Source: Olivibacter sp. SDN3 (lineage in GTDB: Bacteria > Bacteroidota > Bacteroidia > Sphingobacteriales > Sphingobacteriaceae). Taken from it: a stretch of 64,000 nucleotides of DNA. The stretch's first letter is position 1. The number at the start of each line of letters is the position of its first letter. Below are positions 1-64,000 of this stretch, one piece after another. The notes beneath the pieces were generated by a model. It was given only the letters and a program-made list of their open reading frames with translations. It did not search any database and was not told where the DNA came from. The stretch is taken from positions 248,001-312,000 of the forward strand of contig NZ_CP060497.1 in assembly GCF_014334135.1 (NCBI RefSeq). The letters run 5' to 3'. A program made the translations under genes and the position numbers.

Positions 1-209
1 TGAAAATTCTAAATGGAATCCATAATAAAGCGTTGGCTATTGATGACTATGAATTAATAGAAGGTTCCTTTAACTGGCTTTCGGCAGTACGCGACAGAAC
101 GAATCAGTATTACCGACATGAGGTCTCACAGATTATAAGAGAAGAGGAAGCCCTTATACAGATCAAGCAGTTATTGGAAGAACTTAAGGCGATTGAAGAA
201 AAAGGGTGA
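1..209 (+). CDS. Phospholipase D-fold protein, C-terminal end (partial)
   Basis: The 5' part lies off the left edge. Reading from base 3, about 68 codons stay open to the TGA at 207-209. The visible peptide carries a full HKD signature near its start: H, K two residues later, D five after that, then GSFN six residues on. That is the HxK(x)4D(x)6GSxN active-site pattern of the phospholipase D superfamily. The rest is a Glu/Lys-rich helical tail. Families with this fold include nucleases, phospholipases and restriction-type effectors, so substrate and role cannot be decided from the tail. The gene precedes a gene-free stretch and an IS21 element. Confidence 0.75.
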   Translation, partial: KILNGIHNKALAIDDYELIEGSFNWLSAVRDRTNQYYRHEVSQIIREEEALIQIKQLLEELKAIEEKG

Positions 210-1239
210 TGAAATGTAAGACTAAGCAGAAGACGCTGATTGACCGTATTGTTTTCCATCACTTCTGCTTACACTCAACTCTTCTTTTAGACAAAGTGAC
301 AATGATTCTTCTCTATAATGCGTAAGGTTTGTGAACTGTAAGGTCAATTTAGACCAACATTGGCAACCGTTTCTGATCACCTTCAAGAAGCTAATCCACA
401 ATTATTTGCCTTGACTTAAGGTTTTTTAGTTGTATTTTTTCGTATCTTATAATCATTAAATGATTCCGAAATGATTGCAAGATTCTCCTTAAAAAATTTG
501 AATGTTAATAAACATTACGAAGCTAAAAGTGATGAAACTATGTTGCTTTCTAATTTTAAAATTAATATTTTAGTCTCCGACATAGGGAATTTCCAAACAA
601 TGAAAATAACCTACTCTAACCTCTTATTGGATAAGTGCTCCTTCTTTAATCTCGGTTTCACATTGAATATTATAAGGCCTGTCGTTTTTCCGTATATGGA
701 TATATATTGTTGTTACTACGGAAAATCGGATGCGGTTTACCGATTCGGACCGACCACTATTGCCGCGATGGAAAACTGGCACTGAGCTCTTTGTGAACGG
801 TTGTATTCCCTTAATGAAAAAGATCCACTTGTCTGGGAGATAAAATCGAAAATTATTACTTGGAAAAATCAATGTAAACAAGAAACTTCCACTGATAACG
901 TATGACTCAATCCACTAATCCGGTTCATACATTAAAACACTTTCAAGTAACCCCAATAATCAATTCGTCAGACTATAGTTTATTCAATACGAAAAAATCA
1001 GCCAAAAACGAAAAATCAAAGCAATTTATTGTAAATTGGTATTTTTATAGGCTGGCCAGTAATGATCAACGATGTTAAACCAATTAACTTTACAGTTATT
1101 CGATAGGGAGTTTCAGGTAAGATTTCGTATTCGAATAAGTTGTAGCTAAAATTCTAAAGTTTCGTGAGATCAATATACTGTTACTTAAAGTTTACATACT
1201 AAAAAGATCTTTATGATTTAAATCTCTATAGATTGGATA
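210..1239. other. Gene-free stretch of about 1 kb
   Basis: AT-rich sequence between the PLD-fold gene and the outermost IS21 end repeat. It has one unremarkable open frame on the forward strand (471-785, about 104 codons) and an overlapping one on the reverse strand. Neither shows a recognisable motif, and stops are frequent in all frames. It is probably decayed or intergenic DNA. I see no RNA gene or clear regulatory site in it. Confidence 0.5.
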
Positions 1240-1276
1240 TTCCGCACCAAAGTACACCACTTTTCCGCACCAATAT

Positions 1277-2944
1277 GGTTCTTCCCCACTTTTGGTGGTT
1301 ACGAAGGAGCTAGTATCAGCCTTTTCTCCAGTAAGCGAAGTGAGCAACGTCCATACATCTGTCTTTTCAGGGTCTTTAACTTATTCACGTTTCCTTCAAC
1401 CGGGCCGTTGCTCCATGGTAGATCGAATGCATTTTTGATTGCCGCGAAATCTTGTCGGAGCCCTTTTGCAAAACCACATAATTCCGGGATCGAGGAATCA
1501 CTTACGCTCTGTATCCAATCCTGTAAGCCCGAGCTAGATTGATCTTTAAACATCATTTGACGGAATTGTCTTATAAAAAATAGCGATTGCTTCAATACAG
1601 CTGAGGCCGTACAGAGCTGATTCAATATATTCGATTCATCCCCAGAAAGTTTTTTGGGATCATTGAAAAAGAGCATAGCACTTCTCGATGGTCTCCAGAG
1701 ACTGAGATCCGAGGGCAACACAGTTTTTATTCCCTTTTTCTTACCCATTGCCAGACTATGCCTGGCCAGCCCGTCGGATAAGGTAGAGTATGCACCCTGA
1801 TATCCGCGGCCTTTAAGTTCAGTATGTAATTGTCTTAGCTGGATTGCCGGATTTTCTGCTTTCCTTTTCTTTATATAACCAAGGTGTTCCTCCAGCCCTG
1901 TCGGTGAGATGTACGTTTTTCGCGGAAGTTCCTCGCAGTGTTTATATTTTCTGACCGTTATACGGCTCATCTTAAACCTTCTGGCTATTTCCCTGATCGG
2001 AATGTCCTGTTGTAACAATCGCTTCACCTCCCGGAACTTTTCCTGCTGACGTGGCGAAGCCATACTTTTCAATATGCGTGGAGATGCATGACTTATTTCA
2101 CTTTGGCTGTCCCTTACTCTTTTCATGGCTGCGTGTTCCCTGTCCAGGATTTTCCGGACCGCCTCTCCAAGGTTTTTCAACAGGTGCCAGCGATCCGTTA
2201 CCTGGATGGCCTGCGGTGCACCTTTCGTTGAACCACGTTGATAATTGCCATACCTGTCCCTTGAAATGACCTGTATCTTATGCCGCTCTTTCAGCCAACC
2301 GGAAAGGGTCTTCTCTTCCCTGTCGCCGAGCAGGCCAATCGGTCTGTTTGCTGCTAAATCTACGAGTATACTGCCGTAACGCTCCCGTTTTCGGATAGCC
2401 CAGTCATCTACGCCTAAAGCTACCACTTCATTGCTTTTGGGAAGTTCTGTCCGGTCTATTATACGTAATAAGGTTGTATCACTTACCGGTATAGAAAATT
2501 CACCACATATTCTTTCGCCGGATTTTCCACCGGCTTCAATTGCTATGTTCAGTAGTCTGTCCTGTAATCTCTCCGTTTTCCGCTGATATGACCGGAAATG
2601 GTTATCGAACCTTTCGGTAAATACCTTTAATGGACATTCATCGGTGAGGCAATAAAACTTACGGGCCCTGAGTAATATTCTCGAGGATTTTCCGAACGAA
2701 GGTAGATCATTAAACTTTCTGGTGTAATAGCTGTGTATCCTTGAAGATACTAAACAGCAATTTGGACAGGCACTTCCTTTTTGGGTGCTCTGCACATAAA
2801 TATTAAGCCTATCGATCTGGTCATCTACAGAAATGACCCGGAACCTGTCACCGGAATTGAAGATTATTTTGGTGGCATTCATTGGTAATATAACGAATCC
2901 AACGCTTGATCTCATAGCTTTACCACCAAAAGTGGGGAAGAACC
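1277..2944 (-). mobile_element. ISL3-family insertion sequence, copy 1
   Basis: A 1668-base element ending in perfect 23-base inverted repeats (1277-1299 and 2922-2944, starting GGTTCTTCCCCACTTTTGGT). It contains one transposase gene. The flanks carry a 7-base direct repeat, CCAATAT (1270-1276 and 2945-2951). ISL3 elements usually give 8 bases, so this is one short. It sits inside the second IS21 left-end repeat unit. Length and, as far as read, sequence equal copy 2. Confidence 0.9.
1299..2915 (-). CDS. ISL3-family transposase, copy 1
   Basis: DDE-type transposase of 538 residues from the ATG at 2915, which lies just inside the inverted repeat. The open frame extends 26 codons further upstream, but that part reads through the repeat and flanking DNA and differs between the copies, so it is not part of the element's gene. 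An N-terminal zinc-finger-like segment contains CPNCC. A helix-turn-helix region (IPIREIARRFKMSRITVRKY) lies near mid-protein, and the catalytic core begins with ALGVDDWA. The C-terminal WSNGPVEGNVNKLKTLKRQM contains the family's conserved Glu region. The stop lies in the left inverted repeat. Confidence 0.92.
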   Translation of the reverse strand: MRSSVGFVILPMNATKIIFNSGDRFRVISVDDQIDRLNIYVQSTQKGSACPNCCLVSSRIHSYYTRKFNDLPSFGKSSRILLRARKFYCLTDECPLKVFTERFDNHFRSYQRKTERLQDRLLNIAIEAGGKSGERICGEFSIPVSDTTLLRIIDRTELPKSNEVVALGVDDWAIRKRERYGSILVDLAANRPIGLLGDREEKTLSGWLKERHKIQVISRDRYGNYQRGSTKGAPQAIQVTDRWHLLKNLGEAVRKILDREHAAMKRVRDSQSEISHASPRILKSMASPRQQEKFREVKRLLQQDIPIREIARRFKMSRITVRKYKHCEELPRKTYISPTGLEEHLGYIKKRKAENPAIQLRQLHTELKGRGYQGAYSTLSDGLARHSLAMGKKKGIKTVLPSDLSLWRPSRSAMLFFNDPKKLSGDESNILNQLCTASAVLKQSLFFIRQFRQMMFKDQSSSGLQDWIQSVSDSSIPELCGFAKGLRQDFAAIKNAFDLPWSNGPVEGNVNKLKTLKRQMYGRCSLRLLEKRLILAPS

Positions 2945-3065
2945 CCAATATGCACCAGTGATTCCGGGGCAAAGTACACCAGTTTATAAGCAAGGTTGAC
3001 TAGCTGTTTAGGTTTAGGTTGATTTTTCCCTGAGTGTTACAGGGACTGCCAATCCGACACAAAGT

Positions 3066-4733
3066 GGTTCTTCCCCACTTTTGGTGGTTACGAAGGAGCT
3101 AGTATCAGCCTTTTCTCCAGTAAGCGAAGTGAGCAACGTCCATACATCTGTCTTTTCAGGGTCTTTAACTTATTCACGTTTCCTTCAACCGGGCCGTTGC
3201 TCCATGGTAGATCGAATGCATTTTTGATTGCCGCGAAATCTTGTCGGAGCCCTTTTGCAAAACCACATAATTCCGGGATCGAGGAATCACTTACGCTCTG
3301 TATCCAATCCTGTAAGCCCGAGCTAGATTGATCTTTAAACATCATTTGACGGAATTGTCTTATAAAAAATAGCGATTGCTTCAATACAGCTGAGGCCGTA
3401 CAGAGCTGATTCAATATATTCGATTCATCCCCAGAAAGTTTTTTGGGATCATTGAAAAAGAGCATAGCACTTCTCGATGGTCTCCAGAGACTGAGATCCG
3501 AGGGCAACACAGTTTTTATTCCCTTTTTCTTACCCATTGCCAGACTATGCCTGGCCAGCCCGTCGGATAAGGTAGAGTATGCACCCTGATATCCGCGGCC
3601 TTTAAGTTCAGTATGTAATTGTCTTAGCTGGATTGCCGGATTTTCTGCTTTCCTTTTCTTTATATAACCAAGGTGTTCCTCCAGCCCTGTCGGTGAGATG
3701 TACGTTTTTCGCGGAAGTTCCTCGCAGTGTTTATATTTTCTGACCGTTATACGGCTCATCTTAAACCTTCTGGCTATTTCCCTGATCGGAATGTCCTGTT
3801 GTAACAATCGCTTCACCTCCCGGAACTTTTCCTGCTGACGTGGCGAAGCCATACTTTTCAATATGCGTGGAGATGCATGACTTATTTCACTTTGGCTGTC
3901 CCTTACTCTTTTCATGGCTGCGTGTTCCCTGTCCAGGATTTTCCGGACCGCCTCTCCAAGGTTTTTCAACAGGTGCCAGCGATCCGTTACCTGGATGGCC
4001 TGCGGTGCACCTTTCGTTGAACCACGTTGATAATTGCCATACCTGTCCCTTGAAATGACCTGTATCTTATGCCGCTCTTTCAGCCAACCGGAAAGGGTCT
4101 TCTCTTCCCTGTCGCCGAGCAGGCCAATCGGTCTGTTTGCTGCTAAATCTACGAGTATACTGCCGTAACGCTCCCGTTTTCGGATAGCCCAGTCATCTAC
4201 GCCTAAAGCTACCACTTCATTGCTTTTGGGAAGTTCTGTCCGGTCTATTATACGTAATAAGGTTGTATCACTTACCGGTATAGAAAATTCACCACATATT
4301 CTTTCGCCGGATTTTCCACCGGCTTCAATTGCTATGTTCAGTAGTCTGTCCTGTAATCTCTCCGTTTTCCGCTGATATGACCGGAAATGGTTATCGAACC
4401 TTTCGGTAAATACCTTTAATGGACATTCATCGGTGAGGCAATAAAACTTACGGGCCCTGAGTAATATTCTCGAGGATTTTCCGAACGAAGGTAGATCATT
4501 AAACTTTCTGGTGTAATAGCTGTGTATCCTTGAAGATACTAAACAGCAATTTGGACAGGCACTTCCTTTTTGGGTGCTCTGCACATAAATATTAAGCCTA
4601 TCGATCTGGTCATCTACAGAAATGACCCGGAACCTGTCACCGGAATTGAAGATTATTTTGGTGGCATTCATTGGTAATATAACGAATCCAACGCTTGATC
4701 TCATAGCTTTACCACCAAAAGTGGGGAAGAACC
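3066..4733 (-). mobile_element. ISL3-family insertion sequence, copy 2
   Basis: A 1668-base element with the same 23-base inverted repeats as copy 1 and the same orientation, starting 121 bases beyond it. The flanking direct repeat is ACAAAGT (3059-3065 and 4734-4740), again 7 bases. It interrupts the fourth IS21 left-end repeat unit at exactly the position that copy 1 hit in the second unit. The two copies in direct orientation form a composite-like structure that could delete one copy by recombination. Confidence 0.9.
3088..4704 (-). CDS. ISL3-family transposase, copy 2
   Basis: The 538-residue product is identical to that of copy 1 from the shared ATG onward. Both starts lie 1638 bases from the left terminus of their element. 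It has the same CPNCC zinc-finger-like motif, helix-turn-helix and DDE core. The reading frame continues 19 codons upstream of the ATG into IS21 flank, which is not part of the native gene. No damage is visible, so the element should be able to make active transposase. Confidence 0.92.
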   Translation of the reverse strand: MRSSVGFVILPMNATKIIFNSGDRFRVISVDDQIDRLNIYVQSTQKGSACPNCCLVSSRIHSYYTRKFNDLPSFGKSSRILLRARKFYCLTDECPLKVFTERFDNHFRSYQRKTERLQDRLLNIAIEAGGKSGERICGEFSIPVSDTTLLRIIDRTELPKSNEVVALGVDDWAIRKRERYGSILVDLAANRPIGLLGDREEKTLSGWLKERHKIQVISRDRYGNYQRGSTKGAPQAIQVTDRWHLLKNLGEAVRKILDREHAAMKRVRDSQSEISHASPRILKSMASPRQQEKFREVKRLLQQDIPIREIARRFKMSRITVRKYKHCEELPRKTYISPTGLEEHLGYIKKRKAENPAIQLRQLHTELKGRGYQGAYSTLSDGLARHSLAMGKKKGIKTVLPSDLSLWRPSRSAMLFFNDPKKLSGDESNILNQLCTASAVLKQSLFFIRQFRQMMFKDQSSSGLQDWIQSVSDSSIPELCGFAKGLRQDFAAIKNAFDLPWSNGPVEGNVNKLKTLKRQMYGRCSLRLLEKRLILAPS

Positions 4734-4825
4734 ACAAAGTACACCAATAATTCCGCGCCAAAGTGCACCACTGGGAGTTTTAATAGGATTGCATAAGTTA
4801 GGGATCGACAAGATTACCTTACGAT

Positions 4826-6388
4826 ATGGCAAACAAACCTCTCAGCATGCACAAGATAAGACAGATATTGTTGTTCCTGGACCGCGGTTATTCCCAACGG
4901 TCCATAGAAAGGGAAGTCGGTGTCAACAGACGTACGGTTGCCGGTTATCTGGGCCGTTTTAAAGACAGCGGGCTGAGCTTTTCCGAACTGCTACTTTTTG
5001 AAGACAGTGAGCTTGAAGTTTACCTGAATACAGATAAAGCACCCCGTGAGCAAACAGATCCCAGGCGGTCCGAGCTGGACTCGCTGTTCCCGTATATGCT
5101 TTCGGAACTGCGCAAAGTGGGCGTTACACGCCAGCTGTTATGGCATGAATATATCCGGGATTATCCCGATGGTTTCCAGTATTCGAGGTTCTGCGAACTG
5201 CTGCAGGAACATATCCGTTCGCAGGGTGCCACCATGCACTTTGAGCATGAACCGGGCAAAATGCTGCAGGTAGACTTTGCCGGTGATATGCTGCACTATG
5301 TGGATACCGGAAGCGGTGAGCTATTAGCGTGCCCCGTATTCGTGGCCGTACTGCCCTTCAGTGGCTATGGTTATGTAGAGGCACTTCCCAATGCCACATT
5401 GCCCCAGGTACTGCGTGCCCTTAACAATTGCCTGGACTATTTCGGGGGAGCCCCGCTATCGGCCAAATCGGATAATATGAAACAGTGGGTATCGCGCACC
5501 AACCGTTACGAGCCGAAGTTCACCGATATGCTCCAACAGTGGGCAAACCACAACAACATAGCCCTGCTGGCCTCACGTCCGGCAAAACCTAAGGATAAGC
5601 CATCGGTGGAGAACACCGTAAAGATCACCTATCAGCGCATCTATGCACCCCTGCGCAACGAGACCTTCACCTCCCTATCGCACCTGAACCGTGCCATAAA
5701 GCAAAAGTTAGCGGAACACCACGACAAAAACTTCCAGCGCCGGACATTCAGCCGCAGGGAACTTTTTATGGATCAGGAAAAACACGCCCTTCAGCCCTTA
5801 GCTGGGGTACCTTTTGTTGCCAAACATTATACAAAAGGCAAGGTGCAGCGCAATTACCACGTGGTGGTGGGCGAAGACTGGCACTTCTACAGCGTACCGG
5901 CACGCTATATCGGAAAGGAGGTGCGTATCATCTACTGCACCGATACGGTGGAAATATATCATACGGGTCAGCGTATTGCCCTGCACGGGCGCAGCTATAA
6001 AAAACATGGCTATACGACCGATAAAGACCATATGCCGGAAAACCACCGGCACATGCACGAACGTCTGGCGTGGGACCCCGATTATTACCTGGCAAAAGCG
6101 GAAAAATATGGCCCTGCTACCCGCGAGTACTTCCAAAAGGTTATGGACAGCAAGCTCATTATAGACCAGTCCTATCAGGCCTGTCAGGGACTGATGCGTC
6201 TGGCCGCTATCTATCCGGAGCGTATAGAGTCTGCCTGCGCAAGAGCGCTCAAAGGGCAGCGGTTCAATTATATGGCCATAAAGAACATATTGGACAACAA
6301 TATGGACCTGCTTGAAAAAAAAGACGCTCCCAAACAATACACCATACCCCTACATGATAATATCCGGGGCGCGGAAGAATATAAATAA
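4826..6388 (+). CDS. istA: IS21-family transposase IstA
   Basis: IstA (520 residues) catalyses strand transfer for IS21 elements, working with the ATPase IstB. An N-terminal helix-turn-helix (GYSQRSIEREVGVNRRTVAG, about residues 20-40) binds the end repeats. The DDE core follows: D in QVDFAGD (about 150), D in AKSDNMK (about 215) and E in KPSVENTVK (about 262). The C-terminal part holds the basic domain typical of the family. Length is normal and the frame is intact. istB follows after 22 bases, the usual two-gene arrangement. The GC-rich codon use differs from the AT-rich DNA on both sides, in keeping with transfer. Confidence 0.93.
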   Translation: MANKPLSMHKIRQILLFLDRGYSQRSIEREVGVNRRTVAGYLGRFKDSGLSFSELLLFEDSELEVYLNTDKAPREQTDPRRSELDSLFPYMLSELRKVGVTRQLLWHEYIRDYPDGFQYSRFCELLQEHIRSQGATMHFEHEPGKMLQVDFAGDMLHYVDTGSGELLACPVFVAVLPFSGYGYVEALPNATLPQVLRALNNCLDYFGGAPLSAKSDNMKQWVSRTNRYEPKFTDMLQQWANHNNIALLASRPAKPKDKPSVENTVKITYQRIYAPLRNETFTSLSHLNRAIKQKLAEHHDKNFQRRTFSRRELFMDQEKHALQPLAGVPFVAKHYTKGKVQRNYHVVVGEDWHFYSVPARYIGKEVRIIYCTDTVEIYHTGQRIALHGRSYKKHGYTTDKDHMPENHRHMHERLAWDPDYYLAKAEKYGPATREYFQKVMDSKLIIDQSYQACQGLMRLAAIYPERIESACARALKGQRFNYMAIKNILDNNMDLLEKKDAPKQYTIPLHDNIRGAEEYK

Positions 6389-6410
6389 AACAATAACATA
6401 AAAATAGCAA

Positions 6411-7143
6411 ATGAATACAGATCAGACTATCGAACAGCTCAGAGGGCTCCGTTTGGCCGGGATGGCCAGACGTTACGAGGCGGTAAGCGCACTGCCCGTG
6501 CACGAAGTGCAGGATGTGCATGAACTATTGGCCTCCATGGTACAGGCCGAAGTAGAATACCGTGACCATGCAAGAACACAGAAATACCTGAAAGCAAGCC
6601 GTCTGCGCTATAATGCACTGCCCGAAGAGATTATCTGTAACCCGGAAAGAGGGATCACCCGTGAACAGGTGCTCCGGCTCTCGGATGGAGCTTTTATCCA
6701 AAGAGGCGATAATGTGCTGATAACGGGAGCTACCGGATCCGGTAAAAGCTTTCTTGCATGTGCACTGGGGCGATCAGCGTGTCTGCTGGGGTATCGGACA
6801 ATGTATTTCAGTATGAACCGTTTCATGGATACGGTCACCCAGACAAGGCTTGACGGGACCTACCTGAAGTGGATAAAAACCTTATCCAACCAGAAATTGT
6901 TGATACTCGATGACTTCGGACTGAAATCAATAGATGCCGATACCAGATTGGCCTTATTGGATATACTGGAAGATAGATACGGCAACAGTTCTGTCATTTA
7001 TCACTTCCCAACTGCCCGTGGAGGCATGGTATAACTTTATCGATGAGCCTACACTGGCCGATGCGATAATGGACAGATTGACAGCTTCGGCACACCGCTT
7101 GCCCTTACAGGGCAAGTCTATGAGGAAGAAAAAAAATCATTAA
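6411..7143 (+). pseudogene. istB: IS21 helper ATPase IstB, frameshifted
   Basis: IstB is an AAA+ ATPase that selects target DNA and activates IstA. The first frame (6411-7034) shows the N-terminal IstB region, Walker A GATGSGKS (about residues 105-112) and Walker B LLILDDFGL. At 6997-6999 a TTT run has one T too many. Removing it restores ...VIITSQLPVEAWYNF and continues in the frame ending at 7143 (LPLQGKSMRKKKNH), giving a normal-length protein of about 243 residues. As it stands, the product ends at 7034 with a wrong tail. Likely consequence: this IS21 copy cannot move by itself. A sequencing error in the T run is the main alternative. Confidence 0.85.
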
Positions 7144-7191
7144 CTTTGAAAATCCAGTGGCACTGCTGCGCAGACTATTGACCCCTTGCAC

Positions 7192-7234
7192 TGGTGTACT
7201 TTCATCCGGAACAGATGGTGTACTTTTCCCGGAA
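7192..7234 (-). repeat. IS21 right-end repeats, two units
   Basis: TGGTGTACTTT occurs at 7192-7202 and again at 7216-7226, 24 bases apart, each followed by CGGA. They are inverted copies of the left-end units. The outer terminus is only about 14 bases from the start of the next gene, so the upstream region of that AraC gene has been replaced by IS21 sequence. Confidence 0.8.
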
Positions 7235-7247
7235 TATTCAATAGATA

Positions 7248-8072
7248 ATGGAAGACAGATTTCAGATAAAAGACAAAAGCGAAAATAAGAAGCCCATAAA
7301 GATTGCGCCGTTTAAGAAGGAGATCAGAAAGACTACACCGCATAAACACAATAATTATTTCGAAATTCTCTTCCTGTCACAGGGCAGCGGTTCTCATTAT
7401 ATTGATTCCCGAAGGTTTGAAGTAAAGCCACCGATTGTGTATTTTATCCGTAGAGAACAAGTGCACTACTGGGAGCTGGAGAGCGAACCGGATGGCTATG
7501 TCATTATCATAAAAAAGGAATTTGCTGAAAGGTGCCTAGATGCTGAATTGAAATTTCTGATTACTAAATTCAGTATGTTAAGTAGCGTAACGATCGTAAA
7601 TGATGCTCCCATCCAAACTCTTTTTCAACAGCTGACTGCGGCAAGTGAACGGGAAGGCAAATATATCTTCCAAGTGATCGAAGGTTTACTGAAAGCGCTG
7701 CTGGCTATGATCCTCGAAGTTGCAGATCCCATCACGGGTAAAGCCGGTATCGACTCCAATTTATATCAATCCTTTGTTTATCTATTGAGCACCAATCCGG
7801 TCGTTAAAAACACCGTGCAGCATTATGCCGAATTATTGAAAACATCTCCCCAGAATTTGAATGCTGCCTGTCGGAAAGCCGTTGATCAACCGGCAACTGA
7901 CATCTTGAATGAGTTTGTAGTGAGTGAAGCAAAACGTTTACTTCATTATACAAATAAGACCATTACCGAAATTTCGTTGCAGCTCAATTTTACAGATGTC
8001 TCCCACTTTGTTAAATATTTCAAACGGATTACAGGCTCCACCCCTCAGAAATTTCGCTCAACACTTAACTAG
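7248..8072 (+). CDS. AraC-family transcriptional regulator
   Basis: A 274-residue regulator. The N-terminal cupin-like sensor domain includes TPHKHNNYFEILFLSQGSG (about residues 30-48). The C-terminal AraC DNA-binding domain (about 175-270) has two helix-turn-helices; the second reads ITEISLQLNFTDVSHFVKYF and ends in the family motif KRITGSTPQKFR. It is followed at 270 bases by a DoxX/TauE/RND operon on the same strand, which it may control. It starts 14 bases after the IS21 terminus, so its own promoter was probably lost or is supplied by the element. The effector is unknown. Confidence 0.88.
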   Translation: MEDRFQIKDKSENKKPIKIAPFKKEIRKTTPHKHNNYFEILFLSQGSGSHYIDSRRFEVKPPIVYFIRREQVHYWELESEPDGYVIIIKKEFAERCLDAELKFLITKFSMLSSVTIVNDAPIQTLFQQLTAASEREGKYIFQVIEGLLKALLAMILEVADPITGKAGIDSNLYQSFVYLLSTNPVVKNTVQHYAELLKTSPQNLNAACRKAVDQPATDILNEFVVSEAKRLLHYTNKTITEISLQLNFTDVSHFVKYFKRITGSTPQKFRSTLN

Positions 8073-8341
8073 TACCATACTTTTTTCAGGTATACCGTAA
8101 GTTACCCTTTTATTATATGAAATTTGTGTCATATCAGCTATAAAGAATAGATGTATGACCAATAGTTTTCCTTCGTGTTGACTGCGCCAATTACATTCTA
8201 CGATTGTGCCAAAAAGAAACAAGCGGAAACTGAAGAAAAAAGGTCTGGAAAAAGGCATTGTTGTAAAAGGTAGCCTCTTTATTAGAAAACTATAATAAGC
8301 AAGCCGTTCAATGAACGATAATCACCTTTAAAGAAATAAAT

Positions 8342-8764
8342 ATGTTTCGAAGAATAATACAGACCGATGCTGCAAAAACAACCATTATTATCCGCCTGAT
8401 GGTTGGTGCAGTTTTCCTTTCTGAAGGAATACAGAAGTTTCTGTTTGCCGATAAACTGGGATCGGGAAGATTTGTCAAAATAGGAATTCCTGATCCGGAA
8501 TTTTTTGGTCCTTTTGTGGGAACCTTTGAAATAGCCTGTGGTATCCTGGTGCTCCTCGGAATGACCACCCGTCTAGCAGCTATTCCGCTCATTACGATTA
8601 TGCTGGTTGCTATAGCCACCACCAAAGCAGCCGTACTGGCAGATAATGGCTTCTGGGAGATGCTGCATGGCAGCAGAACAGACTGGGCGATGTTACTCGG
8701 CGGTATATTCCTACTGATCAAGGGCGGGGGTAAATGGTCGGTAGACTATCGGTTTACACACTAG
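8342..8764 (+). CDS. DoxX-family membrane protein
   Basis: A 140-residue integral membrane protein with four predicted helices. Conserved DoxX features include ILVLLGMTTRLAAIPL and the Arg-flanked third helix. DoxX proteins are loosely tied to redox or sulfur/thiol metabolism, with no single established reaction. It is the first gene of an operon: the TauE-type gene follows after 12 bases, then the TolC/RND/adaptor genes. The preceding 269 bases after the AraC gene hold no gene and should contain the operon promoter, though no exact TTG/TAnnTTTG match was found there. Confidence 0.85.
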   Translation: MFRRIIQTDAAKTTIIIRLMVGAVFLSEGIQKFLFADKLGSGRFVKIGIPDPEFFGPFVGTFEIACGILVLLGMTTRLAAIPLITIMLVAIATTKAAVLADNGFWEMLHGSRTDWAMLLGGIFLLIKGGGKWSVDYRFTH

Positions 8765-8776
8765 TAGAGAATTACC

Positions 8777-9550
8777 ATGGAACTGCTCATCATCGGTATC
8801 TGTAGCTTGCTGGTATCTTTGCTTACCTTCTTTTCCGGTTTCGGGCTCGGCACGATCCTCATGCCGATATTTGCCATTTTTTTTCCCGTGGATATTGCTA
8901 TTGCACTAACAGGAGTTGTTCACTTATTGAACAACGTTTTTAAGTTTTTTTTAACGGGCAAACAGGCCGATAAGGCAACTTTATTCCGTTTTGGCATCCC
9001 GGCAATTATCGGTGCATTTATCGGTGCCTACCTGTTGCTCCGTATTGCCCACCAGCAGCCCTTATTATCCTATGCTATAGGAAGCAGAACTTTTCATATA
9101 ACCTCTGTAAAGATGATTATCAGTGTACTGCTGATCGTTTTCGCTTTAATGGAAGTGCTTCCGAGATTCAAGCGACTTCAGTTCGGAAAAGATAAAATGA
9201 TGATAGGCGGCCTAATTAGCGGTTTTTTTGGAGGTCTTTCGGGTAACCAAGGAGCCTTGCGCAGTGCCTTTCTTATTAAGGCAGGGCTCTCCAAGGAATC
9301 TTTCGTTGCAACCGGAGTAATTATTGCCTGCCTGGTCGATCTTTCCAGGCTGTCGGTTTATTTCAGGCAATACTTAAGCTCGGGAATCCATGAAAATCTA
9401 CCCTTACTGATGGTAGCTACCCTGGCAGCTTTTATAGGAGCCTTTTCGGGGAACCTGCTGTTAAAAAAAATAACACTTCCCTTTATCCAGAAGATGGTCA
9501 CTTTCATGATCGTATTGCTGGCAGTGGCATTGGGACTGGGATTGATTTAA
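8777..9550 (+). CDS. TauE/SafE-family sulfite/anion exporter
   Basis: A 257-residue membrane protein with about seven to eight hydrophobic helices. It shows the duplicated TauE/SafE signature, FFSGFGLGTILMPIFAIFF near the N-terminus and GGLISGFFGGLSGNQGALRS in the middle. The family exports sulfite, sulfoacetate or other small organosulfur anions. It sits between DoxX and a tripartite efflux set and is probably co-transcribed. The combination suggests export of a sulfur-containing or oxidised toxic compound, which is inference from context only. Confidence 0.87.
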   Translation: MELLIIGICSLLVSLLTFFSGFGLGTILMPIFAIFFPVDIAIALTGVVHLLNNVFKFFLTGKQADKATLFRFGIPAIIGAFIGAYLLLRIAHQQPLLSYAIGSRTFHITSVKMIISVLLIVFALMEVLPRFKRLQFGKDKMMIGGLISGFFGGLSGNQGALRSAFLIKAGLSKESFVATGVIIACLVDLSRLSVYFRQYLSSGIHENLPLLMVATLAAFIGAFSGNLLLKKITLPFIQKMVTFMIVLLAVALGLGLI

Positions 9551-9583
9551 TAATTAAGATGATCACTATAAATACGAACGATT

Positions 9584-10960
9584 ATGTATAAATATCTGTT
9601 AAGGTCACTCCAGCTTTCCATTGCTTTGCTGATAGGCCTACAGAGCGGGTTTTCACAGGAGATTCCCATCGGTACAACATTAAAGGAGCTGTTGGATGTG
9701 GCTGCGGCCAATTATCCGTTGCTGAAAGCAAAAATGTTAGATGTGCAGTCCGCACAGAAAGGGGTAAGTGCCGAAAAGAGCACATTGGTCCCCACGCTGG
9801 ATGCCTCATACCAGGCAAACTATGCCACCTACAATAATATTACCGGCATGGCCTATCCGCAGTTCCTTGTCCCCATAAGCGGTCCTCCATCGACAGGTAA
9901 CGATTACAATGGTGTGTTTGGTAGCGCGACCAGCCTGTTACTGAACTGGGAACCTCTGACATTCGGCCGCCGGCAGTCACAGATAGACCTTGCAAAGGCA
10001 GGAGTTCAATATGCGGAGGCCGATGCGGAGAATGAAATCTTTCGGCATAAGATCAAGGTGGTAAATGCCTATCTGGACATACTGACAGCGATCGAACTGG
10101 AAAAGGTACAGCGGGAGAATTTTGCCCGCACTGACGCTAACTTATCCAATGCAAGAACATTGGTAGTAAATGGTATTAAACCCGGCGTGGATACCGCCCT
10201 GTTAAAAGCGGAGGTATCGAGAGCCAAGGTAGAGTTATTGGCTAGCCGGAAGAACAAAGAGCAGGTCATCATTACCCTTGCAGAGCTTCTGGCAACTGAT
10301 AGCCTCCCCTCGTTTACTGATACCATGTACTTTAATCGGTTACCGGCCGACGCAGTCAGATCAACGGAGATGAAGAACCCGATGCTGTCATTATACAGCT
10401 CGAACGTTGAATTGAGTAAAGCAAGGAAAAAGACATTGTCCAGAACCGCCATGCCCACGCTCGGAGTATGGGGTACCGCCTATGCAAGGGGGTCGGGGAT
10501 TGGTTATGATGGTGCAGTAAAATCGACAGAAGGACTCGCTTTTCAGCGATATAATTACGGGGTGGGACTGCAACTGAATATTCCCATCCTACAGTTTGCT
10601 AAAATAAAGTCGCAGGTACAACAGCAGGACCTGCTGGTCAGGTCGAACGAAGAGCGGTTGAAAGAGCTTAGCCTGCAACTTAGAAAACAAAATGAGCTGG
10701 CAGATACAACCTTGAATACAGCGCTGGCTATGGCGAATGAAAGTCCTCTATTCCATGAATCGGCCATTTTCTCTTATAAGGCCCTGCAATCCCGGTACCG
10801 CTCGGGACTGGCCAACTTTGCGGATCTGGTGCAGGCACAGTATGCACTGGTAAAAGCAGCTACAGATAACAAGACGGCCTATATGGCCGCTTGGAAGGCT
10901 CTGCTGTACAAAGCTGCGGTAAATGGCGACCTGAATTTGTTTTTGAACCAAGCTAATTAA
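9584..10960 (+). CDS. TolC-family outer membrane efflux protein
   Basis: A 458-residue outer membrane channel component. The N-terminal signal peptide runs MYKYLLRSLQLSIALLIGLQ and is cleaved near SGFSQE. Two TolC-type repeats of long coiled helices follow, with Ala/Gln/Leu-rich segments (for example YALVKAATDNKTAYMAAWKA at the C-terminus). It forms the outer-membrane exit duct for the RND pump encoded 14 bases downstream. The gene order TolC, pump, adaptor differs from the more usual adaptor-first order. Confidence 0.9.
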   Translation: MYKYLLRSLQLSIALLIGLQSGFSQEIPIGTTLKELLDVAAANYPLLKAKMLDVQSAQKGVSAEKSTLVPTLDASYQANYATYNNITGMAYPQFLVPISGPPSTGNDYNGVFGSATSLLLNWEPLTFGRRQSQIDLAKAGVQYAEADAENEIFRHKIKVVNAYLDILTAIELEKVQRENFARTDANLSNARTLVVNGIKPGVDTALLKAEVSRAKVELLASRKNKEQVIITLAELLATDSLPSFTDTMYFNRLPADAVRSTEMKNPMLSLYSSNVELSKARKKTLSRTAMPTLGVWGTAYARGSGIGYDGAVKSTEGLAFQRYNYGVGLQLNIPILQFAKIKSQVQQQDLLVRSNEERLKELSLQLRKQNELADTTLNTALAMANESPLFHESAIFSYKALQSRYRSGLANFADLVQAQYALVKAATDNKTAYMAAWKALLYKAAVNGDLNLFLNQAN

Positions 10961-10974
10961 GAATAAGATATATT

Positions 10975-13900
10975 ATGATCCGATTAATAGCATTAGCGTT
11001 GCGTAAGCCACTGGCCGTAGTGGTGTTTTTTATTACGATCGTCTTTTTTTCATGGCTTACCGTCCGGACCATGAAGATCGACATTTTTCCCAAAATGGGT
11101 CTTCCTACGATCTACGTGGCCCAGCCTTACGGAGGCCTTTCTCCCGAACAGATGGAAGGTTTTATTACCTCATACTATGAATATCATTTTCTGTATGTTA
11201 CCGGCGTAAAGTTTGTAGAATCCAAGTCGGTTCAAGGGGCTTCCATCATCAAGATACAGTTCAACGAAGGTACCGACATGAGCCAGGCAATGGGCGAAGT
11301 GGTAGGTTATGTGAACCGTTCGCGGGCTTTCATGCCGCCCGGCACCGTGCCTCCATTTGTCACCCGTTTTGATGCGGGCAGTGTGCCGGTAGGGCAGCTG
11401 GTATTCACTTCCGATTCCCGCTCACTTGGCGAGATACAGGATCTGGCGCTGTTCAAGGTACGACCCATGTTTTCCACCCTTCCCGGCGTATCGGCACCGC
11501 CACCTTTTGGAGGAAATCAAAAAACAGTTATCATAAAAGTTGATCCCGAAAAGATCAGAAATTATAACCTATCGCCGGATGAGGTGGTACAGGCTCTGGC
11601 AGCCTCCAATAGCATTACACCTGCGGGGAATATCCGGGAAGGAGATAAAACCCTGATTACTTCACAAAATGCCGTCGTCGAAAATATTAAGGAACTGGAA
11701 AATATTCCCTTAAAGATGGGGGCCGGCCCGTCGGTATATGTCCGCGATGTTGGGAATGTGGAGCTTGGGGCTGATGTAACAACAGGCTATGCCCTGATCG
11801 ATGGAAAAAGATCGGTTTATATTCCCGTTACGAAGCGCGCAGACGCCGCCACCTGGGAGGTGGTGCAGCGCGTAAAAGAGGCGCTACCGGACATGCAGGC
11901 AGCTGTTCCGGAAGATATCAAGGTAACCTATGCCTTTGACCAATCAGGCTATGTAATCAACTCCTTAAATAGTTTAACGACAGAGGGGATTCTAGGTGCG
12001 CTATTGACCGGCCTGATGGTACTCCTGTTCCTGCGGGATATCCGTGGCGCATTCATTGTCGTCATCACCATTCCATTGGCACTGCTGTCTGCCGTTATCT
12101 TCCTGAAGATTTTTGGGCAGACCCTCAATGTAATGACCTTGGGGGGCTTAGCCCTTGCCATCGGCATACTTGTGGATGAATCGACAGTTACCATTGAAAA
12201 TATCCATCATCACCAGGAGCTGGGTAAATCAAAGGCCAAAGCAATTTGGGATGCCTGTCGAGAGATAGCACTACCAAAGTTGCTTATCCTACTCTGTGTG
12301 ATTGCAGTATTTGTGCCTGCCTTGTTCATGTCCGGTGTCCCCGGTGCTATGTTCTTTCCTTTATCGCTGGCAGTAGGCTTTGCGATGATCGCTTCCTTCC
12401 TCTTATCCCAAACCTTGGTACCTGTTTTCTCCCACTGGCTGCTCAAGGATCGGCCTCCGGAAGGAGAAGCCGAAACAGCGGGAGGTTTTAATCGCTTCCG
12501 GCAACATTATAAAGATTGGCTGAAGAGCTTTGTGGAAAAAACATCTTGGATCTCCTACATTTATCTTCTGTTGTCTTTCGTATTATTGGCCGGGGGATTC
12601 TGGCTATTGGGAACGGAGATCTTTCCCAAAACCGATGCCGGGCAAGCACAGGTGCGGCTGCGGTTACCCACCGGAACGCGTGTGGAAAGAACCGAAGAGG
12701 CCACGCAGAAGCTATTGCATCTGGCCGACAGCATTACAAAGGGGGGAATTGAGATCTCCTCTGCCTTCGTAGGCGTACAGCCTTCCAGTTACCCCGTAAA
12801 CCTGCTACATTTATGGACCAGCGGGCCACATGAATCGGTTACCAAGATAAAATTGGACAGGGAAGCCGACATGCCTATCGAAAATTTTAAAGAGGCGCTC
12901 CGCCGGGCAGCCAAGCAGGTGCTGCCAACAGCAACACTCTCCTTTGAGCCCGGCGATATGGTGGAACAGGTGGTGAACCTGGGTTCCTCCAATCCAATTG
13001 AAATTGCTGTAATGGGCAAAAACCTTTCTCAAAGCCAGGGGGTCGCTGCCAAGCTGAATGCGAAACTACAGGAAATCGACTACTTACGGGACGTGCAGAT
13101 CGCAACACCCTTGGAATATCCCGGGATCAAGTTGAATATCGACAGGATAAAGGCGGGGCAACTGGGATTAACAGTTGGCCAGATCAGCAGATCAATGGTG
13201 GCTGCCACCTCCTCCAGCCGTTTTACGCAGCCCAATTATTGGCTCGACAAAAGTACGGGTACCGCCTATCAGGTGCAGGTGGAATATCCGCAGTACCGTA
13301 TCAATAGCAGTGCCGAATTAGGACTGGTACCGGTTACTTCGCCATCCGGCACCCCGATTTATTTAAGGGATGTAACCACATCGGAGAGAATTACTTCTCC
13401 GGGTGAATATGACCGTATCAATCAGCAACGGTTTATTACCATCACAGCAAACATTTTTAAAAAGGATGTGGGGTCGGCAGTTAAAGATGTAAAAAAAGCC
13501 ATTGGTTCATTGGGCGAGCTTCCACAGGGTGTAAAGATCATGCTGAGGGGACAAGCGGATTTACTTGAACAGACCATGGGTGAGCTGGAGGGCGGACTTT
13601 TGATTGCGATCGTCGTGATCTTCCTGATGCTTACCGTAAACTTCCAGTCGTTCCGCCTTTCGTTGGCAGTCCTGTCGGTGATACCCGCCGTTATAGCCGG
13701 TTCGGTACTGCTACTGTTGCTAACCGGTCAGACCCTGAATATACAATCCTATATGGGAACGATCATGGCGGTCGGTGTTGCCGTAGCCAATGCAATCTTG
13801 CTGATCACCAATGGCGAACAGCACCGGAAGCAGCTGTCAAGTCCAGGTTTTGCCGTTACGGGCGCTGCCAATCGCCTGCGCCCGATACTGATGACGAGCC

Positions 13901-14139
13901 TGGCCATGATTGCCGGAATGGTGCCGATGGCCATTGGTCTGGGAGAAGGTGGTGACCAGACGTCGCCATTGGGTATTGCTGTAATCGGAGGGCTTATTTC
14001 TTCCACTATCAGCACCTTGGTCTTCCTACCGGCCATCTATGCAAGGATGATGGGCAGAAAGAGCTATCAAAGTCCGTCACTGCATCCGGGAGATAAGGAG
14101 AGCAGATATTATGAAACAGGCAATGAAAATCACTTTTAA
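10975..14139 (+). CDS. RND-family efflux pump inner membrane subunit
   Basis: A 1054-residue proton-driven transporter, normal RND size, with twelve expected helices in two halves. The first half has TM1 (PLAVVVFFITIVFFSWLTV), a large periplasmic loop, then the TM2-6 block with LAIGILVDESTVTIENI, whose Asp in TM4 fits the proton relay. The second half repeats this around MAVGVAVANAILLITN. Where AcrB-type pumps have a paired DD in TM4, this has a single D followed by ES. It pairs with TolC upstream and the adaptor 14 bases downstream. Substrate unknown; the neighbours (DoxX, TauE) do not suggest a metal. Confidence 0.92.
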   Translation: MIRLIALALRKPLAVVVFFITIVFFSWLTVRTMKIDIFPKMGLPTIYVAQPYGGLSPEQMEGFITSYYEYHFLYVTGVKFVESKSVQGASIIKIQFNEGTDMSQAMGEVVGYVNRSRAFMPPGTVPPFVTRFDAGSVPVGQLVFTSDSRSLGEIQDLALFKVRPMFSTLPGVSAPPPFGGNQKTVIIKVDPEKIRNYNLSPDEVVQALAASNSITPAGNIREGDKTLITSQNAVVENIKELENIPLKMGAGPSVYVRDVGNVELGADVTTGYALIDGKRSVYIPVTKRADAATWEVVQRVKEALPDMQAAVPEDIKVTYAFDQSGYVINSLNSLTTEGILGALLTGLMVLLFLRDIRGAFIVVITIPLALLSAVIFLKIFGQTLNVMTLGGLALAIGILVDESTVTIENIHHHQELGKSKAKAIWDACREIALPKLLILLCVIAVFVPALFMSGVPGAMFFPLSLAVGFAMIASFLLSQTLVPVFSHWLLKDRPPEGEAETAGGFNRFRQHYKDWLKSFVEKTSWISYIYLLLSFVLLAGGFWLLGTEIFPKTDAGQAQVRLRLPTGTRVERTEEATQKLLHLADSITKGGIEISSAFVGVQPSSYPVNLLHLWTSGPHESVTKIKLDREADMPIENFKEALRRAAKQVLPTATLSFEPGDMVEQVVNLGSSNPIEIAVMGKNLSQSQGVAAKLNAKLQEIDYLRDVQIATPLEYPGIKLNIDRIKAGQLGLTVGQISRSMVAATSSSRFTQPNYWLDKSTGTAYQVQVEYPQYRINSSAELGLVPVTSPSGTPIYLRDVTTSERITSPGEYDRINQQRFITITANIFKKDVGSAVKDVKKAIGSLGELPQGVKIMLRGQADLLEQTMGELEGGLLIAIVVIFLMLTVNFQSFRLSLAVLSVIPAVIAGSVLLLLLTGQTLNIQSYMGTIMAVGVAVANAILLITNGEQHRKQLSSPGFAVTGAANRLRPILMTSLAMIAGMVPMAIGLGEGGDQTSPLGIAVIGGLISSTISTLVFLPAIYARMMGRKSYQSPSLHPGDKESRYYETGNENHF

Positions 14140-14153
14140 TAAAAAATCTTACA

Positions 14154-15254
14154 ATGAAACTTTTGTATTCAACCATAGGGATTGCGTTATCCTCTTTTAC
14201 GTTTCTGGCGGGATGCCGGCATACTGATAACAGCAAAACTGAAACAACAGACCGCATGGACACTGTCGCGGTATTTACCCTGCAAAAAGATACCGTAAAT
14301 AAACAGCTTAGCTTTCCGGCAGAGCTGATCCCGCTTGAGCGGGCACAGATATTTGCCAAAGTGAGTGGTTATGTAAAAAACATAAAAGTGGATATTGGCG
14401 ATAGGGTAAGCAAGGGGCAGCTATTGGCTGTTCTGGAAGCTCCGGAAATGGTAGCCAATTATGCGCAAGCGAGCGCTGACATAGAAATGTCGCGTTCTAA
14501 GTACCGGGCGAGCCTGGACGCCTATAAACGCATCTTAAATGCTTCCCGTGTAGACGGTACGGTAGCTGCCGGTGAACTGGAAAAAGCAAAGAACCAGATG
14601 CAGGCCGATAGTGCTTCGTTAAATGCAAGCAGATCAAAAACAAATGCCTATGCGCAACTGAAAGATTACCTTATGATCCGCGCCCCTTTTTCGGGTATTG
14701 TCACCCAGCGTAATATTGATCCCGGCACCTTGATCGGAACAGATAATACGACACCTATGTTGGTCGTAGAGAATATTCATACACTCCGTCTAAGAGTTCC
14801 TATACCGGAGGCCTATACGGCAACTAACCTGGAAACACCCTCCATCGATTTTACAGTGGATGCCCAACCTGATGTAACATATAAGGCAAAACTAGCTCGC
14901 AAAGCCGGAGCCCTGAACCTCAGCAACAGAACTGAAATATGGGAATTTCTCTATCCCAATGGTGATAATCAGTTGAAATCCGGTATGTTGGCCACTGCTA
15001 TACTGAAATTAGGCAGAAAAGCATCCGGTTTTCAGGTACCGCCGGCAGCCGTTGTTACCAACCAGGAAAAACGTTTTGTTATCCGGCTCCGGAATGGAAA
15101 AGCGGAATGGGTAGATGTACGCAACGGCATCAGTATGGGGGATGGTATCGAAATTTTTGGTCCCCTTAGCGAGGGGGATACCCTGCTGGCCAGGGCAACC
15201 GATGAAATAAAACCCGGAACTGCCCTTGTTTCAAAACAGCTTAAACAAGAATAA
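14154..15254 (+). CDS. RND efflux periplasmic adaptor (membrane fusion protein), lipoprotein
   Basis: A 366-residue adaptor that bridges the RND pump and TolC. The signal sequence ends in a lipobox (SFTLAGC, Cys about 21), so it is likely lipid-anchored. The two lipoyl half-motifs frame a coiled-coil hairpin: VSGYVKNIKVDIGDRVSKGQ (about residues 80-99) and YLMIRAPFSGIVTQRNID (about 175-192). A beta-barrel domain follows. It is the last gene of the operon, closed by a hairpin at 15264-15289. Confidence 0.92.
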   Translation: MKLLYSTIGIALSSFTFLAGCRHTDNSKTETTDRMDTVAVFTLQKDTVNKQLSFPAELIPLERAQIFAKVSGYVKNIKVDIGDRVSKGQLLAVLEAPEMVANYAQASADIEMSRSKYRASLDAYKRILNASRVDGTVAAGELEKAKNQMQADSASLNASRSKTNAYAQLKDYLMIRAPFSGIVTQRNIDPGTLIGTDNTTPMLVVENIHTLRLRVPIPEAYTATNLETPSIDFTVDAQPDVTYKAKLARKAGALNLSNRTEIWEFLYPNGDNQLKSGMLATAILKLGRKASGFQVPPAAVVTNQEKRFVIRLRNGKAEWVDVRNGISMGDGIEIFGPLSEGDTLLARATDEIKPGTALVSKQLKQE

Positions 15255-15263
15255 CATTTTTGA

Positions 15264-15289
15264 AGGAGAAGCCTTTTAATGCTTCTCCT
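15264..15289. terminator. Bidirectional hairpin terminator
   Basis: AGGAGAAGC at 15264-15272 pairs perfectly with GCTTCTCCT at 15281-15289 around an 8-base loop. It lies 10 bases after the adaptor stop and 6 bases before the stop of the convergent DUF2703-like gene. There is no long T tract on the forward side, so termination strength is uncertain. Confidence 0.6.
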
Positions 15290-15294
15290 AAATC

Positions 15295-15765
15295 TTACAT
15301 CAAACTACAACAGTTTGATGAATTAGTTTGCTTTAAAAATTTTTTCACATAAGGAGAAACCTCCTGTCTTTCGCTCTGACTATCGGTATTCAAGTATCCC
15401 CGAAAAATCAGTTCGATAAACATTTGTTCTGTAGGTTCTGTGGAAACCCCACCCTTCCAATACCATTGGCGTTCTTCTCCATTACTTGAGATATGTTCTG
15501 GATACAGGGAAGTATTGCCTATTCTAATTGTTGGAGAGGAACTTATTCCCAAATGTTCAGCTTCATCAATGGTCGTTATAAAAAGGTTATTAAGCACCAA
15601 ATGTACGTCGAGCTTCCGGAAAACAGGTTCTAAAAATTTTACGGCGTTTAGGAGCATTGTATGAACCTTATCACAGGTTGTGCAGCTCTTTTTTCCTTCT
15701 ATCTGCATGTCCACTTGAATTAACTTTACATCTAACAGTTTTACTGATTCTTTTACGTTGTCCAT
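15295..15765 (-). CDS. DUF2703-like thioredoxin-fold protein
   Basis: A 156-residue protein if started at the ATG at 15765 (MDNVKESVKLL); an in-frame start exists 13 codons upstream but lies in AT-rich leader. It has a redox-type CTTC motif (about residues 27-30) and the segment HLGISSSPTIRIGNTSLYPE, which resembles the SSPTIRI loop of DUF2703 proteins, a thioredoxin-like fold. The C-terminus ends NCCSLM. DUF2703 genes often sit near metal or arsenic resistance genes; the biochemical role is unknown. The SigZ-like gene is 62 bases upstream on the same strand, suggesting a pair. Confidence 0.65.
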   Translation of the reverse strand: MDNVKESVKLLDVKLIQVDMQIEGKKSCTTCDKVHTMLLNAVKFLEPVFRKLDVHLVLNNLFITTIDEAEHLGISSSPTIRIGNTSLYPEHISSNGEERQWYWKGGVSTEPTEQMFIELIFRGYLNTDSQSERQEVSPYVKKFLKQTNSSNCCSLM

Positions 15766-15827
15766 AATAATAAATAGTTGTTTAATACTTACTAGACTTA
15801 GCAAACTTCAATAGGACGCAAAAAAAA

Positions 15828-16394
15828 TTATTTTTTTGCTAAACAACATGGCTCCGTTACGGTGTATATGTAGTTATCGGTTTCATTTTTCTCTATTATA
15901 CCGCATTCCAAAAATTTTTGCCGCAGTAACTTTCTTCCCCTTTGTATTCTTGATTTCGTGGCTGTAAGCGTTAAACCAAGGCTTTTTGCGATTGCCTTTT
16001 GCTGGATATTTTCAAGGTCAGCAAGTCTTACCGGTTCGGCATATTTTACCGGAATTAGTTGTAAAAGTGGCTCTATCCATCGTCGGGCATTATGGGTTTC
16101 GATCGACGGCCAGCCGATTGCCGGTGATTCCGGTTGCAGCTCTGTAAACCTTGTGGCGTCTTTCTTATAATCGTAAATCGTATTCTTCGCAATCTGACAT
16201 AGCCAAGATTCAATATTTTTAATATCTGCTTTCTTAAGACAATAGAGATACATTTTCACCAAAACTTCGTTCATGATCTCTTCAGGATTCAAATATTGGG
16301 GCGAGCGCTTATATACAAACCCTTTAAGTTTACCTTTTTTTTCGTGCCAAATTCCTATTACATCGCATTTCATATCATTGATATATATTGTCAA
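15828..16394 (-). CDS. Sigma-70 family (SigZ/ECF-like) RNA polymerase sigma factor
   Basis: A 188-residue sigma factor. Region 2 is visible as EEIMNEVLVKMYLYCLKKAD, then NIESWLCQIAKNTIYDYKKD (about residues 38-79). Region 4 has VRLADLENIQQKAIAKSLGL, then TATKSRIQRGRKLLRQKFLE (about 120-165). A Cys at the end of region 4 and a CC pair near the C-terminus resemble SigZ-type factors and could bind metal or sense redox, which is inference. It lies just upstream of the DUF2703-like gene on the same strand; no anti-sigma gene is adjacent. An alternative ATG seven codons in (16373) is possible. Confidence 0.8.
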   Translation of the reverse strand: MTIYINDMKCDVIGIWHEKKGKLKGFVYKRSPQYLNPEEIMNEVLVKMYLYCLKKADIKNIESWLCQIAKNTIYDYKKDATRFTELQPESPAIGWPSIETHNARRWIEPLLQLIPVKYAEPVRLADLENIQQKAIAKSLGLTLTATKSRIQRGRKLLRQKFLECGIIEKNETDNYIYTVTEPCCLAKK

Positions 16395-16503
16395 TCAAGT
16401 TTTTAAGCAAAAATCGTATTATCGCAATAATACGATAAAAAAATAGATATGCAAAAAAGCACTAAGAAATATTAGTGCTCATAATACTAAAAATGAATTT
16501 CAA

Positions 16504-17231
16504 TCAATTTTTAATTACTTCTTCGATAGGTTTTCCAATATTACCGTTGGGCTCCTGTATGTGCAGCAAAGTAGAGATTATTATGTGCAGCGCCAATAAT
16601 TGCTCTGCCAATTTCCTATTGTTAAAACTTTTGACCCAAACAGGTAGCACCTTCATATAGAAGCTACTACTTACCCAGTTCCCAGTCCCGCCATAGTACA
16701 AATAGGCTGCATTGGCAAAATGCCCAGCTGGTAATATTGCAGAACGGTCTTTCAGCGCAATTCCTATTACATCAGACCGAAAATTGGAAAATAAACGGAG
16801 TTCATCGGTAATTGTTGAAGTCAACGGACTTTTAGATGATATTTTTCCGCTATTATTCACAGTCCCCACACTATTCACTGTCTCATCATCGGTACAATAG
16901 ACATTTTCACCCGTTTCCTGATCCAATCGTTGCCAGTAATACCATGAATAGCGGGCATACTGCCGCTGTAAACCGTTATATGCCCTACTGCTGTATATAT
17001 TGTAGGGGCATAATTAATATTAGGGGTTGTCTTACGAAAAGCTCTCTTTCAAAAACCTTTTAAATCCATTGTCACCAAAACGTTCGTAAAACCTATATAG
17101 GTAATCATAACCCATCTGATCTACCACGATTCCTACGACAAGTTTGGACGGGCGGCTTATTTTGTTATTTGGCCGCTAATCGTAAGCGATGTTAAGAGTA
17201 ACAGGAGCAGGTTAACGGTTTTTAGTTTCAT
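16504..17231 (-). pseudogene. pafA: PafA-type alkaline phosphatase, truncated and multiply frameshifted
   Basis: Joined fragments in different reverse frames give a clear PafA N-terminal half. A signal peptide (MKLKTVNLLLLLLTSLTISG from 17231) hits a stop. Then come KLVVGIVVDQMGYDYLYRFY (a likely Zn-ligand Asp), NYAPTIYTAVGHITVYSGSM, PAIHGITGNDWI, and finally the longest open piece, 16926 down to 16504 (DQETGENVYCTDDETVNSVG through VIGIALKDRSAILPAGHFAN). At least two stops and two frame changes occur, and the C-terminal half of the roughly 540-residue enzyme is missing. PafA is a secreted metal-dependent phosphomonoesterase used in phosphate scavenging. Non-functional here. Confidence 0.85.
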
Positions 17232-17330
17232 AAGTCTAAATTAAAGCGTCCTTCGGAACAGCTTTATTATTGATATACGACAAACCATCTAAAGGTGGGT
17301 AACAATAATACTATAAAAAAGAAAGTTAAC

Positions 17331-17361
17331 AAAAAAGGAGTTCAAGTAGAACTCCTTTTTT
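17331..17361 (-). terminator. Intrinsic terminator of the lipoprotein gene
   Basis: A perfect 13-base stem, AAAAAAGGAGTTC (17331-17343) with GAACTCCTTTTTT (17349-17361), around a 5-base loop. It has U-rich tails in both directions. It starts 20 bases beyond the lipoprotein stop, so the pafA remnant probably had its own promoter in the roughly 100 bases before 17231. Confidence 0.85.
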
Positions 17362-17380
17362 ATGGCTTATAACGTGCAAT

Positions 17381-18886
17381 CTAATAGTAAACTGCCTGTT
17401 GAGGTGTAAAGTTAGCCCAACCTTGCGTCCAGTTAGTGGCTCCAAAAGCGCCTCTATATTCTACAGTTTCGAGTCCTTCCAGTCCATGAAAGCTAGCTCC
17501 AGAAAGTAGCAATGAACCGGTTGTAGGTAGTAACTGAGGTGATTCACTCAAATCAAATATTGTTGGATCAATCCCAAGATCAGTCCACTTGGGATAGGTT
17601 GCGTTACCGAATGCTTCTGTCCTGAACCAAGCTGAAGCATCTTGGCTTCCAATCTGGGCAGCAATAATCTCCTCTCCTTTTGGATTCGGAAAATTAACAG
17701 ATCCACCGGTACCATATCCATTTTCACCCCAACCTTCTACACCTGCCAAGATGCAGTTCTTCATAACCAATTCTCCAGCTGCGGCATTTGCTGCCGTATT
17801 GGTGCCTTGAATGAACAGCCCATTTGGAAAGCCAGTGAAAATAGAGTTATGGATTTTGAGCTTATTATTCCTTCTCAAATGTAGCGCGTTTTGAAATTGA
17901 ACGGAAATGGTTTTGTCCTTGTCTTTTTTAGGACCTATTATCGTTATATTTGAAAACGTACCCGATGTAAAGGGGCTAGAATCTGTTCCTGAACCATCGT
18001 TATCCACTTCAAATCCGTTGGAACCAGACTGATCCGCTGAATTTGCGTCTCGTATTGCAATTGCAAATTGTACATTTCCATGGTAGCCATAATCAACGTC
18101 AAAATCGTCGTCAAGACCGCGGTATGCGACCAAATACTTACAATTAACAGAACCACCGAACCACTCGAAAGCATCATCCAAACCATACGAACATTGCACA
18201 TATTCGATGGTTGTACCACGTCCAACTGATCCCATTGTTAAAGAGTTAACCTCCTGATTTGGATTGATTGGTATACCTGCGTATTCTATACGAACGTACT
18301 TTAGAACACCGCTGTTATCTTCTTCATCCTGACCGCCATGCCATGCGCCATAATTACCTTCCAGTTCCGCCTCACCTTGGTTGTTGGTCGCTTTTCCACA
18401 AAGTACAACTCCACCCCAATCTCCCGCTTCGCGGAAGCCAGGCGACCTTTCAGAAGTAAAAATAATAGGTTCGCTTTCGGTACCTTCAGCCATAATTTTA
18501 TTTCCCCGTTGAACAATCAGTGTACCTTTGGTTTCTCGGTCGCCTATTACGATAGTTCCTGGTTCAATTGTCAAAATTACGCCTTCTATGGCGGGTTGAT
18601 TCTGTGTATTGCGACTATCTCTACCAACACGAACGAAGCCATTCAGACGATAAACAGTATCTTTAGACCATGTGGTATTCGTTGCGATACTTCCTGCCTG
18701 AATATCTACAATAGGCTTGTCACTGTCGCCATCATCATCCGGATTATTTGAATTACCGGCTTCATAATATTCGATAACGGTAGTTTTTTTGCATGCTCCT
18801 AAAGATAGAGTAAGCAATAAAAGAAGAAACGAAAACCTGAATATGGGAATATGCGTTTCTTTGTAGGTTTGTTTATTATTCATCAT
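17381..18886 (-). CDS. Secreted surface lipoprotein of unknown function
   Basis: A 501-residue protein with a hydrophobic leader and lipobox LSLGAC (Cys about 32), followed by an acidic Asn/Asp-rich linker (SNNPDDDGDSDKP). Lipid anchoring and surface exposure are likely. The body is rich in Gly, Asn and aromatic residues with beta-helix-like repeats (for example VILTIEPGTIVIGDRETKGT, LKIHNSIFTGFPNGLFIQG). The start is ATG-ATG at 18886/18883. Undoing the IS4 copy 1 insertion places it about 10 bases after the TonB receptor stop, so the two formed an operon. With the adjacent pafA remnant this suggests a phosphate-related uptake locus, by inference. The IS now separates it from its promoter. 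Confidence 0.7.
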   Translation of the reverse strand: MMNNKQTYKETHIPIFRFSFLLLLLTLSLGACKKTTVIEYYEAGNSNNPDDDGDSDKPIVDIQAGSIATNTTWSKDTVYRLNGFVRVGRDSRNTQNQPAIEGVILTIEPGTIVIGDRETKGTLIVQRGNKIMAEGTESEPIIFTSERSPGFREAGDWGGVVLCGKATNNQGEAELEGNYGAWHGGQDEEDNSGVLKYVRIEYAGIPINPNQEVNSLTMGSVGRGTTIEYVQCSYGLDDAFEWFGGSVNCKYLVAYRGLDDDFDVDYGYHGNVQFAIAIRDANSADQSGSNGFEVDNDGSGTDSSPFTSGTFSNITIIGPKKDKDKTISVQFQNALHLRRNNKLKIHNSIFTGFPNGLFIQGTNTAANAAAGELVMKNCILAGVEGWGENGYGTGGSVNFPNPKGEEIIAAQIGSQDASAWFRTEAFGNATYPKWTDLGIDPTIFDLSESPQLLPTTGSLLLSGASFHGLEGLETVEYRGAFGATNWTQGWANFTPQQAVYY

Positions 18887-18905
18887 TATGGATTTTATTT
18901 TTATT

Positions 18906-20279
18906 CATTAGTGTCCGGGGAAAAATAAAAAGGAGCAGTAGAAATTAATCGAACTGCTCCAAGATTTATACTTTTGAGTTCCTACACAAAAAAGTATGAA
19001 CAAAAGTAATTATTTCAGCGGACAGCCACTGGTTAGTCAGCTGATAAAATATCTGGACAGGGAAGAAATAAACCGGACAGCCAAAAAAGAGGGGAGCGAC
19101 AGATACTATAAAAAGTTTCACACCTATGATCATCTGGTAACGATGTTAATGACAGTAATAAGTGGATGTAGTTCATTGCGGGAGATATCGGGGCTTTTTC
19201 TGGCCTGTCAGGGTCGTATCGGCCATTTGGGGCTGAAGGACTTTCCACGGCGGAGCACTTTCGCCGAGGCCAACAGCAAGCGCAGCAGCGATGTCTTCGC
19301 TAAGATCTACCAAAAGCTCTATAGACGCTACCGTTCATTTTTACCGGACAGCCGAAAAAGTAATTTACCGTTGAAAGATCTGTACATTGTAGATTCGACC
19401 ACCATCAGCCTTTTCAGCGATGTGCTCAAAGGTGCCGGGCGTAACCCCAGAGAAGGAAAGAAGAAAGGGGGCATCAAGGTGCATACCATGATCCATTCAC
19501 GGGAGGATGTGCCTTCGCTGGTACGTTTTTCATCGGCAGCCACCCATGACCATGTATTCCTGAAGGAACTGGAGCTTAAGAGGGGTTCCTTTGTAGTATT
19601 TGATAAAGGCTATATTGATTATGCGCAGTACGCCAGCTGGGATATGGAAGGAGTCTTCTTTGTGACACGGCAGAAGGAAAACGCTGTTTATGAATCTTTA
19701 GAGCAATTTGCTGTCCTCCAAAGGGATGCAGAACGTGTAATGGAGGATGAAGTCATCAGCATAGATGTAAAAGGTAGTCCTTTATTATTACGAAGGGTAT
19801 TCTATTACGACCATGCAAATGACAGTATCTATGAGTTCCTCTCCAATAACTTCGAGCTGGAGGCGACCGCTATTGCCGATATTTACCGTCAAAGAGAGAT
19901 AGAATCGCTGTTCAAAAGACTCAAACAGAACTTCCCGCTTAAATACTTCCTGGGGGAATCCCAGAATGCCATCGAGATACAGATCTGGGTGTCGCTGATC
20001 GCCCAGCTCATCCTGCTGGTAATTAAAGAAAGGACAAAACGTAGATGGGCTTTTTCCAACATGGTATCCTTTATCAGAAGCCATGCTTTAACTTATATCA
20101 ATCTCTTTAAGTTCCTGGACAATCCAAACGTGAACTGGAATAAGTTAACATCAGGAGATCAAAATCAGTTAAACATCTTTCAGACATGACCATGCTATTG
20201 ACTCTGCACAGAATAACATCGCTCACAGAAAAACAAGCAGCCTTTTTAGGCCAGTTGGAAATTTAACCGGACAGTAGTG
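18906..20279 (+). mobile_element. IS4-family insertion sequence, copy 1 (1374 bases)
   Basis: Ends match as imperfect inverted repeats: CATTAGTGTCCGG on the left, CACTACTGTCCGG (reverse complement) on the right. A 9-base direct repeat, ATTTTTATT, flanks it (18897-18905 and 20280-20288). It inserted precisely over the stop-codon region of the TonB receptor gene, leaving the stop intact. It is 3 bases shorter than copy 2, matching a codon change in its transposase. Confidence 0.92.
18996..20189 (+). CDS. IS4-family transposase, copy 1 (altered active-site motif)
   Basis: A 397-residue DDE transposase. D1 lies in LYIVDSTTISLF and D2 in VVFDKGYIDYA. The IS4 signature Y-(2)-R-(3)-E-(6)-K, intact in copy 2 as YRQRWQIESLFKRLK, here reads YRQREIESLFKRLK: GTGGCA is replaced by AGA near 19896. 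This shortens the R-to-E spacing by one residue. The catalytic Glu is kept but displaced relative to the signature, so activity is doubtful. The rest matches copy 2. Confidence 0.9.
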   Translation: MNKSNYFSGQPLVSQLIKYLDREEINRTAKKEGSDRYYKKFHTYDHLVTMLMTVISGCSSLREISGLFLACQGRIGHLGLKDFPRRSTFAEANSKRSSDVFAKIYQKLYRRYRSFLPDSRKSNLPLKDLYIVDSTTISLFSDVLKGAGRNPREGKKKGGIKVHTMIHSREDVPSLVRFSSAATHDHVFLKELELKRGSFVVFDKGYIDYAQYASWDMEGVFFVTRQKENAVYESLEQFAVLQRDAERVMEDEVISIDVKGSPLLLRRVFYYDHANDSIYEFLSNNFELEATAIADIYRQREIESLFKRLKQNFPLKYFLGESQNAIEIQIWVSLIAQLILLVIKERTKRRWAFSNMVSFIRSHALTYINLFKFLDNPNVNWNKLTSGDQNQLNIFQT

Positions 20280-22104
20280 ATTTTTATTGAAAAATTTTAT
20301 AACTCAAACTAAGTCCGAATAGTCGACCTGAACGGTAGCGGGCAATAATCTGGTCATTATCGCGATCATATTTACCATCACCGTTACCATCCTGTAAAAG
20401 CAGATAGTTTTGATTCAACAAATCGTTAAAGTTTGCTTTTAGACTGAATTTATTATTAAGAGCTTTACTTACAGTTAAGTCAAGAACATTTCGGGGCATT
20501 TCATAAATATCTGGATAACCTTCATAACCTATATATGCTATGCGTCGCCCGATCACATTGTACAAAAGGTTGACCTGCCATTCGCTCTTTACGTTATTAT
20601 AGAAAAGGCCCACATTGGCTAGATAAGGTGCTTGTCCCTGAAGAGGCCGTTCGTCAGACTGACGGTTCGCTATATCTCCGAGTTTAACTTTACTATCAAT
20701 ATAGGATGCATTCAGTAAAACAGTAAGATCATCTAGAAATTTGCTATTTGTCAATCCTGCCAATGATTTCCGGATTTCTAGTTCAATCCCTTTATTTTCA
20801 GCGAGCTCAGCATTTCCGAAAGAGAAAGTTTTGGCGCCCCCGGAACCCGCCCCCGGAATAAAAACTGTTTCTATTGGATTAGCAAAACGTTTATAGAAAG
20901 CTGAAAGACTTATTATTTCTCCATCATTCGGATAATACTCAAATTTCAGATCATAATTATCGATGGTAGCCGTTTTTAAAGAGGGGTTTCCAACGTTGGT
21001 AAAGTTGAGGTCAAAATCATAAAAGGAAAACGGAGCCAATTCCCTAAATTCCGGTCTGTTGAGTGTCTTTCCGTAAGCCATCCGTACCAACGTTTTTGTA
21101 TTGATATTATAAGAGAGATTGGCTGAAGGAAGAATTTTCGTAATGTCATTATTGACGCTTACCGGCCCCTGATCATCGGCACTCTCCAACTGTTGCAAAT
21201 TGTTCTCAATACGCACGCCTGCTACTAATGTCAATTTATCCTTGTAGGGCAAATTGATATTGGCATATCCGGCCATCAATCTATTTGACGAACTGTAATT
21301 ATCGTTGGGATTGGACTGTTCATCTATTCTAATACCCGTTGTCGTGTTAATGTTCTCCCAATTGAATAGTACATTGATAGGCTGTGTTAATAAACTGTTA
21401 TCGAACATCGAGGAATTCGCCCGCACATAACCGATATTTCGGGAAGTAAACGTACGATGTTTATCTTCGAAATAGCCACCTATTTTCAATACTGGGTTGA
21501 ATAGGCTTTCCTCTTTTTTAAAGTGATGCTCCAGATTCACTGCACCTGTTTTTACATCCTCGTCCATATTGGAGTAGAAACGACCCAAAAACTCGGCAGC
21601 AGCGGCTCCTGTCGGAACGTACAATGTGCGTTCACCCGTTGTTGCATTAACATCGGAGCGATAACGTTTATAATCCGGTTGATCACGATAGGAACGACCA
21701 TATCCTGCCACCCAGTCGAAAATGGTATTCTGTTGATTGAATTTATGTAAACCGGAAAGCTGACCTGAGTAAACACCGCGATATAAATTATTGAACGAGT
21801 AACTGTCAGGCAGGTAGTTCGATTCAAAGTTTTCCCCTGTACGATTGGTAACTTGAGAGGTTCCTAACTGATTGAACAGGTTTTTAAACTCGAAGGTATG
21901 ATTTTGGTTTAAACTGAATGCCCAGTTATGGATGATACCGAACCGCACGTTATAATTGTACTGCTGATCATTGTATCTATAAATTGCAGAAGATGATTGG
22001 TTCGTCTGATCGTATGTATTAAAATCTCCACGCAGGACACCAAAGTTTGTTTTGCTATTACTGTAATTGATTGAAGTGATATTCCCCAGCAATTTATTTT
22101 TTAT

Positions 22105-23481
22105 CACTACTGTCCGGTTAAATTTCCAACTGGCCTAAAAAGGCTGCTTGTTTTTCTGTGAGCGATGTTATTCTGTGCAGAGTCAATAGCATGGTCATGT
22201 CTGAAAGATGTTTAACTGATTTTGATCTCCTGATGTTAACTTATTCCAGTTCACGTTTGGATTGTCCAGGAACTTAAAGAGATTGATATAAGTTAAAGCA
22301 TGGCTTCTGATAAAGGATACCATGTTGGAAAAAGCCCATCTACGTTTTGTCCTTTCTTTAATTACCAGCAGGATGAGCTGGGCGATCAGCGACACCCAGA
22401 TCTGTATCTCGATGGCATTCTGGGATTCCCCCAGGAAGTATTTAAGCGGGAAGTTCTGTTTGAGTCTTTTGAACAGCGATTCTATCTGCCACCTTTGACG
22501 GTAAATATCGGCAATAGCGGTCGCCTCCAGCTCGAAGTTATTGGAGAGGAACTCATAGATACTGTCATTTGCATGGTCGTAATAGAATACCCTTCGTAAT
22601 AATAAAGGACTACCTTTTACATCTATGCTGATGACTTCATCCTCCATTACACGTTCTGCATCCCTTTGGAGGACAGCAAATTGCTCTAAAGATTCATAAA
22701 CAGCGTTTTCCTTCTGCCGTGTCACAAAGAAGACTCCTTCCATATCCCAGCTGGCGTACTGCGCATAATCAATATAGCCTTTATCAAATACTACAAAGGA
22801 ACCCCTCTTAAGCTCCAGTTCCTTCAGGAATACATGGTCATGGGTGGCTGCCGATGAAAAACGTACCAGCGAAGGCACATCCTCCCGTGAATGGATCATG
22901 GTATGCACCTTGATGCCCCCTTTCTTCTTTCCTTCTCTGGGGTTACGCCCGGCACCTTTGAGCACATCGCTGAAAAGGCTGATGGTGGTCGAATCTACAA
23001 TGTACAGATCTTTCAACGGTAAATTACTTTTTCGGCTGTCCGGTAAAAATGAACGGTAGCGTCTATAGAGCTTTTGGTAGATCTTAGCGAAGACATCGCT
23101 GCTGCGCTTGCTGTTGGCCTCGGCGAAAGTGCTCCGCCGTGGAAAGTCCTTCAGCCCCAAATGGCCGATACGACCCTGACAGGCCAGAAAAAGCCCCGAT
23201 ATCTCCCGCAATGAACTACATCCACTTATTACTGTCATTAACATCGTTACCAGATGATCATAGGTGTGAAACTTTTTATAGTATCTGTCGCTCCCCTCTT
23301 TTTTGGCTGTCCGGTTTATTTCTTCCCTGTCCAGATATTTTATCAGCTGACTAACCAGTGGCTGTCCGCTGAAATAATTACTTTTGTTCATACTTTTTTG
23401 TGTAGGAACTCAAAAGTATAAATCTTGGAGCAGTTCGATTAATTTCTACTGCTCCTTTTTATTTTTCCCCGGACACTAATG
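22105..23481 (-). mobile_element. IS4-family insertion sequence, copy 2 (1377 bases)
   Basis: The same element as copy 1 in inverted orientation. Terminal repeats are CACTACTGTCCGG at 22105 and the complement of CATTAGTGTCCGG ending at 23481. The 9-base direct repeat ATTTTTTAT flanks it (22096-22104 and 23482-23490). It splits the TonB receptor between plug and barrel. The two inverted copies could invert the barrel-encoding segment between them by homologous recombination, but both copies keep matched duplications, so no such inversion is fixed here. Confidence 0.93.
22195..23391 (-). CDS. IS4-family transposase, copy 2 (intact)
   Basis: A 398-residue DDE transposase with the complete signature: D in YIVDSTTIS, D in VFDKGYIDY, and Y-(2)-R-(3)-E-(6)-K as YRQRWQIESLFKRLK. 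An N-terminal domain common in Bacteroidota IS4 elements (SQLIKYLDREEINRTAKKEG) is present. Compared with copy 1 it differs by the extra codon in the catalytic motif; no other differences were noticed. It is the likely source of activity for both elements. Confidence 0.93.
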   Translation of the reverse strand: MNKSNYFSGQPLVSQLIKYLDREEINRTAKKEGSDRYYKKFHTYDHLVTMLMTVISGCSSLREISGLFLACQGRIGHLGLKDFPRRSTFAEANSKRSSDVFAKIYQKLYRRYRSFLPDSRKSNLPLKDLYIVDSTTISLFSDVLKGAGRNPREGKKKGGIKVHTMIHSREDVPSLVRFSSAATHDHVFLKELELKRGSFVVFDKGYIDYAQYASWDMEGVFFVTRQKENAVYESLEQFAVLQRDAERVMEDEVISIDVKGSPLLLRRVFYYDHANDSIYEFLSNNFELEATAIADIYRQRWQIESLFKRLKQNFPLKYFLGESQNAIEIQIWVSLIAQLILLVIKERTKRRWAFSNMVSFIRSHALTYINLFKFLDNPNVNWNKLTSGDQNQLNIFQT

Positions 23482-24604
23482 ATTTTTTATGTTGAATCGC
23501 TTGCTCGCTGTAATATTTAATTTTTGATCTGAATTACCTGTACTCTGTTGTGGCAACCAGGAATTGCGTAAAGCATGCCCGGCAGCGTTTCTCCAACTAG
23601 ATGACACTTCACGTAAATTCTCCGGAAAATTCTCCGGTAAATCATTCTCACCGGTATTGAATCCGGTCCAGTAAGAACTTCCGGCATCGGGTCGTTGAAA
23701 ATTATGGAATGTTGCATTCTCCCGATATGCAGTACCGTAATCAATAGTTAGCTGATCCTGATCGGGGACCCCTTTTACGAATACCTTGATCAGACCACCT
23801 GCAAAGTCTCCGGGAATTTCGGCGGAAGGGCTTTTATAAACCAATACCCGATCAATCTGCGAACTGGGGATCAAATCGAAGGAAAAAGACCGAATATCTG
23901 TTTCTAAACTAGGGGTCACCACATTGTTCAACTGCACTGCATTGTATCGCTCAGCTAGTCCGCGGATATTGATAAAACGGTTATCTACAATGGTTATACC
24001 GGGAATACGCTTTACTACTTGTGCCGCATCCGAGTCTCCCGATTTTTGTATAATCTGACTGGATATACCGTTTGCCACAACATTGGCTTTCCTGACTTCC
24101 GATAGAACGGCTAGTTCAGAACCGGTTAAGCGTCTCCCTGACACAACCACTTCATCCAATACCATTTCGTCATGTTCCATTTGAACATCGGCCACTGTTA
24201 TTTCATTGGAAACTACTTCAACTGCCGTTAATATATTTTTCTTGTAGGATAGGTAGCTGAATGATAATTCGTATTTTCCCGGTAGTATAGTATTTAGTGT
24301 ATAGTCACCGTTGGCATCTGTAGTCGCTGCAATTGAAGTGTTTTTAACGCTGATTGATAAGCCTGGGATAGGTTCGCCAGTCTGCCTGTCAGTTACCTTC
24401 TCCCTTTAATGGTTCCGGTCTGTTGTGCAAATAGGGGGTTAGATATTAAAAGGCAGATTATGAATAGATTACAACACAATTTAACGTAATCTCGGTACAT
24501 TTTTTTCATGTACAAAGATTACAATTGTAAAATTTCGGTATAATTACCCTTTTGCAAACAAGCTATCAATTAAATGTTAATTTAATATTAATAGACTTGA
24601 TTTA

Positions 24605-24967
24605 TTAGATTCTTTTTCTCGTGTGTGTACTAAGGTCGCACTGCAATTCATTGGCACGTCTTTCGAAATTATTGAACACCAAGTTAAAGTAGTCAGAAAA
24701 TTCCCAAAAAGCATCCCAATTTATACAGTAATATGATTTATTGATTCTCGTTATGCCTTTTATCAGACCCGCGCGCTCTAGAGCGAGAAGATGCGTTGCC
24801 AGCACCTGTTCTGAAATAGGGAATCCCAAAGATAGTAATCCTTCAGAGCATTGCTTCTGTTGAGCTAATCGGCACATAATGGTGACTCTCACGGGATGCG
24901 CCAGCACGCGCATAAACTCCGCAATTTTTTTCTCAAAATTTGGAAGATTGTTAATGTTGTATTTCAT
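24605..24967 (-). CDS. ArsR-type winged-helix transcriptional regulator (second copy in ars region)
   Basis: A 120-residue HTH protein. The ArsR-like core runs from FMRVLAHPVRVTIMCRLAQQ through EQVLATHLLALERAGLIKGI (about residues 18-70). It has one Cys in the region where arsenic-sensing ArsR proteins often bind metal (KQCSEG) but lacks the classic ELCVCDL-type pair, so the signal sensed is unclear. It is the last gene of the reverse-strand arsenic cluster, 97 bases after a small USP-like ORF, and precedes the TonB receptor. It may regulate either neighbour. Confidence 0.8.
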   Translation of the reverse strand: MKYNINNLPNFEKKIAEFMRVLAHPVRVTIMCRLAQQKQCSEGLLSLGFPISEQVLATHLLALERAGLIKGITRINKSYYCINWDAFWEFSDYFNLVFNNFERRANELQCDLSTHTRKRI

Positions 24968-25064
24968 GTTTTGGTCAAATTAGGTCAATTAGATGGCCGG
25001 TATCATAAAAACCGTAGTCTGTGTTTCGACGGTAAGTTTCCTGCTGATACTTGCATGGAACAGT

Positions 25065-25205
25065 TTATGCCATATGGCATGTCCTTTCAATAAATGAAAT
25101 ATAAGTGATTTGCGAAGTATCAAATTTTGATGCAAAATACAGCGCATACCCGATCAAAAACTCTTCGTTCTCATCCGGGTTTATCAAAACAAGTATTGCT
25201 TTCAT
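25065..25205 (-). CDS. Small protein resembling the N-terminus of a universal stress protein
   Basis: A 46-codon ORF starting MKAILVLINPDENEEFLIGY at 25205 and ending in TAA at 25065. The opening strand and first helix resemble the start of UspA-fold proteins, but the nucleotide-binding part is absent and the following DNA has no matching open frame. It is probably a degraded USP gene; a true short protein is possible. It lies 12 bases after the metallophosphoesterase stop, so it is transcribed with the arsenic operon. Confidence 0.4.
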   Translation of the reverse strand: MKAILVLINPDENEEFLIGYALYFASKFDTSQITYISFIERTCHMA

Positions 25206-25217
25206 AACTGGTTAAAT

Positions 25218-25952
25218 TTAATAAGCTTTGCGCAACATGTCGGCAAATTCATTTGGCAACGGGCTATCTTCTATTGCCTTTGCTGCTACTTGAACATCAT
25301 AGTCAAAACGCACAAAATCAACGGTTAAGGTCTCGGGATCAAGCAAAGATGTTGTTGCTGTTAATTCTAACAAAACATAACATCCCTGCGGATTCCCATC
25401 CTTAGGTTTCCCTACTGAACCGGTATTGATTACATGTAGATAATTTGCCCCTTCGGATTTAAGCACGCGGTGATACGGTTTATGAGAATGGGCCACACAT
25501 AAAATAGAAGCATTGCTTTCTATCATCATCGCTAAAACATCTTCTTCAGGGGTATCGACTAATACATACTCGTCGTTCCTTCTGGTGCTGCCATGCACCA
25601 TTAAGACATCAAACTTTTCATCCGCAGTTTTATATTCCAAGCGTATATGGGCCGGCAGATCACGAAGATATTTCCTGTTAACTTCATTAATTAGCTGATA
25701 AGCATAGTTTTTACCAATGGCTTCGATGGCCCCCTTTGCCTCTAAAGCACCAACTTTGGCATCATGGTTTCCTGCAAGGACGGGTATTTTTTTGGAACGA
25801 ATAAGCTCGATCACCTCATTTGGCCAAACGTTATAACCGACAAGATCACCCAGGCAATAAATCGCATCTACCTGTCTCTTATTTAAATCTGTAAACATCG
25901 CCTCCAAAGCAGGCAGATTGGCATGGATATCTGAAAAAAGTGCAATCTTCAT
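25218..25952 (-). CDS. Calcineurin-like metallophosphoesterase, paralogue A
   Basis: A 244-residue phosphoesterase of the YfcE/MJ0936-like type. Metal-binding motifs in order are SDIHAN (about residues 7-12), GDLVGYN (36-42), GNHD (about 62-65) and AHSHKPYHR (about 155), where most family members have GHTH. The final NTGSVGKP block is present. It probably hydrolyses a phosphodiester or phosphomonoester with two metal ions; substrate unknown. It is 13 bases downstream of paralogue B, in the arsenic operon. The C-terminal LPNEFADMLR is shared with B, so the pair arose by duplication. Confidence 0.85.
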   Translation of the reverse strand: MKIALFSDIHANLPALEAMFTDLNKRQVDAIYCLGDLVGYNVWPNEVIELIRSKKIPVLAGNHDAKVGALEAKGAIEAIGKNYAYQLINEVNRKYLRDLPAHIRLEYKTADEKFDVLMVHGSTRRNDEYVLVDTPEEDVLAMMIESNASILCVAHSHKPYHRVLKSEGANYLHVINTGSVGKPKDGNPQGCYVLLELTATTSLLDPETLTVDFVRFDYDVQVAAKAIEDSPLPNEFADMLRKAY

Positions 25953-25965
25953 TAGTTTAAATTAG

Positions 25966-26739
25966 TTAACCGTTACGTAACATATCTGCATATCCGTTTG
26001 GAAGAGGGCTATCTTCTACCGCCTTCGCCGCTTTTTCTACATCATATTCAAAACGAACAAATTCAACGGCGATACTTTCTTTTTCTCTCATACTGCTATC
26101 GGGATTAAGCGTGAGTATTACGTAGCCACCCCTGGGATCACCATCTTTGGGCTTCCCCACTGATCCAATGTTAATGGCATGCAAATAACGTACGCCGCCA
26201 TCTTCATCGTTTACGGAAAGGATACGATGATACGGTTTGTGGGTATGGCCAAAGCACATCACGGAAGCTCCTGCCTGTTCCATAATTCGGATCATGCTTT
26301 TTTCTTCCCTATCTTCAAAAAGATATTCATTCACTCTTCTGGGGCTTCCATGTACCAGAAGTACATCCATTTTATCGTCGTTCAGCTGAAACTCCAACCG
26401 GATATGTGCAGGCAAGGTTCGGAGATAAGCACGTTGATTATCTTTCACGGCTTCATTGGTATAAGCAATGGAGATTTTTCCCATAGCTTTTTCTTCATCT
26501 GTTTTGTAAGCGCAACCGCAGTCGTCACTGCTTCTGCCGATACCAAAATCGTAATTCCCGGCAATTGTAGGAATATCTCTTTTTCGGATTTCATCGATTA
26601 CTTCATTGGGCCAGATATTATACCCTACCAGATCGCCCAAACAATAAACCGCATCTACCTGTCGGTGTTCAAGATCCTCAAAAAATGCTTCCAATGCGGG
26701 TAGATTAGCGTGGATGTCAGAAAAAAGTGCAATTTTCAT
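25966..26739 (-). CDS. Calcineurin-like metallophosphoesterase, paralogue B
   Basis: A 257-residue paralogue of the downstream gene, with SDIHAN, GDLVGYN, GNYD (His of GNHD replaced by Tyr, about residue 61) and a canonical GHTHKPYHR (about 165). Compared with paralogue A the His changes are complementary: A keeps GNHD but has AHSH, B has GNYD but keeps GHTH. A Cys pair in DDCGCAYKTDEE is specific to B. It starts 5 bases after the arsO stop. Function in arsenic metabolism is unproven; a phosphate-ester or phospho-arsenical role is speculation. Confidence 0.85.
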   Translation of the reverse strand: MKIALFSDIHANLPALEAFFEDLEHRQVDAVYCLGDLVGYNIWPNEVIDEIRKRDIPTIAGNYDFGIGRSSDDCGCAYKTDEEKAMGKISIAYTNEAVKDNQRAYLRTLPAHIRLEFQLNDDKMDVLLVHGSPRRVNEYLFEDREEKSMIRIMEQAGASVMCFGHTHKPYHRILSVNDEDGGVRYLHAINIGSVGKPKDGDPRGGYVILTLNPDSSMREKESIAVEFVRFEYDVEKAAKAVEDSPLPNGYADMLRNG

Positions 26740-26744
26740 TTTCT

Positions 26745-27809
26745 TTAATGGTTTAGATATTCATTTAGTTCATTTACTGTGGCACGCGCAGATCTTCCTA
26801 CTCCTATCAATGTGGCAGAGGCAAAGCCCGTCCAGTTTCCATAACCTACGAGCCATAATCCTGCTACCTCCTTTGCACGTGTACCCTCGGTAATTACGCG
26901 CCCATCGACATCGGTTATCCCTAATTCATCCAAGTGTTTAGTGGCATACTTAAATCCGGTACACCAGACGATTATATCAAAGTCTTCCCTTTCGTTAGAT
27001 CCCCAGATCACGCCGGTTTCCGTGAGTGCATTAAAACGCCCTTTGCTGTGTAACACATCCCGTTCGCGAGCCTCCACTACGGACCGGACCATCACGATAT
27101 TTGCCAGGTCATACTGTTTCGTATCGAGAGGTTTACCTTCTTTCATGGCTTGATACTTGGCAGTAGCAACGTCAAATAACACCCGGCCGTCCACTTCATC
27201 GGGAAGAAATGTTGGTGGTGTTAGGGTAGACCAAACCGTATTCGCTACCTTCGAAATCTCGGCCAATAGCTGCGCACCGGAATTACCTCCGCCCACTACC
27301 AGCACTTTTTTACCCTGAAAGTCCTTTGCATTGGCATAATGTGCCGAATGAAGCTGCTTCCCTTTGAAGGAGTCAAGCCCTTCCAAGTTCGGAATAAAAG
27401 GGCTGCCCCAGGTGCCCGTTGCAGAAATAAGCGCCTTGCAAAAATAATCGCCACTTGATGTACTAAGTGTATACCCATTATCGGTTTTTGCAACTTCCTC
27501 TACTTTAACAGGTCGCTCAGCAGGTATTTTATATTTCTCTTCGTAAGCCTTCAGGTAGGCAATCGCCTCGGCTCTTGAAGGGAACTTCCCCGAAGATTCA
27601 GGCATCAACCAACCGGGTAGAGAGCTGAATGCAGCCGGTGAAAACAATGTAAGTGATTCCCACCCATGCTGCCATGCTCCTCCGGGTTCCTGCTGCTCAT
27701 CGAGAAGAATATAGTTCAATCCAGTACGTCGCAAGAAATAAGCACAGGCAAGCGCACTTTGCCCACCTCCAATTATAATCACATCGTAGCTTTTATTTGA
27801 TACGGCCAT
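26745..27809 (-). CDS. arsO: ArsO-type NADPH-dependent flavin monooxygenase
   Basis: A 354-residue flavoprotein. FAD-binding fold at the N-terminus: IIIGGGQSALACAYFLRRTG (about residues 10-29). The FMO/BVMO fingerprint follows as FKGKQLHSAHY (about 148-158), then the NADPH-binding VLVVGGGNSGAQLLAEI (about 168-184). The aromatic-rich loop SSLPGWLMP resembles ArsO proteins of arsenic operons. ArsO is thought to act in arsenical oxidation or resistance, but its reaction is not firmly settled. It starts 2 bases after the Acr3 stop, so translation is likely coupled. Confidence 0.82.
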   Translation of the reverse strand: MAVSNKSYDVIIIGGGQSALACAYFLRRTGLNYILLDEQQEPGGAWQHGWESLTLFSPAAFSSLPGWLMPESSGKFPSRAEAIAYLKAYEEKYKIPAERPVKVEEVAKTDNGYTLSTSSGDYFCKALISATGTWGSPFIPNLEGLDSFKGKQLHSAHYANAKDFQGKKVLVVGGGNSGAQLLAEISKVANTVWSTLTPPTFLPDEVDGRVLFDVATAKYQAMKEGKPLDTKQYDLANIVMVRSVVEARERDVLHSKGRFNALTETGVIWGSNEREDFDIIVWCTGFKYATKHLDELGITDVDGRVITEGTRAKEVAGLWLVGYGNWTGFASATLIGVGRSARATVNELNEYLNH

Positions 27810-27811
27810 AC

Positions 27812-28897
27812 TTAAGAGAGCACTGTTTTGGTATAATATTTCTTTCGGAACCAGAATGCGAGATTCACAAGAGCGATCAGGGCGGGAACCTCTACCAAGG
27901 GGCCAATAACCCCCGCAAATGCCTGGCCTGAATTGATCCCGAACACACCTATCGCTACTGCAATGGCAAGCTCAAAATTGTTTCCAGTTGCTGTGAAGGC
28001 GATCGAAGCATTTTTTGAGTAGTCGGCTCCAAAACGTCTAGCAATTACGAAACTGAATATGAACATAAAGGCAAAATAGATTACCAACGGTATAGTTATC
28101 CTTATTACATCCATGGGTATCTGTACGATCAATTCACCCTTCAAACTAAACATAACTACAATGGTGAATAACAAGGCAATCAAGGTAATGGGTGATATAA
28201 AAGGAACATATTTTTCCTGAAACCATTTTTCGCCTTTCAATGCAATGAGCGCATATCGACTGATTACCCCCATCGCAAAAGGAATCCCCAGATAAATACC
28301 AACACTTTTGGCTATTTCACCGATGGTGATATTTACTTCAGCTCCTTCAATTCCGAATAATGGAGGTAGTACCGTAATAAAAATATAGGCAAATACACTG
28401 TAGAACAATACCTGAAAAATACTATTGAGGGCTATGAGACCCGCTGCGTATTCGCGGTTTCCTTCAGCAAGCTCATTCCAAACCACCACCATAGCGATAC
28501 AACGCGCCAAGCCGATCAGAATCAGGCCGATCATATATTCTGGGTAATCCCTTAAAAAGGTGATGGCCAAAAAGAACATCAGGAGCGGACCTATTACCCA
28601 ATTTAGTATAAGGGATACACTGAGCACTTTTACATCTTTGAATACTTTACCGAGGTTCTCGTATTTAACTTTTGCCAGCGGTGGATACATCATCAATATG
28701 AGCCCAACGGCTAAAGGTATGTTGGTTGTGCCACTTGAGTAAGAATTAATAAAGGAAGCGGTAGAAGGTATAAAATAGCCCATACCAACGCCGATAGCCA
28801 TTGCAAGAAAGATCCACAAGGTTAGGTAACGGTCAAGGAAACTGAGTTTTTTGCGGCCGGTAGCCGGTGCACAATTATTTGCTGACATATCTTTCAT
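27812..28897 (-). CDS. acr3: ACR3-family arsenite efflux transporter
   Basis: A 361-residue membrane protein with ten expected helices. It includes the conserved Cys motif [16 protein letters not shown] (Cys about 131), which marks ACR3 (arsenite/antimonite exporter) proteins, and the late motif [20 protein letters not shown]. It exports As(III) made by ArsC, driven by proton motive force. The first ATG (28897) overlaps arsC by 23 bases; an alternative ATG three codons in (28888) is equally plausible. It is the central gene of the arsenic operon. Confidence 0.93.
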
Positions 28898-29312
28898 TGT
28901 TTACATGTTCTTCAATAAAGTCTTTCATATAGGCTTTTACCAGATCTCTTACAGCCCTGAATTCATTAAGAACTTCTTCGGAAGTACCTACGGCTTTTGC
29001 AGGATCGGGAAAGTTATGATGGAACTTCTGCGCTTTGGTGGGAAAGTATGGGCAGCTTTCCTTTGCATTATCACATACGGTAATGACATAGTCAAAATCG
29101 ATATGGCTGTATTCATCCACAAGATTGGAGGTATGCCCGGAGATGTCAATGCCATCCTCTTTCATCACTTGTATGGCTGTTGGATTGACACCATGGGTTT
29201 CAATACCCGCGCTGTATATTTCTGCCTTTCCCTGGGCGAAGTGCCTTAAATAACCTTCTGCCAGTTGGCTCCGGCAGCTATTGCCGGTACATAATACCAA
29301 TATCTTCTTCAT
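28875..29312 (-). CDS. arsC: Thioredoxin-coupled arsenate reductase
   Basis: A 145-residue LMW-phosphatase-fold arsenate reductase. The P-loop CTGNSCRS carries the nucleophile Cys8. The redox pair Cys80 and Cys87 in [10 protein letters not shown] matches the Cys10/82/89 triad of the plasmid pI258 enzyme, so reducing power should come from thioredoxin. It reduces As(V) to As(III) for Acr3 export. Length is normal and all catalytic residues are present. It overlaps the acr3 start and follows the GNAT gene after 18 bases. Confidence 0.95.
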
Positions 29313-29330
29313 TGTGCTTTTTTGTCTTAT

Positions 29331-29822
29331 TTAATCAATTCCTATTGTCTTACTCCGGCGTTCCATTAATGTAGTGTCACGCCAAGTGTTTCCGTGCTTT
29401 CCAACCTTTTCCCGGTAACCTAGTTGCCGAAAGCCATGCTTTTCGTGCAGGCGGATGCTCGCTTCATTTTCCGGAAAAATGCCCGATTGAAGTGTCCAGA
29501 GACCTTGGTTTTCGCTACTTTCTACGAGTGCGTTCATCAAAAAACTACCCACGCCTTTTCCGCGATAATCCTCGTGTATATATACACTTACTTCCGCCAC
29601 ACCGGCATAAACACAACGACTTGAAACAGGCGATAGCGCTGCCCATCCTGCGATGTGCCCATCAATACTTGCTATAAAACGGGAATGCTTGAGATGCGAT
29701 CCATCCCAATCCTCCCAACTCGGCGCTTCTGTTTGAAAAGTAGCTTGGCCTGTAGCTATCCCCTGTAGATAAATAGTTCTTACAGCTGGCCAGTCTGTGT
29801 CATTCATTGTTCTTAGTTCCAT
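29331..29822 (-). CDS. GNAT acetyltransferase, ArsN1/phosphinothricin-type
   Basis: A 163-residue N-acetyltransferase. The acetyl-CoA-binding motif is VSVYIHEDYRGKGVGSFLMN (about residues 78-97). The N-terminal NDTDWPAVRTIYLQGIATGQ and the late HEKHGFRQLGYREKVGKHGN resemble phosphinothricin/arsinothricin acetyltransferases. In ars operons such proteins (ArsN1) detoxify the organoarsenical arsinothricin by acetylating its amino group. Assignment as arsN1 is by family likeness plus operon position; acetylation of another amino acid analogue is possible. Confidence 0.75.
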   Translation of the reverse strand: MELRTMNDTDWPAVRTIYLQGIATGQATFQTEAPSWEDWDGSHLKHSRFIASIDGHIAGWAALSPVSSRCVYAGVAEVSVYIHEDYRGKGVGSFLMNALVESSENQGLWTLQSGIFPENEASIRLHEKHGFRQLGYREKVGKHGNTWRDTTLMERRSKTIGID

Positions 29823-29838
29823 TAGTCGGTCTATAGTT

Positions 29839-30402
29839 TTAGCAGCATCCTGACCCGGGTGTACAACTTTGAACGGTCGCTAAATTGACCATCTCGCTTT
29901 TGCTTTCTTCTTCCTGAACCGGCGCACAGCACTCTTCGCCTTTATCATTGGTGCCGCAACTGCCTCCACGACCGATGGCTTTACATTGTGTGGCATCAGG
30001 GATAAGATTAACAATGAGGTTTTCACCTTCCAAAATCAACTCACCTGGGTACATCTGGCGGGTGTCAAATTCCGAATTACCAAATTCTATCTTGACAACC
30101 CCAGAAGGATTTAACGGAAGAGATTTTTCTACCAACGCTACAATCGACAGGGCTTTGCCTACCGTCATTGCTCTTTCTGAGTCGCCAGTAAGGGGTTCCC
30201 AAAGCTGCACAATTATTTCTGTCCAGGCATTCATCACGCCTCCGCAGTCTACGGAGGTAATAGGAGCTTGTTTGATCTCTGTGATATGGTAAGAAGCATC
30301 TACCCATTTATCATCGGCATATTGAAACTGTAAGGTGGCTTCTTCATTTTTAGTCAGTTGGGCTTTGAACTCGCCCCAGTTCATTAGATCTTTCGTATTC
30401 AT
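29839..30402 (-). CDS. DUF6428-like protein of ars operons
   Basis: A 187-residue soluble protein from the ATG at 30402; the open frame extends 23 codons upstream, but that part overlaps the arsR end. The N-terminal region (LMNWGEFKAQLTKNEEATLQ) resembles DUF6428 proteins often encoded second in Bacteroidota ars operons. The Cys-rich tail (CGTNDKGEECC, then CTPGSGCC) could bind As(III), which is inference. It lies between arsR (37 bases upstream) and the GNAT gene (16 bases downstream). A second copy of the arsR operator-like motif lies just upstream of its start (30406-30421). Confidence 0.7.
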   Translation of the reverse strand: MNTKDLMNWGEFKAQLTKNEEATLQFQYADDKWVDASYHITEIKQAPITSVDCGGVMNAWTEIIVQLWEPLTGDSERAMTVGKALSIVALVEKSLPLNPSGVVKIEFGNSEFDTRQMYPGELILEGENLIVNLIPDATQCKAIGRGGSCGTNDKGEECCAPVQEEESKSEMVNLATVQSCTPGSGCC

Positions 30403-30405
30403 AAT

Positions 30406-30421
30406 ATTGCAATTTAACGAT
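30406..30421. promoter_or_regulatory. Second operator-like motif upstream of the DUF6428 gene
   Basis: ATTGCAATTTAACGAT matches the arsR promoter motif ATTGCAATATTACGAT at 14 of 16 positions. It sits between arsR and the DUF6428 gene, 4 bases before the latter's start codon. It may be a second ArsR site giving local repression. The palindrome is weaker than at the first site. Confidence 0.4.
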
Positions 30422-30439
30422 ATATTAATATAAAATTTT

Positions 30440-30769
30440 TTAACAACACTCGTTGTTCGGCACGTATCCATTTAAAAAAGCGCCTACTGTTTCTTTCAGC
30501 AGCTGCCAATTTTCCGGGTGAATGCAATAGCAGACACTGACCCCTTCAATGGTACCCTGTATCAGTCCCGCTGTTTTAAGTTCTTTTAGATGTTGCGAAA
30601 TCGTTGCCTGCGCCAGGCCCAGCTCTTCCACCAGGTCTCCGTTGATACATGTTTTTGAAGCCATGATGTATTGCAAGATGGCAATACGGGCGGGATGGGC
30701 TATTGCTTTCAAAAGAACAGCGACTCTGTTCTGCTCTTCCGTAAATATTTCTGTTCTGGTAACACCCAT
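30440..30769 (-). CDS. arsR: ArsR-family arsenic-responsive repressor
   Basis: A 109-residue regulator from the ATG at 30769 (MGVTRTEIFT). The open frame reaches 30817, but the promoter elements lie inside that extension, so the shorter start is preferred. The winged-helix core is KAIAHPARIAILQYIMASKT, then ELGLAQATISQHLKELKTAG. Candidate As(III) ligands are Cys in KTCINGD, the VCYC pair and the C-terminal NECC. It is the first gene of the arsenic operon and probably represses it until arsenite binds. Confidence 0.88.
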   Translation of the reverse strand: MGVTRTEIFTEEQNRVAVLLKAIAHPARIAILQYIMASKTCINGDLVEELGLAQATISQHLKELKTAGLIQGTIEGVSVCYCIHPENWQLLKETVGAFLNGYVPNNECC

Positions 30770-30782
30770 GATTTTATTGTTT

Positions 30783-30817
30783 ATTGCAATATTACGATGA
30801 ATGTTTTTAAGATCCAA
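30783..30817 (-). promoter_or_regulatory. arsR promoter with overlapping operator
   Basis: On the reverse strand, a -33 TTG (30815-30817) and a -7 TAATATTG (30787-30794) stand 20 bases apart, fitting the Bacteroidota TTG-N20-TAnnTTTG promoter at 7 of 8 -7 positions. The -7 lies inside the imperfect palindrome ATTGCAATATTACGAT (30783-30798; half-sites ATTGCAAT and ATCGTAAT agree at 6 of 8). A repressor bound there would block RNA polymerase. Confidence 0.6.
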
Positions 30818-30961
30818 ATTCTTGGCAAAAAACTTCCATTTCTTTTGTTGGTCAGGCTTAATTTCTTAACTCTAAATTTTTGCAGGCGCTAATCAAATGT
30901 TAATACGTGATCTATGGTATCCAACATGACAACCGATGTAACGAGAAAAGTAAATTTTAAA

Positions 30962-31423
30962 CTATTTCAACTGATCAGTCACGACGTGATATGTCGGGTC
31001 CTCCAGTATGTTCACTTCGATCAGGTCCTCGGCGTTTTGCGGCAGTTTCCGGCAATCACTGCTCAGATGCTTAAGATGCAATGTTTTCCCCGCCTTTTAT
31101 ACCTTTCGGTGAGTTTGTTCAACGCTTCAATTCCCGACATGTCTGCCACTCTGCTTTCCCTAAAATTAATAACAACCTCCTGAGGATCATGTAGGATGTC
31201 AAATTTTTCATTGGAAGCCGTTATCGAACCAAAAAAAGCTGTCCATAAATTTCGTAATGCTTGATATCAAGCTTTCAATTAAGCCAACCTCGCCATAATA
31301 GCGGCATAGGGAAAAATGATCTCGAGTGTCTCGAAATTTAACGGAACAGCAGGCAGGTGAAAAGGCGGAAAACCACCTTTCATCGAAGCTATATCGCCTA
31401 CAGTTTTAGTTTCCAATCCAAGG
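30962..31423 (-). pseudogene. SulP-family anion transporter with STAS domain, decayed remnant
   Basis: Reverse-strand fragments in several frames. Next to the IS3 end: GLETKTVGDIASMKGGFPPF and LNFETLEIIFPYAAIMARLA, a SulP membrane region, followed by a frame change into LIESLIS. Then, after a large internal deletion, the STAS domain: KHYEIYGQLFFGSITASNEK, EVVINFRESRVADMSGIEAL, a one-base frameshift, and HLKHLSSDCRKL ending DPTYHVVTDQLK at the stop (30962). SulP proteins move sulfate, bicarbonate or related anions. The 5' half is absent, cut by the IS3 element. Non-functional. Confidence 0.8.
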
Positions 31424-31480
31424 TGGAGTTGCTACCTTTAAAGCGAGACAGATTTAGATAGTAATTTTAAATTTGTAGAA

Positions 31481-31778
31481 ATGCATAGAAAATTTGATGA
31501 TTCGTTTAAGACCATGGCGGTCGATTTGAGCGTTGTTAAGGTCTGTAGCCGATGTAGCTAAGGAATTAGACATAGACCCCAGTTTGCTCAGTAAGTGGCG
31601 TAGAAACCCACGTTATAATGGGAATAAAGTTTTACCTGACAATCCTAAAATTAGCCCAGAGGAACAGGAGTTGAGAATTTTGCGTAAAAAATTAAGAGAA
31701 ACAGAATTAGAGCGTGATATATTAAAAAAGGCCATAGCCATCTTCTCCAGGGGAGACGGTCCATATACCGGTTCATAA
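31481..31778 (+). pseudogene. IS3 OrfA (helix-turn-helix), frameshifted near the 5' end
   Basis: OrfA binds the element's ends. The ATG at 31481 gives MHRKFDDSFKTMAVDLSVVK and then runs out of frame at about 31541 into a stop. The remainder, SVADVAKELDIDPSLLSKWR through the coiled LRILRKKLRETELERDILKK, continues in the frame that ends at 31778. One base too many (or two too few) in AAGGTCT explains the shift. A weak TTG start at 31533 could make an N-terminally truncated form. The -1 slippage site toward orfB is still present. Confidence 0.78.
31724..31730 (+). promoter_or_regulatory. Programmed -1 frameshift site between orfA and orfB
   Basis: The run AAAAAAG within ATTAAAAAAGGCC is the classic IS3-family slippery heptamer. 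Slipping back one base after LeuLysLys moves translation from orfA into the frame that stays open through RFIKANREVYSVEKMCEVLN into orfB, giving the OrfAB transposase. Confidence 0.75.
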
Positions 31779-31810
31779 AGGCGAACCGAGAGGTATATTC
31801 CGTAGAGAAG

Positions 31811-32641
31811 ATGTGCGAAGTATTGAACGTTAGTAGCAGTTGTTTTTATCGTTGGCTGATTTCTCCGGAGTCCCCTAGTGAACAGCGAAGTAAAGCACTT
31901 CTGGATAAAATACAGCAGGTACACAGTGACAGTAAGTATATCTATGGTAGTCCAAGGATAACTGCAGAGCTGCATAAAAAAGGTGAAATGGTATCAAGAA
32001 GCTATGTTGCAAGGTTGATGAAGAAACATGGGATACGAAGTAAGGTCAAGAAAAAATATAGGGTGACCACAGATTCGAGCCATAGCTATGGGATAGCTGA
32101 AAATCTCCTCCAAAGAGATTTTTCAGCGGATGCCCTGTCACAGAAATGGGTTGGCGACATTACCTATATCCATACTGACAAAGGGTGGCTTTATCTAACA
32201 ACAGTCATTGATCTGGCGGACAGAAAAGTCATCGGATGGTCTTTGAGTACTGATATGACCGCTAAAAACACTTCTGTAGAAGCCATCAGGATGGCTATTA
32301 AAAACCGGCGTGTCAAAGATGGACTGATCTTCCATTCGGATAGAGGGATCCAATATGCCTGCGATGAATTCAGGGAGGTAATTGTAGAAAACAGGATACT
32401 TCAAAGCATGAGCAGAAAAGCGAATTGCTGGGACAATTCAGTTGCTGAGAGCTTTTTCAAGACATTAAAGGCTGAAATGGTCTATCATAGAAAATTCATG
32501 GATCAGCAGTCAGCTAAATTGGAGATCTTTGGATACATTGAAGGATTTTATAACACCAAAAGAACACATTCTGCTCTGGGTTATAAGACACCCAGACAGA
32601 TCGAAGAAATGCTATTGGAAAAAGAAAAAATGGCAGCATAA
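31811..32641 (+). CDS. IS3-family transposase OrfB
   Basis: 276 residues from the internal ATG; the frame is open from the slippage site at 31724, giving about 305 residues when fused. The rve integrase core has catalytic D in KWVGDITYIH, D in IFHSDRGIQY, and E in NCWDNSVAESFFKTLK (D,D-35-E arrangement). The N-terminal HTH_21-type segment SKYIYGSPRITAELHKKG is present. The frame is intact, but because OrfA is damaged the full OrfAB fusion may not be made. Confidence 0.92.
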   Translation: MCEVLNVSSSCFYRWLISPESPSEQRSKALLDKIQQVHSDSKYIYGSPRITAELHKKGEMVSRSYVARLMKKHGIRSKVKKKYRVTTDSSHSYGIAENLLQRDFSADALSQKWVGDITYIHTDKGWLYLTTVIDLADRKVIGWSLSTDMTAKNTSVEAIRMAIKNRRVKDGLIFHSDRGIQYACDEFREVIVENRILQSMSRKANCWDNSVAESFFKTLKAEMVYHRKFMDQQSAKLEIFGYIEGFYNTKRTHSALGYKTPRQIEEMLLEKEKMAA

Positions 32642-32671
32642 AAAAGTCTCCTATTTTTAGTTGCAATTCCA

Positions 32672-33055
32672 TGGCACCAATTTTCAGCAGATAGGATAGC
32701 CTTACGGCTATAAATTTTTCCAGTTTATGAATATCCAGCTCGGGCTGTAAGGAATGGAGTTCGGCAACGATGTCATCTTTAAATCCATTTCCTATTTGGT
32801 AAGTATATAGGCAATTTTCCTGTCGAGCTTAGATTTCGGACTGAAGGTGTTTTCCTGTTTTAACTTAGCGTTCGTTTTCTGTTTATAACTGCTTGCTTGC
32901 TGCACTTCATTATCTGATAAAGGAACAGACAACTGTTTTATAGGTGATGCGGATAACAATGCAATGGTATTATCGATATACCGAATGGTTTCTTCCAACT
33001 CTTGTCTTCTATTGGTAAGATAGGCTATGACCTGCTTGGTAAAAGGTTGATTCAT
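32672..33055 (-). pseudogene. Small winged-helix-like protein, frameshifted and cut by the IS3 element
   Basis: The first frame (33055-32792, MNQPFTKQVIAYLTNRRQEL onward) has a coiled N-terminal part and a Lys-rich linker, ending ...LDRKIAYILTK. A one-base deletion in ACCAAATA (about 32795) hides a continuation QIGNGFKDDIVAELHSLQPE and LEKFIAVRLSYLLKIGA, which reads like a winged-helix domain and stops at the IS3 boundary. Original size is unknown but over 127 residues. It overlaps the upstream 39-codon ORF by an ATGA junction. Function unknown. Confidence 0.6.
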
Positions 33056-33171
33056 ATTATGTATAGATATTTAAGTTCCAGTAATTGACTCTCTGGCAAA
33101 TCGACAGAAAACAATTTAAGCAATTCCATTTGTACATTGTTTAATGGTGGTTGAACGGTTATATTTGCCAT
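33052..33171 (-). CDS. Small ORF coupled to the winged-helix-like gene
   Basis: 39 codons (MANITVQPPLNNVQMELLKL then FSVDLPESQLLELKYLYII) from the ATG at 33171. The TGA overlaps the next start codon (ATGA), so the two were translationally coupled. It resembles the N-terminal part of short Bacteroidota proteins of toxin-antitoxin-like loci (VQLELLKL... LLELK), which are normally longer, so it may be C-terminally truncated. Not recognised with certainty. Confidence 0.45.
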   Translation of the reverse strand: MANITVQPPLNNVQMELLKLFSVDLPESQLLELKYLYII

Positions 33172-33241
33172 ATCGATATCTCCGCAATCTTGCCTTTTAT
33201 AACTTCTATTTACTTATTTTATATTGGCCGTGTCATAACTG

Positions 33242-34291
33242 TCAAGTTCTATTGCCCTGTTCTGCTTTATTCTCGATTTGCTTCTTTGACACTTCGATAG
33301 CTTGATGTAATTTTTCTTTTAGCAGGTTTTTACTGGGCAACTGAGTAAGGTATTCAGAAACCTTGATACCTGTGTTATCAAGCTGTAGAAGTTCCACTTG
33401 TTCGTGGTTACCTTCGGCGCAAAGAATCAATCCTAACGGTGTGTTTTCACCTTCTTCCATCTCATATCGCTCCAGCCATCTTAAATAGAGTTCCATCTGG
33501 CCTTTATACGCTGCTTTGAAGCGACCTAACTTCAGCTCGACAGCAATGAGTCTCTTAAGTTTTCGATGGTAAAACAGCAAATCCAACCTGAAGTCCTCTC
33601 CGTCGATAATCATACGCTTTTGACGCTCCACAAAACTAAATCCTTGACCCAACTCCAGAATAAACCGCTCAAGTTCCCTTAAAATGGCATCTTCGAGATG
33701 CTGTTCGCTATAGGTATCTTTCAGATTTAAGAAATCAAGAAGGTAGGGGTCCCTAAAAACTAAATCAGGACTCATTTTGTTTTCGTCTCTGAGCGCTTGT
33801 AATTCCTGTTTAATTAATTCGTCAGGCCGTTTGCTAATCGCTGTTCTTTCGTAAAGCATGCTACTTATTTTATCACGGAGGGTCTTTACGTTCCATCCTT
33901 CAGCTTTGCATAATTCCAAATAGAATTCCCGTTGAAGCTCGCTTTTCAATGGTATCAAAGCAATAAAATGTGTCCAACTCAATTGTCGTATTGCCGATAC
34001 GACAATTTGCTCATCCGAAAATACCGTAGCAAATTGAATCATTCGTCTAAGATTCTCGGAGAAATTATTTCCATATTGCTGTACCAATCTCTCTGAAAGT
34101 CCCACGATGATACGCTGACCATATGCAGCTCTTTTTTCTGTGAGTAAGTTTTCATTTACACGTTTCCCGATTCTCCAATAGAGATAGGTGAGTGTACTGT
34201 TTGCGCTCTGAGCAAGTTGTTGTTTGCTTTCCTCAATCAGCTTGGCTACGTCAACAAAAAGTTGCTTCTCGAATTTAATTGGTTGGTTCAT
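33242..34291 (-). CDS. DUF1016/YhcG-family PD-(D/E)XK nuclease-domain protein
   Basis: A 349-residue protein with the two-part YhcG architecture. The N-terminal helical domain (SANSTLTYLYWRIGKRVNEN) is followed by a C-terminal PD-(D/E)XK fold, where DFRLDLLFYHRKLKRLIAVE then LKLGRF supplies the Asp and the ExK (about residues 232-257). Such proteins occur near restriction-modification and mobile-element genes and are presumed DNA nucleases; targets are not established. Length is normal and motifs are intact. It is flanked by three XRE regulators upstream and a decayed small pair downstream on the same strand. Confidence 0.85.
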   Translation of the reverse strand: MNQPIKFEKQLFVDVAKLIEESKQQLAQSANSTLTYLYWRIGKRVNENLLTEKRAAYGQRIIVGLSERLVQQYGNNFSENLRRMIQFATVFSDEQIVVSAIRQLSWTHFIALIPLKSELQREFYLELCKAEGWNVKTLRDKISSMLYERTAISKRPDELIKQELQALRDENKMSPDLVFRDPYLLDFLNLKDTYSEQHLEDAILRELERFILELGQGFSFVERQKRMIIDGEDFRLDLLFYHRKLKRLIAVELKLGRFKAAYKGQMELYLRWLERYEMEEGENTPLGLILCAEGNHEQVELLQLDNTGIKVSEYLTQLPSKNLLKEKLHQAIEVSKKQIENKAEQGNRT

Positions 34292-34323
34292 CGTAACGAA
34301 GTGTACCGCGGGAGGGCAATTGG

Positions 34324-34692
34324 TTAATTATTCCTCGTTTGCACCCGAGCTTGTAAGCGATTTGCATCTCGTTTACTTTTATCGACCTGTTCTTCTAAAT
34401 TCTTGATCTGATCAGAAGAGCAGCCTTGGTACATGTTAATAGTTCCTTGATTGCCGTCGTAATTATTAAAGACATTTGTATATGTCGATCTGTCTTGATA
34501 ACTGAGGACGTATTCAGGAGTAACTCCGAGAACTTCAGTCACTTCTTGTAAACGCTTCAAGGTTATGTCTGTGACATCATTTTCTATATTGGCATAAGCT
34601 TTTGTGGATAAACCCAGCGCTTTGGCCACATCTTCTTGTCTCATCCGACTATGCTTTTCCCTAATTTCTTTCAAAATTTCGCCTACTTTCAT
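34324..34692 (-). CDS. XRE-family regulator with NGNQGTI linker, paralogue 1
   Basis: A 122-residue protein. The N-terminal XRE helix-turn-helix runs RMRQEDVAKALGLSTKAYAN then IENDVTDITLKRLQEV (about residues 16-52). Then comes a linker YDGNQGTINMY (about 77-87) and a Lys/Gln-rich coiled coil to the end. The linker motif recurs in both neighbouring paralogues. The coiled coil suggests dimer or hetero-oligomer formation. It lies 32 bases upstream of the DUF1016 gene and may control it. Confidence 0.78.
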   Translation of the reverse strand: MKVGEILKEIREKHSRMRQEDVAKALGLSTKAYANIENDVTDITLKRLQEVTEVLGVTPEYVLSYQDRSTYTNVFNNYDGNQGTINMYQGCSSDQIKNLEEQVDKSKRDANRLQARVQTRNN

Positions 34693-34709
34693 GTCCTTAC
34701 TGTTTTTAA

Positions 34710-35099
34710 TTAAAACTCTATTTTATTCTCTTTAAGAAGCTCTTCAAGTAATTTAATCCTCTTCCTTTCACTTTCTATCAGCTCTTTCTGTAAATCATAT
34801 ATAATTCCTAGAGTAACACTATTACTCGCTTGATTGATTTTAATAGTACCCTGATTTCCATTATTATTATGGATTGTATTATAGAAATCTCTTTTCTTCT
34901 CTTTATAAGTTAAGATATATAGGGGCGTACACCCAAGAATATTGGCGATTTCTTCTAACCGATCTAGTGTAATATTCGCCATGTCATTTTCTATATTAGC
35001 ATAGGCTCGTGTAGTAATTTTGAGTTTTTCAGCAACATAAGATCTTTTTAAATTCTTTTCGAACTCCCTAATCTCTCTGATATTACTACCGATTTTCAT
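34710..35099 (-). CDS. XRE-family regulator with NGNQGTI linker, paralogue 2
   Basis: A 129-residue protein. The XRE domain (KRSYVAEKLKITTRAYANIE then NDMANITLDRLEEIANIL, about residues 18-55) is closely similar to paralogue 1. The NNNGNQGTIKI linker and a C-terminal coiled coil (DLQKELIESERKRIKLLEEL) ending KENKIEF follow. It is 17 bases upstream of paralogue 1 and 10 bases downstream of paralogue 3, so the three form one transcription unit. Function unknown. Confidence 0.78.
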   Translation of the reverse strand: MKIGSNIREIREFEKNLKRSYVAEKLKITTRAYANIENDMANITLDRLEEIANILGCTPLYILTYKEKKRDFYNTIHNNNGNQGTIKINQASNSVTLGIIYDLQKELIESERKRIKLLEELLKENKIEF

Positions 35100-35109
35100 G
35101 CTCTAATCG

Positions 35110-35490
35110 TTAAAAATCAAATTGTATATTATTTTCTAATAACAGTTTTTCAAGTCTAGGTATGCGCTTTACTTGCTCGAAATATAATTCTTTGTACGCT
35201 TTTCTTACTTCCTCCTGATCAACAGACTGGACGTTAACTATCGTTCCTTGATTTCCGTTATTGTTATTGAAGTAATTTCTTATTCCAAAAGGTGCGTCGT
35301 CTAACAAGATTAAGTCAACAATATTTACAGAAAGTCTATTTGCGATGGCCTCTACTACACTCCAAAGCACATCCCCTCCCGCTTCAATATCTTTGTATTC
35401 CTCTTCGGTGATTCCTATTTCGTCAGCCATAAATTTTGTTGTATATCCTTTTTTAGCTCTAATTTCTTGTATGTTATTCCCTATGTTCAT
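35110..35490 (-). CDS. XRE-like protein with NGNQGTI linker, paralogue 3
   Basis: 126 residues from the ATG at 35490 (MNIGNNIQEIRAKKGYTTKF); the frame is open 31 codons further upstream but through AT-rich leader. The HTH is more divergent (MADEIGITEEEYKDIEAGGD), while the NNNGNQGTIVNV linker and a C-terminal tail ending LLLENNIQFDF match paralogue 2 (LLKENKIEF). It is the first gene of the three-gene unit, so the promoter should lie in 35491-35617, opposite the small forward gene. Confidence 0.72.
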   Translation of the reverse strand: MNIGNNIQEIRAKKGYTTKFMADEIGITEEEYKDIEAGGDVLWSVVEAIANRLSVNIVDLILLDDAPFGIRNYFNNNNGNQGTIVNVQSVDQEEVRKAYKELYFEQVKRIPRLEKLLLENNIQFDF

Positions 35491-35617
35491 GATTTTGTAT
35501 TTTATCTTCAAATATAATAAACTTCCTTTAAAGTAAGTAATACTTCCTATATGAGAAGTACTTTTTTTTATATAAAGCACCATATCACTTTTCTTTGCAA
35601 ATACCTAACACAAGATT

Positions 35618-35851
35618 ATGAAAAAGAAAAAGGTACCTAAATCGATTAAAGCCGTCCTAAGAGAGGTCCATGGTCGTCTTATACCTAAGCTTTTTCCACA
35701 CCAACCAACTAAATTTTATCCGATAGTAACACTCTTTGACGATGAAGAAATCATTGTCAGCACCTCTGATTTCAATCTGACAATTCAATGTGCTGAGAAA
35801 AAGGGCACTGAAAAGAATCTATACAAGAACCTTATTAAATCTCCTGTTTAG
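35618..35851 (+). CDS. Small basic hypothetical protein
   Basis: 77 residues, MKKKKVPKSIKAVLREVHGR at the start, then a mixed strand region (TKFYPIVTLFDDEEIIVSTS). It is divergent from the XRE trio with a 127-base gap. Lys-rich at both ends. There is no signal peptide or membrane segment, and the family is not recognised. Its position suggests it could share a regulatory region with the XRE genes. Confidence 0.45.
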   Translation: MKKKKVPKSIKAVLREVHGRLIPKLFPHQPTKFYPIVTLFDDEEIIVSTSDFNLTIQCAEKKGTEKNLYKNLIKSPV

Positions 35852-36042
35852 CCCTTTTCTCCTTCTTTCCATAAAGAAGTTCAACCTAATTTTTAACCAA
35901 ACCGTAATCACAGAAAATGAATTTAACGCTCATAAGGGGTTTGCTGTGCCCAAAAGGCGAGCTATCGGCTTCCGGCGATCGGCTATCAGCTAAATCCCGA
36001 TTCAAGAAAAGCAGTACTAATAAAAGAAATATCATCAATCTC

Positions 36043-36086
36043 CACACTATTGTCCGTCCTCATTTTTTGGGACGAACGACCGTGTG
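36043..36086. repeat. REP-like imperfect palindrome upstream of susC
   Basis: CACACTATTGTCCGTCC (36043-36059) pairs with GGACGAACGACCGTGTG (36070-36086) at 13 of 17 positions around a 10-base loop. It lies in the 314-base gap between the small forward gene and the susC start, in a stretch that also holds short repeats of CTATCGGC/CGATCGGC (35960-35995). It may be a dispersed palindromic repeat or an RNA leader hairpin. Confidence 0.45.
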
Positions 36087-36165
36087 TAGGGACCAACGAC
36101 ATAAGATCATTGCGAATCACACTTTAAAGGTCGCCAATAGATACCCATATAAAACAGGCATAAAG

Positions 36166-39100
36166 ATGGGTTTGAACGGAGTGGTCTTGCGCGCCCCTAA
36201 ACCTTACGCCTTTTACCTTATAACCTTAAAGATTTTGTTCTGTGTTTGTTTGGCACACGCCCGGCAGTCCTCCTTCCCGGAGGCTGCCACCGGCGTGGCT
36301 TTACGGCAATATGTACTTAAGGGCAAAGTGTTATCAGTAGTTAATAATGATCCACTTACGGGATCAACTATAAGTATTGTTGGCAATAACATTTCTACGA
36401 AGACGGAACCAAATGGAAATTTTATTATCAAGACTGCTTTGGCAAAAGGAACATTACGTATATCACATATGGGCTATAGAAGCAAGTCCCTACTTTTCTC
36501 AATTAGCGAAGATGATGAATATATCGTCACTCTTTCTCCTGAAGAAAATGTGCTCGATGAAATTCAAGTTATAGGTTACGGAGAAACCAGCAAACGTTTT
36601 AATACGGGAAGCGTTTCTTCCATCTCCGCAAAAGAAATTGACCAACAACCCGTAACAAATGTATTATCGGCCTTGTCCGGCAGGATGCCCGGTGTGTTCG
36701 TACAGACAACAAACGGGTTACCTGGTGGAAATATAAACATTCAGATCAGGGGTAAGGGTTCAATTGCCGCGGGAACAAGTCCACTATATATAATCGACGG
36801 GGTGCCTTTCAATTCCTCAGTTGGCAATTTAACGTCAATCAGTGTCCTGTCTACCAGTGCGATAAATGGTCTTGCCAGTCCTTTGAATGCCATCAACCCA
36901 AACGACATTGAAAGCATTACTATTCTAAAAGATGCTGACGCTACTGCTATTTATGGAAGTCGCGGAAGTAACGGGGTGGTATTGATTACTACAAAAAAGG
37001 GGAAGCAGGGAAATACGAAAATAGCGATCGACATATCAAATGCCCTGAACCAAGTGGCAAACCTTCCCAAATTACTAAACATGGAAGAATATCGGACTAT
37101 TCGGGAGGAAGCCTTTACAAACGATGGAAGATCGCCTTCATCGGATCCGAATTCAGCTGATTATGCGCCGGAGCTGACCGTTTGGAACGACACGCTAAAT
37201 CGAAATTGGCCGGAATTTTTACTCGGCGGTACGGGCAGTATTACCAACCTATCTGCAAGAGTATCAGGAGGGAACGCTCAAACCCAATTTACCGTTAACG
37301 GAAACTATCGAGCGGAAAGCACCTATCTTCCGGGCGACAACAAATACGCAAGAGGAAGTTTGGCAACCAACATTCAGCATCAATCCGCTAATCAAAAATT
37401 TCAGGTGAATTTATCCAATTTTTTCACGCTGGATAATAACAGATTGGTCAATCCCTCCTCCAATACATACTTCAATTTAATGCTCCCTCCGAATTATCCC
37501 ATCTATAACGAGGACGGCAGTTTCAACTGGCACAGTTCGAACGTGGTTGCGGAGATGAATGCCTATTCCAAGTCGAAGAATGACAATTTTTTAACCAATA
37601 TTCAGCTTAAGTATAACCTTGACGAAGCGATTAATATTGCAGTAAGTGCCGGTTATAACAGGATCAATTTTGTGCAGCGACAGGTTTTTCCAGGTATCGC
37701 GCTGTACCCCGGGTCAATCAATTATACCAATTTTGGTAATAATGGCAATAACTCGTTGATCATAGAGCCTCAGATCAATTATACGAAACGCTTCGGTTCG
37801 TCCAATTTAACTCTCATGCTGGGCGGAACATATCAGAACAACAATTCGTCAGGTGAATTTATCAGAGCCAATAATTTCAGTACAGCCAGTTTAATGGAGA
37901 ACCTAGCCTCAGCAACAGATTATTTGCTTTCCAACAGTTTCTCACAATACAGATATGCCTCGGTATTCGGTCGGGCAACTTTCAGTCTCAAAGAAAAGTA
38001 CGTTGTGAACGGTGCCATACGGAGAGATGCATCTTCCAGATTCGGTCCCAACAACAAAATCGGAACATTCGGCGCCGTAGGGATTGCATGGCTGTTCAGC
38101 GAAGAAAGGTTTTTAAAATCCAGCGGCATTTTAAGCCATGGAAAGCTCCGTGCCAGTTTCGGCACGACAGGAAATGACCAAATAAGCGACTACCAATATC
38201 TTTCTACCTACGGCAATTCCAGCTACCAATACGAAGGCGTTGCTGCACTCGCGCCCCTGCGTATCGCCAATTCGAATTTCCGTTGGGAAAAGACCAAAAA
38301 AATAGAGATGGCCGTTGAAGTGGGGCTGTTCAAGGATAGGCTGTTAATAAATGCCAACCGATACATGAATACAAGTAAGAGCCAATTAGTTGCGTACACG
38401 ATACCTTCTATGACGGGTTTCACCAGTTATCAGGCAAACCTGCCCGCTAAAGTAAGCAATTCCGGATGGGAGGTAGAAGTATCGGCCAATATAATAGCAA
38501 CCGATCGGTTTAGGTGGACATCCACTTTTAACATTACTATTCCCAAGACTGTACTTAAGGAATTTGACAATTTAGAAAATTCAAGTTATGCAAGAACTTT
38601 GGTGATAGATGAAGATATTTCAAGAATTTATGGATACAAGTTTACCGGTTTGGATGAAAAAGGAAAACCTTTATTTGAAACTATTTCAGGTGAGCTGACA
38701 TCGCTACCTTCCTCCGCTACAGATGCGTTTTTCACAATTGGGAAGCAAACACCGGATTATTATGGAGGTATCGGGAGTAATTTATCATTCGGCAAATGGA
38801 CGGTCGATATCTTCGGACAGTTTGCCAAGCAAATGGCTATGGGAGGTTTGAATTATACACCGGGATCGTTTTATAATAGCTTTTCAACCGTACTGGAAAG
38901 ATGGACACCTGAAAATACCGTCACAGATATGCCTGCTGCTTCCACCAGTAATAACTCGCGGTTCAGGCAATCTTCAGGTAATTTCTTTGATGCGTCGTAT
39001 TTCAGGTTGAAAACGATTGGTTGTTCCTACGACTTCGGCCGGATCTTTTTTAACAAAATCGATAACCTGACAATTTATGCGCAAGCACAGAACCTGTTTA

Positions 39101-39216
39101 CATTATGGGATAAGAGATCGGCGCTATTAGATCCTGAGTCAGGAGCCTTAACAACGTCCGCAAACAACTTACCACCCACGCGTACGCTTTTGCTCGGGAT
39201 ACGGGCTTCATTTTAA
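36166..39216 (+). CDS. susC: SusC/RagA-family TonB-linked outer membrane transporter
   Basis: 1016 residues from the ATG at 36166. The open frame extends 83 codons upstream, but that part reads through palindromic repeats and lacks signal-peptide character, whereas the chosen start gives MGLNGVVLRAPKPYAFYLIT followed by a hydrophobic core ending near AHARQ. A CarboxypepD-reg-like domain follows (VLKGKVLSVVNNDPLTGSTI), then the SusC plug with GSIAAGTSPLYIIDGVPFNS and DADATAIYGSRGSNGVVLIT, then the barrel ending LLLGIRASF. It imports a ligand captured by SusD. No TonB-box substrate clue and no glycan enzymes nearby. A REP-like palindrome lies inside the code just after the signal peptide. Confidence 0.9.
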   Translation: MGLNGVVLRAPKPYAFYLITLKILFCVCLAHARQSSFPEAATGVALRQYVLKGKVLSVVNNDPLTGSTISIVGNNISTKTEPNGNFIIKTALAKGTLRISHMGYRSKSLLFSISEDDEYIVTLSPEENVLDEIQVIGYGETSKRFNTGSVSSISAKEIDQQPVTNVLSALSGRMPGVFVQTTNGLPGGNINIQIRGKGSIAAGTSPLYIIDGVPFNSSVGNLTSISVLSTSAINGLASPLNAINPNDIESITILKDADATAIYGSRGSNGVVLITTKKGKQGNTKIAIDISNALNQVANLPKLLNMEEYRTIREEAFTNDGRSPSSDPNSADYAPELTVWNDTLNRNWPEFLLGGTGSITNLSARVSGGNAQTQFTVNGNYRAESTYLPGDNKYARGSLATNIQHQSANQKFQVNLSNFFTLDNNRLVNPSSNTYFNLMLPPNYPIYNEDGSFNWHSSNVVAEMNAYSKSKNDNFLTNIQLKYNLDEAINIAVSAGYNRINFVQRQVFPGIALYPGSINYTNFGNNGNNSLIIEPQINYTKRFGSSNLTLMLGGTYQNNNSSGEFIRANNFSTASLMENLASATDYLLSNSFSQYRYASVFGRATFSLKEKYVVNGAIRRDASSRFGPNNKIGTFGAVGIAWLFSEERFLKSSGILSHGKLRASFGTTGNDQISDYQYLSTYGNSSYQYEGVAALAPLRIANSNFRWEKTKKIEMAVEVGLFKDRLLINANRYMNTSKSQLVAYTIPSMTGFTSYQANLPAKVSNSGWEVEVSANIIATDRFRWTSTFNITIPKTVLKEFDNLENSSYARTLVIDEDISRIYGYKFTGLDEKGKPLFETISGELTSLPSSATDAFFTIGKQTPDYYGGIGSNLSFGKWTVDIFGQFAKQMAMGGLNYTPGSFYNSFSTVLERWTPENTVTDMPAASTSNNSRFRQSSGNFFDASYFRLKTIGCSYDFGRIFFNKIDNLTIYAQAQNLFTLWDKRSALLDPESGALTTSANNLPPTRTLLLGIRASF
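36256..36297. repeat. GC-rich palindrome within the susC 5' coding region
   Basis: CACGCCCGGCAGTCCTCC (36256-36273) is the imperfect inverse of GGAGGCTGCCACCGGCGTG (36279-36297). It encodes the segment around ARQSSFPEAATGVA between signal peptide and first domain. It is far more GC-rich than its surroundings and resembles a dispersed repeat that landed in frame. Confidence 0.5.
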
Positions 39217-39225
39217 CCTCTTGAT

Positions 39226-40578
39226 ATGAAAGCAAACATAAAATTTATCCTATCATTATTTATCATTGTCTTCTCCGCATGCGAGAGATGGGTGGAAATA
39301 AATACACCCGAGAACCAGCTTACCACAGACAAGGTATTTGCTGACACGGCTACGCTGAACGGGGCCGTCGCAAACATGTATGATCAGTTTAACCGTTCTA
39401 TAGACGTCTCTTACAATAAGTACATGGGTCTGTACACTGATGAGCTCCAATATCAGGGATCAAACCAGGAGGTGCTGGAATTTTATAATGGAAATATTCT
39501 TGCAGCCAATTCTATGATATTGAACATATGGAGCAGGCTTTATGCTGTTATTTACCAAGCGAATGACATCATTGAGCAGCTCACAAATTCTTCCTCTATT
39601 CCTTCGCAGGTTTCCACGAAAGCGATCGGGGAAGCAAAATTTATTAGGGCATTTGCCTATTATTACCTGGCCAATACGTTTGGGGATGTCCCTCTTATCC
39701 TCACTACCGATGTTACCCTGAATGCATCGAGTGCAAGAACCGAATCGTCAGAGATCACTAATCAGATAGTTGACGACCTCACCGAATCAAAGGTGTTACT
39801 TTCGACCAGTCCTGACGGACCACTTTCGCGAACAAGGGCAAATCGATGGGCTGCCACGGCACTGCTATCGAGACTGCTTATACAACAGGAAAAGTGGGAA
39901 GAAGCTTACTCTGCTGCCAGCGAAGTGATCAATTCGCAATATTTTACTCCTTTATCAGATCTGTCTGTTGTTTTCCGATCCGGCAGTAGAGAAACCATTT
40001 TCCAATTCTGGACACAGAACGGGTTCATTCAGGATGCGACGAACCTGATAGCACTTTCCGGGGTACCGGCATATTCCTTGTCCAGCGGTTTAGTGCAGGC
40101 TTTCGAAGAGGAAGATCAAAGGAAAGTTAACTGGACGGGAACGATTACAGCAAACGGAACAACCTACTATTATTCTTACAAATACAAAAATCGTTCGTCA
40201 GGCAGCACCTCTTTTCCCGAGTACCTCATTGCCCTTCGTTGCTCGGAACAATATTTAATAAGAGCCGAAGCGGAACTACACCTAGGAAATACCGCGGGTG
40301 CAATAGACGATATTAATACAATACGGGTACGGGCCGGACTTTCTTCACTTCCCGCTGATTTAAACAGCCAAGAATGCTTCAAGGCGCTGGAACAAGAAAA
40401 GAGAGTAGAGATGTTTATGGAATGGGGCTATAGGTATATCGACTTAAAGCGTACAGAGCGCATTTATAATGTGATGAGCAAATATAAGCCAAATTGGACC
40501 GAACATTCTGATCTTTTACCCATACCTCAGCGTGAAATCAATGTCAATCAAAATTTAACTCAAAATCCCGGATACTAA
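39226..40578 (+). CDS. susD: SusD/RagB-family outer membrane lipoprotein
   Basis: A 450-residue ligand-capture lid protein. Lipoprotein signal: IKFILSLFIIVFSACERW, Cys about 18. N-terminal SusD motif TDKVFADTATLNGAVANMYD (about residues 34-53). The TPR-type helices contain AIGEAKFIRAFAYYYLANTF (about 132-151), the hallmark of the family. C-terminal block: ALEQEKRVEMFMEWGYRYID then LLPIPQREINVNQNLTQNPG. It starts 9 bases after susC. The last base of its stop is the first base of the next start codon (TAATG), so translation is coupled to the TlpA gene. Confidence 0.93.
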   Translation: MKANIKFILSLFIIVFSACERWVEINTPENQLTTDKVFADTATLNGAVANMYDQFNRSIDVSYNKYMGLYTDELQYQGSNQEVLEFYNGNILAANSMILNIWSRLYAVIYQANDIIEQLTNSSSIPSQVSTKAIGEAKFIRAFAYYYLANTFGDVPLILTTDVTLNASSARTESSEITNQIVDDLTESKVLLSTSPDGPLSRTRANRWAATALLSRLLIQQEKWEEAYSAASEVINSQYFTPLSDLSVVFRSGSRETIFQFWTQNGFIQDATNLIALSGVPAYSLSSGLVQAFEEEDQRKVNWTGTITANGTTYYYSYKYKNRSSGSTSFPEYLIALRCSEQYLIRAEAELHLGNTAGAIDDINTIRVRAGLSSLPADLNSQECFKALEQEKRVEMFMEWGYRYIDLKRTERIYNVMSKYKPNWTEHSDLLPIPQREINVNQNLTQNPGY

Positions 40579-41924
40579 TGAAAAAACTAACATTGATAAT
40601 CATGCTTTCCTTGTCTCTGAATAATCTGTTACATGCGCAGAATAGAGCAGTGCCTAGCCTGAAAATCGGGGACAAGGTTCCACAGATCGCTCTTAAGGGC
40701 TTTTTAGGCAAAAGGGAAGCAAAAGATCTGAAAGAATTTTACAAGGGGAAGGTATTGATTATTAATTTTTGGGCGTCATGGTGTGTACCGTGCCTAAAGG
40801 AATTGCCCATATTGGATTCGCTGGCAAAGGTGAATGCAGATAAACTAAACGTTATTTCCGTTACTTATGAATCCAGGGACCATACAGTATCGTTTCTGGA
40901 AAAACACCCTGATTTAAAACTGAAGAGTGTAGCGGTTCTTCCGGGAGATTCCGTATTACACCAAATTTTCAGTCATCGGATCATTCCGCATAACGTTTTG
41001 ATCGATAGTTCAGGAACAGTACGGAATATTACCGGTTCGGAAGGGATAACCCAATCAAATATAGATCTGCTTATTAGGGGCAAATCATCGCTGACCAAAA
41101 ACAAAAATGATGCGATTGGTTTCAACTTTAATGAAACGTTCCATAAAGGCGATTCAAATTTTATTTCAAGGTCTATTTTGACAAGTTACATGGAAGGAAT
41201 TCCGGGAGGGCTTTCTTATCGGAGATCTTGGAATCCAAAAAAGCGTGAGATAATTCGTTTCTTTTCCTTTAATGTTTCGCTCTCTCATTTACTTTGGTCC
41301 GTAGTCGGTATGGAAAAATCCATTCGGAACTACTACCACCTTATGCGGATAGAAACCAAGGATTCGACCAGATACTTCTGGCCGAGTGAGTGCCCGGAAT
41401 CGTTTAACCGATCGAAGTATAAAACCAAGGCAAATTGGATGAAAGATAATCTATACTGTTACGAACTGACACTCCCAAAACCATTTCAGGATACCGCTTT
41501 TTTCGACTTTATGTTGAATGATCTGAAACGGGTATTCAAATTTGATATTGAGAAAAGACGGGAAAAGATATTGTGCACAAGCATTTACGTAAAGGAGAGC
41601 GGGTTACTGAAAGCATCACAGGCCGATACTTCTTATATTCAGGTGAATTCAGATGGGCTAACGGCAAAACGTGTTTCTCCAGTAGAATTATTCCATTACA
41701 TAAACGAAAAGGTAAAGCCAAATCTCAATAGCATACCTGCTGACCCGCCTTTTATCGATAAAACAGAACTAAAATTTCCGATTGATGTGGCTTTAAGATT
41801 TGACAATGGTCGTCTTCCAAGCTACGAAGAGATTAAAGGTATGTTAAAAAAGAGATATGGTTTTAGTACGAAATTGGAAAAACATAAATATCCAATAACC
41901 ATTATAAGAGATATGGAGCCCTAA
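40578..41924 (+). CDS. TlpA-family periplasmic thioredoxin with long C-terminal domain
   Basis: 448 residues. Signal peptide MKKLTLIIMLSLSLNNLLHA. The thioredoxin domain (about 25-165) has the active site FWASWCVPCLKELPILD (CVPC, about 69-72) and the cis-Pro loop HRIIPHNVLID. The following roughly 280 residues are not recognised; similar extensions occur on thioredoxins next to SusCD pairs in Bacteroidota. It probably reduces or isomerises disulfides of a secreted partner. It is co-translated with susD, and the convergent MauE-like and DUF6520 genes add to a redox theme. Confidence 0.85.
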   Translation: MKKLTLIIMLSLSLNNLLHAQNRAVPSLKIGDKVPQIALKGFLGKREAKDLKEFYKGKVLIINFWASWCVPCLKELPILDSLAKVNADKLNVISVTYESRDHTVSFLEKHPDLKLKSVAVLPGDSVLHQIFSHRIIPHNVLIDSSGTVRNITGSEGITQSNIDLLIRGKSSLTKNKNDAIGFNFNETFHKGDSNFISRSILTSYMEGIPGGLSYRRSWNPKKREIIRFFSFNVSLSHLLWSVVGMEKSIRNYYHLMRIETKDSTRYFWPSECPESFNRSKYKTKANWMKDNLYCYELTLPKPFQDTAFFDFMLNDLKRVFKFDIEKRREKILCTSIYVKESGLLKASQADTSYIQVNSDGLTAKRVSPVELFHYINEKVKPNLNSIPADPPFIDKTELKFPIDVALRFDNGRLPSYEEIKGMLKKRYGFSTKLEKHKYPITIIRDMEP

Positions 41925-41937
41925 GACTCCATATCTC
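41908..41937. terminator. Bidirectional terminator overlapping the TlpA stop
   Basis: GAGATATGGAG (41908-41918) and CTCCATATCTC (41927-41937) form a perfect 11-base stem with an 8-base loop that contains the TAA stop (41922-41924). It lies between convergent genes, ending 9 bases before the DUF6520 stop. Confidence 0.65.
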
Positions 41938-41946
41938 AAAGTAGTG

Positions 41947-42234
41947 TTATAGGCCAAAATTCAATGTGGTGGCATCTGGCCCCGGGCCACTAACCTTCTC
42001 GCCGTTAGCGCAGACATTGGCGCCATTTTCGCAGCCGTAATGATCGATCGCTTCCTGAGTGGTTGCGTTTTGCAAAGACGAGCTGGGATTTTCAGGTGCA
42101 ATGCTTGTACTTTCCCAATCATACCTGGTCTCCTGAGCATTTGGTTGGTTCGCGAGTTCTGTTGCTACCGCAATTGAACTTCCCAACAAGAATGCTCCTA
42201 AAAGGATTTTTGATTTTGAACTTAACTTTTTCAT
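41947..42234 (-). CDS. DUF6520-like small secreted protein
   Basis: 95 residues. Signal peptide-like start (MKKLSSKSKILLGAFLLGSS then IAVATELA). The mature part is short and acidic with two Cys in YGCENGANVCANG (about residues 67 and 74) and a flexible SGPGPD tail. It resembles the DUF6520 family of small exported Bacteroidota proteins, usually encoded next to MauE-like membrane proteins, as here (34 bases downstream of that gene). The two Cys could form a disulfide handled by the neighbouring MauE and TlpA proteins. Function unknown. Confidence 0.6.
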   Translation of the reverse strand: MKKLSSKSKILLGAFLLGSSIAVATELANQPNAQETRYDWESTSIAPENPSSSLQNATTQEAIDHYGCENGANVCANGEKVSGPGPDATTLNFGL

Positions 42235-42268
42235 AATTTTAAAGTTTTAGAGTGAAAAAATATGTGAA

Positions 42269-42805
42269 TTATGGTTTGTTATTTTTGTTTGGATATTTTC
42301 CTCTATGCCAATAAATCGACAGTAGTAAAAGCACAATTACAGAAGCGTTGAAAAAAAGGTGCTGCTCCCAACCCATTCGGGATAAAATCCCGCCACACGT
42401 ACAAGGTAGGGTGATTCCGGTCCTGACGGAAACAACTTTCATCCACGTAATATAAATTTCGAATAAAACCATCAGCACAAATGAGGCTTTATAGGCCAAC
42501 AACCTTGTTTTTTCCTTATAGAGCATTACCACCAGCGCCAATTCGATCCATGGAAGAACCCTGCCGATAACCGGTGCCATAGTTTTCATAAAAGGAACGG
42601 GAGCAAGCCGCATTTGAAAGACAAATTTTTCATAACCCAGCAGTTTGCTTACAGCGGTATACGAAAATAAAATGATGACAAATACAACTGTGCCAATCAT
42701 AAGTATTTCTTTCCAGTTCCATGAGCGAACGGCTCCCCATAAGTGCCGGAACTTGCCATTAAGTTTGCATAATAGATTATTTTTTTGAAATATTGCCACT
42801 TTCAT
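42269..42805 (-). CDS. MauE/DoxX-like redox-associated membrane protein
   Basis: 178 residues from the ATG at 42805 (MKVAIFQKNN); the frame is open to 42955, but the earlier start would add a basic soluble extension atypical of the family. Four membrane helices are visible: EILMIGTVVFVIILFSYTAV, MKTMAPVIGRVLPWIELALV, LAYKASFVLMVLFEIYITWM and FFNASVIVLLLLSIYW. A CTCGG motif in LPCTCGGIL faces the envelope side. MauE-type proteins help form disulfides in periplasmic partners. It is adjacent to DUF6520 and convergent with the TlpA gene. Confidence 0.75.
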   Translation of the reverse strand: MKVAIFQKNNLLCKLNGKFRHLWGAVRSWNWKEILMIGTVVFVIILFSYTAVSKLLGYEKFVFQMRLAPVPFMKTMAPVIGRVLPWIELALVVMLYKEKTRLLAYKASFVLMVLFEIYITWMKVVSVRTGITLPCTCGGILSRMGWEQHLFFNASVIVLLLLSIYWHRGKYPNKNNKP

Positions 42806-43104
42806 TATCTGTAATCTTATGTGATAAAGTTCTGAAAGTGAGAAATAAATCTTTATATCAGTTTTCGAAAACTTTTGTCGGATATGAGACATGGTTTTGT
42901 CGTAAAAGACACAGATTCTTGTCACAAAAGCGATAAACTTTAGGTCATTAATCATGCTTAAGCATCCTTTATGTTGAACTAGAGCAGTTTTGAAAGAAAT
43001 GTAGTGAGGAATAAAATGGTTTCACCCCATAAAAATAGCTTATGTGAAAATCTGCTTATTTTCGGCTTGGTGAAGAGAAAACCTACGATTTTAAAGTAGT
43101 GGTT

Positions 43105-43680
43105 TTATTTGATAATCTTGTACAGATATCTCCTGTCAATTTGTAGGTATTGGGCCTGTTGTTCAACGGTCAATTTTCTGGCAAGATCAGGATATTCCAT
43201 AAGAAAGTAGTTATATCGGTCTGTTGCATTTTTAATTCGCAGCATGATCTCTCTTCCGGCACCTTCCACTACGGCCTCTTCATAAATTTCCAGTAGCATT
43301 CTGTACATATTGATGTTGTTACGCGCAATGGCATCTGCGCGTAAAAGGTTAAGGGCGTATCCGTCTGTATCATTTAAAACCTGAATAAGTTCCTCTTTTT
43401 TTGTTCCGGATAGAAAGCCATTACCCGGCACTATAAAACCTTTGTCGATTATCCATAAGCAGTAGTCTCCACTGGATTTAGAAACCACACCTCTTACTAG
43501 ACCACCTGTGATATAATAAAGATATGCAGTAGAAATACCTGTAGGATAGGAAATCACCCAGCTTCGTTTAAATGAAATTGGGGAGAAGAGATCCTCTAAC
43601 AACATGATGGTCTTTTCGTTAGCTGTTTTTAGGGATTGTAGTCTTTGTCGTAATTCCACCATAGCCTGAATTTTATCCAT
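43105..43680 (-). CDS. Crp/Fnr-like transcriptional regulator
   Basis: 191 residues. A degenerate cyclic-nucleotide-binding beta-roll (about 28-110) contains AYLYYITGGLVRGVVSKSSG and LWIIDKGFIVPGNGFL. It is followed by the long dimer helix and a short C-terminal HTH (ARKLTVEQQAQYLQIDRRYL). The nucleotide-contact residues of true CRP are not evident, so it is probably ligand-independent or senses something else. It is encoded directly after the mobilisation operon but beyond a terminator hairpin. Confidence 0.72.
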   Translation of the reverse strand: MDKIQAMVELRQRLQSLKTANEKTIMLLEDLFSPISFKRSWVISYPTGISTAYLYYITGGLVRGVVSKSSGDYCLWIIDKGFIVPGNGFLSGTKKEELIQVLNDTDGYALNLLRADAIARNNINMYRMLLEIYEEAVVEGAGREIMLRIKNATDRYNYFLMEYPDLARKLTVEQQAQYLQIDRRYLYKIIK

Positions 43681-43708
43681 AAAGGAAAAATTATTTTTTC
43701 AATAAAAT

Positions 43709-43739
43709 GGGTGGTTAGGGTGGTACGGATTAACCACCC
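43709..43739 (-). terminator. Terminator hairpin after the mobilisation operon
   Basis: GGGTGGTTA (43709-43717) pairs with TAACCACCC (43731-43739). On the reverse strand it lies 28 bases beyond the coupling-protein stop and is followed by a T-rich stretch. It separates the mob genes from the Crp-like gene. Confidence 0.6.
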
Positions 43740-43767
43740 TTTTGTTGATACGGTTAAAAAAAGCACT

Positions 43768-45780
43768 TTATAAAGACAAGGACGCCTGTTCAGGGAGCGG
43801 TGGAGTATTTTTTTTGTGGGCCTCATTCTGTTTGGGCAGTGACGCGGTTATCTTTGCTAGCTCTTTTGTTATCAACTGCTGTATATCATCCTTTATATTG
43901 AGATAGGTTTCCTGTATGTCCTCTGATGTCACCTTTTCAACAAGCGGTATATCTCTATAAGAAGCTTCCTCTGCCTTTATTGCCTCATGGTCATTCTGTA
44001 TTTCTGCATGAAAAATTTTCTGTGGTATCTTACAGTCCGGGTTGTCGGCAACAACGCCAACAAACACGCCTGATGAGAGTGTTGCTATCTTGCTTGCCGG
44101 AATGGCGGCATCCAACTGCGTAGATTTTGAGATGGATGTGTCACTGCTGTTTATGCTCAGACTCTGTCGATCCTGAACAATTTTGCCAAATGTCTCAGAT
44201 AATTTTTTTGCAGTATCGCCGGTCACCTGTCCGCTGATAATATTCCCGACAATTCCGGTTATTACATCTGCTTGGTCTGCCCCGTAATCTTTTTTTAGCT
44301 GGCTGAAATCCTGAACGGCTAATACCGTGGCTACTTTGTTGCTCCTTGCTGTAGCAATAAGGCTATCGATATTGTTAAAGTAGATAGTTGGAAACTCATC
44401 AAAAATAAGGCTGCTTTTAAGTTGGCCTTTCCTGTTGACCAGTTTTATCATTCTTGAAATGAAGAGGGAAAGTACAGGGCCGAACACCTGTAGTTTCTGC
44501 GGGTTGTTACCAACGCATACGATTTTTGGAGCTTTTGGGTTATTAACATCCAAGGTAAAATCATTGCCGCTCAGAACATAATATAATTGGGGCGAGGATA
44601 ATCTGGCCAATCCGATTTTTGCGCTGGCGATCTGTCCTTCAAGCTGCTCTTTTGCATTATTCTGAAAGGCGGATATAAATGGGTTTATCAGTACCTTGAT
44701 CTGTTCCTCCTGTTGCAATACGGCAAAAAGCGGATCATAATCCACTTGCATCAGCTCTATAACATGCGGCAGGGTGCAATATCTCCCGTCTTCATACTTC
44801 CGAAGAAACCAGATAATGGCTGTTAGGAAGTTTATGGGACTCTCTACAAAGAAGTCACCTTCCTTTTTTATCCAGTCGCGGTTAAGGCCAAGCATAATGG
44901 TACGGCTTGCCTCCGTAGCATCGGTTATATCGTCCATACTTTCGGGATCCAAGGGATTGCACCGATGATATATTTTCTCGAAATCGATCACCCAAAAGGT
45001 TGGCTTCACGGTATAATTCTTCCGATATCTCAATAATGCATTATAGGTAATCCTGGACAGATCATCGAATTTAAAATCATATAAGAAGACGGAGAACCCC
45101 TTTTTTATATGCTGATCAATGATATGGCGAATGACAAAGTAACTTTTCCCCGCGCCAGGGGTTCCGGCTACCAACAAGCCTCTGAAAAGATTGATGAAGT
45201 TTATCCAACCGTTCCTTATCTTCCCCTTAAGCTGGTATTTTGTCGGGAGGTTAACGGAAAATTCATTTTCCAATAACCGTTCTTCCTGTGGAAAGGTTTC
45301 ATTCTCGGTATTAAAGATATCATGGCTAAGCTTTTCTTTCAATAGCCTTGAGAGGTATACTCCTCCCGTGAGGATCAGGAGGTAACCTATTGATGTTACC
45401 AGCATATAGAGTGCAGCAATGACCGCTATTCCGGAAGGGATATAAAAACAAAGTATACTTATGAAGTAAAGTAACAGTCCGGTAATAATATAGCAAACGA
45501 TCACCCTTACCTTCATCTTTTCATCCTTTTTGCCCTTTGCTCCCAACAGGGATATCGATAACAAACCCAGTGCAGCTAGTTTGGGCAAGAAGATGTCGGA
45601 ATAAAGGCCCGTCTTTGCAATAATACTTATGATTCGATCGGTAATTTCGGCTATCCAGCCCCATTGTTCAAAAGCTTTATAACAGAATAGATAGAAATGG
45701 ATAGCCAATATGAATATGCTGATCAGTCGGGAAAAGTCAATGATTTTCCTCAATCCCTGTATATCTTCTCCTGTGTTCAT
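43768..45780 (-). CDS. mobC: TraG/TraD-type coupling protein (Bacteroidota MobC)
   Basis: A 670-residue type IV coupling ATPase that brings the relaxase-DNA complex to a transfer channel. Several membrane helices fill the first 170 residues (LISIFILAIHFYLFCYKAF and others). Walker A is VAGTPGAGKSYFVIRH (about 203-218) and Walker B SSLIFDEFPTIYF (about 455-467). The late ATARSNKVATVLAVQDFSQL is typical of TraG/VirD4. Its ATG overlaps the relaxase stop by ATGA. No mating-pair channel genes are in the window, so the element appears mobilisable rather than self-transmissible, as far as seen. Confidence 0.88.
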   Translation of the reverse strand: MNTGEDIQGLRKIIDFSRLISIFILAIHFYLFCYKAFEQWGWIAEITDRIISIIAKTGLYSDIFLPKLAALGLLSISLLGAKGKKDEKMKVRVIVCYIITGLLLYFISILCFYIPSGIAVIAALYMLVTSIGYLLILTGGVYLSRLLKEKLSHDIFNTENETFPQEERLLENEFSVNLPTKYQLKGKIRNGWINFINLFRGLLVAGTPGAGKSYFVIRHIIDQHIKKGFSVFLYDFKFDDLSRITYNALLRYRKNYTVKPTFWVIDFEKIYHRCNPLDPESMDDITDATEASRTIMLGLNRDWIKKEGDFFVESPINFLTAIIWFLRKYEDGRYCTLPHVIELMQVDYDPLFAVLQQEEQIKVLINPFISAFQNNAKEQLEGQIASAKIGLARLSSPQLYYVLSGNDFTLDVNNPKAPKIVCVGNNPQKLQVFGPVLSLFISRMIKLVNRKGQLKSSLIFDEFPTIYFNNIDSLIATARSNKVATVLAVQDFSQLKKDYGADQADVITGIVGNIISGQVTGDTAKKLSETFGKIVQDRQSLSINSSDTSISKSTQLDAAIPASKIATLSSGVFVGVVADNPDCKIPQKIFHAEIQNDHEAIKAEEASYRDIPLVEKVTSEDIQETYLNIKDDIQQLITKELAKITASLPKQNEAHKKNTPPLPEQASLSL

Positions 45781-47066
45781 GGTTTTTTTCGCTTTATTCT
45801 TCTTTTTTTCTTTTTAGAGGTTATAGAAGGTGCATATCCGGTATACTCGGGATCAAGAAGATCTTTTAGTATTTTATCAGTTGTAGTAGTAGAGACAGTC
45901 AGATCGGAAAGGTTGATTTTTTCGGTATATTGAAGGCGCTTTTCTTCACTGAGGGGTTTTAGGTAACTGTTTATTCTTTTTGGTTTCGCCAGATAGGTCG
46001 TGATCTTATCGTTTTCGGCAAGTTTTTCCTTCAGGGCTTTTGCACTGTAAGCTTTCCCAAGACTGCTGCCATTAAAAACGGTTTTACACCGGTGATCAAT
46101 AAATGTAGCGCCGTATATAAACCCTTCTTCATTCTGGCGAAAAATAAGCGATATCCCACGTTTTTGTAATTCGGTAATTAGTGTCTGCTTGGTAATGTGT
46201 TCGTATTTGCTGATCGCCTGATCGATTCGATTTTTTAAATCAGCTCGATAAGGTTTTCTTTTCTCGACATTTTGTTCAAACTTTCTTTCCAACCGTTTAA
46301 GGATAGGTTTACTATAAAAGCTGCTTGCCTTGATCGGAACTCCAACCTTATGGCCCTGTCTGTCCAGTACTGAATAAAGAAGACCTTTTTTTCTGAACAT
46401 TTCGCTTTCCTCACTCCCCCTGTCTGCCACGACATTGAACTGTTTGAGCACTGCATTAAATTCTGCAAGTGACGTGAACTTATAGCTATTCATCACCGTC
46501 GTAACCACACTGGCGATTGCCCTTTTGGTAGGCAAATGACCATATTGTATCCTCTCAGGATCAATTGCCTTTATAGCTGGCTCTGGATGATATGTTTTGC
46601 TCTCCGCTCTTATCAGGCCAAATTCTTTCTCTATGAATTTTCTTGCCTGTTCCGATTTTATCCTCCCTATATTATGTAGGTCGATGGAGTTGCCATCCTT
46701 TTTTATATTTACCGTTGCGATATGGAAATGCTGATGGGAAACATCGTGGTGCCGATATACCAGAAAAGGTTGGTCACCAAACCTGATACGTTCCATATAG
46801 GCTGCTGCGATCTGTTGCATTTTAGTGTCATCCAGTTTTTCACTTGAATGGAAGTTCAACGAGATATGGAGTGCATTCGTGCTTACGCTTGGTTTAAGGC
46901 AGATTAGGTGTTCAAACCGTCTAAGTTTATGAGCGAAGTCAAGTTTGTCGATGTCATACGCAAAGCCGCTGGCCATAATCAGCGTGGCAGAACCTTCCGC
47001 AACCTTCTGCTCATTATAATGCAGTATGCCGCGTATACTTTTACCTATCATGATCCGTGCAACCAT
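45777..47066 (-). CDS. mobB: Relaxase/mobilisation nuclease (MobB)
   Basis: A 429-residue relaxase that nicks oriT and stays bound to the 5' end. The N-terminal relaxase domain starts MVARIMIGKSIRGILHYNEQ. The metal-binding histidine cluster is HHDVSHQHFHIATVNI (about residues 103-118). A Tyr in FLVYRHHD or YNEQ could be the nicking residue, which cannot be decided by eye. The C-terminal part is basic, ending KKKKRRIKRKKP. It overlaps mobA by 19 bases and mobC by 4, so the three are tightly coupled. Confidence 0.9.
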   Translation of the reverse strand: MVARIMIGKSIRGILHYNEQKVAEGSATLIMASGFAYDIDKLDFAHKLRRFEHLICLKPSVSTNALHISLNFHSSEKLDDTKMQQIAAAYMERIRFGDQPFLVYRHHDVSHQHFHIATVNIKKDGNSIDLHNIGRIKSEQARKFIEKEFGLIRAESKTYHPEPAIKAIDPERIQYGHLPTKRAIASVVTTVMNSYKFTSLAEFNAVLKQFNVVADRGSEESEMFRKKGLLYSVLDRQGHKVGVPIKASSFYSKPILKRLERKFEQNVEKRKPYRADLKNRIDQAISKYEHITKQTLITELQKRGISLIFRQNEEGFIYGATFIDHRCKTVFNGSSLGKAYSAKALKEKLAENDKITTYLAKPKRINSYLKPLSEEKRLQYTEKINLSDLTVSTTTTDKILKDLLDPEYTGYAPSITSKKKKRRIKRKKP

Positions 47067-47458
47067 TTTTCAGCAAGTTTTGAAACGATACTTAACAGAT
47101 GTTCCAGCTTGGGTTCCATCTGTTTATAGGTACTGGCTGTTTTAAGAGCAAAAAAGGCCCGTTCAGCCTCATTCTGACTGGTATGAAAACGATGCGTCTG
47201 CTGATTGATATTGACACCTATAGCTTTAATCTCTTTTCTTATCAATGCAAGCTCTTCCATAGGACCATTCATAGAAATATCCTTGTGCAGGTAGGTTATC
47301 CGTTGTTTTAAAAGCATCTTTCTGACCACTTCTCCAATGCTCCTGCAATCACTTTCTTTCCTGACCTTTTCAAGCTTATTAAACTCATTCAAGGTGACCC
47401 TTATAACAATCGGATTAGTAAGTACCTGTTCTTGATCTTTGATTTTTTTCCTGGGCAT
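47048..47458 (-). CDS. mobA: Relaxosome accessory protein MobA
   Basis: A 136-residue DNA-binding protein that helps the relaxase at oriT. A ribbon-helix-helix-like N-terminus (VIRVTLNEFNKLEKVRKESD) is followed by the Bacteroidota MobA/MobC motif ELALIRKEIKAIGVNINQQT (about residues 68-87). It is the first gene of the mobilisation operon. A double hairpin starting 66 bases upstream is the best oriT candidate. Confidence 0.85.
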   Translation of the reverse strand: MPRKKIKDQEQVLTNPIVIRVTLNEFNKLEKVRKESDCRSIGEVVRKMLLKQRITYLHKDISMNGPMEELALIRKEIKAIGVNINQQTHRFHTSQNEAERAFFALKTASTYKQMEPKLEHLLSIVSKLAEKWLHGS

Positions 47459-47523
47459 AAATCACACCTTTTAGAAAGTTCAGACTTTGCGAGTTCCGAG
47501 CAAAGTACCCGGCCTCAAGGACG

Positions 47524-47576
47524 GCAAAGATATTTTCGTATACGAAAATACATCTTTGCTGCCCACCCGCGTGGGC
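47524..47576. other. Candidate oriT: long palindrome plus GC hairpin upstream of mobA
   Basis: A perfect 20-base palindrome, TATTTTCGTATACGAAAATA (47531-47550), is extended by GCAAAGAT (47524-47531) pairing with ATCTTTGC (47552-47559). Immediately after it, GCCCAC/GTGGGC (47561-47566 and 47571-47576) forms a second stem with a 4-base loop. Position and structure fit a relaxase recognition site; the nic site is not identified. Confidence 0.55.
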
Positions 47577-47957
47577 CATAATTGACCGACCAGTACGTAG
47601 TCTGAGCTTGGGTTATCTATTAATGGATTATTTTTTTTGAACATAAATGGCCATACCCTAATTGGGGGAAAGAGGTTCAATGGCTTCTCCCTCCTGATGA
47701 GAATGAAGAGGTATAAAAGAACGTAAAAGTTGACGTATACGTGTCCTAGTGTTGCGGAAAGGTTTGATAGTAGGATGAAGATTCTTTGGAAAATCTGCCG
47801 TTCCCGTTTGTCTTTTCTTTTTAATTCTTTTCATGGCTCTGACTTTATTTACAGGCAAAGTTGAGAGAATTTATTCAAGTCATTGACAACTTGTTGGGTG
47901 GTGGTGAAAGAAAAATTAAAAAAACCTTTATTAAAGAAACCACATTTGATTGCTATA
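47577..47957. other. Non-coding stretch upstream of the mobilisation operon
   Basis: Between the oriT-like hairpins and the DUF418 gene. A basic open frame on the reverse strand (47658-47834, MKRIKKKRQTGTADFPKN) has no recognisable domain and is doubtful. A mobA promoter should lie in or before the hairpins. Nothing else supported. Confidence 0.4.
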
Positions 47958-49112
47958 TCATTTCCTACACAAACTTTTTTCTCGCACATTACTAAGGTAT
48001 TTAAGGTCGGTACTAATCCGCCAGAACCATTCCAAAGGCCCTAGTTTATATCTGTTAAACCACCATTGTGAAATTTTTATCTGCACCATATAGAAGATTA
48101 TTGCAAATAAAACAGTAATTGACAGACCGTAATTTTTAGAAAAATTAAGATTAGTATGAAATAATGCATAAAAAAATACGGTCTGAACAATGTAATTGGT
48201 TAGTCCCATTCTTCCGACAGCGGCAAATACCCGAAACTTTAAAATGCTTATTCTGGAAAACATAATATATCCAAGAGCAAAGACAAATACATAAATTGCT
48301 GATAACATTAACTCCATTGCCGAAATTCTTACAGACATAAAAACGTTAAAGATTTTCAATTGATTTAATCTATCATCAAATACACGACCAGATAACCAAA
48401 GGATAATAAAGGATAAAATAGAATACAACAAACATTTCTTTATTACTGTAACATTTCTTGAAAAGGTTAATAAGTCTCTTTCGCCAAGCCATTTTCCAAG
48501 AATGAAAAGCCCAATTATCATAAAGAAAAGTCCTGATGAAATCTGCCTTGAAACAAATCTTGGTAAATATGAGTCACCTATTTTTAAATAGCCAGTGAAC
48601 TCATATATTTCCTTTTTATAAGAAAAACTAAAAGAACTTAATAAAAAGAAGAAAAAAAACATATATAGACAGTCTTTGCCGGTTACGTCCTTGAATACAA
48701 GCAAAAGTAAGCCCATTGCCGCATAAATCTGTAGAATATCAAAAGGATAAAGCAGGTTGTGCAGAAAACCAATACAAAAGAGGATCACAAGTCTCCAAGT
48801 ATATTTTAATGTAAATTTTTCCATTTTACTTCGAGCATTTTTTAATTGGATGGAAAAACTTAAACCGAATAAAAATGCGAATATCGTGTAAAATTTCTTG
48901 TGTATAAATAATGCTAAAAGAAGGCTAACATAATTATCGGCATTACTTAAAACGTCGAGGTCTGTTCCGAGTCTATAAATACTATCGGCATGTGCAAGAA
49001 TAATGCCTAATAGACAGAATCCTCTTAACGCATCGATAATATCAATTCTAACAGGTTGCTGATTTCTCCGTTCTTCAACTGATTCTGTTAAGGTTGTACA
49101 GGCTTTAAACAT
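47958..49112 (-). CDS. DUF418-family integral membrane protein
   Basis: 384 residues with about nine to ten hydrophobic helices. It opens with RIDIIDALRGFCLLGIILAH (about residues 22-41), typical of the DUF418/YeiB group related to acyltransferase-3 proteins. It closes with the family hallmark MVQIKISQWWFNRYKLGPLE then WFWR (about 345-368). Biochemical role unknown. It is strikingly AT-rich compared with the mob genes. It stands between the mobilisation operon and the copper genes and may belong to neither. Confidence 0.85.
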   Translation of the reverse strand: MFKACTTLTESVEERRNQQPVRIDIIDALRGFCLLGIILAHADSIYRLGTDLDVLSNADNYVSLLLALFIHKKFYTIFAFLFGLSFSIQLKNARSKMEKFTLKYTWRLVILFCIGFLHNLLYPFDILQIYAAMGLLLLVFKDVTGKDCLYMFFFFFLLSSFSFSYKKEIYEFTGYLKIGDSYLPRFVSRQISSGLFFMIIGLFILGKWLGERDLLTFSRNVTVIKKCLLYSILSFIILWLSGRVFDDRLNQLKIFNVFMSVRISAMELMLSAIYVFVFALGYIMFSRISILKFRVFAAVGRMGLTNYIVQTVFFYALFHTNLNFSKNYGLSITVLFAIIFYMVQIKISQWWFNRYKLGPLEWFWRISTDLKYLSNVREKSLCRK

Positions 49113-49144
49113 GTAGGTAGCATAGGTGATTAATTGTAATGAAC

Positions 49145-49177
49145 CAGCGAGGCTCCATCTTCAATAGAGCCCCGCTG
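49145..49177 (-). terminator. Hairpin after the copper-binding protein gene
   Basis: CAGCGAGGCTC (49145-49155) pairs with GAGCCCCGCTG (49167-49177) with a single mismatch and an 11-base loop. It lies just past the stop of the Cys-rich gene on the reverse strand. No strong T tract, so termination may be weak. Confidence 0.5.
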
Positions 49178-49182
49178 ATCAG

Positions 49183-49527
49183 TTAAGCTACATGAGACAT
49201 TTCCTCACATGCTTGCGCACATCTACGGCAAGCTTCCGCGCATTCGCGGCAATGTTCCATCCCCATACTGGCATGCTTTTCACATTCTTCTGCGCATGCA
49301 TTACAGATTTCAGCGCAGACTTTACAGATCTGTTCGCTGTATCTACTTCCTAAGCTCATAACTTCTGCAGCCGATCGACAGATCGCTGCGCATTCTAGAT
49401 CTAATTGAATGCATTTTTTTAGATGACTTACATCTTCTTCATTTAAACATGCGATAGCACAGTGGTTGCAGATAACTGCACAAGCATTACATGCTTCAAT
49501 GCAGTTTTGATACTCTTGATGTGACAT
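49183..49527 (-). CDS. Cys-rich four-helix bundle copper-binding protein (DUF326/Csp-like)
   Basis: 114 residues from the ATG at 49527 (MSHQEYQNCIEACNACAVIC). It has about seventeen Cys, mostly in CxxC, CxxxC or CxxxCxxC spacing along amphipathic helices (for example CKVCAEICNACAEECEKHAS, then MEHCRECAEACRRCAQACEE). This matches DUF326 copper-storage (Csp) proteins, which load many Cu(I) ions inside a helical bundle. No signal peptide, so cytosolic storage is expected. It is 29 bases after the DUF305 gene, at the end of a short copper operon. Confidence 0.88.
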   Translation of the reverse strand: MSHQEYQNCIEACNACAVICNHCAIACLNEEDVSHLKKCIQLDLECAAICRSAAEVMSLGSRYSEQICKVCAEICNACAEECEKHASMGMEHCRECAEACRRCAQACEEMSHVA

Positions 49528-49556
49528 AAATAAAATGTTTAATGTTAAAAAAATGA

Positions 49557-50174
49557 TTAATTGTTCCGATTGGCCAATATCCAATCTTGTAATTCGGCGA
49601 TCTCTTTTTGTTGGTCGTCGATTATCTTCTTTGCCATTGCCTTCATTTGTTCGCTCTCACCCAGCTGTAGAAGCAGTTGCGAGCTTTCAATTGCACTTTG
49701 ATGATGGACAATCATTAATGTAGCAAAATCCTCGTCGGTACTACCGTTGATGACTTGTAAATCGGCATTTTTAGACGATTTTTCCATGCCCTCCATCGTT
49801 TTCATCTGAAATTCTTCATTAACAACTGACGGCTCATTACTTTCGAGAAAAGTTGTTAATTCCGCTATTTCAGCCTGTTGGGCGGCTATAATGTTTTCGG
49901 CCGTTTTGCGCATGGTAGCGTCAGTTCCTGTCGATAGCTCCTGATCCGACATCTTAATCGCCCCCTCGTGATGCATACGCATCATCATGGCAAAATCGAT
50001 GTTCGGATCTTTGGTAAATTGCATAGCATGCATATTATCCATCATTTCATGCATGATACCCATCATCGTGTTTTTATCATGCTCCTCAATTTTAATGGTA
50101 TCATCGTCTTTTGAACAGGACAAAAATGCAATGGCAACTGTTGCCAACAGCGTTAGTTTAACAACGTTTTTCAT
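49557..50174 (-). CDS. DUF305 metal-associated lipoprotein
   Basis: 205 residues from the ATG at 50174. Lipoprotein signal MKNVVKLTLLATVAIAFLSC (Cys 20). Two ferritin-like DUF305 half-repeats follow, each with a His pair in a Met-rich context: IDFAMMMRMHHEGAIKMSDQ (about 70-89) and FATLMIVHHQSAIESSQLLL (about 148-167). DUF305 proteins are common in copper and silver resistance loci and probably bind metal in the periplasm. It starts 16 bases after the HMA-AraC regulator and precedes the DUF326 gene. Confidence 0.85.
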   Translation of the reverse strand: MKNVVKLTLLATVAIAFLSCSKDDDTIKIEEHDKNTMMGIMHEMMDNMHAMQFTKDPNIDFAMMMRMHHEGAIKMSDQELSTGTDATMRKTAENIIAAQQAEIAELTTFLESNEPSVVNEEFQMKTMEGMEKSSKNADLQVINGSTDEDFATLMIVHHQSAIESSQLLLQLGESEQMKAMAKKIIDDQQKEIAELQDWILANRNN

Positions 50175-50190
50175 AGTAGGTGTTTTAATT

Positions 50191-50754
50191 TTAAACTTTA
50201 TCAAGTGATAGTCTTACCTGCTTATTCAGTCCTTTGAACCGGCTTGGAGTTAATCCGGTAATAGACTTAAATTGATTCGAAAGATGAGCAGTACTGCTAT
50301 ACCCCATTTCATAGGAAATCTCATTGAGAGTTAATTCTCCATATAATAATAATTCTTTTACCCTTTCGACTTTCTGCTGGATAATATATCGCTCAATGGT
50401 AACACCTTGAGAGTCAGAAAAAAGTCGACTTAAATATGCTTGATCTTTATTTAGACGCCTGCAGACAACATTCATTATACTCTCATTTAAATTTTTAAGA
50501 TCGGAATGGTGCACAAGCTCGATCACGACATTTTTTATACGTTCGATAAGCTGGTTCTTTTCTTTATTTAATAACTCAAAGCCTAAAATATTCAAAGATG
50601 AGCTGATCTGATGTAATTGTTCCTCCGTTGGATCAACCGATACTTTGACCGTACCCAGCGATATCTCTAAAATCTGTAATCCCAGATTTTCTAATTGTTG
50701 GCGAACAACCATTATACAACGGTCGCACACCATATTTTTAATGTGTAATAACAT
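50191..50754 (-). CDS. AraC-type regulator with N-terminal HMA-like metal-sensing domain
   Basis: 187 residues. The N-terminus (about 1-65) reads like a heavy-metal-associated domain: MLLHIKNMVCDRCIMVVRQQ carries the CxxC (C10, C13) and continues through the usual strand-helix pattern. The C-terminus (about 85-185) is an AraC DNA-binding domain (ELTLNEISYEMGYSSTAHLS, then KSITGLTPSRFKGL). The fusion suggests direct sensing of Cu(I)/Ag(I) by the CxxC with control of nearby copper genes, which is inference. It is first in a unit with DUF305 and DUF326. Confidence 0.82.
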   Translation of the reverse strand: MLLHIKNMVCDRCIMVVRQQLENLGLQILEISLGTVKVSVDPTEEQLHQISSSLNILGFELLNKEKNQLIERIKNVVIELVHHSDLKNLNESIMNVVCRRLNKDQAYLSRLFSDSQGVTIERYIIQQKVERVKELLLYGELTLNEISYEMGYSSTAHLSNQFKSITGLTPSRFKGLNKQVRLSLDKV

Positions 50755-50825
50755 GTAATTTTCAAGCTTAATAAAAAAATAGAGTTACTGATCTCTTGAG
50801 AAGAATCTTACGAGACAGCTTGAAA

Positions 50826-51245
50826 TCAAATAAGGAGGGTTTGGTTTAGTATATAAATGGGCTTCTTTCGAACCTTGGGTGGCCCCGTATCCATAGAACA
50901 TACCTGCAATTTTACCTCGGTCGCATTGAATGTATATAGAAATCTTTTTTCTTGACCAAGCAAGCAATATAATCCAGGCCCGTCTAGCGTTTGTTTTTGG
51001 GTTGTGATATTTTCCTTAATGACATATTCGCCATGCTCTTTACAACAATCGCAATCTTTTCCTTTGTCGCAAGACTTTTTTGATTTGTGCTCTTTGCTGT
51101 CACTATTGTGCGCTAATGAAGTTGAGGATTCGTCTTTAAATAGATAGTTGCCGCTACAATGTAAGATACATACAAACAGACCTGTTGTAAGTAACAGATA
51201 GAATGCTGCAAAATTTATGGCTCCTACTTTTCTCATATTCTTCAC
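50826..51245 (-). CDS. HYC_CC_PP-like membrane protein
   Basis: 139 residues with one N-terminal membrane helix or signal (INFAAFYLLLTTGLFVCILH) that runs straight into HCSG. Then follow a Lys/Cys-rich loop (SCDKGKDCDCCKEHGEYVIK) and the C-terminal TGPPKVRKKPIYILNQTLL. The H-C, CC and PP landmarks match a Bacteroidota family named for them. The CC pair could bind copper, as its place between the HMA-AraC gene and the small HMA-domain gene suggests. Function unknown. Confidence 0.65.
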   Translation of the reverse strand: MKNMRKVGAINFAAFYLLLTTGLFVCILHCSGNYLFKDESSTSLAHNSDSKEHKSKKSCDKGKDCDCCKEHGEYVIKENITTQKQTLDGPGLYCLLGQEKRFLYTFNATEVKLQVCSMDTGPPKVRKKPIYILNQTLLI

Positions 51246-51307
51246 CGAGAACCGGTTTCTTAATCTTAGTACATAATAGATTTTTTTTTGTTTTAAAAAA
51301 AATAAAA

Positions 51308-51331
51308 AACAGGTAGAAAATTCTACCTGTT
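51308..51331 (-). terminator. Intrinsic terminator after the small HMA-domain gene
   Basis: AACAGGTAGAA (51308-51318) pairs with TTCTACCTGTT (51321-51331). On the reverse strand the stem is followed by a run of T (complement of 51260-51307), a textbook intrinsic terminator 5 bases after the HMA gene stop. Confidence 0.85.
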
Positions 51332-51336
51332 ATGGA

Positions 51337-51549
51337 TTAAGCCTTTTCAGCTTTATATCCGGCTTGTTCTAGTAAAGATATTACCTTTTGATCGTTTAGC
51401 GATTCGTCGCCTTGAACAGTTAATATCTTGTCCGGGCTAGCGGTATCAACTTCCCATTTTTCAATTTCTGAGAGGTTATTCAAAAAAGGGGTGACAGTTT
51501 CTATACAGCCGCTGCATTTGATGTTTGTTTTGAACGTTAATGTTCCCAT
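51337..51549 (-). CDS. Small heavy-metal-associated (HMA) domain protein, copper-chaperone-like
   Basis: A 70-residue single HMA domain: MGTLTFKTNIKCSGCIETVT with the metal-binding CSGC (C12, C15), then the standard beta-alpha-beta pattern to AGYKAEKA. The usual Met of the MxCxxC motif is replaced (NIKCSGC), which is common in Bacteroidota members. It probably carries Cu(I) to the CopA ATPase encoded upstream. It is the last gene of the copA unit, closed by a terminator. Confidence 0.88.
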   Translation of the reverse strand: MGTLTFKTNIKCSGCIETVTPFLNNLSEIEKWEVDTASPDKILTVQGDESLNDQKVISLLEQAGYKAEKA

Positions 51550-51593
51550 GATATTTACTGATAAATTAATAAAAAATGTGAGTTTAACCTGTA

Positions 51594-52478
51594 TTAATCT
51601 TTATGTAGAATTTTCTCAGACGGTAGATCATTTATAAATTGTTTTATACACGGCGCCAAGGACTTTGAGAAATCATCGATTGTTCGAATATCATTTGAGA
51701 GTGATGTGGTCGAAAGCTGTGCATTAACCAAAAGTTTTACTAAATTTTTGGCTAACACCGCAGGATGGCGATTATCATTTCCAGGTATTATGAACGTTGG
51801 AATGGCAATATCTTTTAATTCCTTATAATCGTAAAAAGCGCGGTCGTATACTATCGCTGCCGCTGCCGAGATACTTGCCGGCTCAGAGCGGGGAATGGCA
51901 TCTTTCACCATATCTCCAATTACTGGCGATAAATTCTTAAGGATAGGCTCCCAAGCTGCCCCTATGCCATAACTTAAGACTCGTGCAGCAAACGCTTCCA
52001 ACAGCTCAATTTCTTTTGCTTTCGCCTTATCGTCTTCAATTTCTTCAATACTGATGAGAATCAGTGCCCGTAACCTTTCTGGAAAAGTTATTGCCGATTT
52101 AAGCGCAATCGTCGCACCTATTCCAGCGCCTCCCAATATTATTGAAGGTACTTGTAAATAGTCGATGAGATCCCTCACATCTTCCGCATACCTATTCCAT
52201 GTATATGAGTTTCTATCATAACAAACCGTTTTTCCGTATCCCCGTAAGTCTGGCAGAACAACTGAATGTTTGCTCGACAGAGCTTTTGCTAAAGGAATGA
52301 GACTTTGATGGTCCGGGCCACCCCCGTGCATTAACACGACAATTGAGTCTGTATCTTTTTCGATTGCGCCAACAGAAGTCGCATAAAGAATGTGGCCATC
52401 ACTGCTTTGAAAGCAAAATTTCCGTATTTCATTAGTTGATCGCATCAACCGCTTTTCCATGTTGGTTATTTTTGCCAT
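51594..52478 (-). CDS. Alpha/beta-hydrolase-fold protein lacking the serine nucleophile
   Basis: 294 residues. Oxyanion-hole motif [11 protein letters not shown] (about 47-57), then the strand before the nucleophile elbow, [20 protein letters not shown] (about 110-129). Active hydrolases have a Ser here (GxSxG); this protein reads LGGAGIGA, so the nucleophile is absent. The late region has [13 protein letters not shown] where an acid and His would lie. It may therefore be a non-catalytic binding protein or use another residue. It overlaps the CopA stop by 13 bases if started at 52478; an ATG at 52460 would avoid the overlap. Confidence 0.72.
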
Positions 52479-54694
52479 TTTAAACGAAGGCTGTTACTAA
52501 CAACGGAGACAGAACTTAAGGCCATTGCGGCACCCGCAATCATTGGATTCAATAAGAATCCGTTGATCGGATAGAGAATCCCTGCCGCAATAGGAATACC
52601 AATCAGGTTATATATAAATGCCCAGAAAAGATTCTGCCTGATCGTTTTAACCGTTTGCCGAGAAAGACGGAGCGCCTTAGGAACCTGCTGTAAATCGGAG
52701 GATACCAAAGTCATTTTTGCTACATCAATCGCTATATCCGATCCTTTTCCCATTGCAATGGAAAGATCTGCCTGTGCCAATGCCTGGCTATCGTTAATAC
52801 CATCGCCAATCATGCCAACAACTTTTCCTTCTGCTTGCAATTTCTTAACGAAATCAGCTTTGTCAGAAGGGTAAACTTCAGCCCTATAATTTGTGATTCC
52901 GACTTGAGAAGCAACGGCCGCCGCTGTTTGCTGGTTATCTCCGGTAAGCATATAGACTTCTATCCCTTTTTTAGTCAGCGTTTCAATAGCTTTTTTGGAT
53001 CCTTCCTTAATCCTATCGGTTATAGCTACTATGGCAAGAACTTGTTTATCATTAAAAAAATAGATAACAGTTTTTGCCTGTTCTTGCAATTCGGAAACTT
53101 GCCTTTTCAGAACTGTGGGAATTTCAACATGAAGCTCATCTAAAAGTTTACGGCTTCCTGCCAAGTATTTATCGCCTTCAAATTTGGCCTCCACACCTTT
53201 ACCCGTAAGGCTTTCAAAATGTTGAACATTTACAGCAACAATTTCCCCTGACTTTAAATACTTTACAATGGCCTCTGCTAAAGGGTGCTCCGACTGTTGT
53301 TCGAGCGCAAGAAAAATGCTTTCCAATTTCGATTGTTCGATCGATAATGCAGCGTTCCAGAGAATATCAGTGACAGTAGGTTTACCTTCTGTTATGGTTC
53401 CGGTTTTATCTAATATAATGGCATTTACTTTATAACCTAGTTCCAATGCCTCTGCGTCTTTTATAAGGATACCATGTTCAGCACCTTTACCAATACCAAC
53501 CATGATTGCTGTGGGAGTAGCAAGGCCAAGTGCACAGGGGCACGCAATTACCAAGACCGTAACCATCGCCAACATACCCTGCGTAAAGGCATGTTCACCT
53601 CCGAGTAACACCCACGTACCTAAGGTAATTAGTGAAATCAGTATAACAATCGGCACAAAAATACCGGCAATTTTATCGACAAGCTTTTGAACAGGGGCTT
53701 TTGATCCCTGGGCATCCTGTACCAACTGGATGATCTGTGACAACATCGTATCGGAACCGACCTTCTCTGCAACAAAACGGAAACTTCCTTTTTGATTGAT
53801 TGTACCGGCATAAACTTTGTCTCCAGTGACCTTGATAACGGCAACAGGCTCGCCCGTAACCATACTCTCATCAACATAGGATGTACCTTCGTATACTGCC
53901 CCATCTACCGGAATTTTTTCTCCTGATCTTACTAATAATTGGTCTCCGACTTGTACCTCCGCAATGGGTATTTCTTTTTCGCCTTCTTCTGTAATGACAA
54001 AGACATTTTTCGGTTGCAATCCGATTAATTTTTTGATGGCGGAAGAGGTATTGGACTTAGCCCGTTCTTCTAGCAATTTGCCTAGCATAATGAACAGGAT
54101 CACTACAGCAGCTGCTTCGTAATATACATGGGGGTGAAGGCCTCTCTGATGCCAGAATTCGGGATAAAAGGTATTGAAAACACTAAAAAGGTAAGCGATA
54201 CCGGTACTTAAAGCCACCAGTGTGTCCATATTGGACCTTCCGTGTTTAGCTTGTCTGTATGCATTGATAAAAAAGCTTTTTCCGAAGATAAAAAGTACAG
54301 GAGTTGACAACGCCAACATGATATAATTGGCGTAGGGCATATCCATTAGGAACATCCCGAGAATAACAATGGGTATAGTTAGAATAGAAGTAGCAACAAT
54401 TCTGGTTTTTAACGTTTTGTATTGATTTTTCTGTGCTTCCTCTTGCACTTCTTTGCCTCTTTCCATATCCAAAACCAGGTCATATCCGATAGATTGGACT
54501 GCTTCCCTGAATTTATTTGGCTGAACTGTAGTCGGATCATATGCGACCTTTACGGTTTGGGTAGCATAGTTCACCTCAGCATTGTTCACTCCGAAGAGTG
54601 ATTTGACCATTGATTCTACGCTTACAGCGCAGGCTGCACAGGTCATTCCCAACACGGGAAGTGAAATGGTTTCTATATTTTCTTTACTTAACAT
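52466..54694 (-). CDS. copA: Cu(I)-exporting P1B-type ATPase (CPC type)
   Basis: 742 residues from the ATG at 54694 ([16 protein letters not shown]); the frame continues 13 codons upstream without a family match. One N-terminal HMA domain with GMTCAAC (about 16-22), eight expected helices, the actuator TGEP loop, the transmembrane metal site CPC (about 384-386, IACPCALGL), phosphorylation motif DKTGT (about 428) and GDGIND (about 628). It exports cytosolic Cu(I) to the periplasm. Followed by the hydrolase-like and small HMA genes; separated from the oxidase gene upstream by a hairpin. Confidence 0.94.
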
Positions 54695-54786
54695 TTCCTT
54701 TGATTTTGATAGTACAAAGGTAAACAAGGTCACTACCCGACTCTTTACATGATTCCGAGAAAAGCTTACATAATTTTAACTAAAAG

Positions 54787-54816
54787 AAGTGATGCCCTTT
54801 AAAAAAGGCACCACTT
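54787..54816 (-). terminator. Hairpin between the multicopper oxidase and copA
   Basis: AAGTGATGCC (54787-54796) pairs with GGCACCACTT (54807-54816), one mismatch, 10-base loop. It follows the oxidase stop on the reverse strand and precedes an AT-rich stretch that should hold the copA promoter. Confidence 0.6.
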
Positions 54817-54838
54817 GAGGTAATTACTGTACTAAAAA

Positions 54839-57349
54839 CTAAAATCTTACCAATAAGCCTCCTCCCCAACGGTACCGTGAGTCATATCCTGCTGAAAGAG
54901 ATATCTTTTTCGCTAGCATATATTCAAGGTCCAAATGGTATTCTTTATCTGTATTTGCACGCCAGTTAAAGAACATCCTGGGAAGAAGCCATTGTTCACC
55001 TTCAAGCTCGCCCCGCACACGTCCCTTCATGTTTACACTTACATCCGCTTCAATAAAAAATGGTAACGTATACCTGAAACCCAGTACAGGCAACTCATAA
55101 TCCTGTTCAAAAGTTTGCCTTCCGTTAAATACGTTGTAGTACTTTTGCTGTAACCCGCGAAAACCGACATAAGGTCTTAACCAATCGTTCAGGTACCGTT
55201 CATATGACACCTCTGCCTCGTACTGACCGTCGTAGTTTGCATTTGCTTCCACACGAAAAGCATTTCGGGAGTTAAAGTAGTTGGCCTGTAATTCACTCAT
55301 ATGGCTTTTGGCTGCAAGGCTTCCATAAAAGAACCATTGCCGATCTTCCTTGAATAAGTTCTTCAGAGGCGCATCGGCTAGTGCGGTATCACGTTCGCTT
55401 CCTTCATAATGGACAATGCGTGCCATACCGCTCATCATGTGGTACAGGATATGACAATGAAAGAACCAGTCCTTCTCCTCGTCCGCGGAAAACTCAATGG
55501 TTACGCTGGTCATTGGCGGAACGTCTACGGTATGTTTAAGAGGGGAATACTCTCCATTTTTGTTCAGCACCCTGAAGAAGTGCCCATGCAAATGCATAGG
55601 ATGATTCATCATCGTGGTGTTCTCCAAAGTGAACTGTACAACTTCTCCTTTTTTTATGTTGATCATATCAGCTTCGGAAAGCACTTTTTTATTGATCGAC
55701 CACACGTAACGGTACATATTGCCCGTCAGTGTAAGATGATAATTCTTTTTTGGACGTGCGGGATCAAAAGTGGTCTTTTCCAAAGCTTTCAACATGTCAT
55801 AATTAAACACCACCTCTTCCGTTGAATCCGGCCCCATCTGGCGACCGGTCATTTCGCCGTGCATAGAATGATCTATTGCTTTTTCACTTGGCTTACTTTC
55901 TTCCATATGCCGCCTATGTGCCATATGATCGGCGCTGTCCGGTTCCATCTTCATTTTTCCCACGTCGTTACTCTCCTTCTTGTGTCCGCGATGATCCTGT
56001 TTTTGTAGGGAATCCTTCATCTTTATCCCATCATCCATCTTCATGTCATGACCGGAATGCTGATTATCGGTGGGGGGCTGTTTTTTCCGGGAAACTTTTT
56101 TTGGAGCCTTGTTCTTTTCTTCCATACCGCCCATGTCCATCCCTTCCATATCCATGTTTTCCATCGTTCCGTGGTCCATACCGCTCATTTTCATTCGTCC
56201 CGGAAAATTCACCGTCATATCCATCATCATTTTATCCATATTCCATACATCGGGTCTGGAAATGTTTCTTGCCATTACCTTCTCACCGGAACCGATAAAA
56301 ACGGAAGTGGAGCCGGAAACATCCTGGGGAGTTGCCCGCAATTCATAAGCACCATCAGATGGCACGGTAATAAGGAAATCGTACGTTTCTGCCGTTCCGA
56401 TCAATATCTTATCAATGGATATGGGAGTAACGTCCAAGCCATCTGCGGATATAAGGCGTATTTTTCCACCTCCATAATTCAGGTAAAAATAAGTGGAAGA
56501 GGAGCCGTTGATCACTCTTACCCGAAGACGATCACCCGGCTTATATTGCGACAGATCAATGGAACGTTTTCCGTTTACCAGAAAGGCATCGTAATAGACA
56601 TCAGAAAGATCCATTGCAGGCATCCTTGTCCATGCACTTTTTACCCTCTGAAAATAAGACCCGTGTGAAATCAGTTTATCAAGGCTTTGCGCATACCCCT
56701 TTTTGATGGTATACCACTCACTTGCGGGATCGTTACGCCGGAGTGTGCGGTGAACTTCCGACGGATTTTCATTGGTCCAGTCTGAGAGCAATAAAACAAC
56801 CTCATGGTCAACGGGATGTGTTTTCTTTCTGGGATGTATTAGGATAGGCCCGTATAGCCCACTCTGTTCCTGTAGCATCGTGTGGGAGTGGTACCAATAG
56901 GTACCGCTCTGTTTTAAAGGGAAGACAAACTTCCGGACACCTCCCGGTTTTATGGGTGGAGTGGTAAGATAAGGAACACCGTCTTCAATATTGGGTAATA
57001 ATAGCCCGTGCCAGTGCGTGGAGGTCTCGTGATGATGCAGCCTATTATGAACATAAATAACAGCTGTATCGCCCTCGGTGAACTCAAGTGTCGGTGCCGG
57101 AATCTGCCCGTTTACGGCAATTCCCTTTACTTCTTTGTTGTTTGCGTAATTGACCGTTGTATCGCTCACATAAAGATGATAGGTAACCGTTTTTCCCGGA
57201 CCTTCCGCCATTTCCATTTTATGGGGGGGCAGATTGTCAACCGCGTTTTTATTAGGATGCGTATGCTGCGCCGAGACCATAGTAGCAAATGCTAACGGAA
57301 AGGCTACCAATATTATTTTCATTATATTTTTACTTTTCATCATCTTCAT
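54839..57349 (-). CDS. Multicopper oxidase (PcoA/CopA-like) fused to a C-terminal outer-membrane-type barrel domain
   Basis: 836 residues, far longer than usual oxidases. A signal peptide ends near MVSAQ. Cupredoxin copper sites are HWHG (about 110), YWYHSHTM (about 152), HPMHLHGHFF (about 580) and HCHILYH (about 630). Between domains 2 and 3 lies a Met/His/Asp-rich insert (about 395-500, MDHGTMENMDMEGMDMGG and similar) suited to copper binding. From about 665 the protein changes to aromatic strands ending GGGLLVRF, resembling a PcoB/CopB outer membrane domain. It probably oxidises Cu(I) in the periplasm. The CPH-type ATPase gene stop is 8 bases upstream of its start. Confidence 0.88.
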   Translation of the reverse strand: MKMMKSKNIMKIILVAFPLAFATMVSAQHTHPNKNAVDNLPPHKMEMAEGPGKTVTYHLYVSDTTVNYANNKEVKGIAVNGQIPAPTLEFTEGDTAVIYVHNRLHHHETSTHWHGLLLPNIEDGVPYLTTPPIKPGGVRKFVFPLKQSGTYWYHSHTMLQEQSGLYGPILIHPRKKTHPVDHEVVLLLSDWTNENPSEVHRTLRRNDPASEWYTIKKGYAQSLDKLISHGSYFQRVKSAWTRMPAMDLSDVYYDAFLVNGKRSIDLSQYKPGDRLRVRVINGSSSTYFYLNYGGGKIRLISADGLDVTPISIDKILIGTAETYDFLITVPSDGAYELRATPQDVSGSTSVFIGSGEKVMARNISRPDVWNMDKMMMDMTVNFPGRMKMSGMDHGTMENMDMEGMDMGGMEEKNKAPKKVSRKKQPPTDNQHSGHDMKMDDGIKMKDSLQKQDHRGHKKESNDVGKMKMEPDSADHMAHRRHMEESKPSEKAIDHSMHGEMTGRQMGPDSTEEVVFNYDMLKALEKTTFDPARPKKNYHLTLTGNMYRYVWSINKKVLSEADMINIKKGEVVQFTLENTTMMNHPMHLHGHFFRVLNKNGEYSPLKHTVDVPPMTSVTIEFSADEEKDWFFHCHILYHMMSGMARIVHYEGSERDTALADAPLKNLFKEDRQWFFYGSLAAKSHMSELQANYFNSRNAFRVEANANYDGQYEAEVSYERYLNDWLRPYVGFRGLQQKYYNVFNGRQTFEQDYELPVLGFRYTLPFFIEADVSVNMKGRVRGELEGEQWLLPRMFFNWRANTDKEYHLDLEYMLAKKISLSAGYDSRYRWGGGLLVRF

Positions 57350-57357
57350 CCTTTATT

Positions 57358-59448
57358 TCAGTTTCCAACTTTTAATAGACTGGCATTGATGGCAACGACG
57401 ACGGTACTCACCGTCATTAAAATGGCGCCCGCAGCGGGACTCAAAAGAATTCCTTGACCGTAAAGGATGCCCGCAGCCAACGGTAAGGCGATAATATTGT
57501 AACCGGTGGCCCATACCAGGTTTTGGATCATTTTGCGATAGGTAGCCTTTCCAAAAAGTATCAGGTTAACGACATCTTTTGGGTTACTGTTCACCAAAAC
57601 GATACCTGCTGTTTCTGCCGCTATATCGGATCCTGAGCCAACGGCAATACCCACATCGGCCTGGGCCAGTGCGGGCGCATCGTTGACACCGTCACCGGTC
57701 ATGGCCACATATTCACCTCTTGTTTGCAGTTCCTTGATTTTTTCCAGTTTCTGATGAGGTAAAACCTCTGCAAAAAAACTATTCATACCGAGCTTTTCAG
57801 CGACAGATGCGGCTACTTTTTTATTGTCTCCTGTTAACAGGATGGATTTAATATGGTGGTCGTGTAATGTACGGATAGCATCCGCAGATTCCGGACGTAT
57901 CGTGTCGGCCAATGCAATATAGCCGATTGGGACTTCATCAATTAGTACAAATACGATGGTGGATGCTTCATCCGACTCCTGTTCGCCTGGTAAATCCAGT
58001 TTATTTTCTTTAAGGTAACCCGGACTAACGACCTTTATTTGCTTTCCCTCCACATCAGCTTCCACTCCTTTACCGGTGATAGCGTTGAAATTCTGTGTTT
58101 TTGGGATATCGATTTGAAGCTCTTTTACCTTTTGGATAATACCCGTAGCGATGGGATGTTCTGAATTTTGTTCTAAAGCCGAAGCAAATCGTAGTATTGC
58201 ATGCTCATTCAGGCCGCTTTGATAACTAACGACCTTTGATACCTCAAATTTACCAACAGTGAGTGTTCCTGTCTTGTCGAAAACCAGGGTGGTGATTTTA
58301 CGAGCATTTTCAAAGGCAGTCCGATTTTTAATTAACAAACCATTTTTAGCGGATTGAGCAGTCGATTTGGCAACTACCAAAGGAACGGCTAAACCAAGTG
58401 CATGAGGACAGCAGATAACAATTACGGTGACCATACGCTCGATGGAAAAGGCCAAATCTTTCCCTCCTGCAAAATACCAGTAAGAGAAAGTTATGATACC
58501 TGCCAAGATAGCGATCAAGGTAAGCCATCTGGCAGCAGTATTGGCCAGGAGCTGCGTTTTGGATTTCGAATGCTGTGCGTCCTGAACAAGTTGAATCACT
58601 TGAGATAAATAGGATTGTTCTGCCCCATGTGCGACTGAAATCCGGATGGCTCCGTTTCCGTTAATAGATCCGGCAATTACTTCATTTCCTTTCCGCTTCA
58701 GCACTGGTTTCGACTCACCTGTAAGCATGCTTTCATTTAAAAAACTTTCACCGTCTATGATGGTGCCATCGGCTGCAACTTTCTCCCCAGGTTTGATCAG
58801 TATGACATCGTCTTTTTTCAGATCAGCAGTTTTGATGTCATTGACATGGTCACCCGTTATCAGATGCGCTTCGTCCGGCATCAGTTGTACGAGCAATTCA
58901 AGCTCTCTGGAGGCACCGGCAATGGATTTCATTTCGATCCAATGCCCCAACAGCATAATCAGGATCAAGGTTGCCAGTTCCCAGAAAAAATCCATCCCCG
59001 CTAGTCCAAATACCGTTGCAACACTATATCCATAGGCAACTGTGATGGCAAAACCAATCAGCGTCATCATGCCTGGATCTTTACTACGCATTTCATCCGC
59101 CCACCCTTTAAGGAAAGGCCATCCGCCGTAAAAGAATACGAATGATGAAAGTGCGGCCAGAACATATTGATCTCCCGGAAATTCGATATAAATATTAAGC
59201 CATTGCTGAATCATGTGAGACAGGAGAAGTATTGGAACGGTAAGTATTAGCACTACATAAAAGCGCTTACGGAAATCAGCAATCATCATCGCATGATGGT
59301 CGTGTCCCGCATGCCCCATGGGTCGATTGTGTTCATGGTTTGCCTCGTGTTCTGGTTTTGAATTCTTAATCTGTTCATGAGCATTATGACCATGGCCATG
59401 GTGGCCGTGATGAGCGGCATCGTTTCCTTGAGAATGAGAATGTTCCAT
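57358..59448 (-). CDS. copB: Copper/silver P1B-type ATPase (CPH type, CopB group)
   Basis: 696 residues. Instead of an HMA domain it has a His-rich N-terminus (about 1-55, clusters such as HHGHHGHGHNAHE), the usual metal-binding feature of the CopB group. The transmembrane site is CPH (about 346-348, IVICCPHALGLAVP), with TGES, DKTGT (about 391) and GDGVND (about 585). It moves Cu(II)/Cu(I) or Ag(I) out of the cytosol. Together with the CPC-type CopA this gives the cell two distinct copper exporters. It precedes the multicopper oxidase in one unit. Confidence 0.92.
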   Translation of the reverse strand: MEHSHSQGNDAAHHGHHGHGHNAHEQIKNSKPEHEANHEHNRPMGHAGHDHHAMMIADFRKRFYVVLILTVPILLLSHMIQQWLNIYIEFPGDQYVLAALSSFVFFYGGWPFLKGWADEMRSKDPGMMTLIGFAITVAYGYSVATVFGLAGMDFFWELATLILIMLLGHWIEMKSIAGASRELELLVQLMPDEAHLITGDHVNDIKTADLKKDDVILIKPGEKVAADGTIIDGESFLNESMLTGESKPVLKRKGNEVIAGSINGNGAIRISVAHGAEQSYLSQVIQLVQDAQHSKSKTQLLANTAARWLTLIAILAGIITFSYWYFAGGKDLAFSIERMVTVIVICCPHALGLAVPLVVAKSTAQSAKNGLLIKNRTAFENARKITTLVFDKTGTLTVGKFEVSKVVSYQSGLNEHAILRFASALEQNSEHPIATGIIQKVKELQIDIPKTQNFNAITGKGVEADVEGKQIKVVSPGYLKENKLDLPGEQESDEASTIVFVLIDEVPIGYIALADTIRPESADAIRTLHDHHIKSILLTGDNKKVAASVAEKLGMNSFFAEVLPHQKLEKIKELQTRGEYVAMTGDGVNDAPALAQADVGIAVGSGSDIAAETAGIVLVNSNPKDVVNLILFGKATYRKMIQNLVWATGYNIIALPLAAGILYGQGILLSPAAGAILMTVSTVVVAINASLLKVGN

Positions 59449-59474
59449 AATTGTTAGTTTATTCGGTTTATACT

Positions 59475-59951
59475 TTACAATTTAGCATCGATCTTGTTTC
59501 GTAGTCCCTTAGACCAATTGATCAGAAGATCAACTTCCTCCTTCGTTAATCTTGCATCCCTATGAATCAGTGTATATGACTTTAGCGGCATAGCTCCATC
59601 CTTCAATTGACTTTCGATAGATCGAAGCTTATTGTATTGCTTCTTTATTGGATATGATCCGAATTCATCCAAATTAAGTTCCTTTTTTCCATGGATAATA
59701 TGGTTTTCCATCAACTTCGCAAAAGGCTGTACACTACTGTACCAAGGATATGCTGTACGATTACTATGACAGTCAAGGCATGCCTTTTTTAACACGGCAT
59801 TTACCCTTTGCGGAACGTTGTATATATGATTAATGGCATTTACTCCTGCCGCTCCATTGTTCTTTTCCTGTTTCGGAATAAATTGTATAATCACTACAGC
59901 TAACAATACAAAAATTCCAATGACAACTACCGATTTGCTTAATTTGTTCAT
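59475..59951 (-). CDS. Haem-binding domain protein (c-type CxxCH)
   Basis: 158 residues. One N-terminal membrane anchor (SKSVVVIGIFVLLAVVIIQF), then a periplasmic domain with a single haem attachment site KKACLDCHSNRTAYPWYSSV (CLDCH about 55-59). The conserved DGAMPLKSYTLIHRDARLTK (about 117-136) supplies a Met suited to axial ligation. It matches the haem_bd domain family of Bacteroidota. Such proteins may pass electrons or buffer redox state in metal-stress loci. It is 26 bases upstream of the CPH ATPase gene, in the copper operon. Confidence 0.85.
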   Translation of the reverse strand: MNKLSKSVVVIGIFVLLAVVIIQFIPKQEKNNGAAGVNAINHIYNVPQRVNAVLKKACLDCHSNRTAYPWYSSVQPFAKLMENHIIHGKKELNLDEFGSYPIKKQYNKLRSIESQLKDGAMPLKSYTLIHRDARLTKEEVDLLINWSKGLRNKIDAKL

Positions 59952-60031
59952 AAGAATATTTACTTAAAGTTAAATAATTTCGCTGTTTTAGCCATTTTTT
60001 TCTCATTTATTATAATAACATAATAAAGAGG

Positions 60032-61240
60032 CTAAGCTTCCTGTAAAGGATGTTTTCCCTTTTTCAGTATATACTCGCTATAAAGTAAATAAGCACCGGT
60101 AACCACCAATTTATTGCCTGCTTTTAAACCCGATCTAATTTCAACTTTATCGAAGGATTCCAATCCAGTGGTTACTTTTCTTGGTTCAAAGCGTTCTTCA
60201 TCTATGGCAACCCATACATGTCGGGTATTGCCATCATTAATAACGGCATTTATAGGAATTGACAAATATTCTGACGACGATTTTTTGGAGAGAATGATAT
60301 TAGCTTGCATCCCGGGTTGCCAACGATTATCAGGATTGGTGATGCTTCCGCGAATCTGCAAAATTTGCTCGCTGCTTGCGAGGTTCGGTGTTATAAATTG
60401 AAGGGTCATATCCTGCGGGTCATTCTCCCAGCCGGCAACAATTACCTTTAGTTTTTGCCCTTCCTTTATTTCACCAATTTCAGAAGGATACACATCTGCC
60501 TCGACCCACAGATTATTATAGTTTTCTAATTGTAGCAAAGTAGAACCTTCCGATACATACTGGCCTTCGGTAACAGAAATCTCCGAAACTTTGCCGCTTT
60601 GCGGCGCATAATACGTAATGTAAGGATTTGTTCTTTTTGTATCTGCCAGGTGTTTGATTTGCGTATCGGATTGGCCATATAGAATCAGTTTCTGTTTGGA
60701 AGCTTTATGAATATCCTGAAATCTCCTGTCGTTATTGAACTGCGCGGATTGTGCAAGCGCCATCAGGTATTCTTCTTGCAAGGTCAACAATTCTTCTGAG
60801 TAAATTTTATAAATTGCCTGCCCTTTTCCGACTGATACGCCTGTCTCTTTTACATATAGTTCTTCGATCCTCCCCGCAACCCTGCTGCTAATAAACGTCG
60901 TCTGTTCCGGATTGACAACAAGTTTTCCATTTAAATAACTATTGTCTTCAAATCCTTCGGTTCCGATTATAACTGTTGTGATGTTAGCCAATGCCTGCTG
61001 ATCCTTACTGAGAGTCAGACCTTTGTCTTTATTGTTTTTATCGAAGGGGACAAGATCCATACCACAGATGGGACAGGTCCCCGGTTTATTCTGAACGATC
61101 TGCGGATGCATTGGGCAGGTATAAGTTTTAACTGAAACGTTCCCTTCCAGATCTTTCTTTTTTTTCGTGCATGCAGCAATTATAATGGACGGCGAGACAA
61201 CCGTGAATAGTACTGACTTCAAAAAAGTTTCTCTTTTCAT
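60032..61240 (-). CDS. cusB: Cus-type RND periplasmic adaptor with heavy-metal-binding zinc-ribbon-like domain
   Basis: 402 residues from the ATG at 61240 (MKRETFLKSVLFTVVSPSII); an upstream in-frame ATG at 61276 would overlap the preceding gene. The leader ends at a Cys (SIIIAAC), so a lipoprotein. A metal-binding domain follows at once: YTCPMHPQIVQNKPGTCPIC then GMDLVPF (about 43-69), the CPMHP/CPICGM module that captures Cu/Ag. Then the adaptor domains (SSRVAGRIEELYVKETGVSV, YYAPQSGKVSEISVTEGQYV). It links the CusA pump and the outer channel. The second adaptor gene is 1 base upstream. Confidence 0.88.
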   Translation of the reverse strand: MKRETFLKSVLFTVVSPSIIIAACTKKKKDLEGNVSVKTYTCPMHPQIVQNKPGTCPICGMDLVPFDKNNKDKGLTLSKDQQALANITTVIIGTEGFEDNSYLNGKLVVNPEQTTFISSRVAGRIEELYVKETGVSVGKGQAIYKIYSEELLTLQEEYLMALAQSAQFNNDRRFQDIHKASKQKLILYGQSDTQIKHLADTKRTNPYITYYAPQSGKVSEISVTEGQYVSEGSTLLQLENYNNLWVEADVYPSEIGEIKEGQKLKVIVAGWENDPQDMTLQFITPNLASSEQILQIRGSITNPDNRWQPGMQANIILSKKSSSEYLSIPINAVINDGNTRHVWVAIDEERFEPRKVTTGLESFDKVEIRSGLKAGNKLVVTGAYLLYSEYILKKGKHPLQEA

Positions 61241-61241
61241 A

Positions 61242-62468
61242 TTAACTATCTTTTTGGGTGATGATGAAACTTTCACTATCTACGAGATAATAAGCGTTTT
61301 CCGCGACGGACCAGTGACTGATGTTATCCAATACTTGAACTTGTCCATCTACAGTAACACCGCTTTTAACTTCCGTAGGCACAAAAACGCTCCCCTGCTT
61401 TTTAAACACAATGGACCGACCGCCCAGTTTTAATACAGCCTGCTTCGGAAGCCACCAACCGCTAGCGATCGTTGTTGGGATTTTTCCACGTAGTAACTCA
61501 CCAACCCGGAGATTCGTGGTTGCCCCATAAACCCTCGCCAGCGTGAAATTTTCCCCTGCCCTGTAGGTCGGTTCGAGCAGCTCAATCTTATCCAAATAAC
61601 TTTTGTCCGGGTTTGCTGTGCTATTGTAGAGTATTCTTGCATTTAATTTGACCATGGAAGCCAGTTGAGGAGCGATGGAAAACTCTGCAATCAGATCCCT
61701 GTTGGTATAAATATTGAACAATCCCTGGCCCACGCTGACATACTGCCCTTCCCGTAGTATCAGTGGGGTAGTAGTTACAGTGGTTGGAGTGCTCGTTGCG
61801 CTGCCTGGAGACATGGAATTCCCTCCCGACATCCCCCCCATACCGCCATCTGTGCTAGGAGCCGGAGCTACCGCTGTAACCGGAGCTGGGGATGTGCCTT
61901 TTTCCAAGATGTAGCCATCCGCTGGACTATAGATGGATACCCGATAGTCCGGTTGACCTTTCTGTAATATGCTATTAATCTGCTGCTGCGTTAAACCGAG
62001 AAAACGAAGCTTGTTGGTTGCCTTGTTGTATAACTGCTCGTTGGTCACTTTATTTCCCTTCAGCAGTAATAATTCCCGCTGTGCTGAAACCAGTTCAGGG
62101 GAGTATATTTGCATGATCAGTTGGCCACGCCTGACAGGCTGATAGTTATATTTTATATACAGTTTTTCAATTCTTCCTCCAACACGGGCGCTGATCGATG
62201 TATTATTTCTGGTATCAAGCGTCACTTTGCCGGGAACTTCAACCATCAAAACCTGTATACCGCTATCGGCCTTAGTAGTCGATATACTGGCTTTAATCTG
62301 TTCATTTACCGGTTTCAATAACGATTGAAGACTAGTATCTACTGGAGACTCTCCGTGCTGTTCGTGTCCCTTACTCGGAACCTGATCGGGTTTTCCCTGC
62401 CGACAACCAATGATCAGAGCCGTCAAGCAAAAAAGCACTATACGCTTATTTATAAAGTTCTTTCTCAT
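61242..62468 (-). CDS. Cus-type RND periplasmic adaptor, second copy
   Basis: 408 residues. Lipoprotein signal IVLFCLTALIIGC (Cys about 22), then a His-containing linker (KGHEQHGESP). Adaptor barrel-sandwich motif SARVGGRIEKLYIKYNYQPV (about 93-112) and VSIYSPADGYILEKG, with a Gly/Met/Ser-rich insert (GGMGGMSGGNSMSPGS, about 208-223) inside that domain. Unlike the next adaptor it lacks the CPMHP/CPICGM module. Two adjacent adaptors in one Cus operon suggest a heteromeric adaptor ring or a division of labour. It overlaps the TolC-like gene by 23 bases. Confidence 0.87.
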   Translation of the reverse strand: MRKNFINKRIVLFCLTALIIGCRQGKPDQVPSKGHEQHGESPVDTSLQSLLKPVNEQIKASISTTKADSGIQVLMVEVPGKVTLDTRNNTSISARVGGRIEKLYIKYNYQPVRRGQLIMQIYSPELVSAQRELLLLKGNKVTNEQLYNKATNKLRFLGLTQQQINSILQKGQPDYRVSIYSPADGYILEKGTSPAPVTAVAPAPSTDGGMGGMSGGNSMSPGSATSTPTTVTTTPLILREGQYVSVGQGLFNIYTNRDLIAEFSIAPQLASMVKLNARILYNSTANPDKSYLDKIELLEPTYRAGENFTLARVYGATTNLRVGELLRGKIPTTIASGWWLPKQAVLKLGGRSIVFKKQGSVFVPTEVKSGVTVDGQVQVLDNISHWSVAENAYYLVDSESFIITQKDS

Positions 62469-63696
62469 AATCTACAATCATTTTGTATAGTTTAAGCTTT
62501 TCATCCAATAACGAATTTCTCATCATGGTTACCGCTTCCCAGTCATTGATTACCACGGTGAGCTCCTGTTTATTTTCTTGGTAGGCTTGAAAATTTGCGT
62601 CAAGTGCGCGGTTCAGCGACGGAATTACTTTTTCCTCAATAGCGCTGATCTGTTTCTGCATATTTAGTATTTCGTACTGCATTCCATATAGCATACCTTG
62701 ACTCTCCACCAACATGCCGGTTCTTTCTTTTTGCATTGCCTGTACGTTCAGTTCCATCGCTTTTACTTCGTTCTTGTACATTTTACTGCTCCAGGGAGCT
62801 ATTGGTATACTTACCATTCCCATTATACTATAAGCGTTCGGCATCATTTTTCCCAACGGGGACATATGGTCAAAGCGGATTTTAAAATCCGGTTTTGACT
62901 CCTTTTTCATGGATTGTATGTTAAGTTGCATACTCCCTATATCCGCATCCATCTTTGTAATATCTTTTCTTCTTGTAGCCAGAATTGAAGTGTCCAAACT
63001 TGCTTGAGGTGTAAATTCCGGAGAAAAAGTTGTGTCAACTGCGAACAAGGTATTTCCCGGCTGGTTCATTAAGCTATTGAGCCATGCACGTGCTTTGGCA
63101 ATTTCCCCTTCTTGCATGCGGATCATGTTCTCAGTGTCCTCTATGCGCGCATCTGCTTTAAATACGCTACCTAGGGAAGATCTGTTATATTCATAGCGAA
63201 TCCCTTCTATTTCCTTCATGGTTTTCATCAGAACCACATTTTCTCGGAGTATATGGATGCGCTTTTCGGCAACTAACCAGCTATAGTAAAGCATTTTGGC
63301 TTGTGCTTTCAGTTCATTGAGCTTGACCTTTCTTGATTCAAGTTCCGACTTCCCCTGTGAGGCAATAAAATCCCGTTTTCCCCTTAGTTTTGATGGATTT
63401 GGAATATCCTGTTCAAATTGAAGCATAAGCGATCCTTTATCGCTATCCGACATAATTTCTTGTCCCGGATATGGTGTCATAAACGTTCCTACACCAACCA
63501 TTGGAGCCATCCATGAAGTGGCCGCTTTTGCGCTATACTGAAATCCTTCCGCTTTCAACGAATAAGATTTCAGTTGCTCATTTTGCTCATCAATGCGTTT
63601 TAGTATAGTATCTAACCGTAACACAGATGTGTCTTGCCCGTAAGTGAAAACAGGATATAAAACGAGGATAAATAGTAATTTCTTAATGGTTTGCAT
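62446..63696 (-). CDS. cusC: Outer membrane efflux protein of the Cus system (TolC family)
   Basis: 416 residues. Signal peptide MQTIKKLLFILVLYPVFTYG. The two helical TolC repeats are recognisable by their Gln/Met/Lys-rich coiled segments (MYKNEVKAMELNVQAMQKER, YGMQYEILNMQKQISAIEEK). Many Met residues (PLGKMMPNAYSIMGMVSIPI) fit a Cu/Ag channel. It overlaps the cusA 3' end by 14 bases and the following adaptor by 23, so the operon is translationally coupled. Confidence 0.87.
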   Translation of the reverse strand: MQTIKKLLFILVLYPVFTYGQDTSVLRLDTILKRIDEQNEQLKSYSLKAEGFQYSAKAATSWMAPMVGVGTFMTPYPGQEIMSDSDKGSLMLQFEQDIPNPSKLRGKRDFIASQGKSELESRKVKLNELKAQAKMLYYSWLVAEKRIHILRENVVLMKTMKEIEGIRYEYNRSSLGSVFKADARIEDTENMIRMQEGEIAKARAWLNSLMNQPGNTLFAVDTTFSPEFTPQASLDTSILATRRKDITKMDADIGSMQLNIQSMKKESKPDFKIRFDHMSPLGKMMPNAYSIMGMVSIPIAPWSSKMYKNEVKAMELNVQAMQKERTGMLVESQGMLYGMQYEILNMQKQISAIEEKVIPSLNRALDANFQAYQENKQELTVVINDWEAVTMMRNSLLDEKLKLYKMIVDYEKELYK

Positions 63697-64000
63697 CGTA
63701 TATTTCTAATTTTCCGTATTTACGTAATTCATATTCTTTTGTCATCAGAAATATCAACGGAGTGACTAATAGGATGTGCGTAGAAGATGTTAGAACACCT
63801 CCAATCATAGGAAGTACAATAGGTTGCATGACATCGATCCCTACACCATTTGCCCATAGTACCGGCACTAAACCGAACAAAGCGACACTTACCGTCATCA
63901 ATTTTGGTCTGAGGCGTTTTGCGGCACCATGTATTACATATTCCCTTAAATCTTCTTTGGTTATGGTATCGCTACTGTTTCCTTTCAGTTTGACCAATTG
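63683..64000 (-). CDS. cusA: CusA/CzcA-family heavy-metal RND pump, C-terminal end (partial)
   Basis: About 105 codons; the 5' part lies beyond the right edge, and the frame is open to the last base. The visible part covers the last RND helices: GAAKRLRPKLMTVSVALFGL, then VLWANGVGIDVMQPIVLPMI, then HILLVTPLIFLMTKEYELRK. RPKLMT and the GxGIDVMQPI segment are typical of the CusA/CzcA heavy-metal branch. It is the inner-membrane motor of the Cus efflux system. Confidence 0.9.
   Translation of the reverse strand, partial: QLVKLKGNSSDTITKEDLREYVIHGAAKRLRPKLMTVSVALFGLVPVLWANGVGIDVMQPIVLPMIGGVLTSSTHILLVTPLIFLMTKEYELRKYGKLEIYDANH

Follow-up and report, generated by a model that had tools for sequence, protein, structure and literature searches.

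Bacteroidota rely on SusCD importers as main gates, with the cargo commonly guessed from adjoining glycan enzymes. The question raised by this locus is what a SusC–SusD pair may handle when its neighbours are a thioredoxin, a MauE-like membrane protein and a small protein with two cysteines. The window, i.e., the whole 64,000-nucleotide stretch of Olivibacter sp. SDN3 DNA that was analysed, carries the following features at this locus.

36166..39216, forward strand: SusC/RagA-type TonB-dependent outer-membrane transporter (TIGR04056, 639.5 bits; plug PF07715)
39226..40578, forward strand: SusD surface lipoprotein (PF14322, PF07980; lipobox-like FSAC, read by eye)
40578..41924, forward strand: TlpA/ResA-type thioredoxin with WCVPC and a DUF3738-like C-terminal domain (PF08534 over its cut-off)
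41908..41937, no strand: terminator-like inverted repeat across the end of TlpA and the convergent gap (11-bp perfect arms, 8-base loop)
41947..42234, reverse strand: small two-Cys protein of 95 aa with a signal-peptide-like N-terminus, DUF6520-like (C68 and C75 invariant)
42269..42805, reverse strand: MauE/DoxX-type membrane protein with a CTC motif (PF07291, E 5.4e-22)
43105..43680, reverse strand: probable Crp-like regulator upstream of MauE, part of the neighbourhood rather than the core

The five-gene arrangement described in the first-pass annotation, in which SusC–SusD–TlpA converge with MauE and a 95-residue two-Cys protein, was borne out, as was the coupling of SusCD to a CVPC-bearing thioredoxin through a TAATG overlap of the SusD stop and the TlpA start. 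The SusC frame was open from 35917 to 39216 on the forward strand, and a start at 36166 is likelier than one at 35917, judging from the signal-peptide-like N-terminus that it would give. The SusC score lay above the TIGR04056 cut-off of 368.25 bits, and SusD matched PF07980 with 94.7 bits (cut-off 23.1) and PF14322 with 95 bits (cut-off 27). Both Cys of TlpA were invariant in 41 homologues. The mean pLDDT of its AF2 model was 87.0, and all 50 PDB matches listed had a thioredoxin fold, ResA and TlpA among them. The source genome held two close further copies of the cassette (L009 and L010) and two more diverged ones (L091 and L130); hence, the grouping is not a product of chance. The 280-residue C-terminal part of TlpA had been called an unknown domain. 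This description is amended by the L010 paralogue, whose match to DUF3738 (PF12543; E 1.1e-5, 26.1 bits against a cut-off of 22) makes the domain DUF3738-like. PF12543 did not match the domain of the window copy or of L009. The best hit of the domain to PDB sequences (E 0.0026, a 45-residue stretch of SAKe6AR) was not taken as homology.

The MauE ORF was open to 42955 and scored 78.9 bits with PF07291 (cut-off 27); both Cys of its CxC motif and one Asn were invariant among 50 homologues. One genome held 22 MauE matches. The extra stretch of approximately 350 residues in the long form of MauE, scanned in three fusions and two split genes, drew no Pfam match. The Crp-like gene likewise had no Pfam match of its own; a similar gene occupied the same position in L010, and of the 40 loci selected by MauE, 21 had a Crp- or AraC-like gene upstream of it, on its strand and no more than 3 kb away.

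The two Cys (C68 and C75) were the only invariant residues across 75 homologues of the small protein, and the rest was hypervariable. This alignment did not include L108, which nearly duplicates L088, and ten spurious small ORFs had been removed by eye beforehand. Of 76 members, 72 had two Cys, at a spacing of 6 (33 members), 7 (31), 8 (7) or 9 (1). The AF2 model of the small protein gave block means of 80–92 for residues 31–90 and a strand-strand-helix-strand-strand order. No PDB structure matched this fold with E ≤0.001, and a profile of the family against PDB sequences reached a best E of 0.14. Each NCBIfam family matched at most 2 of the 75 members, all weakly. The DUF6520 model (PF20130) did not match the window protein up to E 10, nor was anything above its cut-off found anywhere in the window's genome, but it matched 37 of the 75 homologues (E ≤0.1). 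Hence, the DUF6520 name proposed at first pass fits by homology and not by the protein's own score. A Sec-type signal was the only one visible by eye, and no outer-membrane-crossing signal was seen in this way.

The linkage of these genes was evaluated across Bacteroidota in several samples. Convergent SusC, SusD and TlpA occurred in 39 of the 40 loci selected by short-form MauE, and the 40th was cut by a contig end. Six of these loci (L114, L123, L132, L133, L142 and L145) were already known to lie approximately 5–6 kb from a TlpA-domain match, and the count was 33/34 without them. SusC and SusD were present in 0 of 18 scorable control loci with long-form MauE (20 fetched). Chance neighbourhood was rejected on this comparison, and the prospect that pairs of MauE and the small protein would mostly lie away from SusCD–TlpA did not materialise. 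In a scan of the phylum, convergent SusC and SusD stood at 63 of 80 MauE loci, the small ORF being assigned by rule alone; the third gene was TlpA in 30 of the 63, an S9 peptidase in 20, a Met-zincin in 4 and undetected in 9. Nine of the 80 had no SusC, SusD, TlpA, S9 or Met-zincin gene on the convergent side. The convergent layout recurred in many genera.

The small gene was seen in all 39 linked MauE-selected loci, as a separate gene in 36 (35 by the ORF rule, plus L112, which overlaps the end of MauE and was missed by the rule) and as an in-frame fusion with MauE in three (L117, L141 and L146). Such fusions are also compatible with a tethered protein and count against an exported partner. 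The TlpA-domain sample comprised the best 62 loci of a longer match list, with L057 omitted for its overlap with L051. MauE was missing at 23 of these SusCD–TlpA loci, some of which end near the cassette. The small gene accompanied MauE in 39/39 loci and stood without it in 15/23, a count read by eye that includes L101 with no visible signal part and L062 with more than two Cys; it was not seen at the other 8. In the SusD-similarity sample, the small gene was found at 17 of 20 loci. The small protein is thus a steadier partner of SusCD–TlpA than MauE. The ORF rule combined with C-x5..9-C was satisfied behind short MauE in 35/40 (MauE-selected) and 39/39 (TlpA-domain) loci, against 0/18 behind long MauE and 33/427 behind other ORFs of the same loci. 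L206 and L256 are apparently one record, and the samples overlap at L066/L151, L063/L159 and L118/L155. According to these results, the 'redox-linked' label of the first pass applies in part only: MauE is often missing, and TlpA can be replaced by S9 or Met-zincin peptidases.

The convergent gap, whose conservation had been proposed as a check, was kept, with a median of 60 bp from stop codon to stop codon and a perfect stem of at least 8 pairs in 74 of 92 cassettes. A generic terminator scan reported no site at 41908..41937. The view that the SusCD pair stands without any glycan enzyme was also upheld. No glycan-degrading enzyme was found in the ten window genes scanned, and no polysaccharide enzyme was among the 25 commonest of 77 Pfam families in 113 flanking proteins of the 39 MauE-selected loci, a survey of proteins of 180–900 aa away from locus ends in which regulators ranked first. 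A polysaccharide utilisation locus therefore received no support. Anti-phage defence was also rejected, with no PADLOC match for the small protein, TlpA, MauE or the Crp-like gene.

The covariation of the two parts of the small protein with its neighbours was explored in 92 cassettes, each with a TlpA-domain protein, so that S9, Met-zincin and two-gene cassettes were excluded; duplicates (identical in the last 300 SusC residues), L057 and L060 were dropped. The partial rank correlation of the signal part was 0.293 with MauE (0/400 permutations as high) and −0.006 with SusC. The corresponding values for the mature part were 0.073 with MauE (10/400 permutations) and 0.218 with SusC (0/400). These effects are modest, and the permutations take no account of kinship. 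For the cassettes with TlpA last (n = 45), the mature part gave 0.169 with MauE and 0.149 with SusC, and its value with SusD (0.158) was higher than that with the intervening TlpA (0.092). No region of SusC or SusD stood out as tied to the mature part.

Mosaic pairs pointed the same way. L138 and L143 were alike at 0.92 in MauE and 0.88 in the signal part, with 0.09 in the mature part and 0.54 in SusC; for L114/L115, the values were 0.87, 0.97, 0.08 and 0.40, respectively. The reverse was seen in L088/L108 (SusC 0.97, MauE 0.57, mature part 0.98) and L121/L206 (SusC 0.84, MauE 0.45, mature part 0.83), two independent pairs that are both TlpA-first. DNA likeness clearly dropped at the signal/mature boundary in L138/L143, whereas the change was softer in L114/L115 and L065/L077, each of the latter pairs being two places within one genome. 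As read from the sequences, the signal part tracks MauE and the mature part tracks SusC/SusD, and mosaics change them separately. Linkage alone predicts part of this pattern, because the signal end adjoins MauE and the mature end adjoins the operon. Weak constraint could also mimic the variability, since mature parts were only 0.12 to 0.50 alike in nine pairs whose SusC were 0.6–0.7 alike.

The variable sequence changes in step with the adjoining importer, which suggests a private partner for each importer. The reading that we prefer, with a rough probability of 0.45, is that each cassette encodes a SusCD importer together with a small exported partner matched to it, most probably a ligand or cargo that this importer takes back in; the tracking of SusC/SusD by the mature part lends support to the cargo-or-ligand idea of the first-pass annotation. 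The small protein would be exported by the Sec route, and MauE, with or without TlpA, would form the disulfide closing its 6–9-residue loop. The protein would then bind its own SusCD from the surface side and, following uptake, would be reduced by TlpA or cleaved by the peptidase. The interchange of TlpA, S9 and Met-zincin counts for this reading because all three would dismantle a disulfide-closed peptide. The partner may serve in scavenging a bound substance, in kin or density sensing, or in competition; a scavenging or signalling peptide is likelier than a toxin.

A somewhat unlikely alternative is that the small protein does not leave the periplasm, where it would act on its SusCD as a regulator, plug or assembly factor, that redox switching by MauE/TlpA gates SusCD, and that the cargo is something else. 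The lone Sec-type signal, the MauE fusions at three loci, the tracking of SusC/SusD by the mature part and an invariant Cys pair near two thiol proteins whose own Cys pairs are likewise invariant all agree with it, but it leaves unexplained the S9 or Met-zincin peptidases in place of TlpA, the absence of MauE from some loci and a variability that is high for a periplasmic subunit.

It is unlikely that the cassette is an ordinary importer of foreign peptides, with TlpA or the peptidase degrading the peptides and the small protein acting as a weakly constrained helper in redox chemistry or folding, only loosely linked to the rest. Peptide import by RagAB-type SusCD is established, and peptidases as the third gene and the strong divergence of the mature part are as expected; however, the small gene is often retained without MauE, the Cys spacing is narrow, and near-identical small proteins occur with exchanged MauE (L088/L108 and L121/L206). 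Very unlikely is a bacteriocin-like weapon that enters rivals via SusC, the producer's matched SusCD and TlpA or peptidase acting as a protective sink. Such a weapon would be in keeping with a two-Cys protein that is hypervariable, apparently exported and paired with an importer, and with several cassettes per genome, some adjoining mobilisation genes, but no convincing toxin fold or family match was found, no immunity-type gene was recognised short of a family-level search, and the 22 MauE matches in one genome would mean many weapons. Chance neighbours co-carried by mobile elements are highly improbable: TraG/MobB genes adjoin the window copy and L010, to which a mobile-element passenger does apply, but their homologues were found at just 15 of 183 loci, these two included, and the identical convergent layout spans many genera and none of the 18 control loci.

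Should the small protein prove to be the cargo or ligand, numerous 'orphan' SusCD pairs would be open to testing straight away, since the cassettes form a large SusCD class whose own genes name a candidate partner; the phylum would also gain a system of recognition or scavenging that is based on peptides and has its specificity code built in. If it is a mere regulator, this would still be a new way of controlling SusCD. A possible but doubtful extension of the private-partner reading is a phylum-wide import code, in which a hypervariable one-disulfide protein is secreted, recognised and retaken only by its own SusCD and destroyed by reduction or proteolysis. A block of the mature part and SusC/SusD would be swapped against a constant export module (MauE and the signal peptide) by recombination at the signal-peptide boundary. 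Such a code would be comparable to a Bacteroidota system for lock-and-key recognition, signalling or carrier scavenging.

Literature searches, in a collection short of most subscription papers, found no paper on DUF6520, on NVEALA or, in titles and the beginnings of abstracts of the papers listed (one of them a review on TonB-dependent uptake), on the grouping of SusCD, TlpA, MauE and a small protein. Compared with known systems, the window family shares with Pfam DUF6520 an N-terminus resembling a signal peptide and the presence of mature-part Cys; it differs in that 72 of its 76 members are two-Cys proteins, and matches to the Pfam model occur in 17 of the phylum's 296 genomes, the window's not among them. 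HasA/HasR and pyoverdine/FpvA each combine a self-made ligand with its own TonB receptor. The cassette would follow the same principle, a private ligand paired with a receptor to match, but has no recognised metallophore or haemophore parts and adds SusD and TlpA or a peptidase. As in the MauD/MauE system of methylamine utilisation, a MauE homologue and a TlpA-like thioredoxin occur near a small Cys protein, and the MauD model matches the window TlpA (E 3.3e-6). In contrast to that system, no methylamine dehydrogenase subunit was recognised in the cassette, TlpA sits in the importer operon, and the presumed substrate is the two-Cys variable protein. With SusCD/RagAB importers, the cassette shares the SusC plug and SusD families and the SusC–SusD order; unlike them, it has no glycan enzyme among the 25 commonest flanking families and usually adds a matched variable small protein.

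The gene reading of the first-pass annotation, a SusC-SusD-TlpA operon facing convergent genes for MauE and a small two-Cys protein, was confirmed at the following coordinates of the window.

35917-39216, + strand: SusC open frame (likelier start 36166)
39226-40578, + strand: SusD
40578-41924, + strand: TlpA/redoxin with WCVPC; TAATG is common to the SusD end and the TlpA start
41908-41937: inverted repeat with 11-bp perfect arms at the convergence of TlpA and the small gene
41947-42234, - strand: small protein of 95 residues, downstream of MauE
42269-42805, - strand: MauE

TlpA and the small gene were spaced 22 bp tail to tail. The Pfam DUF6520 model had no match to this small protein. The C-terminal domain of TlpA, described earlier as unknown, resembles DUF3738; the TlpA paralogue of L010, another cassette of the same genome, scored 26.1 bits for DUF3738 against a Pfam cut-off of 22. 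Directly left of the cassette, a YhcG/DUF1016 PDDEXK nuclease (33242-34291) with strong PADLOC PDC-S02 matches was a candidate defence gene. Three consecutive small HTH-like proteins, each with a GNQGTI motif after the HTH, followed at 34324-35583, and HTH genes of similar size lay on the same cassette side in L010 (832-1583). A CopA-type multicopper oxidase was located at 54839-57349 (TIGR01480, 382 bits, under the cut-off of 479).

The co-occurrence of the families, a check proposed in the earlier annotation, was counted in several samples. Sample (b) consisted of 40 short-form MauE loci taken in order of E-value, excluding sites within sample (a) loci. Convergent SusC, SusD and TlpA were present in 39 of the 40, or in 33 of 34 when the six that lay about 5-6 kb from a previously found TlpA-domain match were excluded; the remaining locus, L136, stopped at a contig end, with the small gene beyond reach. 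TlpA was last in the operon in 22 loci and first in 17. The small gene was separate in 36/40 and fused in frame to MauE in 3/40 (L117:9357-10127, L141:9379-10182 and L146:9677-10507). Sample (a) came from a TlpA-domain search matching 46 of 121 family genomes, from which the best 62 loci of the list were used. MauE occurred in 39 of these, each time with a small ORF behind it (signal-like N-terminus, at least two Cys; 39/39). MauE was absent from the other 23, of which 15 had a small gene at the operon end and eight had none, as judged by eye; among the 15, L101 was without a visible signal part and L062 had more Cys. When C-x5..9-C was added to the small-ORF rule, 35/40 loci in (b) and 39/39 in (a) carried such an ORF, against a background of 33/427 behind other ORFs with a length of 150 aa or more. 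The control sample (c) comprised 20 long-form MauE loci, with a long MauE (370-465 aa) recognised in 18; these 18 had no such ORF behind MauE (0/18) and no SusC and SusD pair (0/18), and a single SusC-like gene on the same strand was seen in one. In sample (d), the small gene was found in 17/20 loci, which are not independent because they were selected through SusD similarity to L121.

The phylum was scanned with a 12-row MauE alignment against named genomes, which gave at least 591 confirmed stretches, and 80 loci were kept. Pedobacter, Mucilaginibacter, Chitinophaga, Niastella, Pontibacter, Dyadobacter, Flavobacterium, Aequorivita, Galbibacter, Draconibacterium and other genera were represented. 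Convergent SusC and SusD occurred in 63/80. The third gene was TlpA in 30 of the 63, an S9 prolyl oligopeptidase in 20 and a DUF4953/DUF5117 Met-zincin in four, with none detected in nine; the peptidase classes were based on Pfam for four prototypes and on phmmer similarity for all others. The other 17 loci had a partial operon in eight, several at contig ends, and no operon part in nine. In five of these nine (L198, L201, L202, L207 and L221), a 350- to 369-aa gene came after MauE (350 aa in Chitinophaga, L201:10417-11466), and L201, L202 and L221 also had a DUF6520-like gene. The MauE frame reached 493-551 aa in 24/80 loci through an additional C-terminal region of some 350 aa (L208:9959-11455, L218:9953-11482, L180:9971-11545), which had no Pfam match in the three read. 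A 356-aa gene similar in appearance sat between the small gene and TlpA at L112:8246-9316.

The convergent gap, whose conservation had also been proposed as a check, was short: the median stop-to-stop distance was 60 bp, with 100 bp or less in 71/92 cassettes. A perfect stem of at least eight pairs was present there in 74/92 (mean 10.9 versus 4.9 in shuffles; 126/920 shuffles reached the value of the locus from which each was made). Regulators were the commonest flanking families (cNMP-binding, AraC, LytTR, FecR, sigma-70), and a Crp- or AraC-like gene lay upstream of MauE on the same strand in 21/40 MauE-selected loci. A search with the window small protein found three further copies at two places of its own genome, L009 (one small gene) and L010 (two in tandem), both complete cassettes with the convergent layout of the window; L091 and L130 were two additional, more diverged cassettes. 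AraC-like genes adjoined L009, and TraG/MobB and a Crp-like gene adjoined the window copy and L010. The TraG-type coupling protein and MobB relaxase were at window 43768-47066 and L010:10970-14277. Because TraG/MobB stood beside two own-genome cassettes, the cassette is also carried with mobilisable elements; homologues occurred in 15/183 loci. The 5.1-Mb genome G019 had 22 MauE and 17 TlpA-domain matches, which is a large expansion of the cassette.

Over 75 homologues of the small protein, only the two Cys were invariant, and the mean column identity was 14%. Two Cys were present in 72 of 76 sequences and four, in the mature part, in the other four; in the 72, the spacing was 6 (33), 7 (31), 8 (7) or 9 (1) residues. 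Pfam DUF6520 matched 37/75 homologues at E ≤0.1 (best 1.9e-13) and detected 17/296 phylum genomes; hence, the small protein is under-counted by annotation. AlphaFold2 gave block means of 80-92 over residues 31-90 of the window protein, with a predicted order of strand, strand, helix, strand, strand, and a Foldseek search of the PDB gave no match with E ≤0.001.

Tracking was evaluated in 92 five-gene cassettes, in which the small protein was divided in two. The signal part, assigned by eye from sequence, had a median length of 24 aa; the mature part, with 72 aa, was acidic, its charge averaging -5.1 and being negative in 78/92. Partial rank correlations of pairwise distances were used with 400 permutations, and kinship was retained in these values. 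The signal part followed MauE given SusC (0.293; 0/400 permutations as high) and not SusC given MauE (-0.006; 221/400). The mature part followed SusC given MauE (0.218; 0/400), with 0.073 for MauE given SusC (10/400). In TlpA-first cassettes (n=47), the mature part tracked SusC (0.378) and not the adjoining MauE (0.006). In TlpA-last cassettes (n=45), it tracked SusC (0.149) and MauE (0.169) about equally, so gene linkage accounts for part of the tracking; here its correlation with SusD (0.158) exceeded that with TlpA (0.092), the intervening gene.

Natural mosaics displayed the same division. Where MauE was alike and SusCD unlike, the signal part was kept and the mature part fell to the noise level of shuffled sequences (mean 0.07, 99.9% at 0.206). 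Identities for MauE, signal part, mature part and SusC were 0.92, 0.88, 0.09 and 0.54 in L138/L143, 0.87, 0.97, 0.08 and 0.40 in L114/L115, and 0.84, 0.58, 0.12 and 0.64 in the weaker case L065/L077. The pattern recurred among L130, L138, L139 and L143, from four genomes of the window's genus. Where SusCD was alike and MauE unlike, the mature part was kept (L088/L108: SusC 0.97, MauE 0.57, mature 0.98; L121/L206: 0.84, 0.45, 0.83); five more near relatives of L121 retained MauE (0.82-0.90) and the small protein (0.87-0.90). The mature part was at least 0.83 in 5/5 pairs with SusC at least 0.84 and spanned 0.12 to 0.50 in nine pairs with SusC 0.60-0.70; therefore, the small protein evolves faster than its importer. 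Across L138/L143, L114/L115 and L065/L077, DNA identity over all positions was 0.88-0.93 for MauE. For the signal part it was 0.90, 0.87 and 0.74, and for the mature part 0.55, 0.68 and 0.58, the last figures being inflated by gapped alignment; it fell sharply into the mature part only in L138/L143. An ORF of about 80 aa directly upstream of MauE (L138:9388-9633), conserved in four related loci (57-90% identity to that of L138), is possibly an additional part of the export module.

What the sequences demonstrate is the linkage of the genes, their layout, the Cys pair of the small protein, the tracking and the mosaics. Together with TonB, SusCD carries material inward through the outer membrane, CxPC thioredoxins of the TlpA/ResA type are for the most part reductants, and MauE acts in disulfide formation of methylamine dehydrogenase together with MauD, a TlpA-like protein. 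TlpA, the S9 peptidase and the Met-zincin occupy one place beside SusCD, and this interchange is in our view the best hint that the cargo is a disulfide-closed peptide. Our best reading, with a probability of about 45%, is that the small protein itself may be the cargo of SusCD; that it only gates the importer was considered less likely. In the proposed mechanism, the small protein would be exported, with one disulfide closed with the help of MauE where MauE is present, would pair specifically with the SusCD of its own cassette, and upon uptake would be opened by TlpA or cut by the peptidase.

DUF6520 or the cassette grouping was named in no paper found by a literature search whose coverage mostly excluded subscription papers. 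The component parts are already known; their combination in a cassette with a matched hypervariable protein appears to be undescribed.
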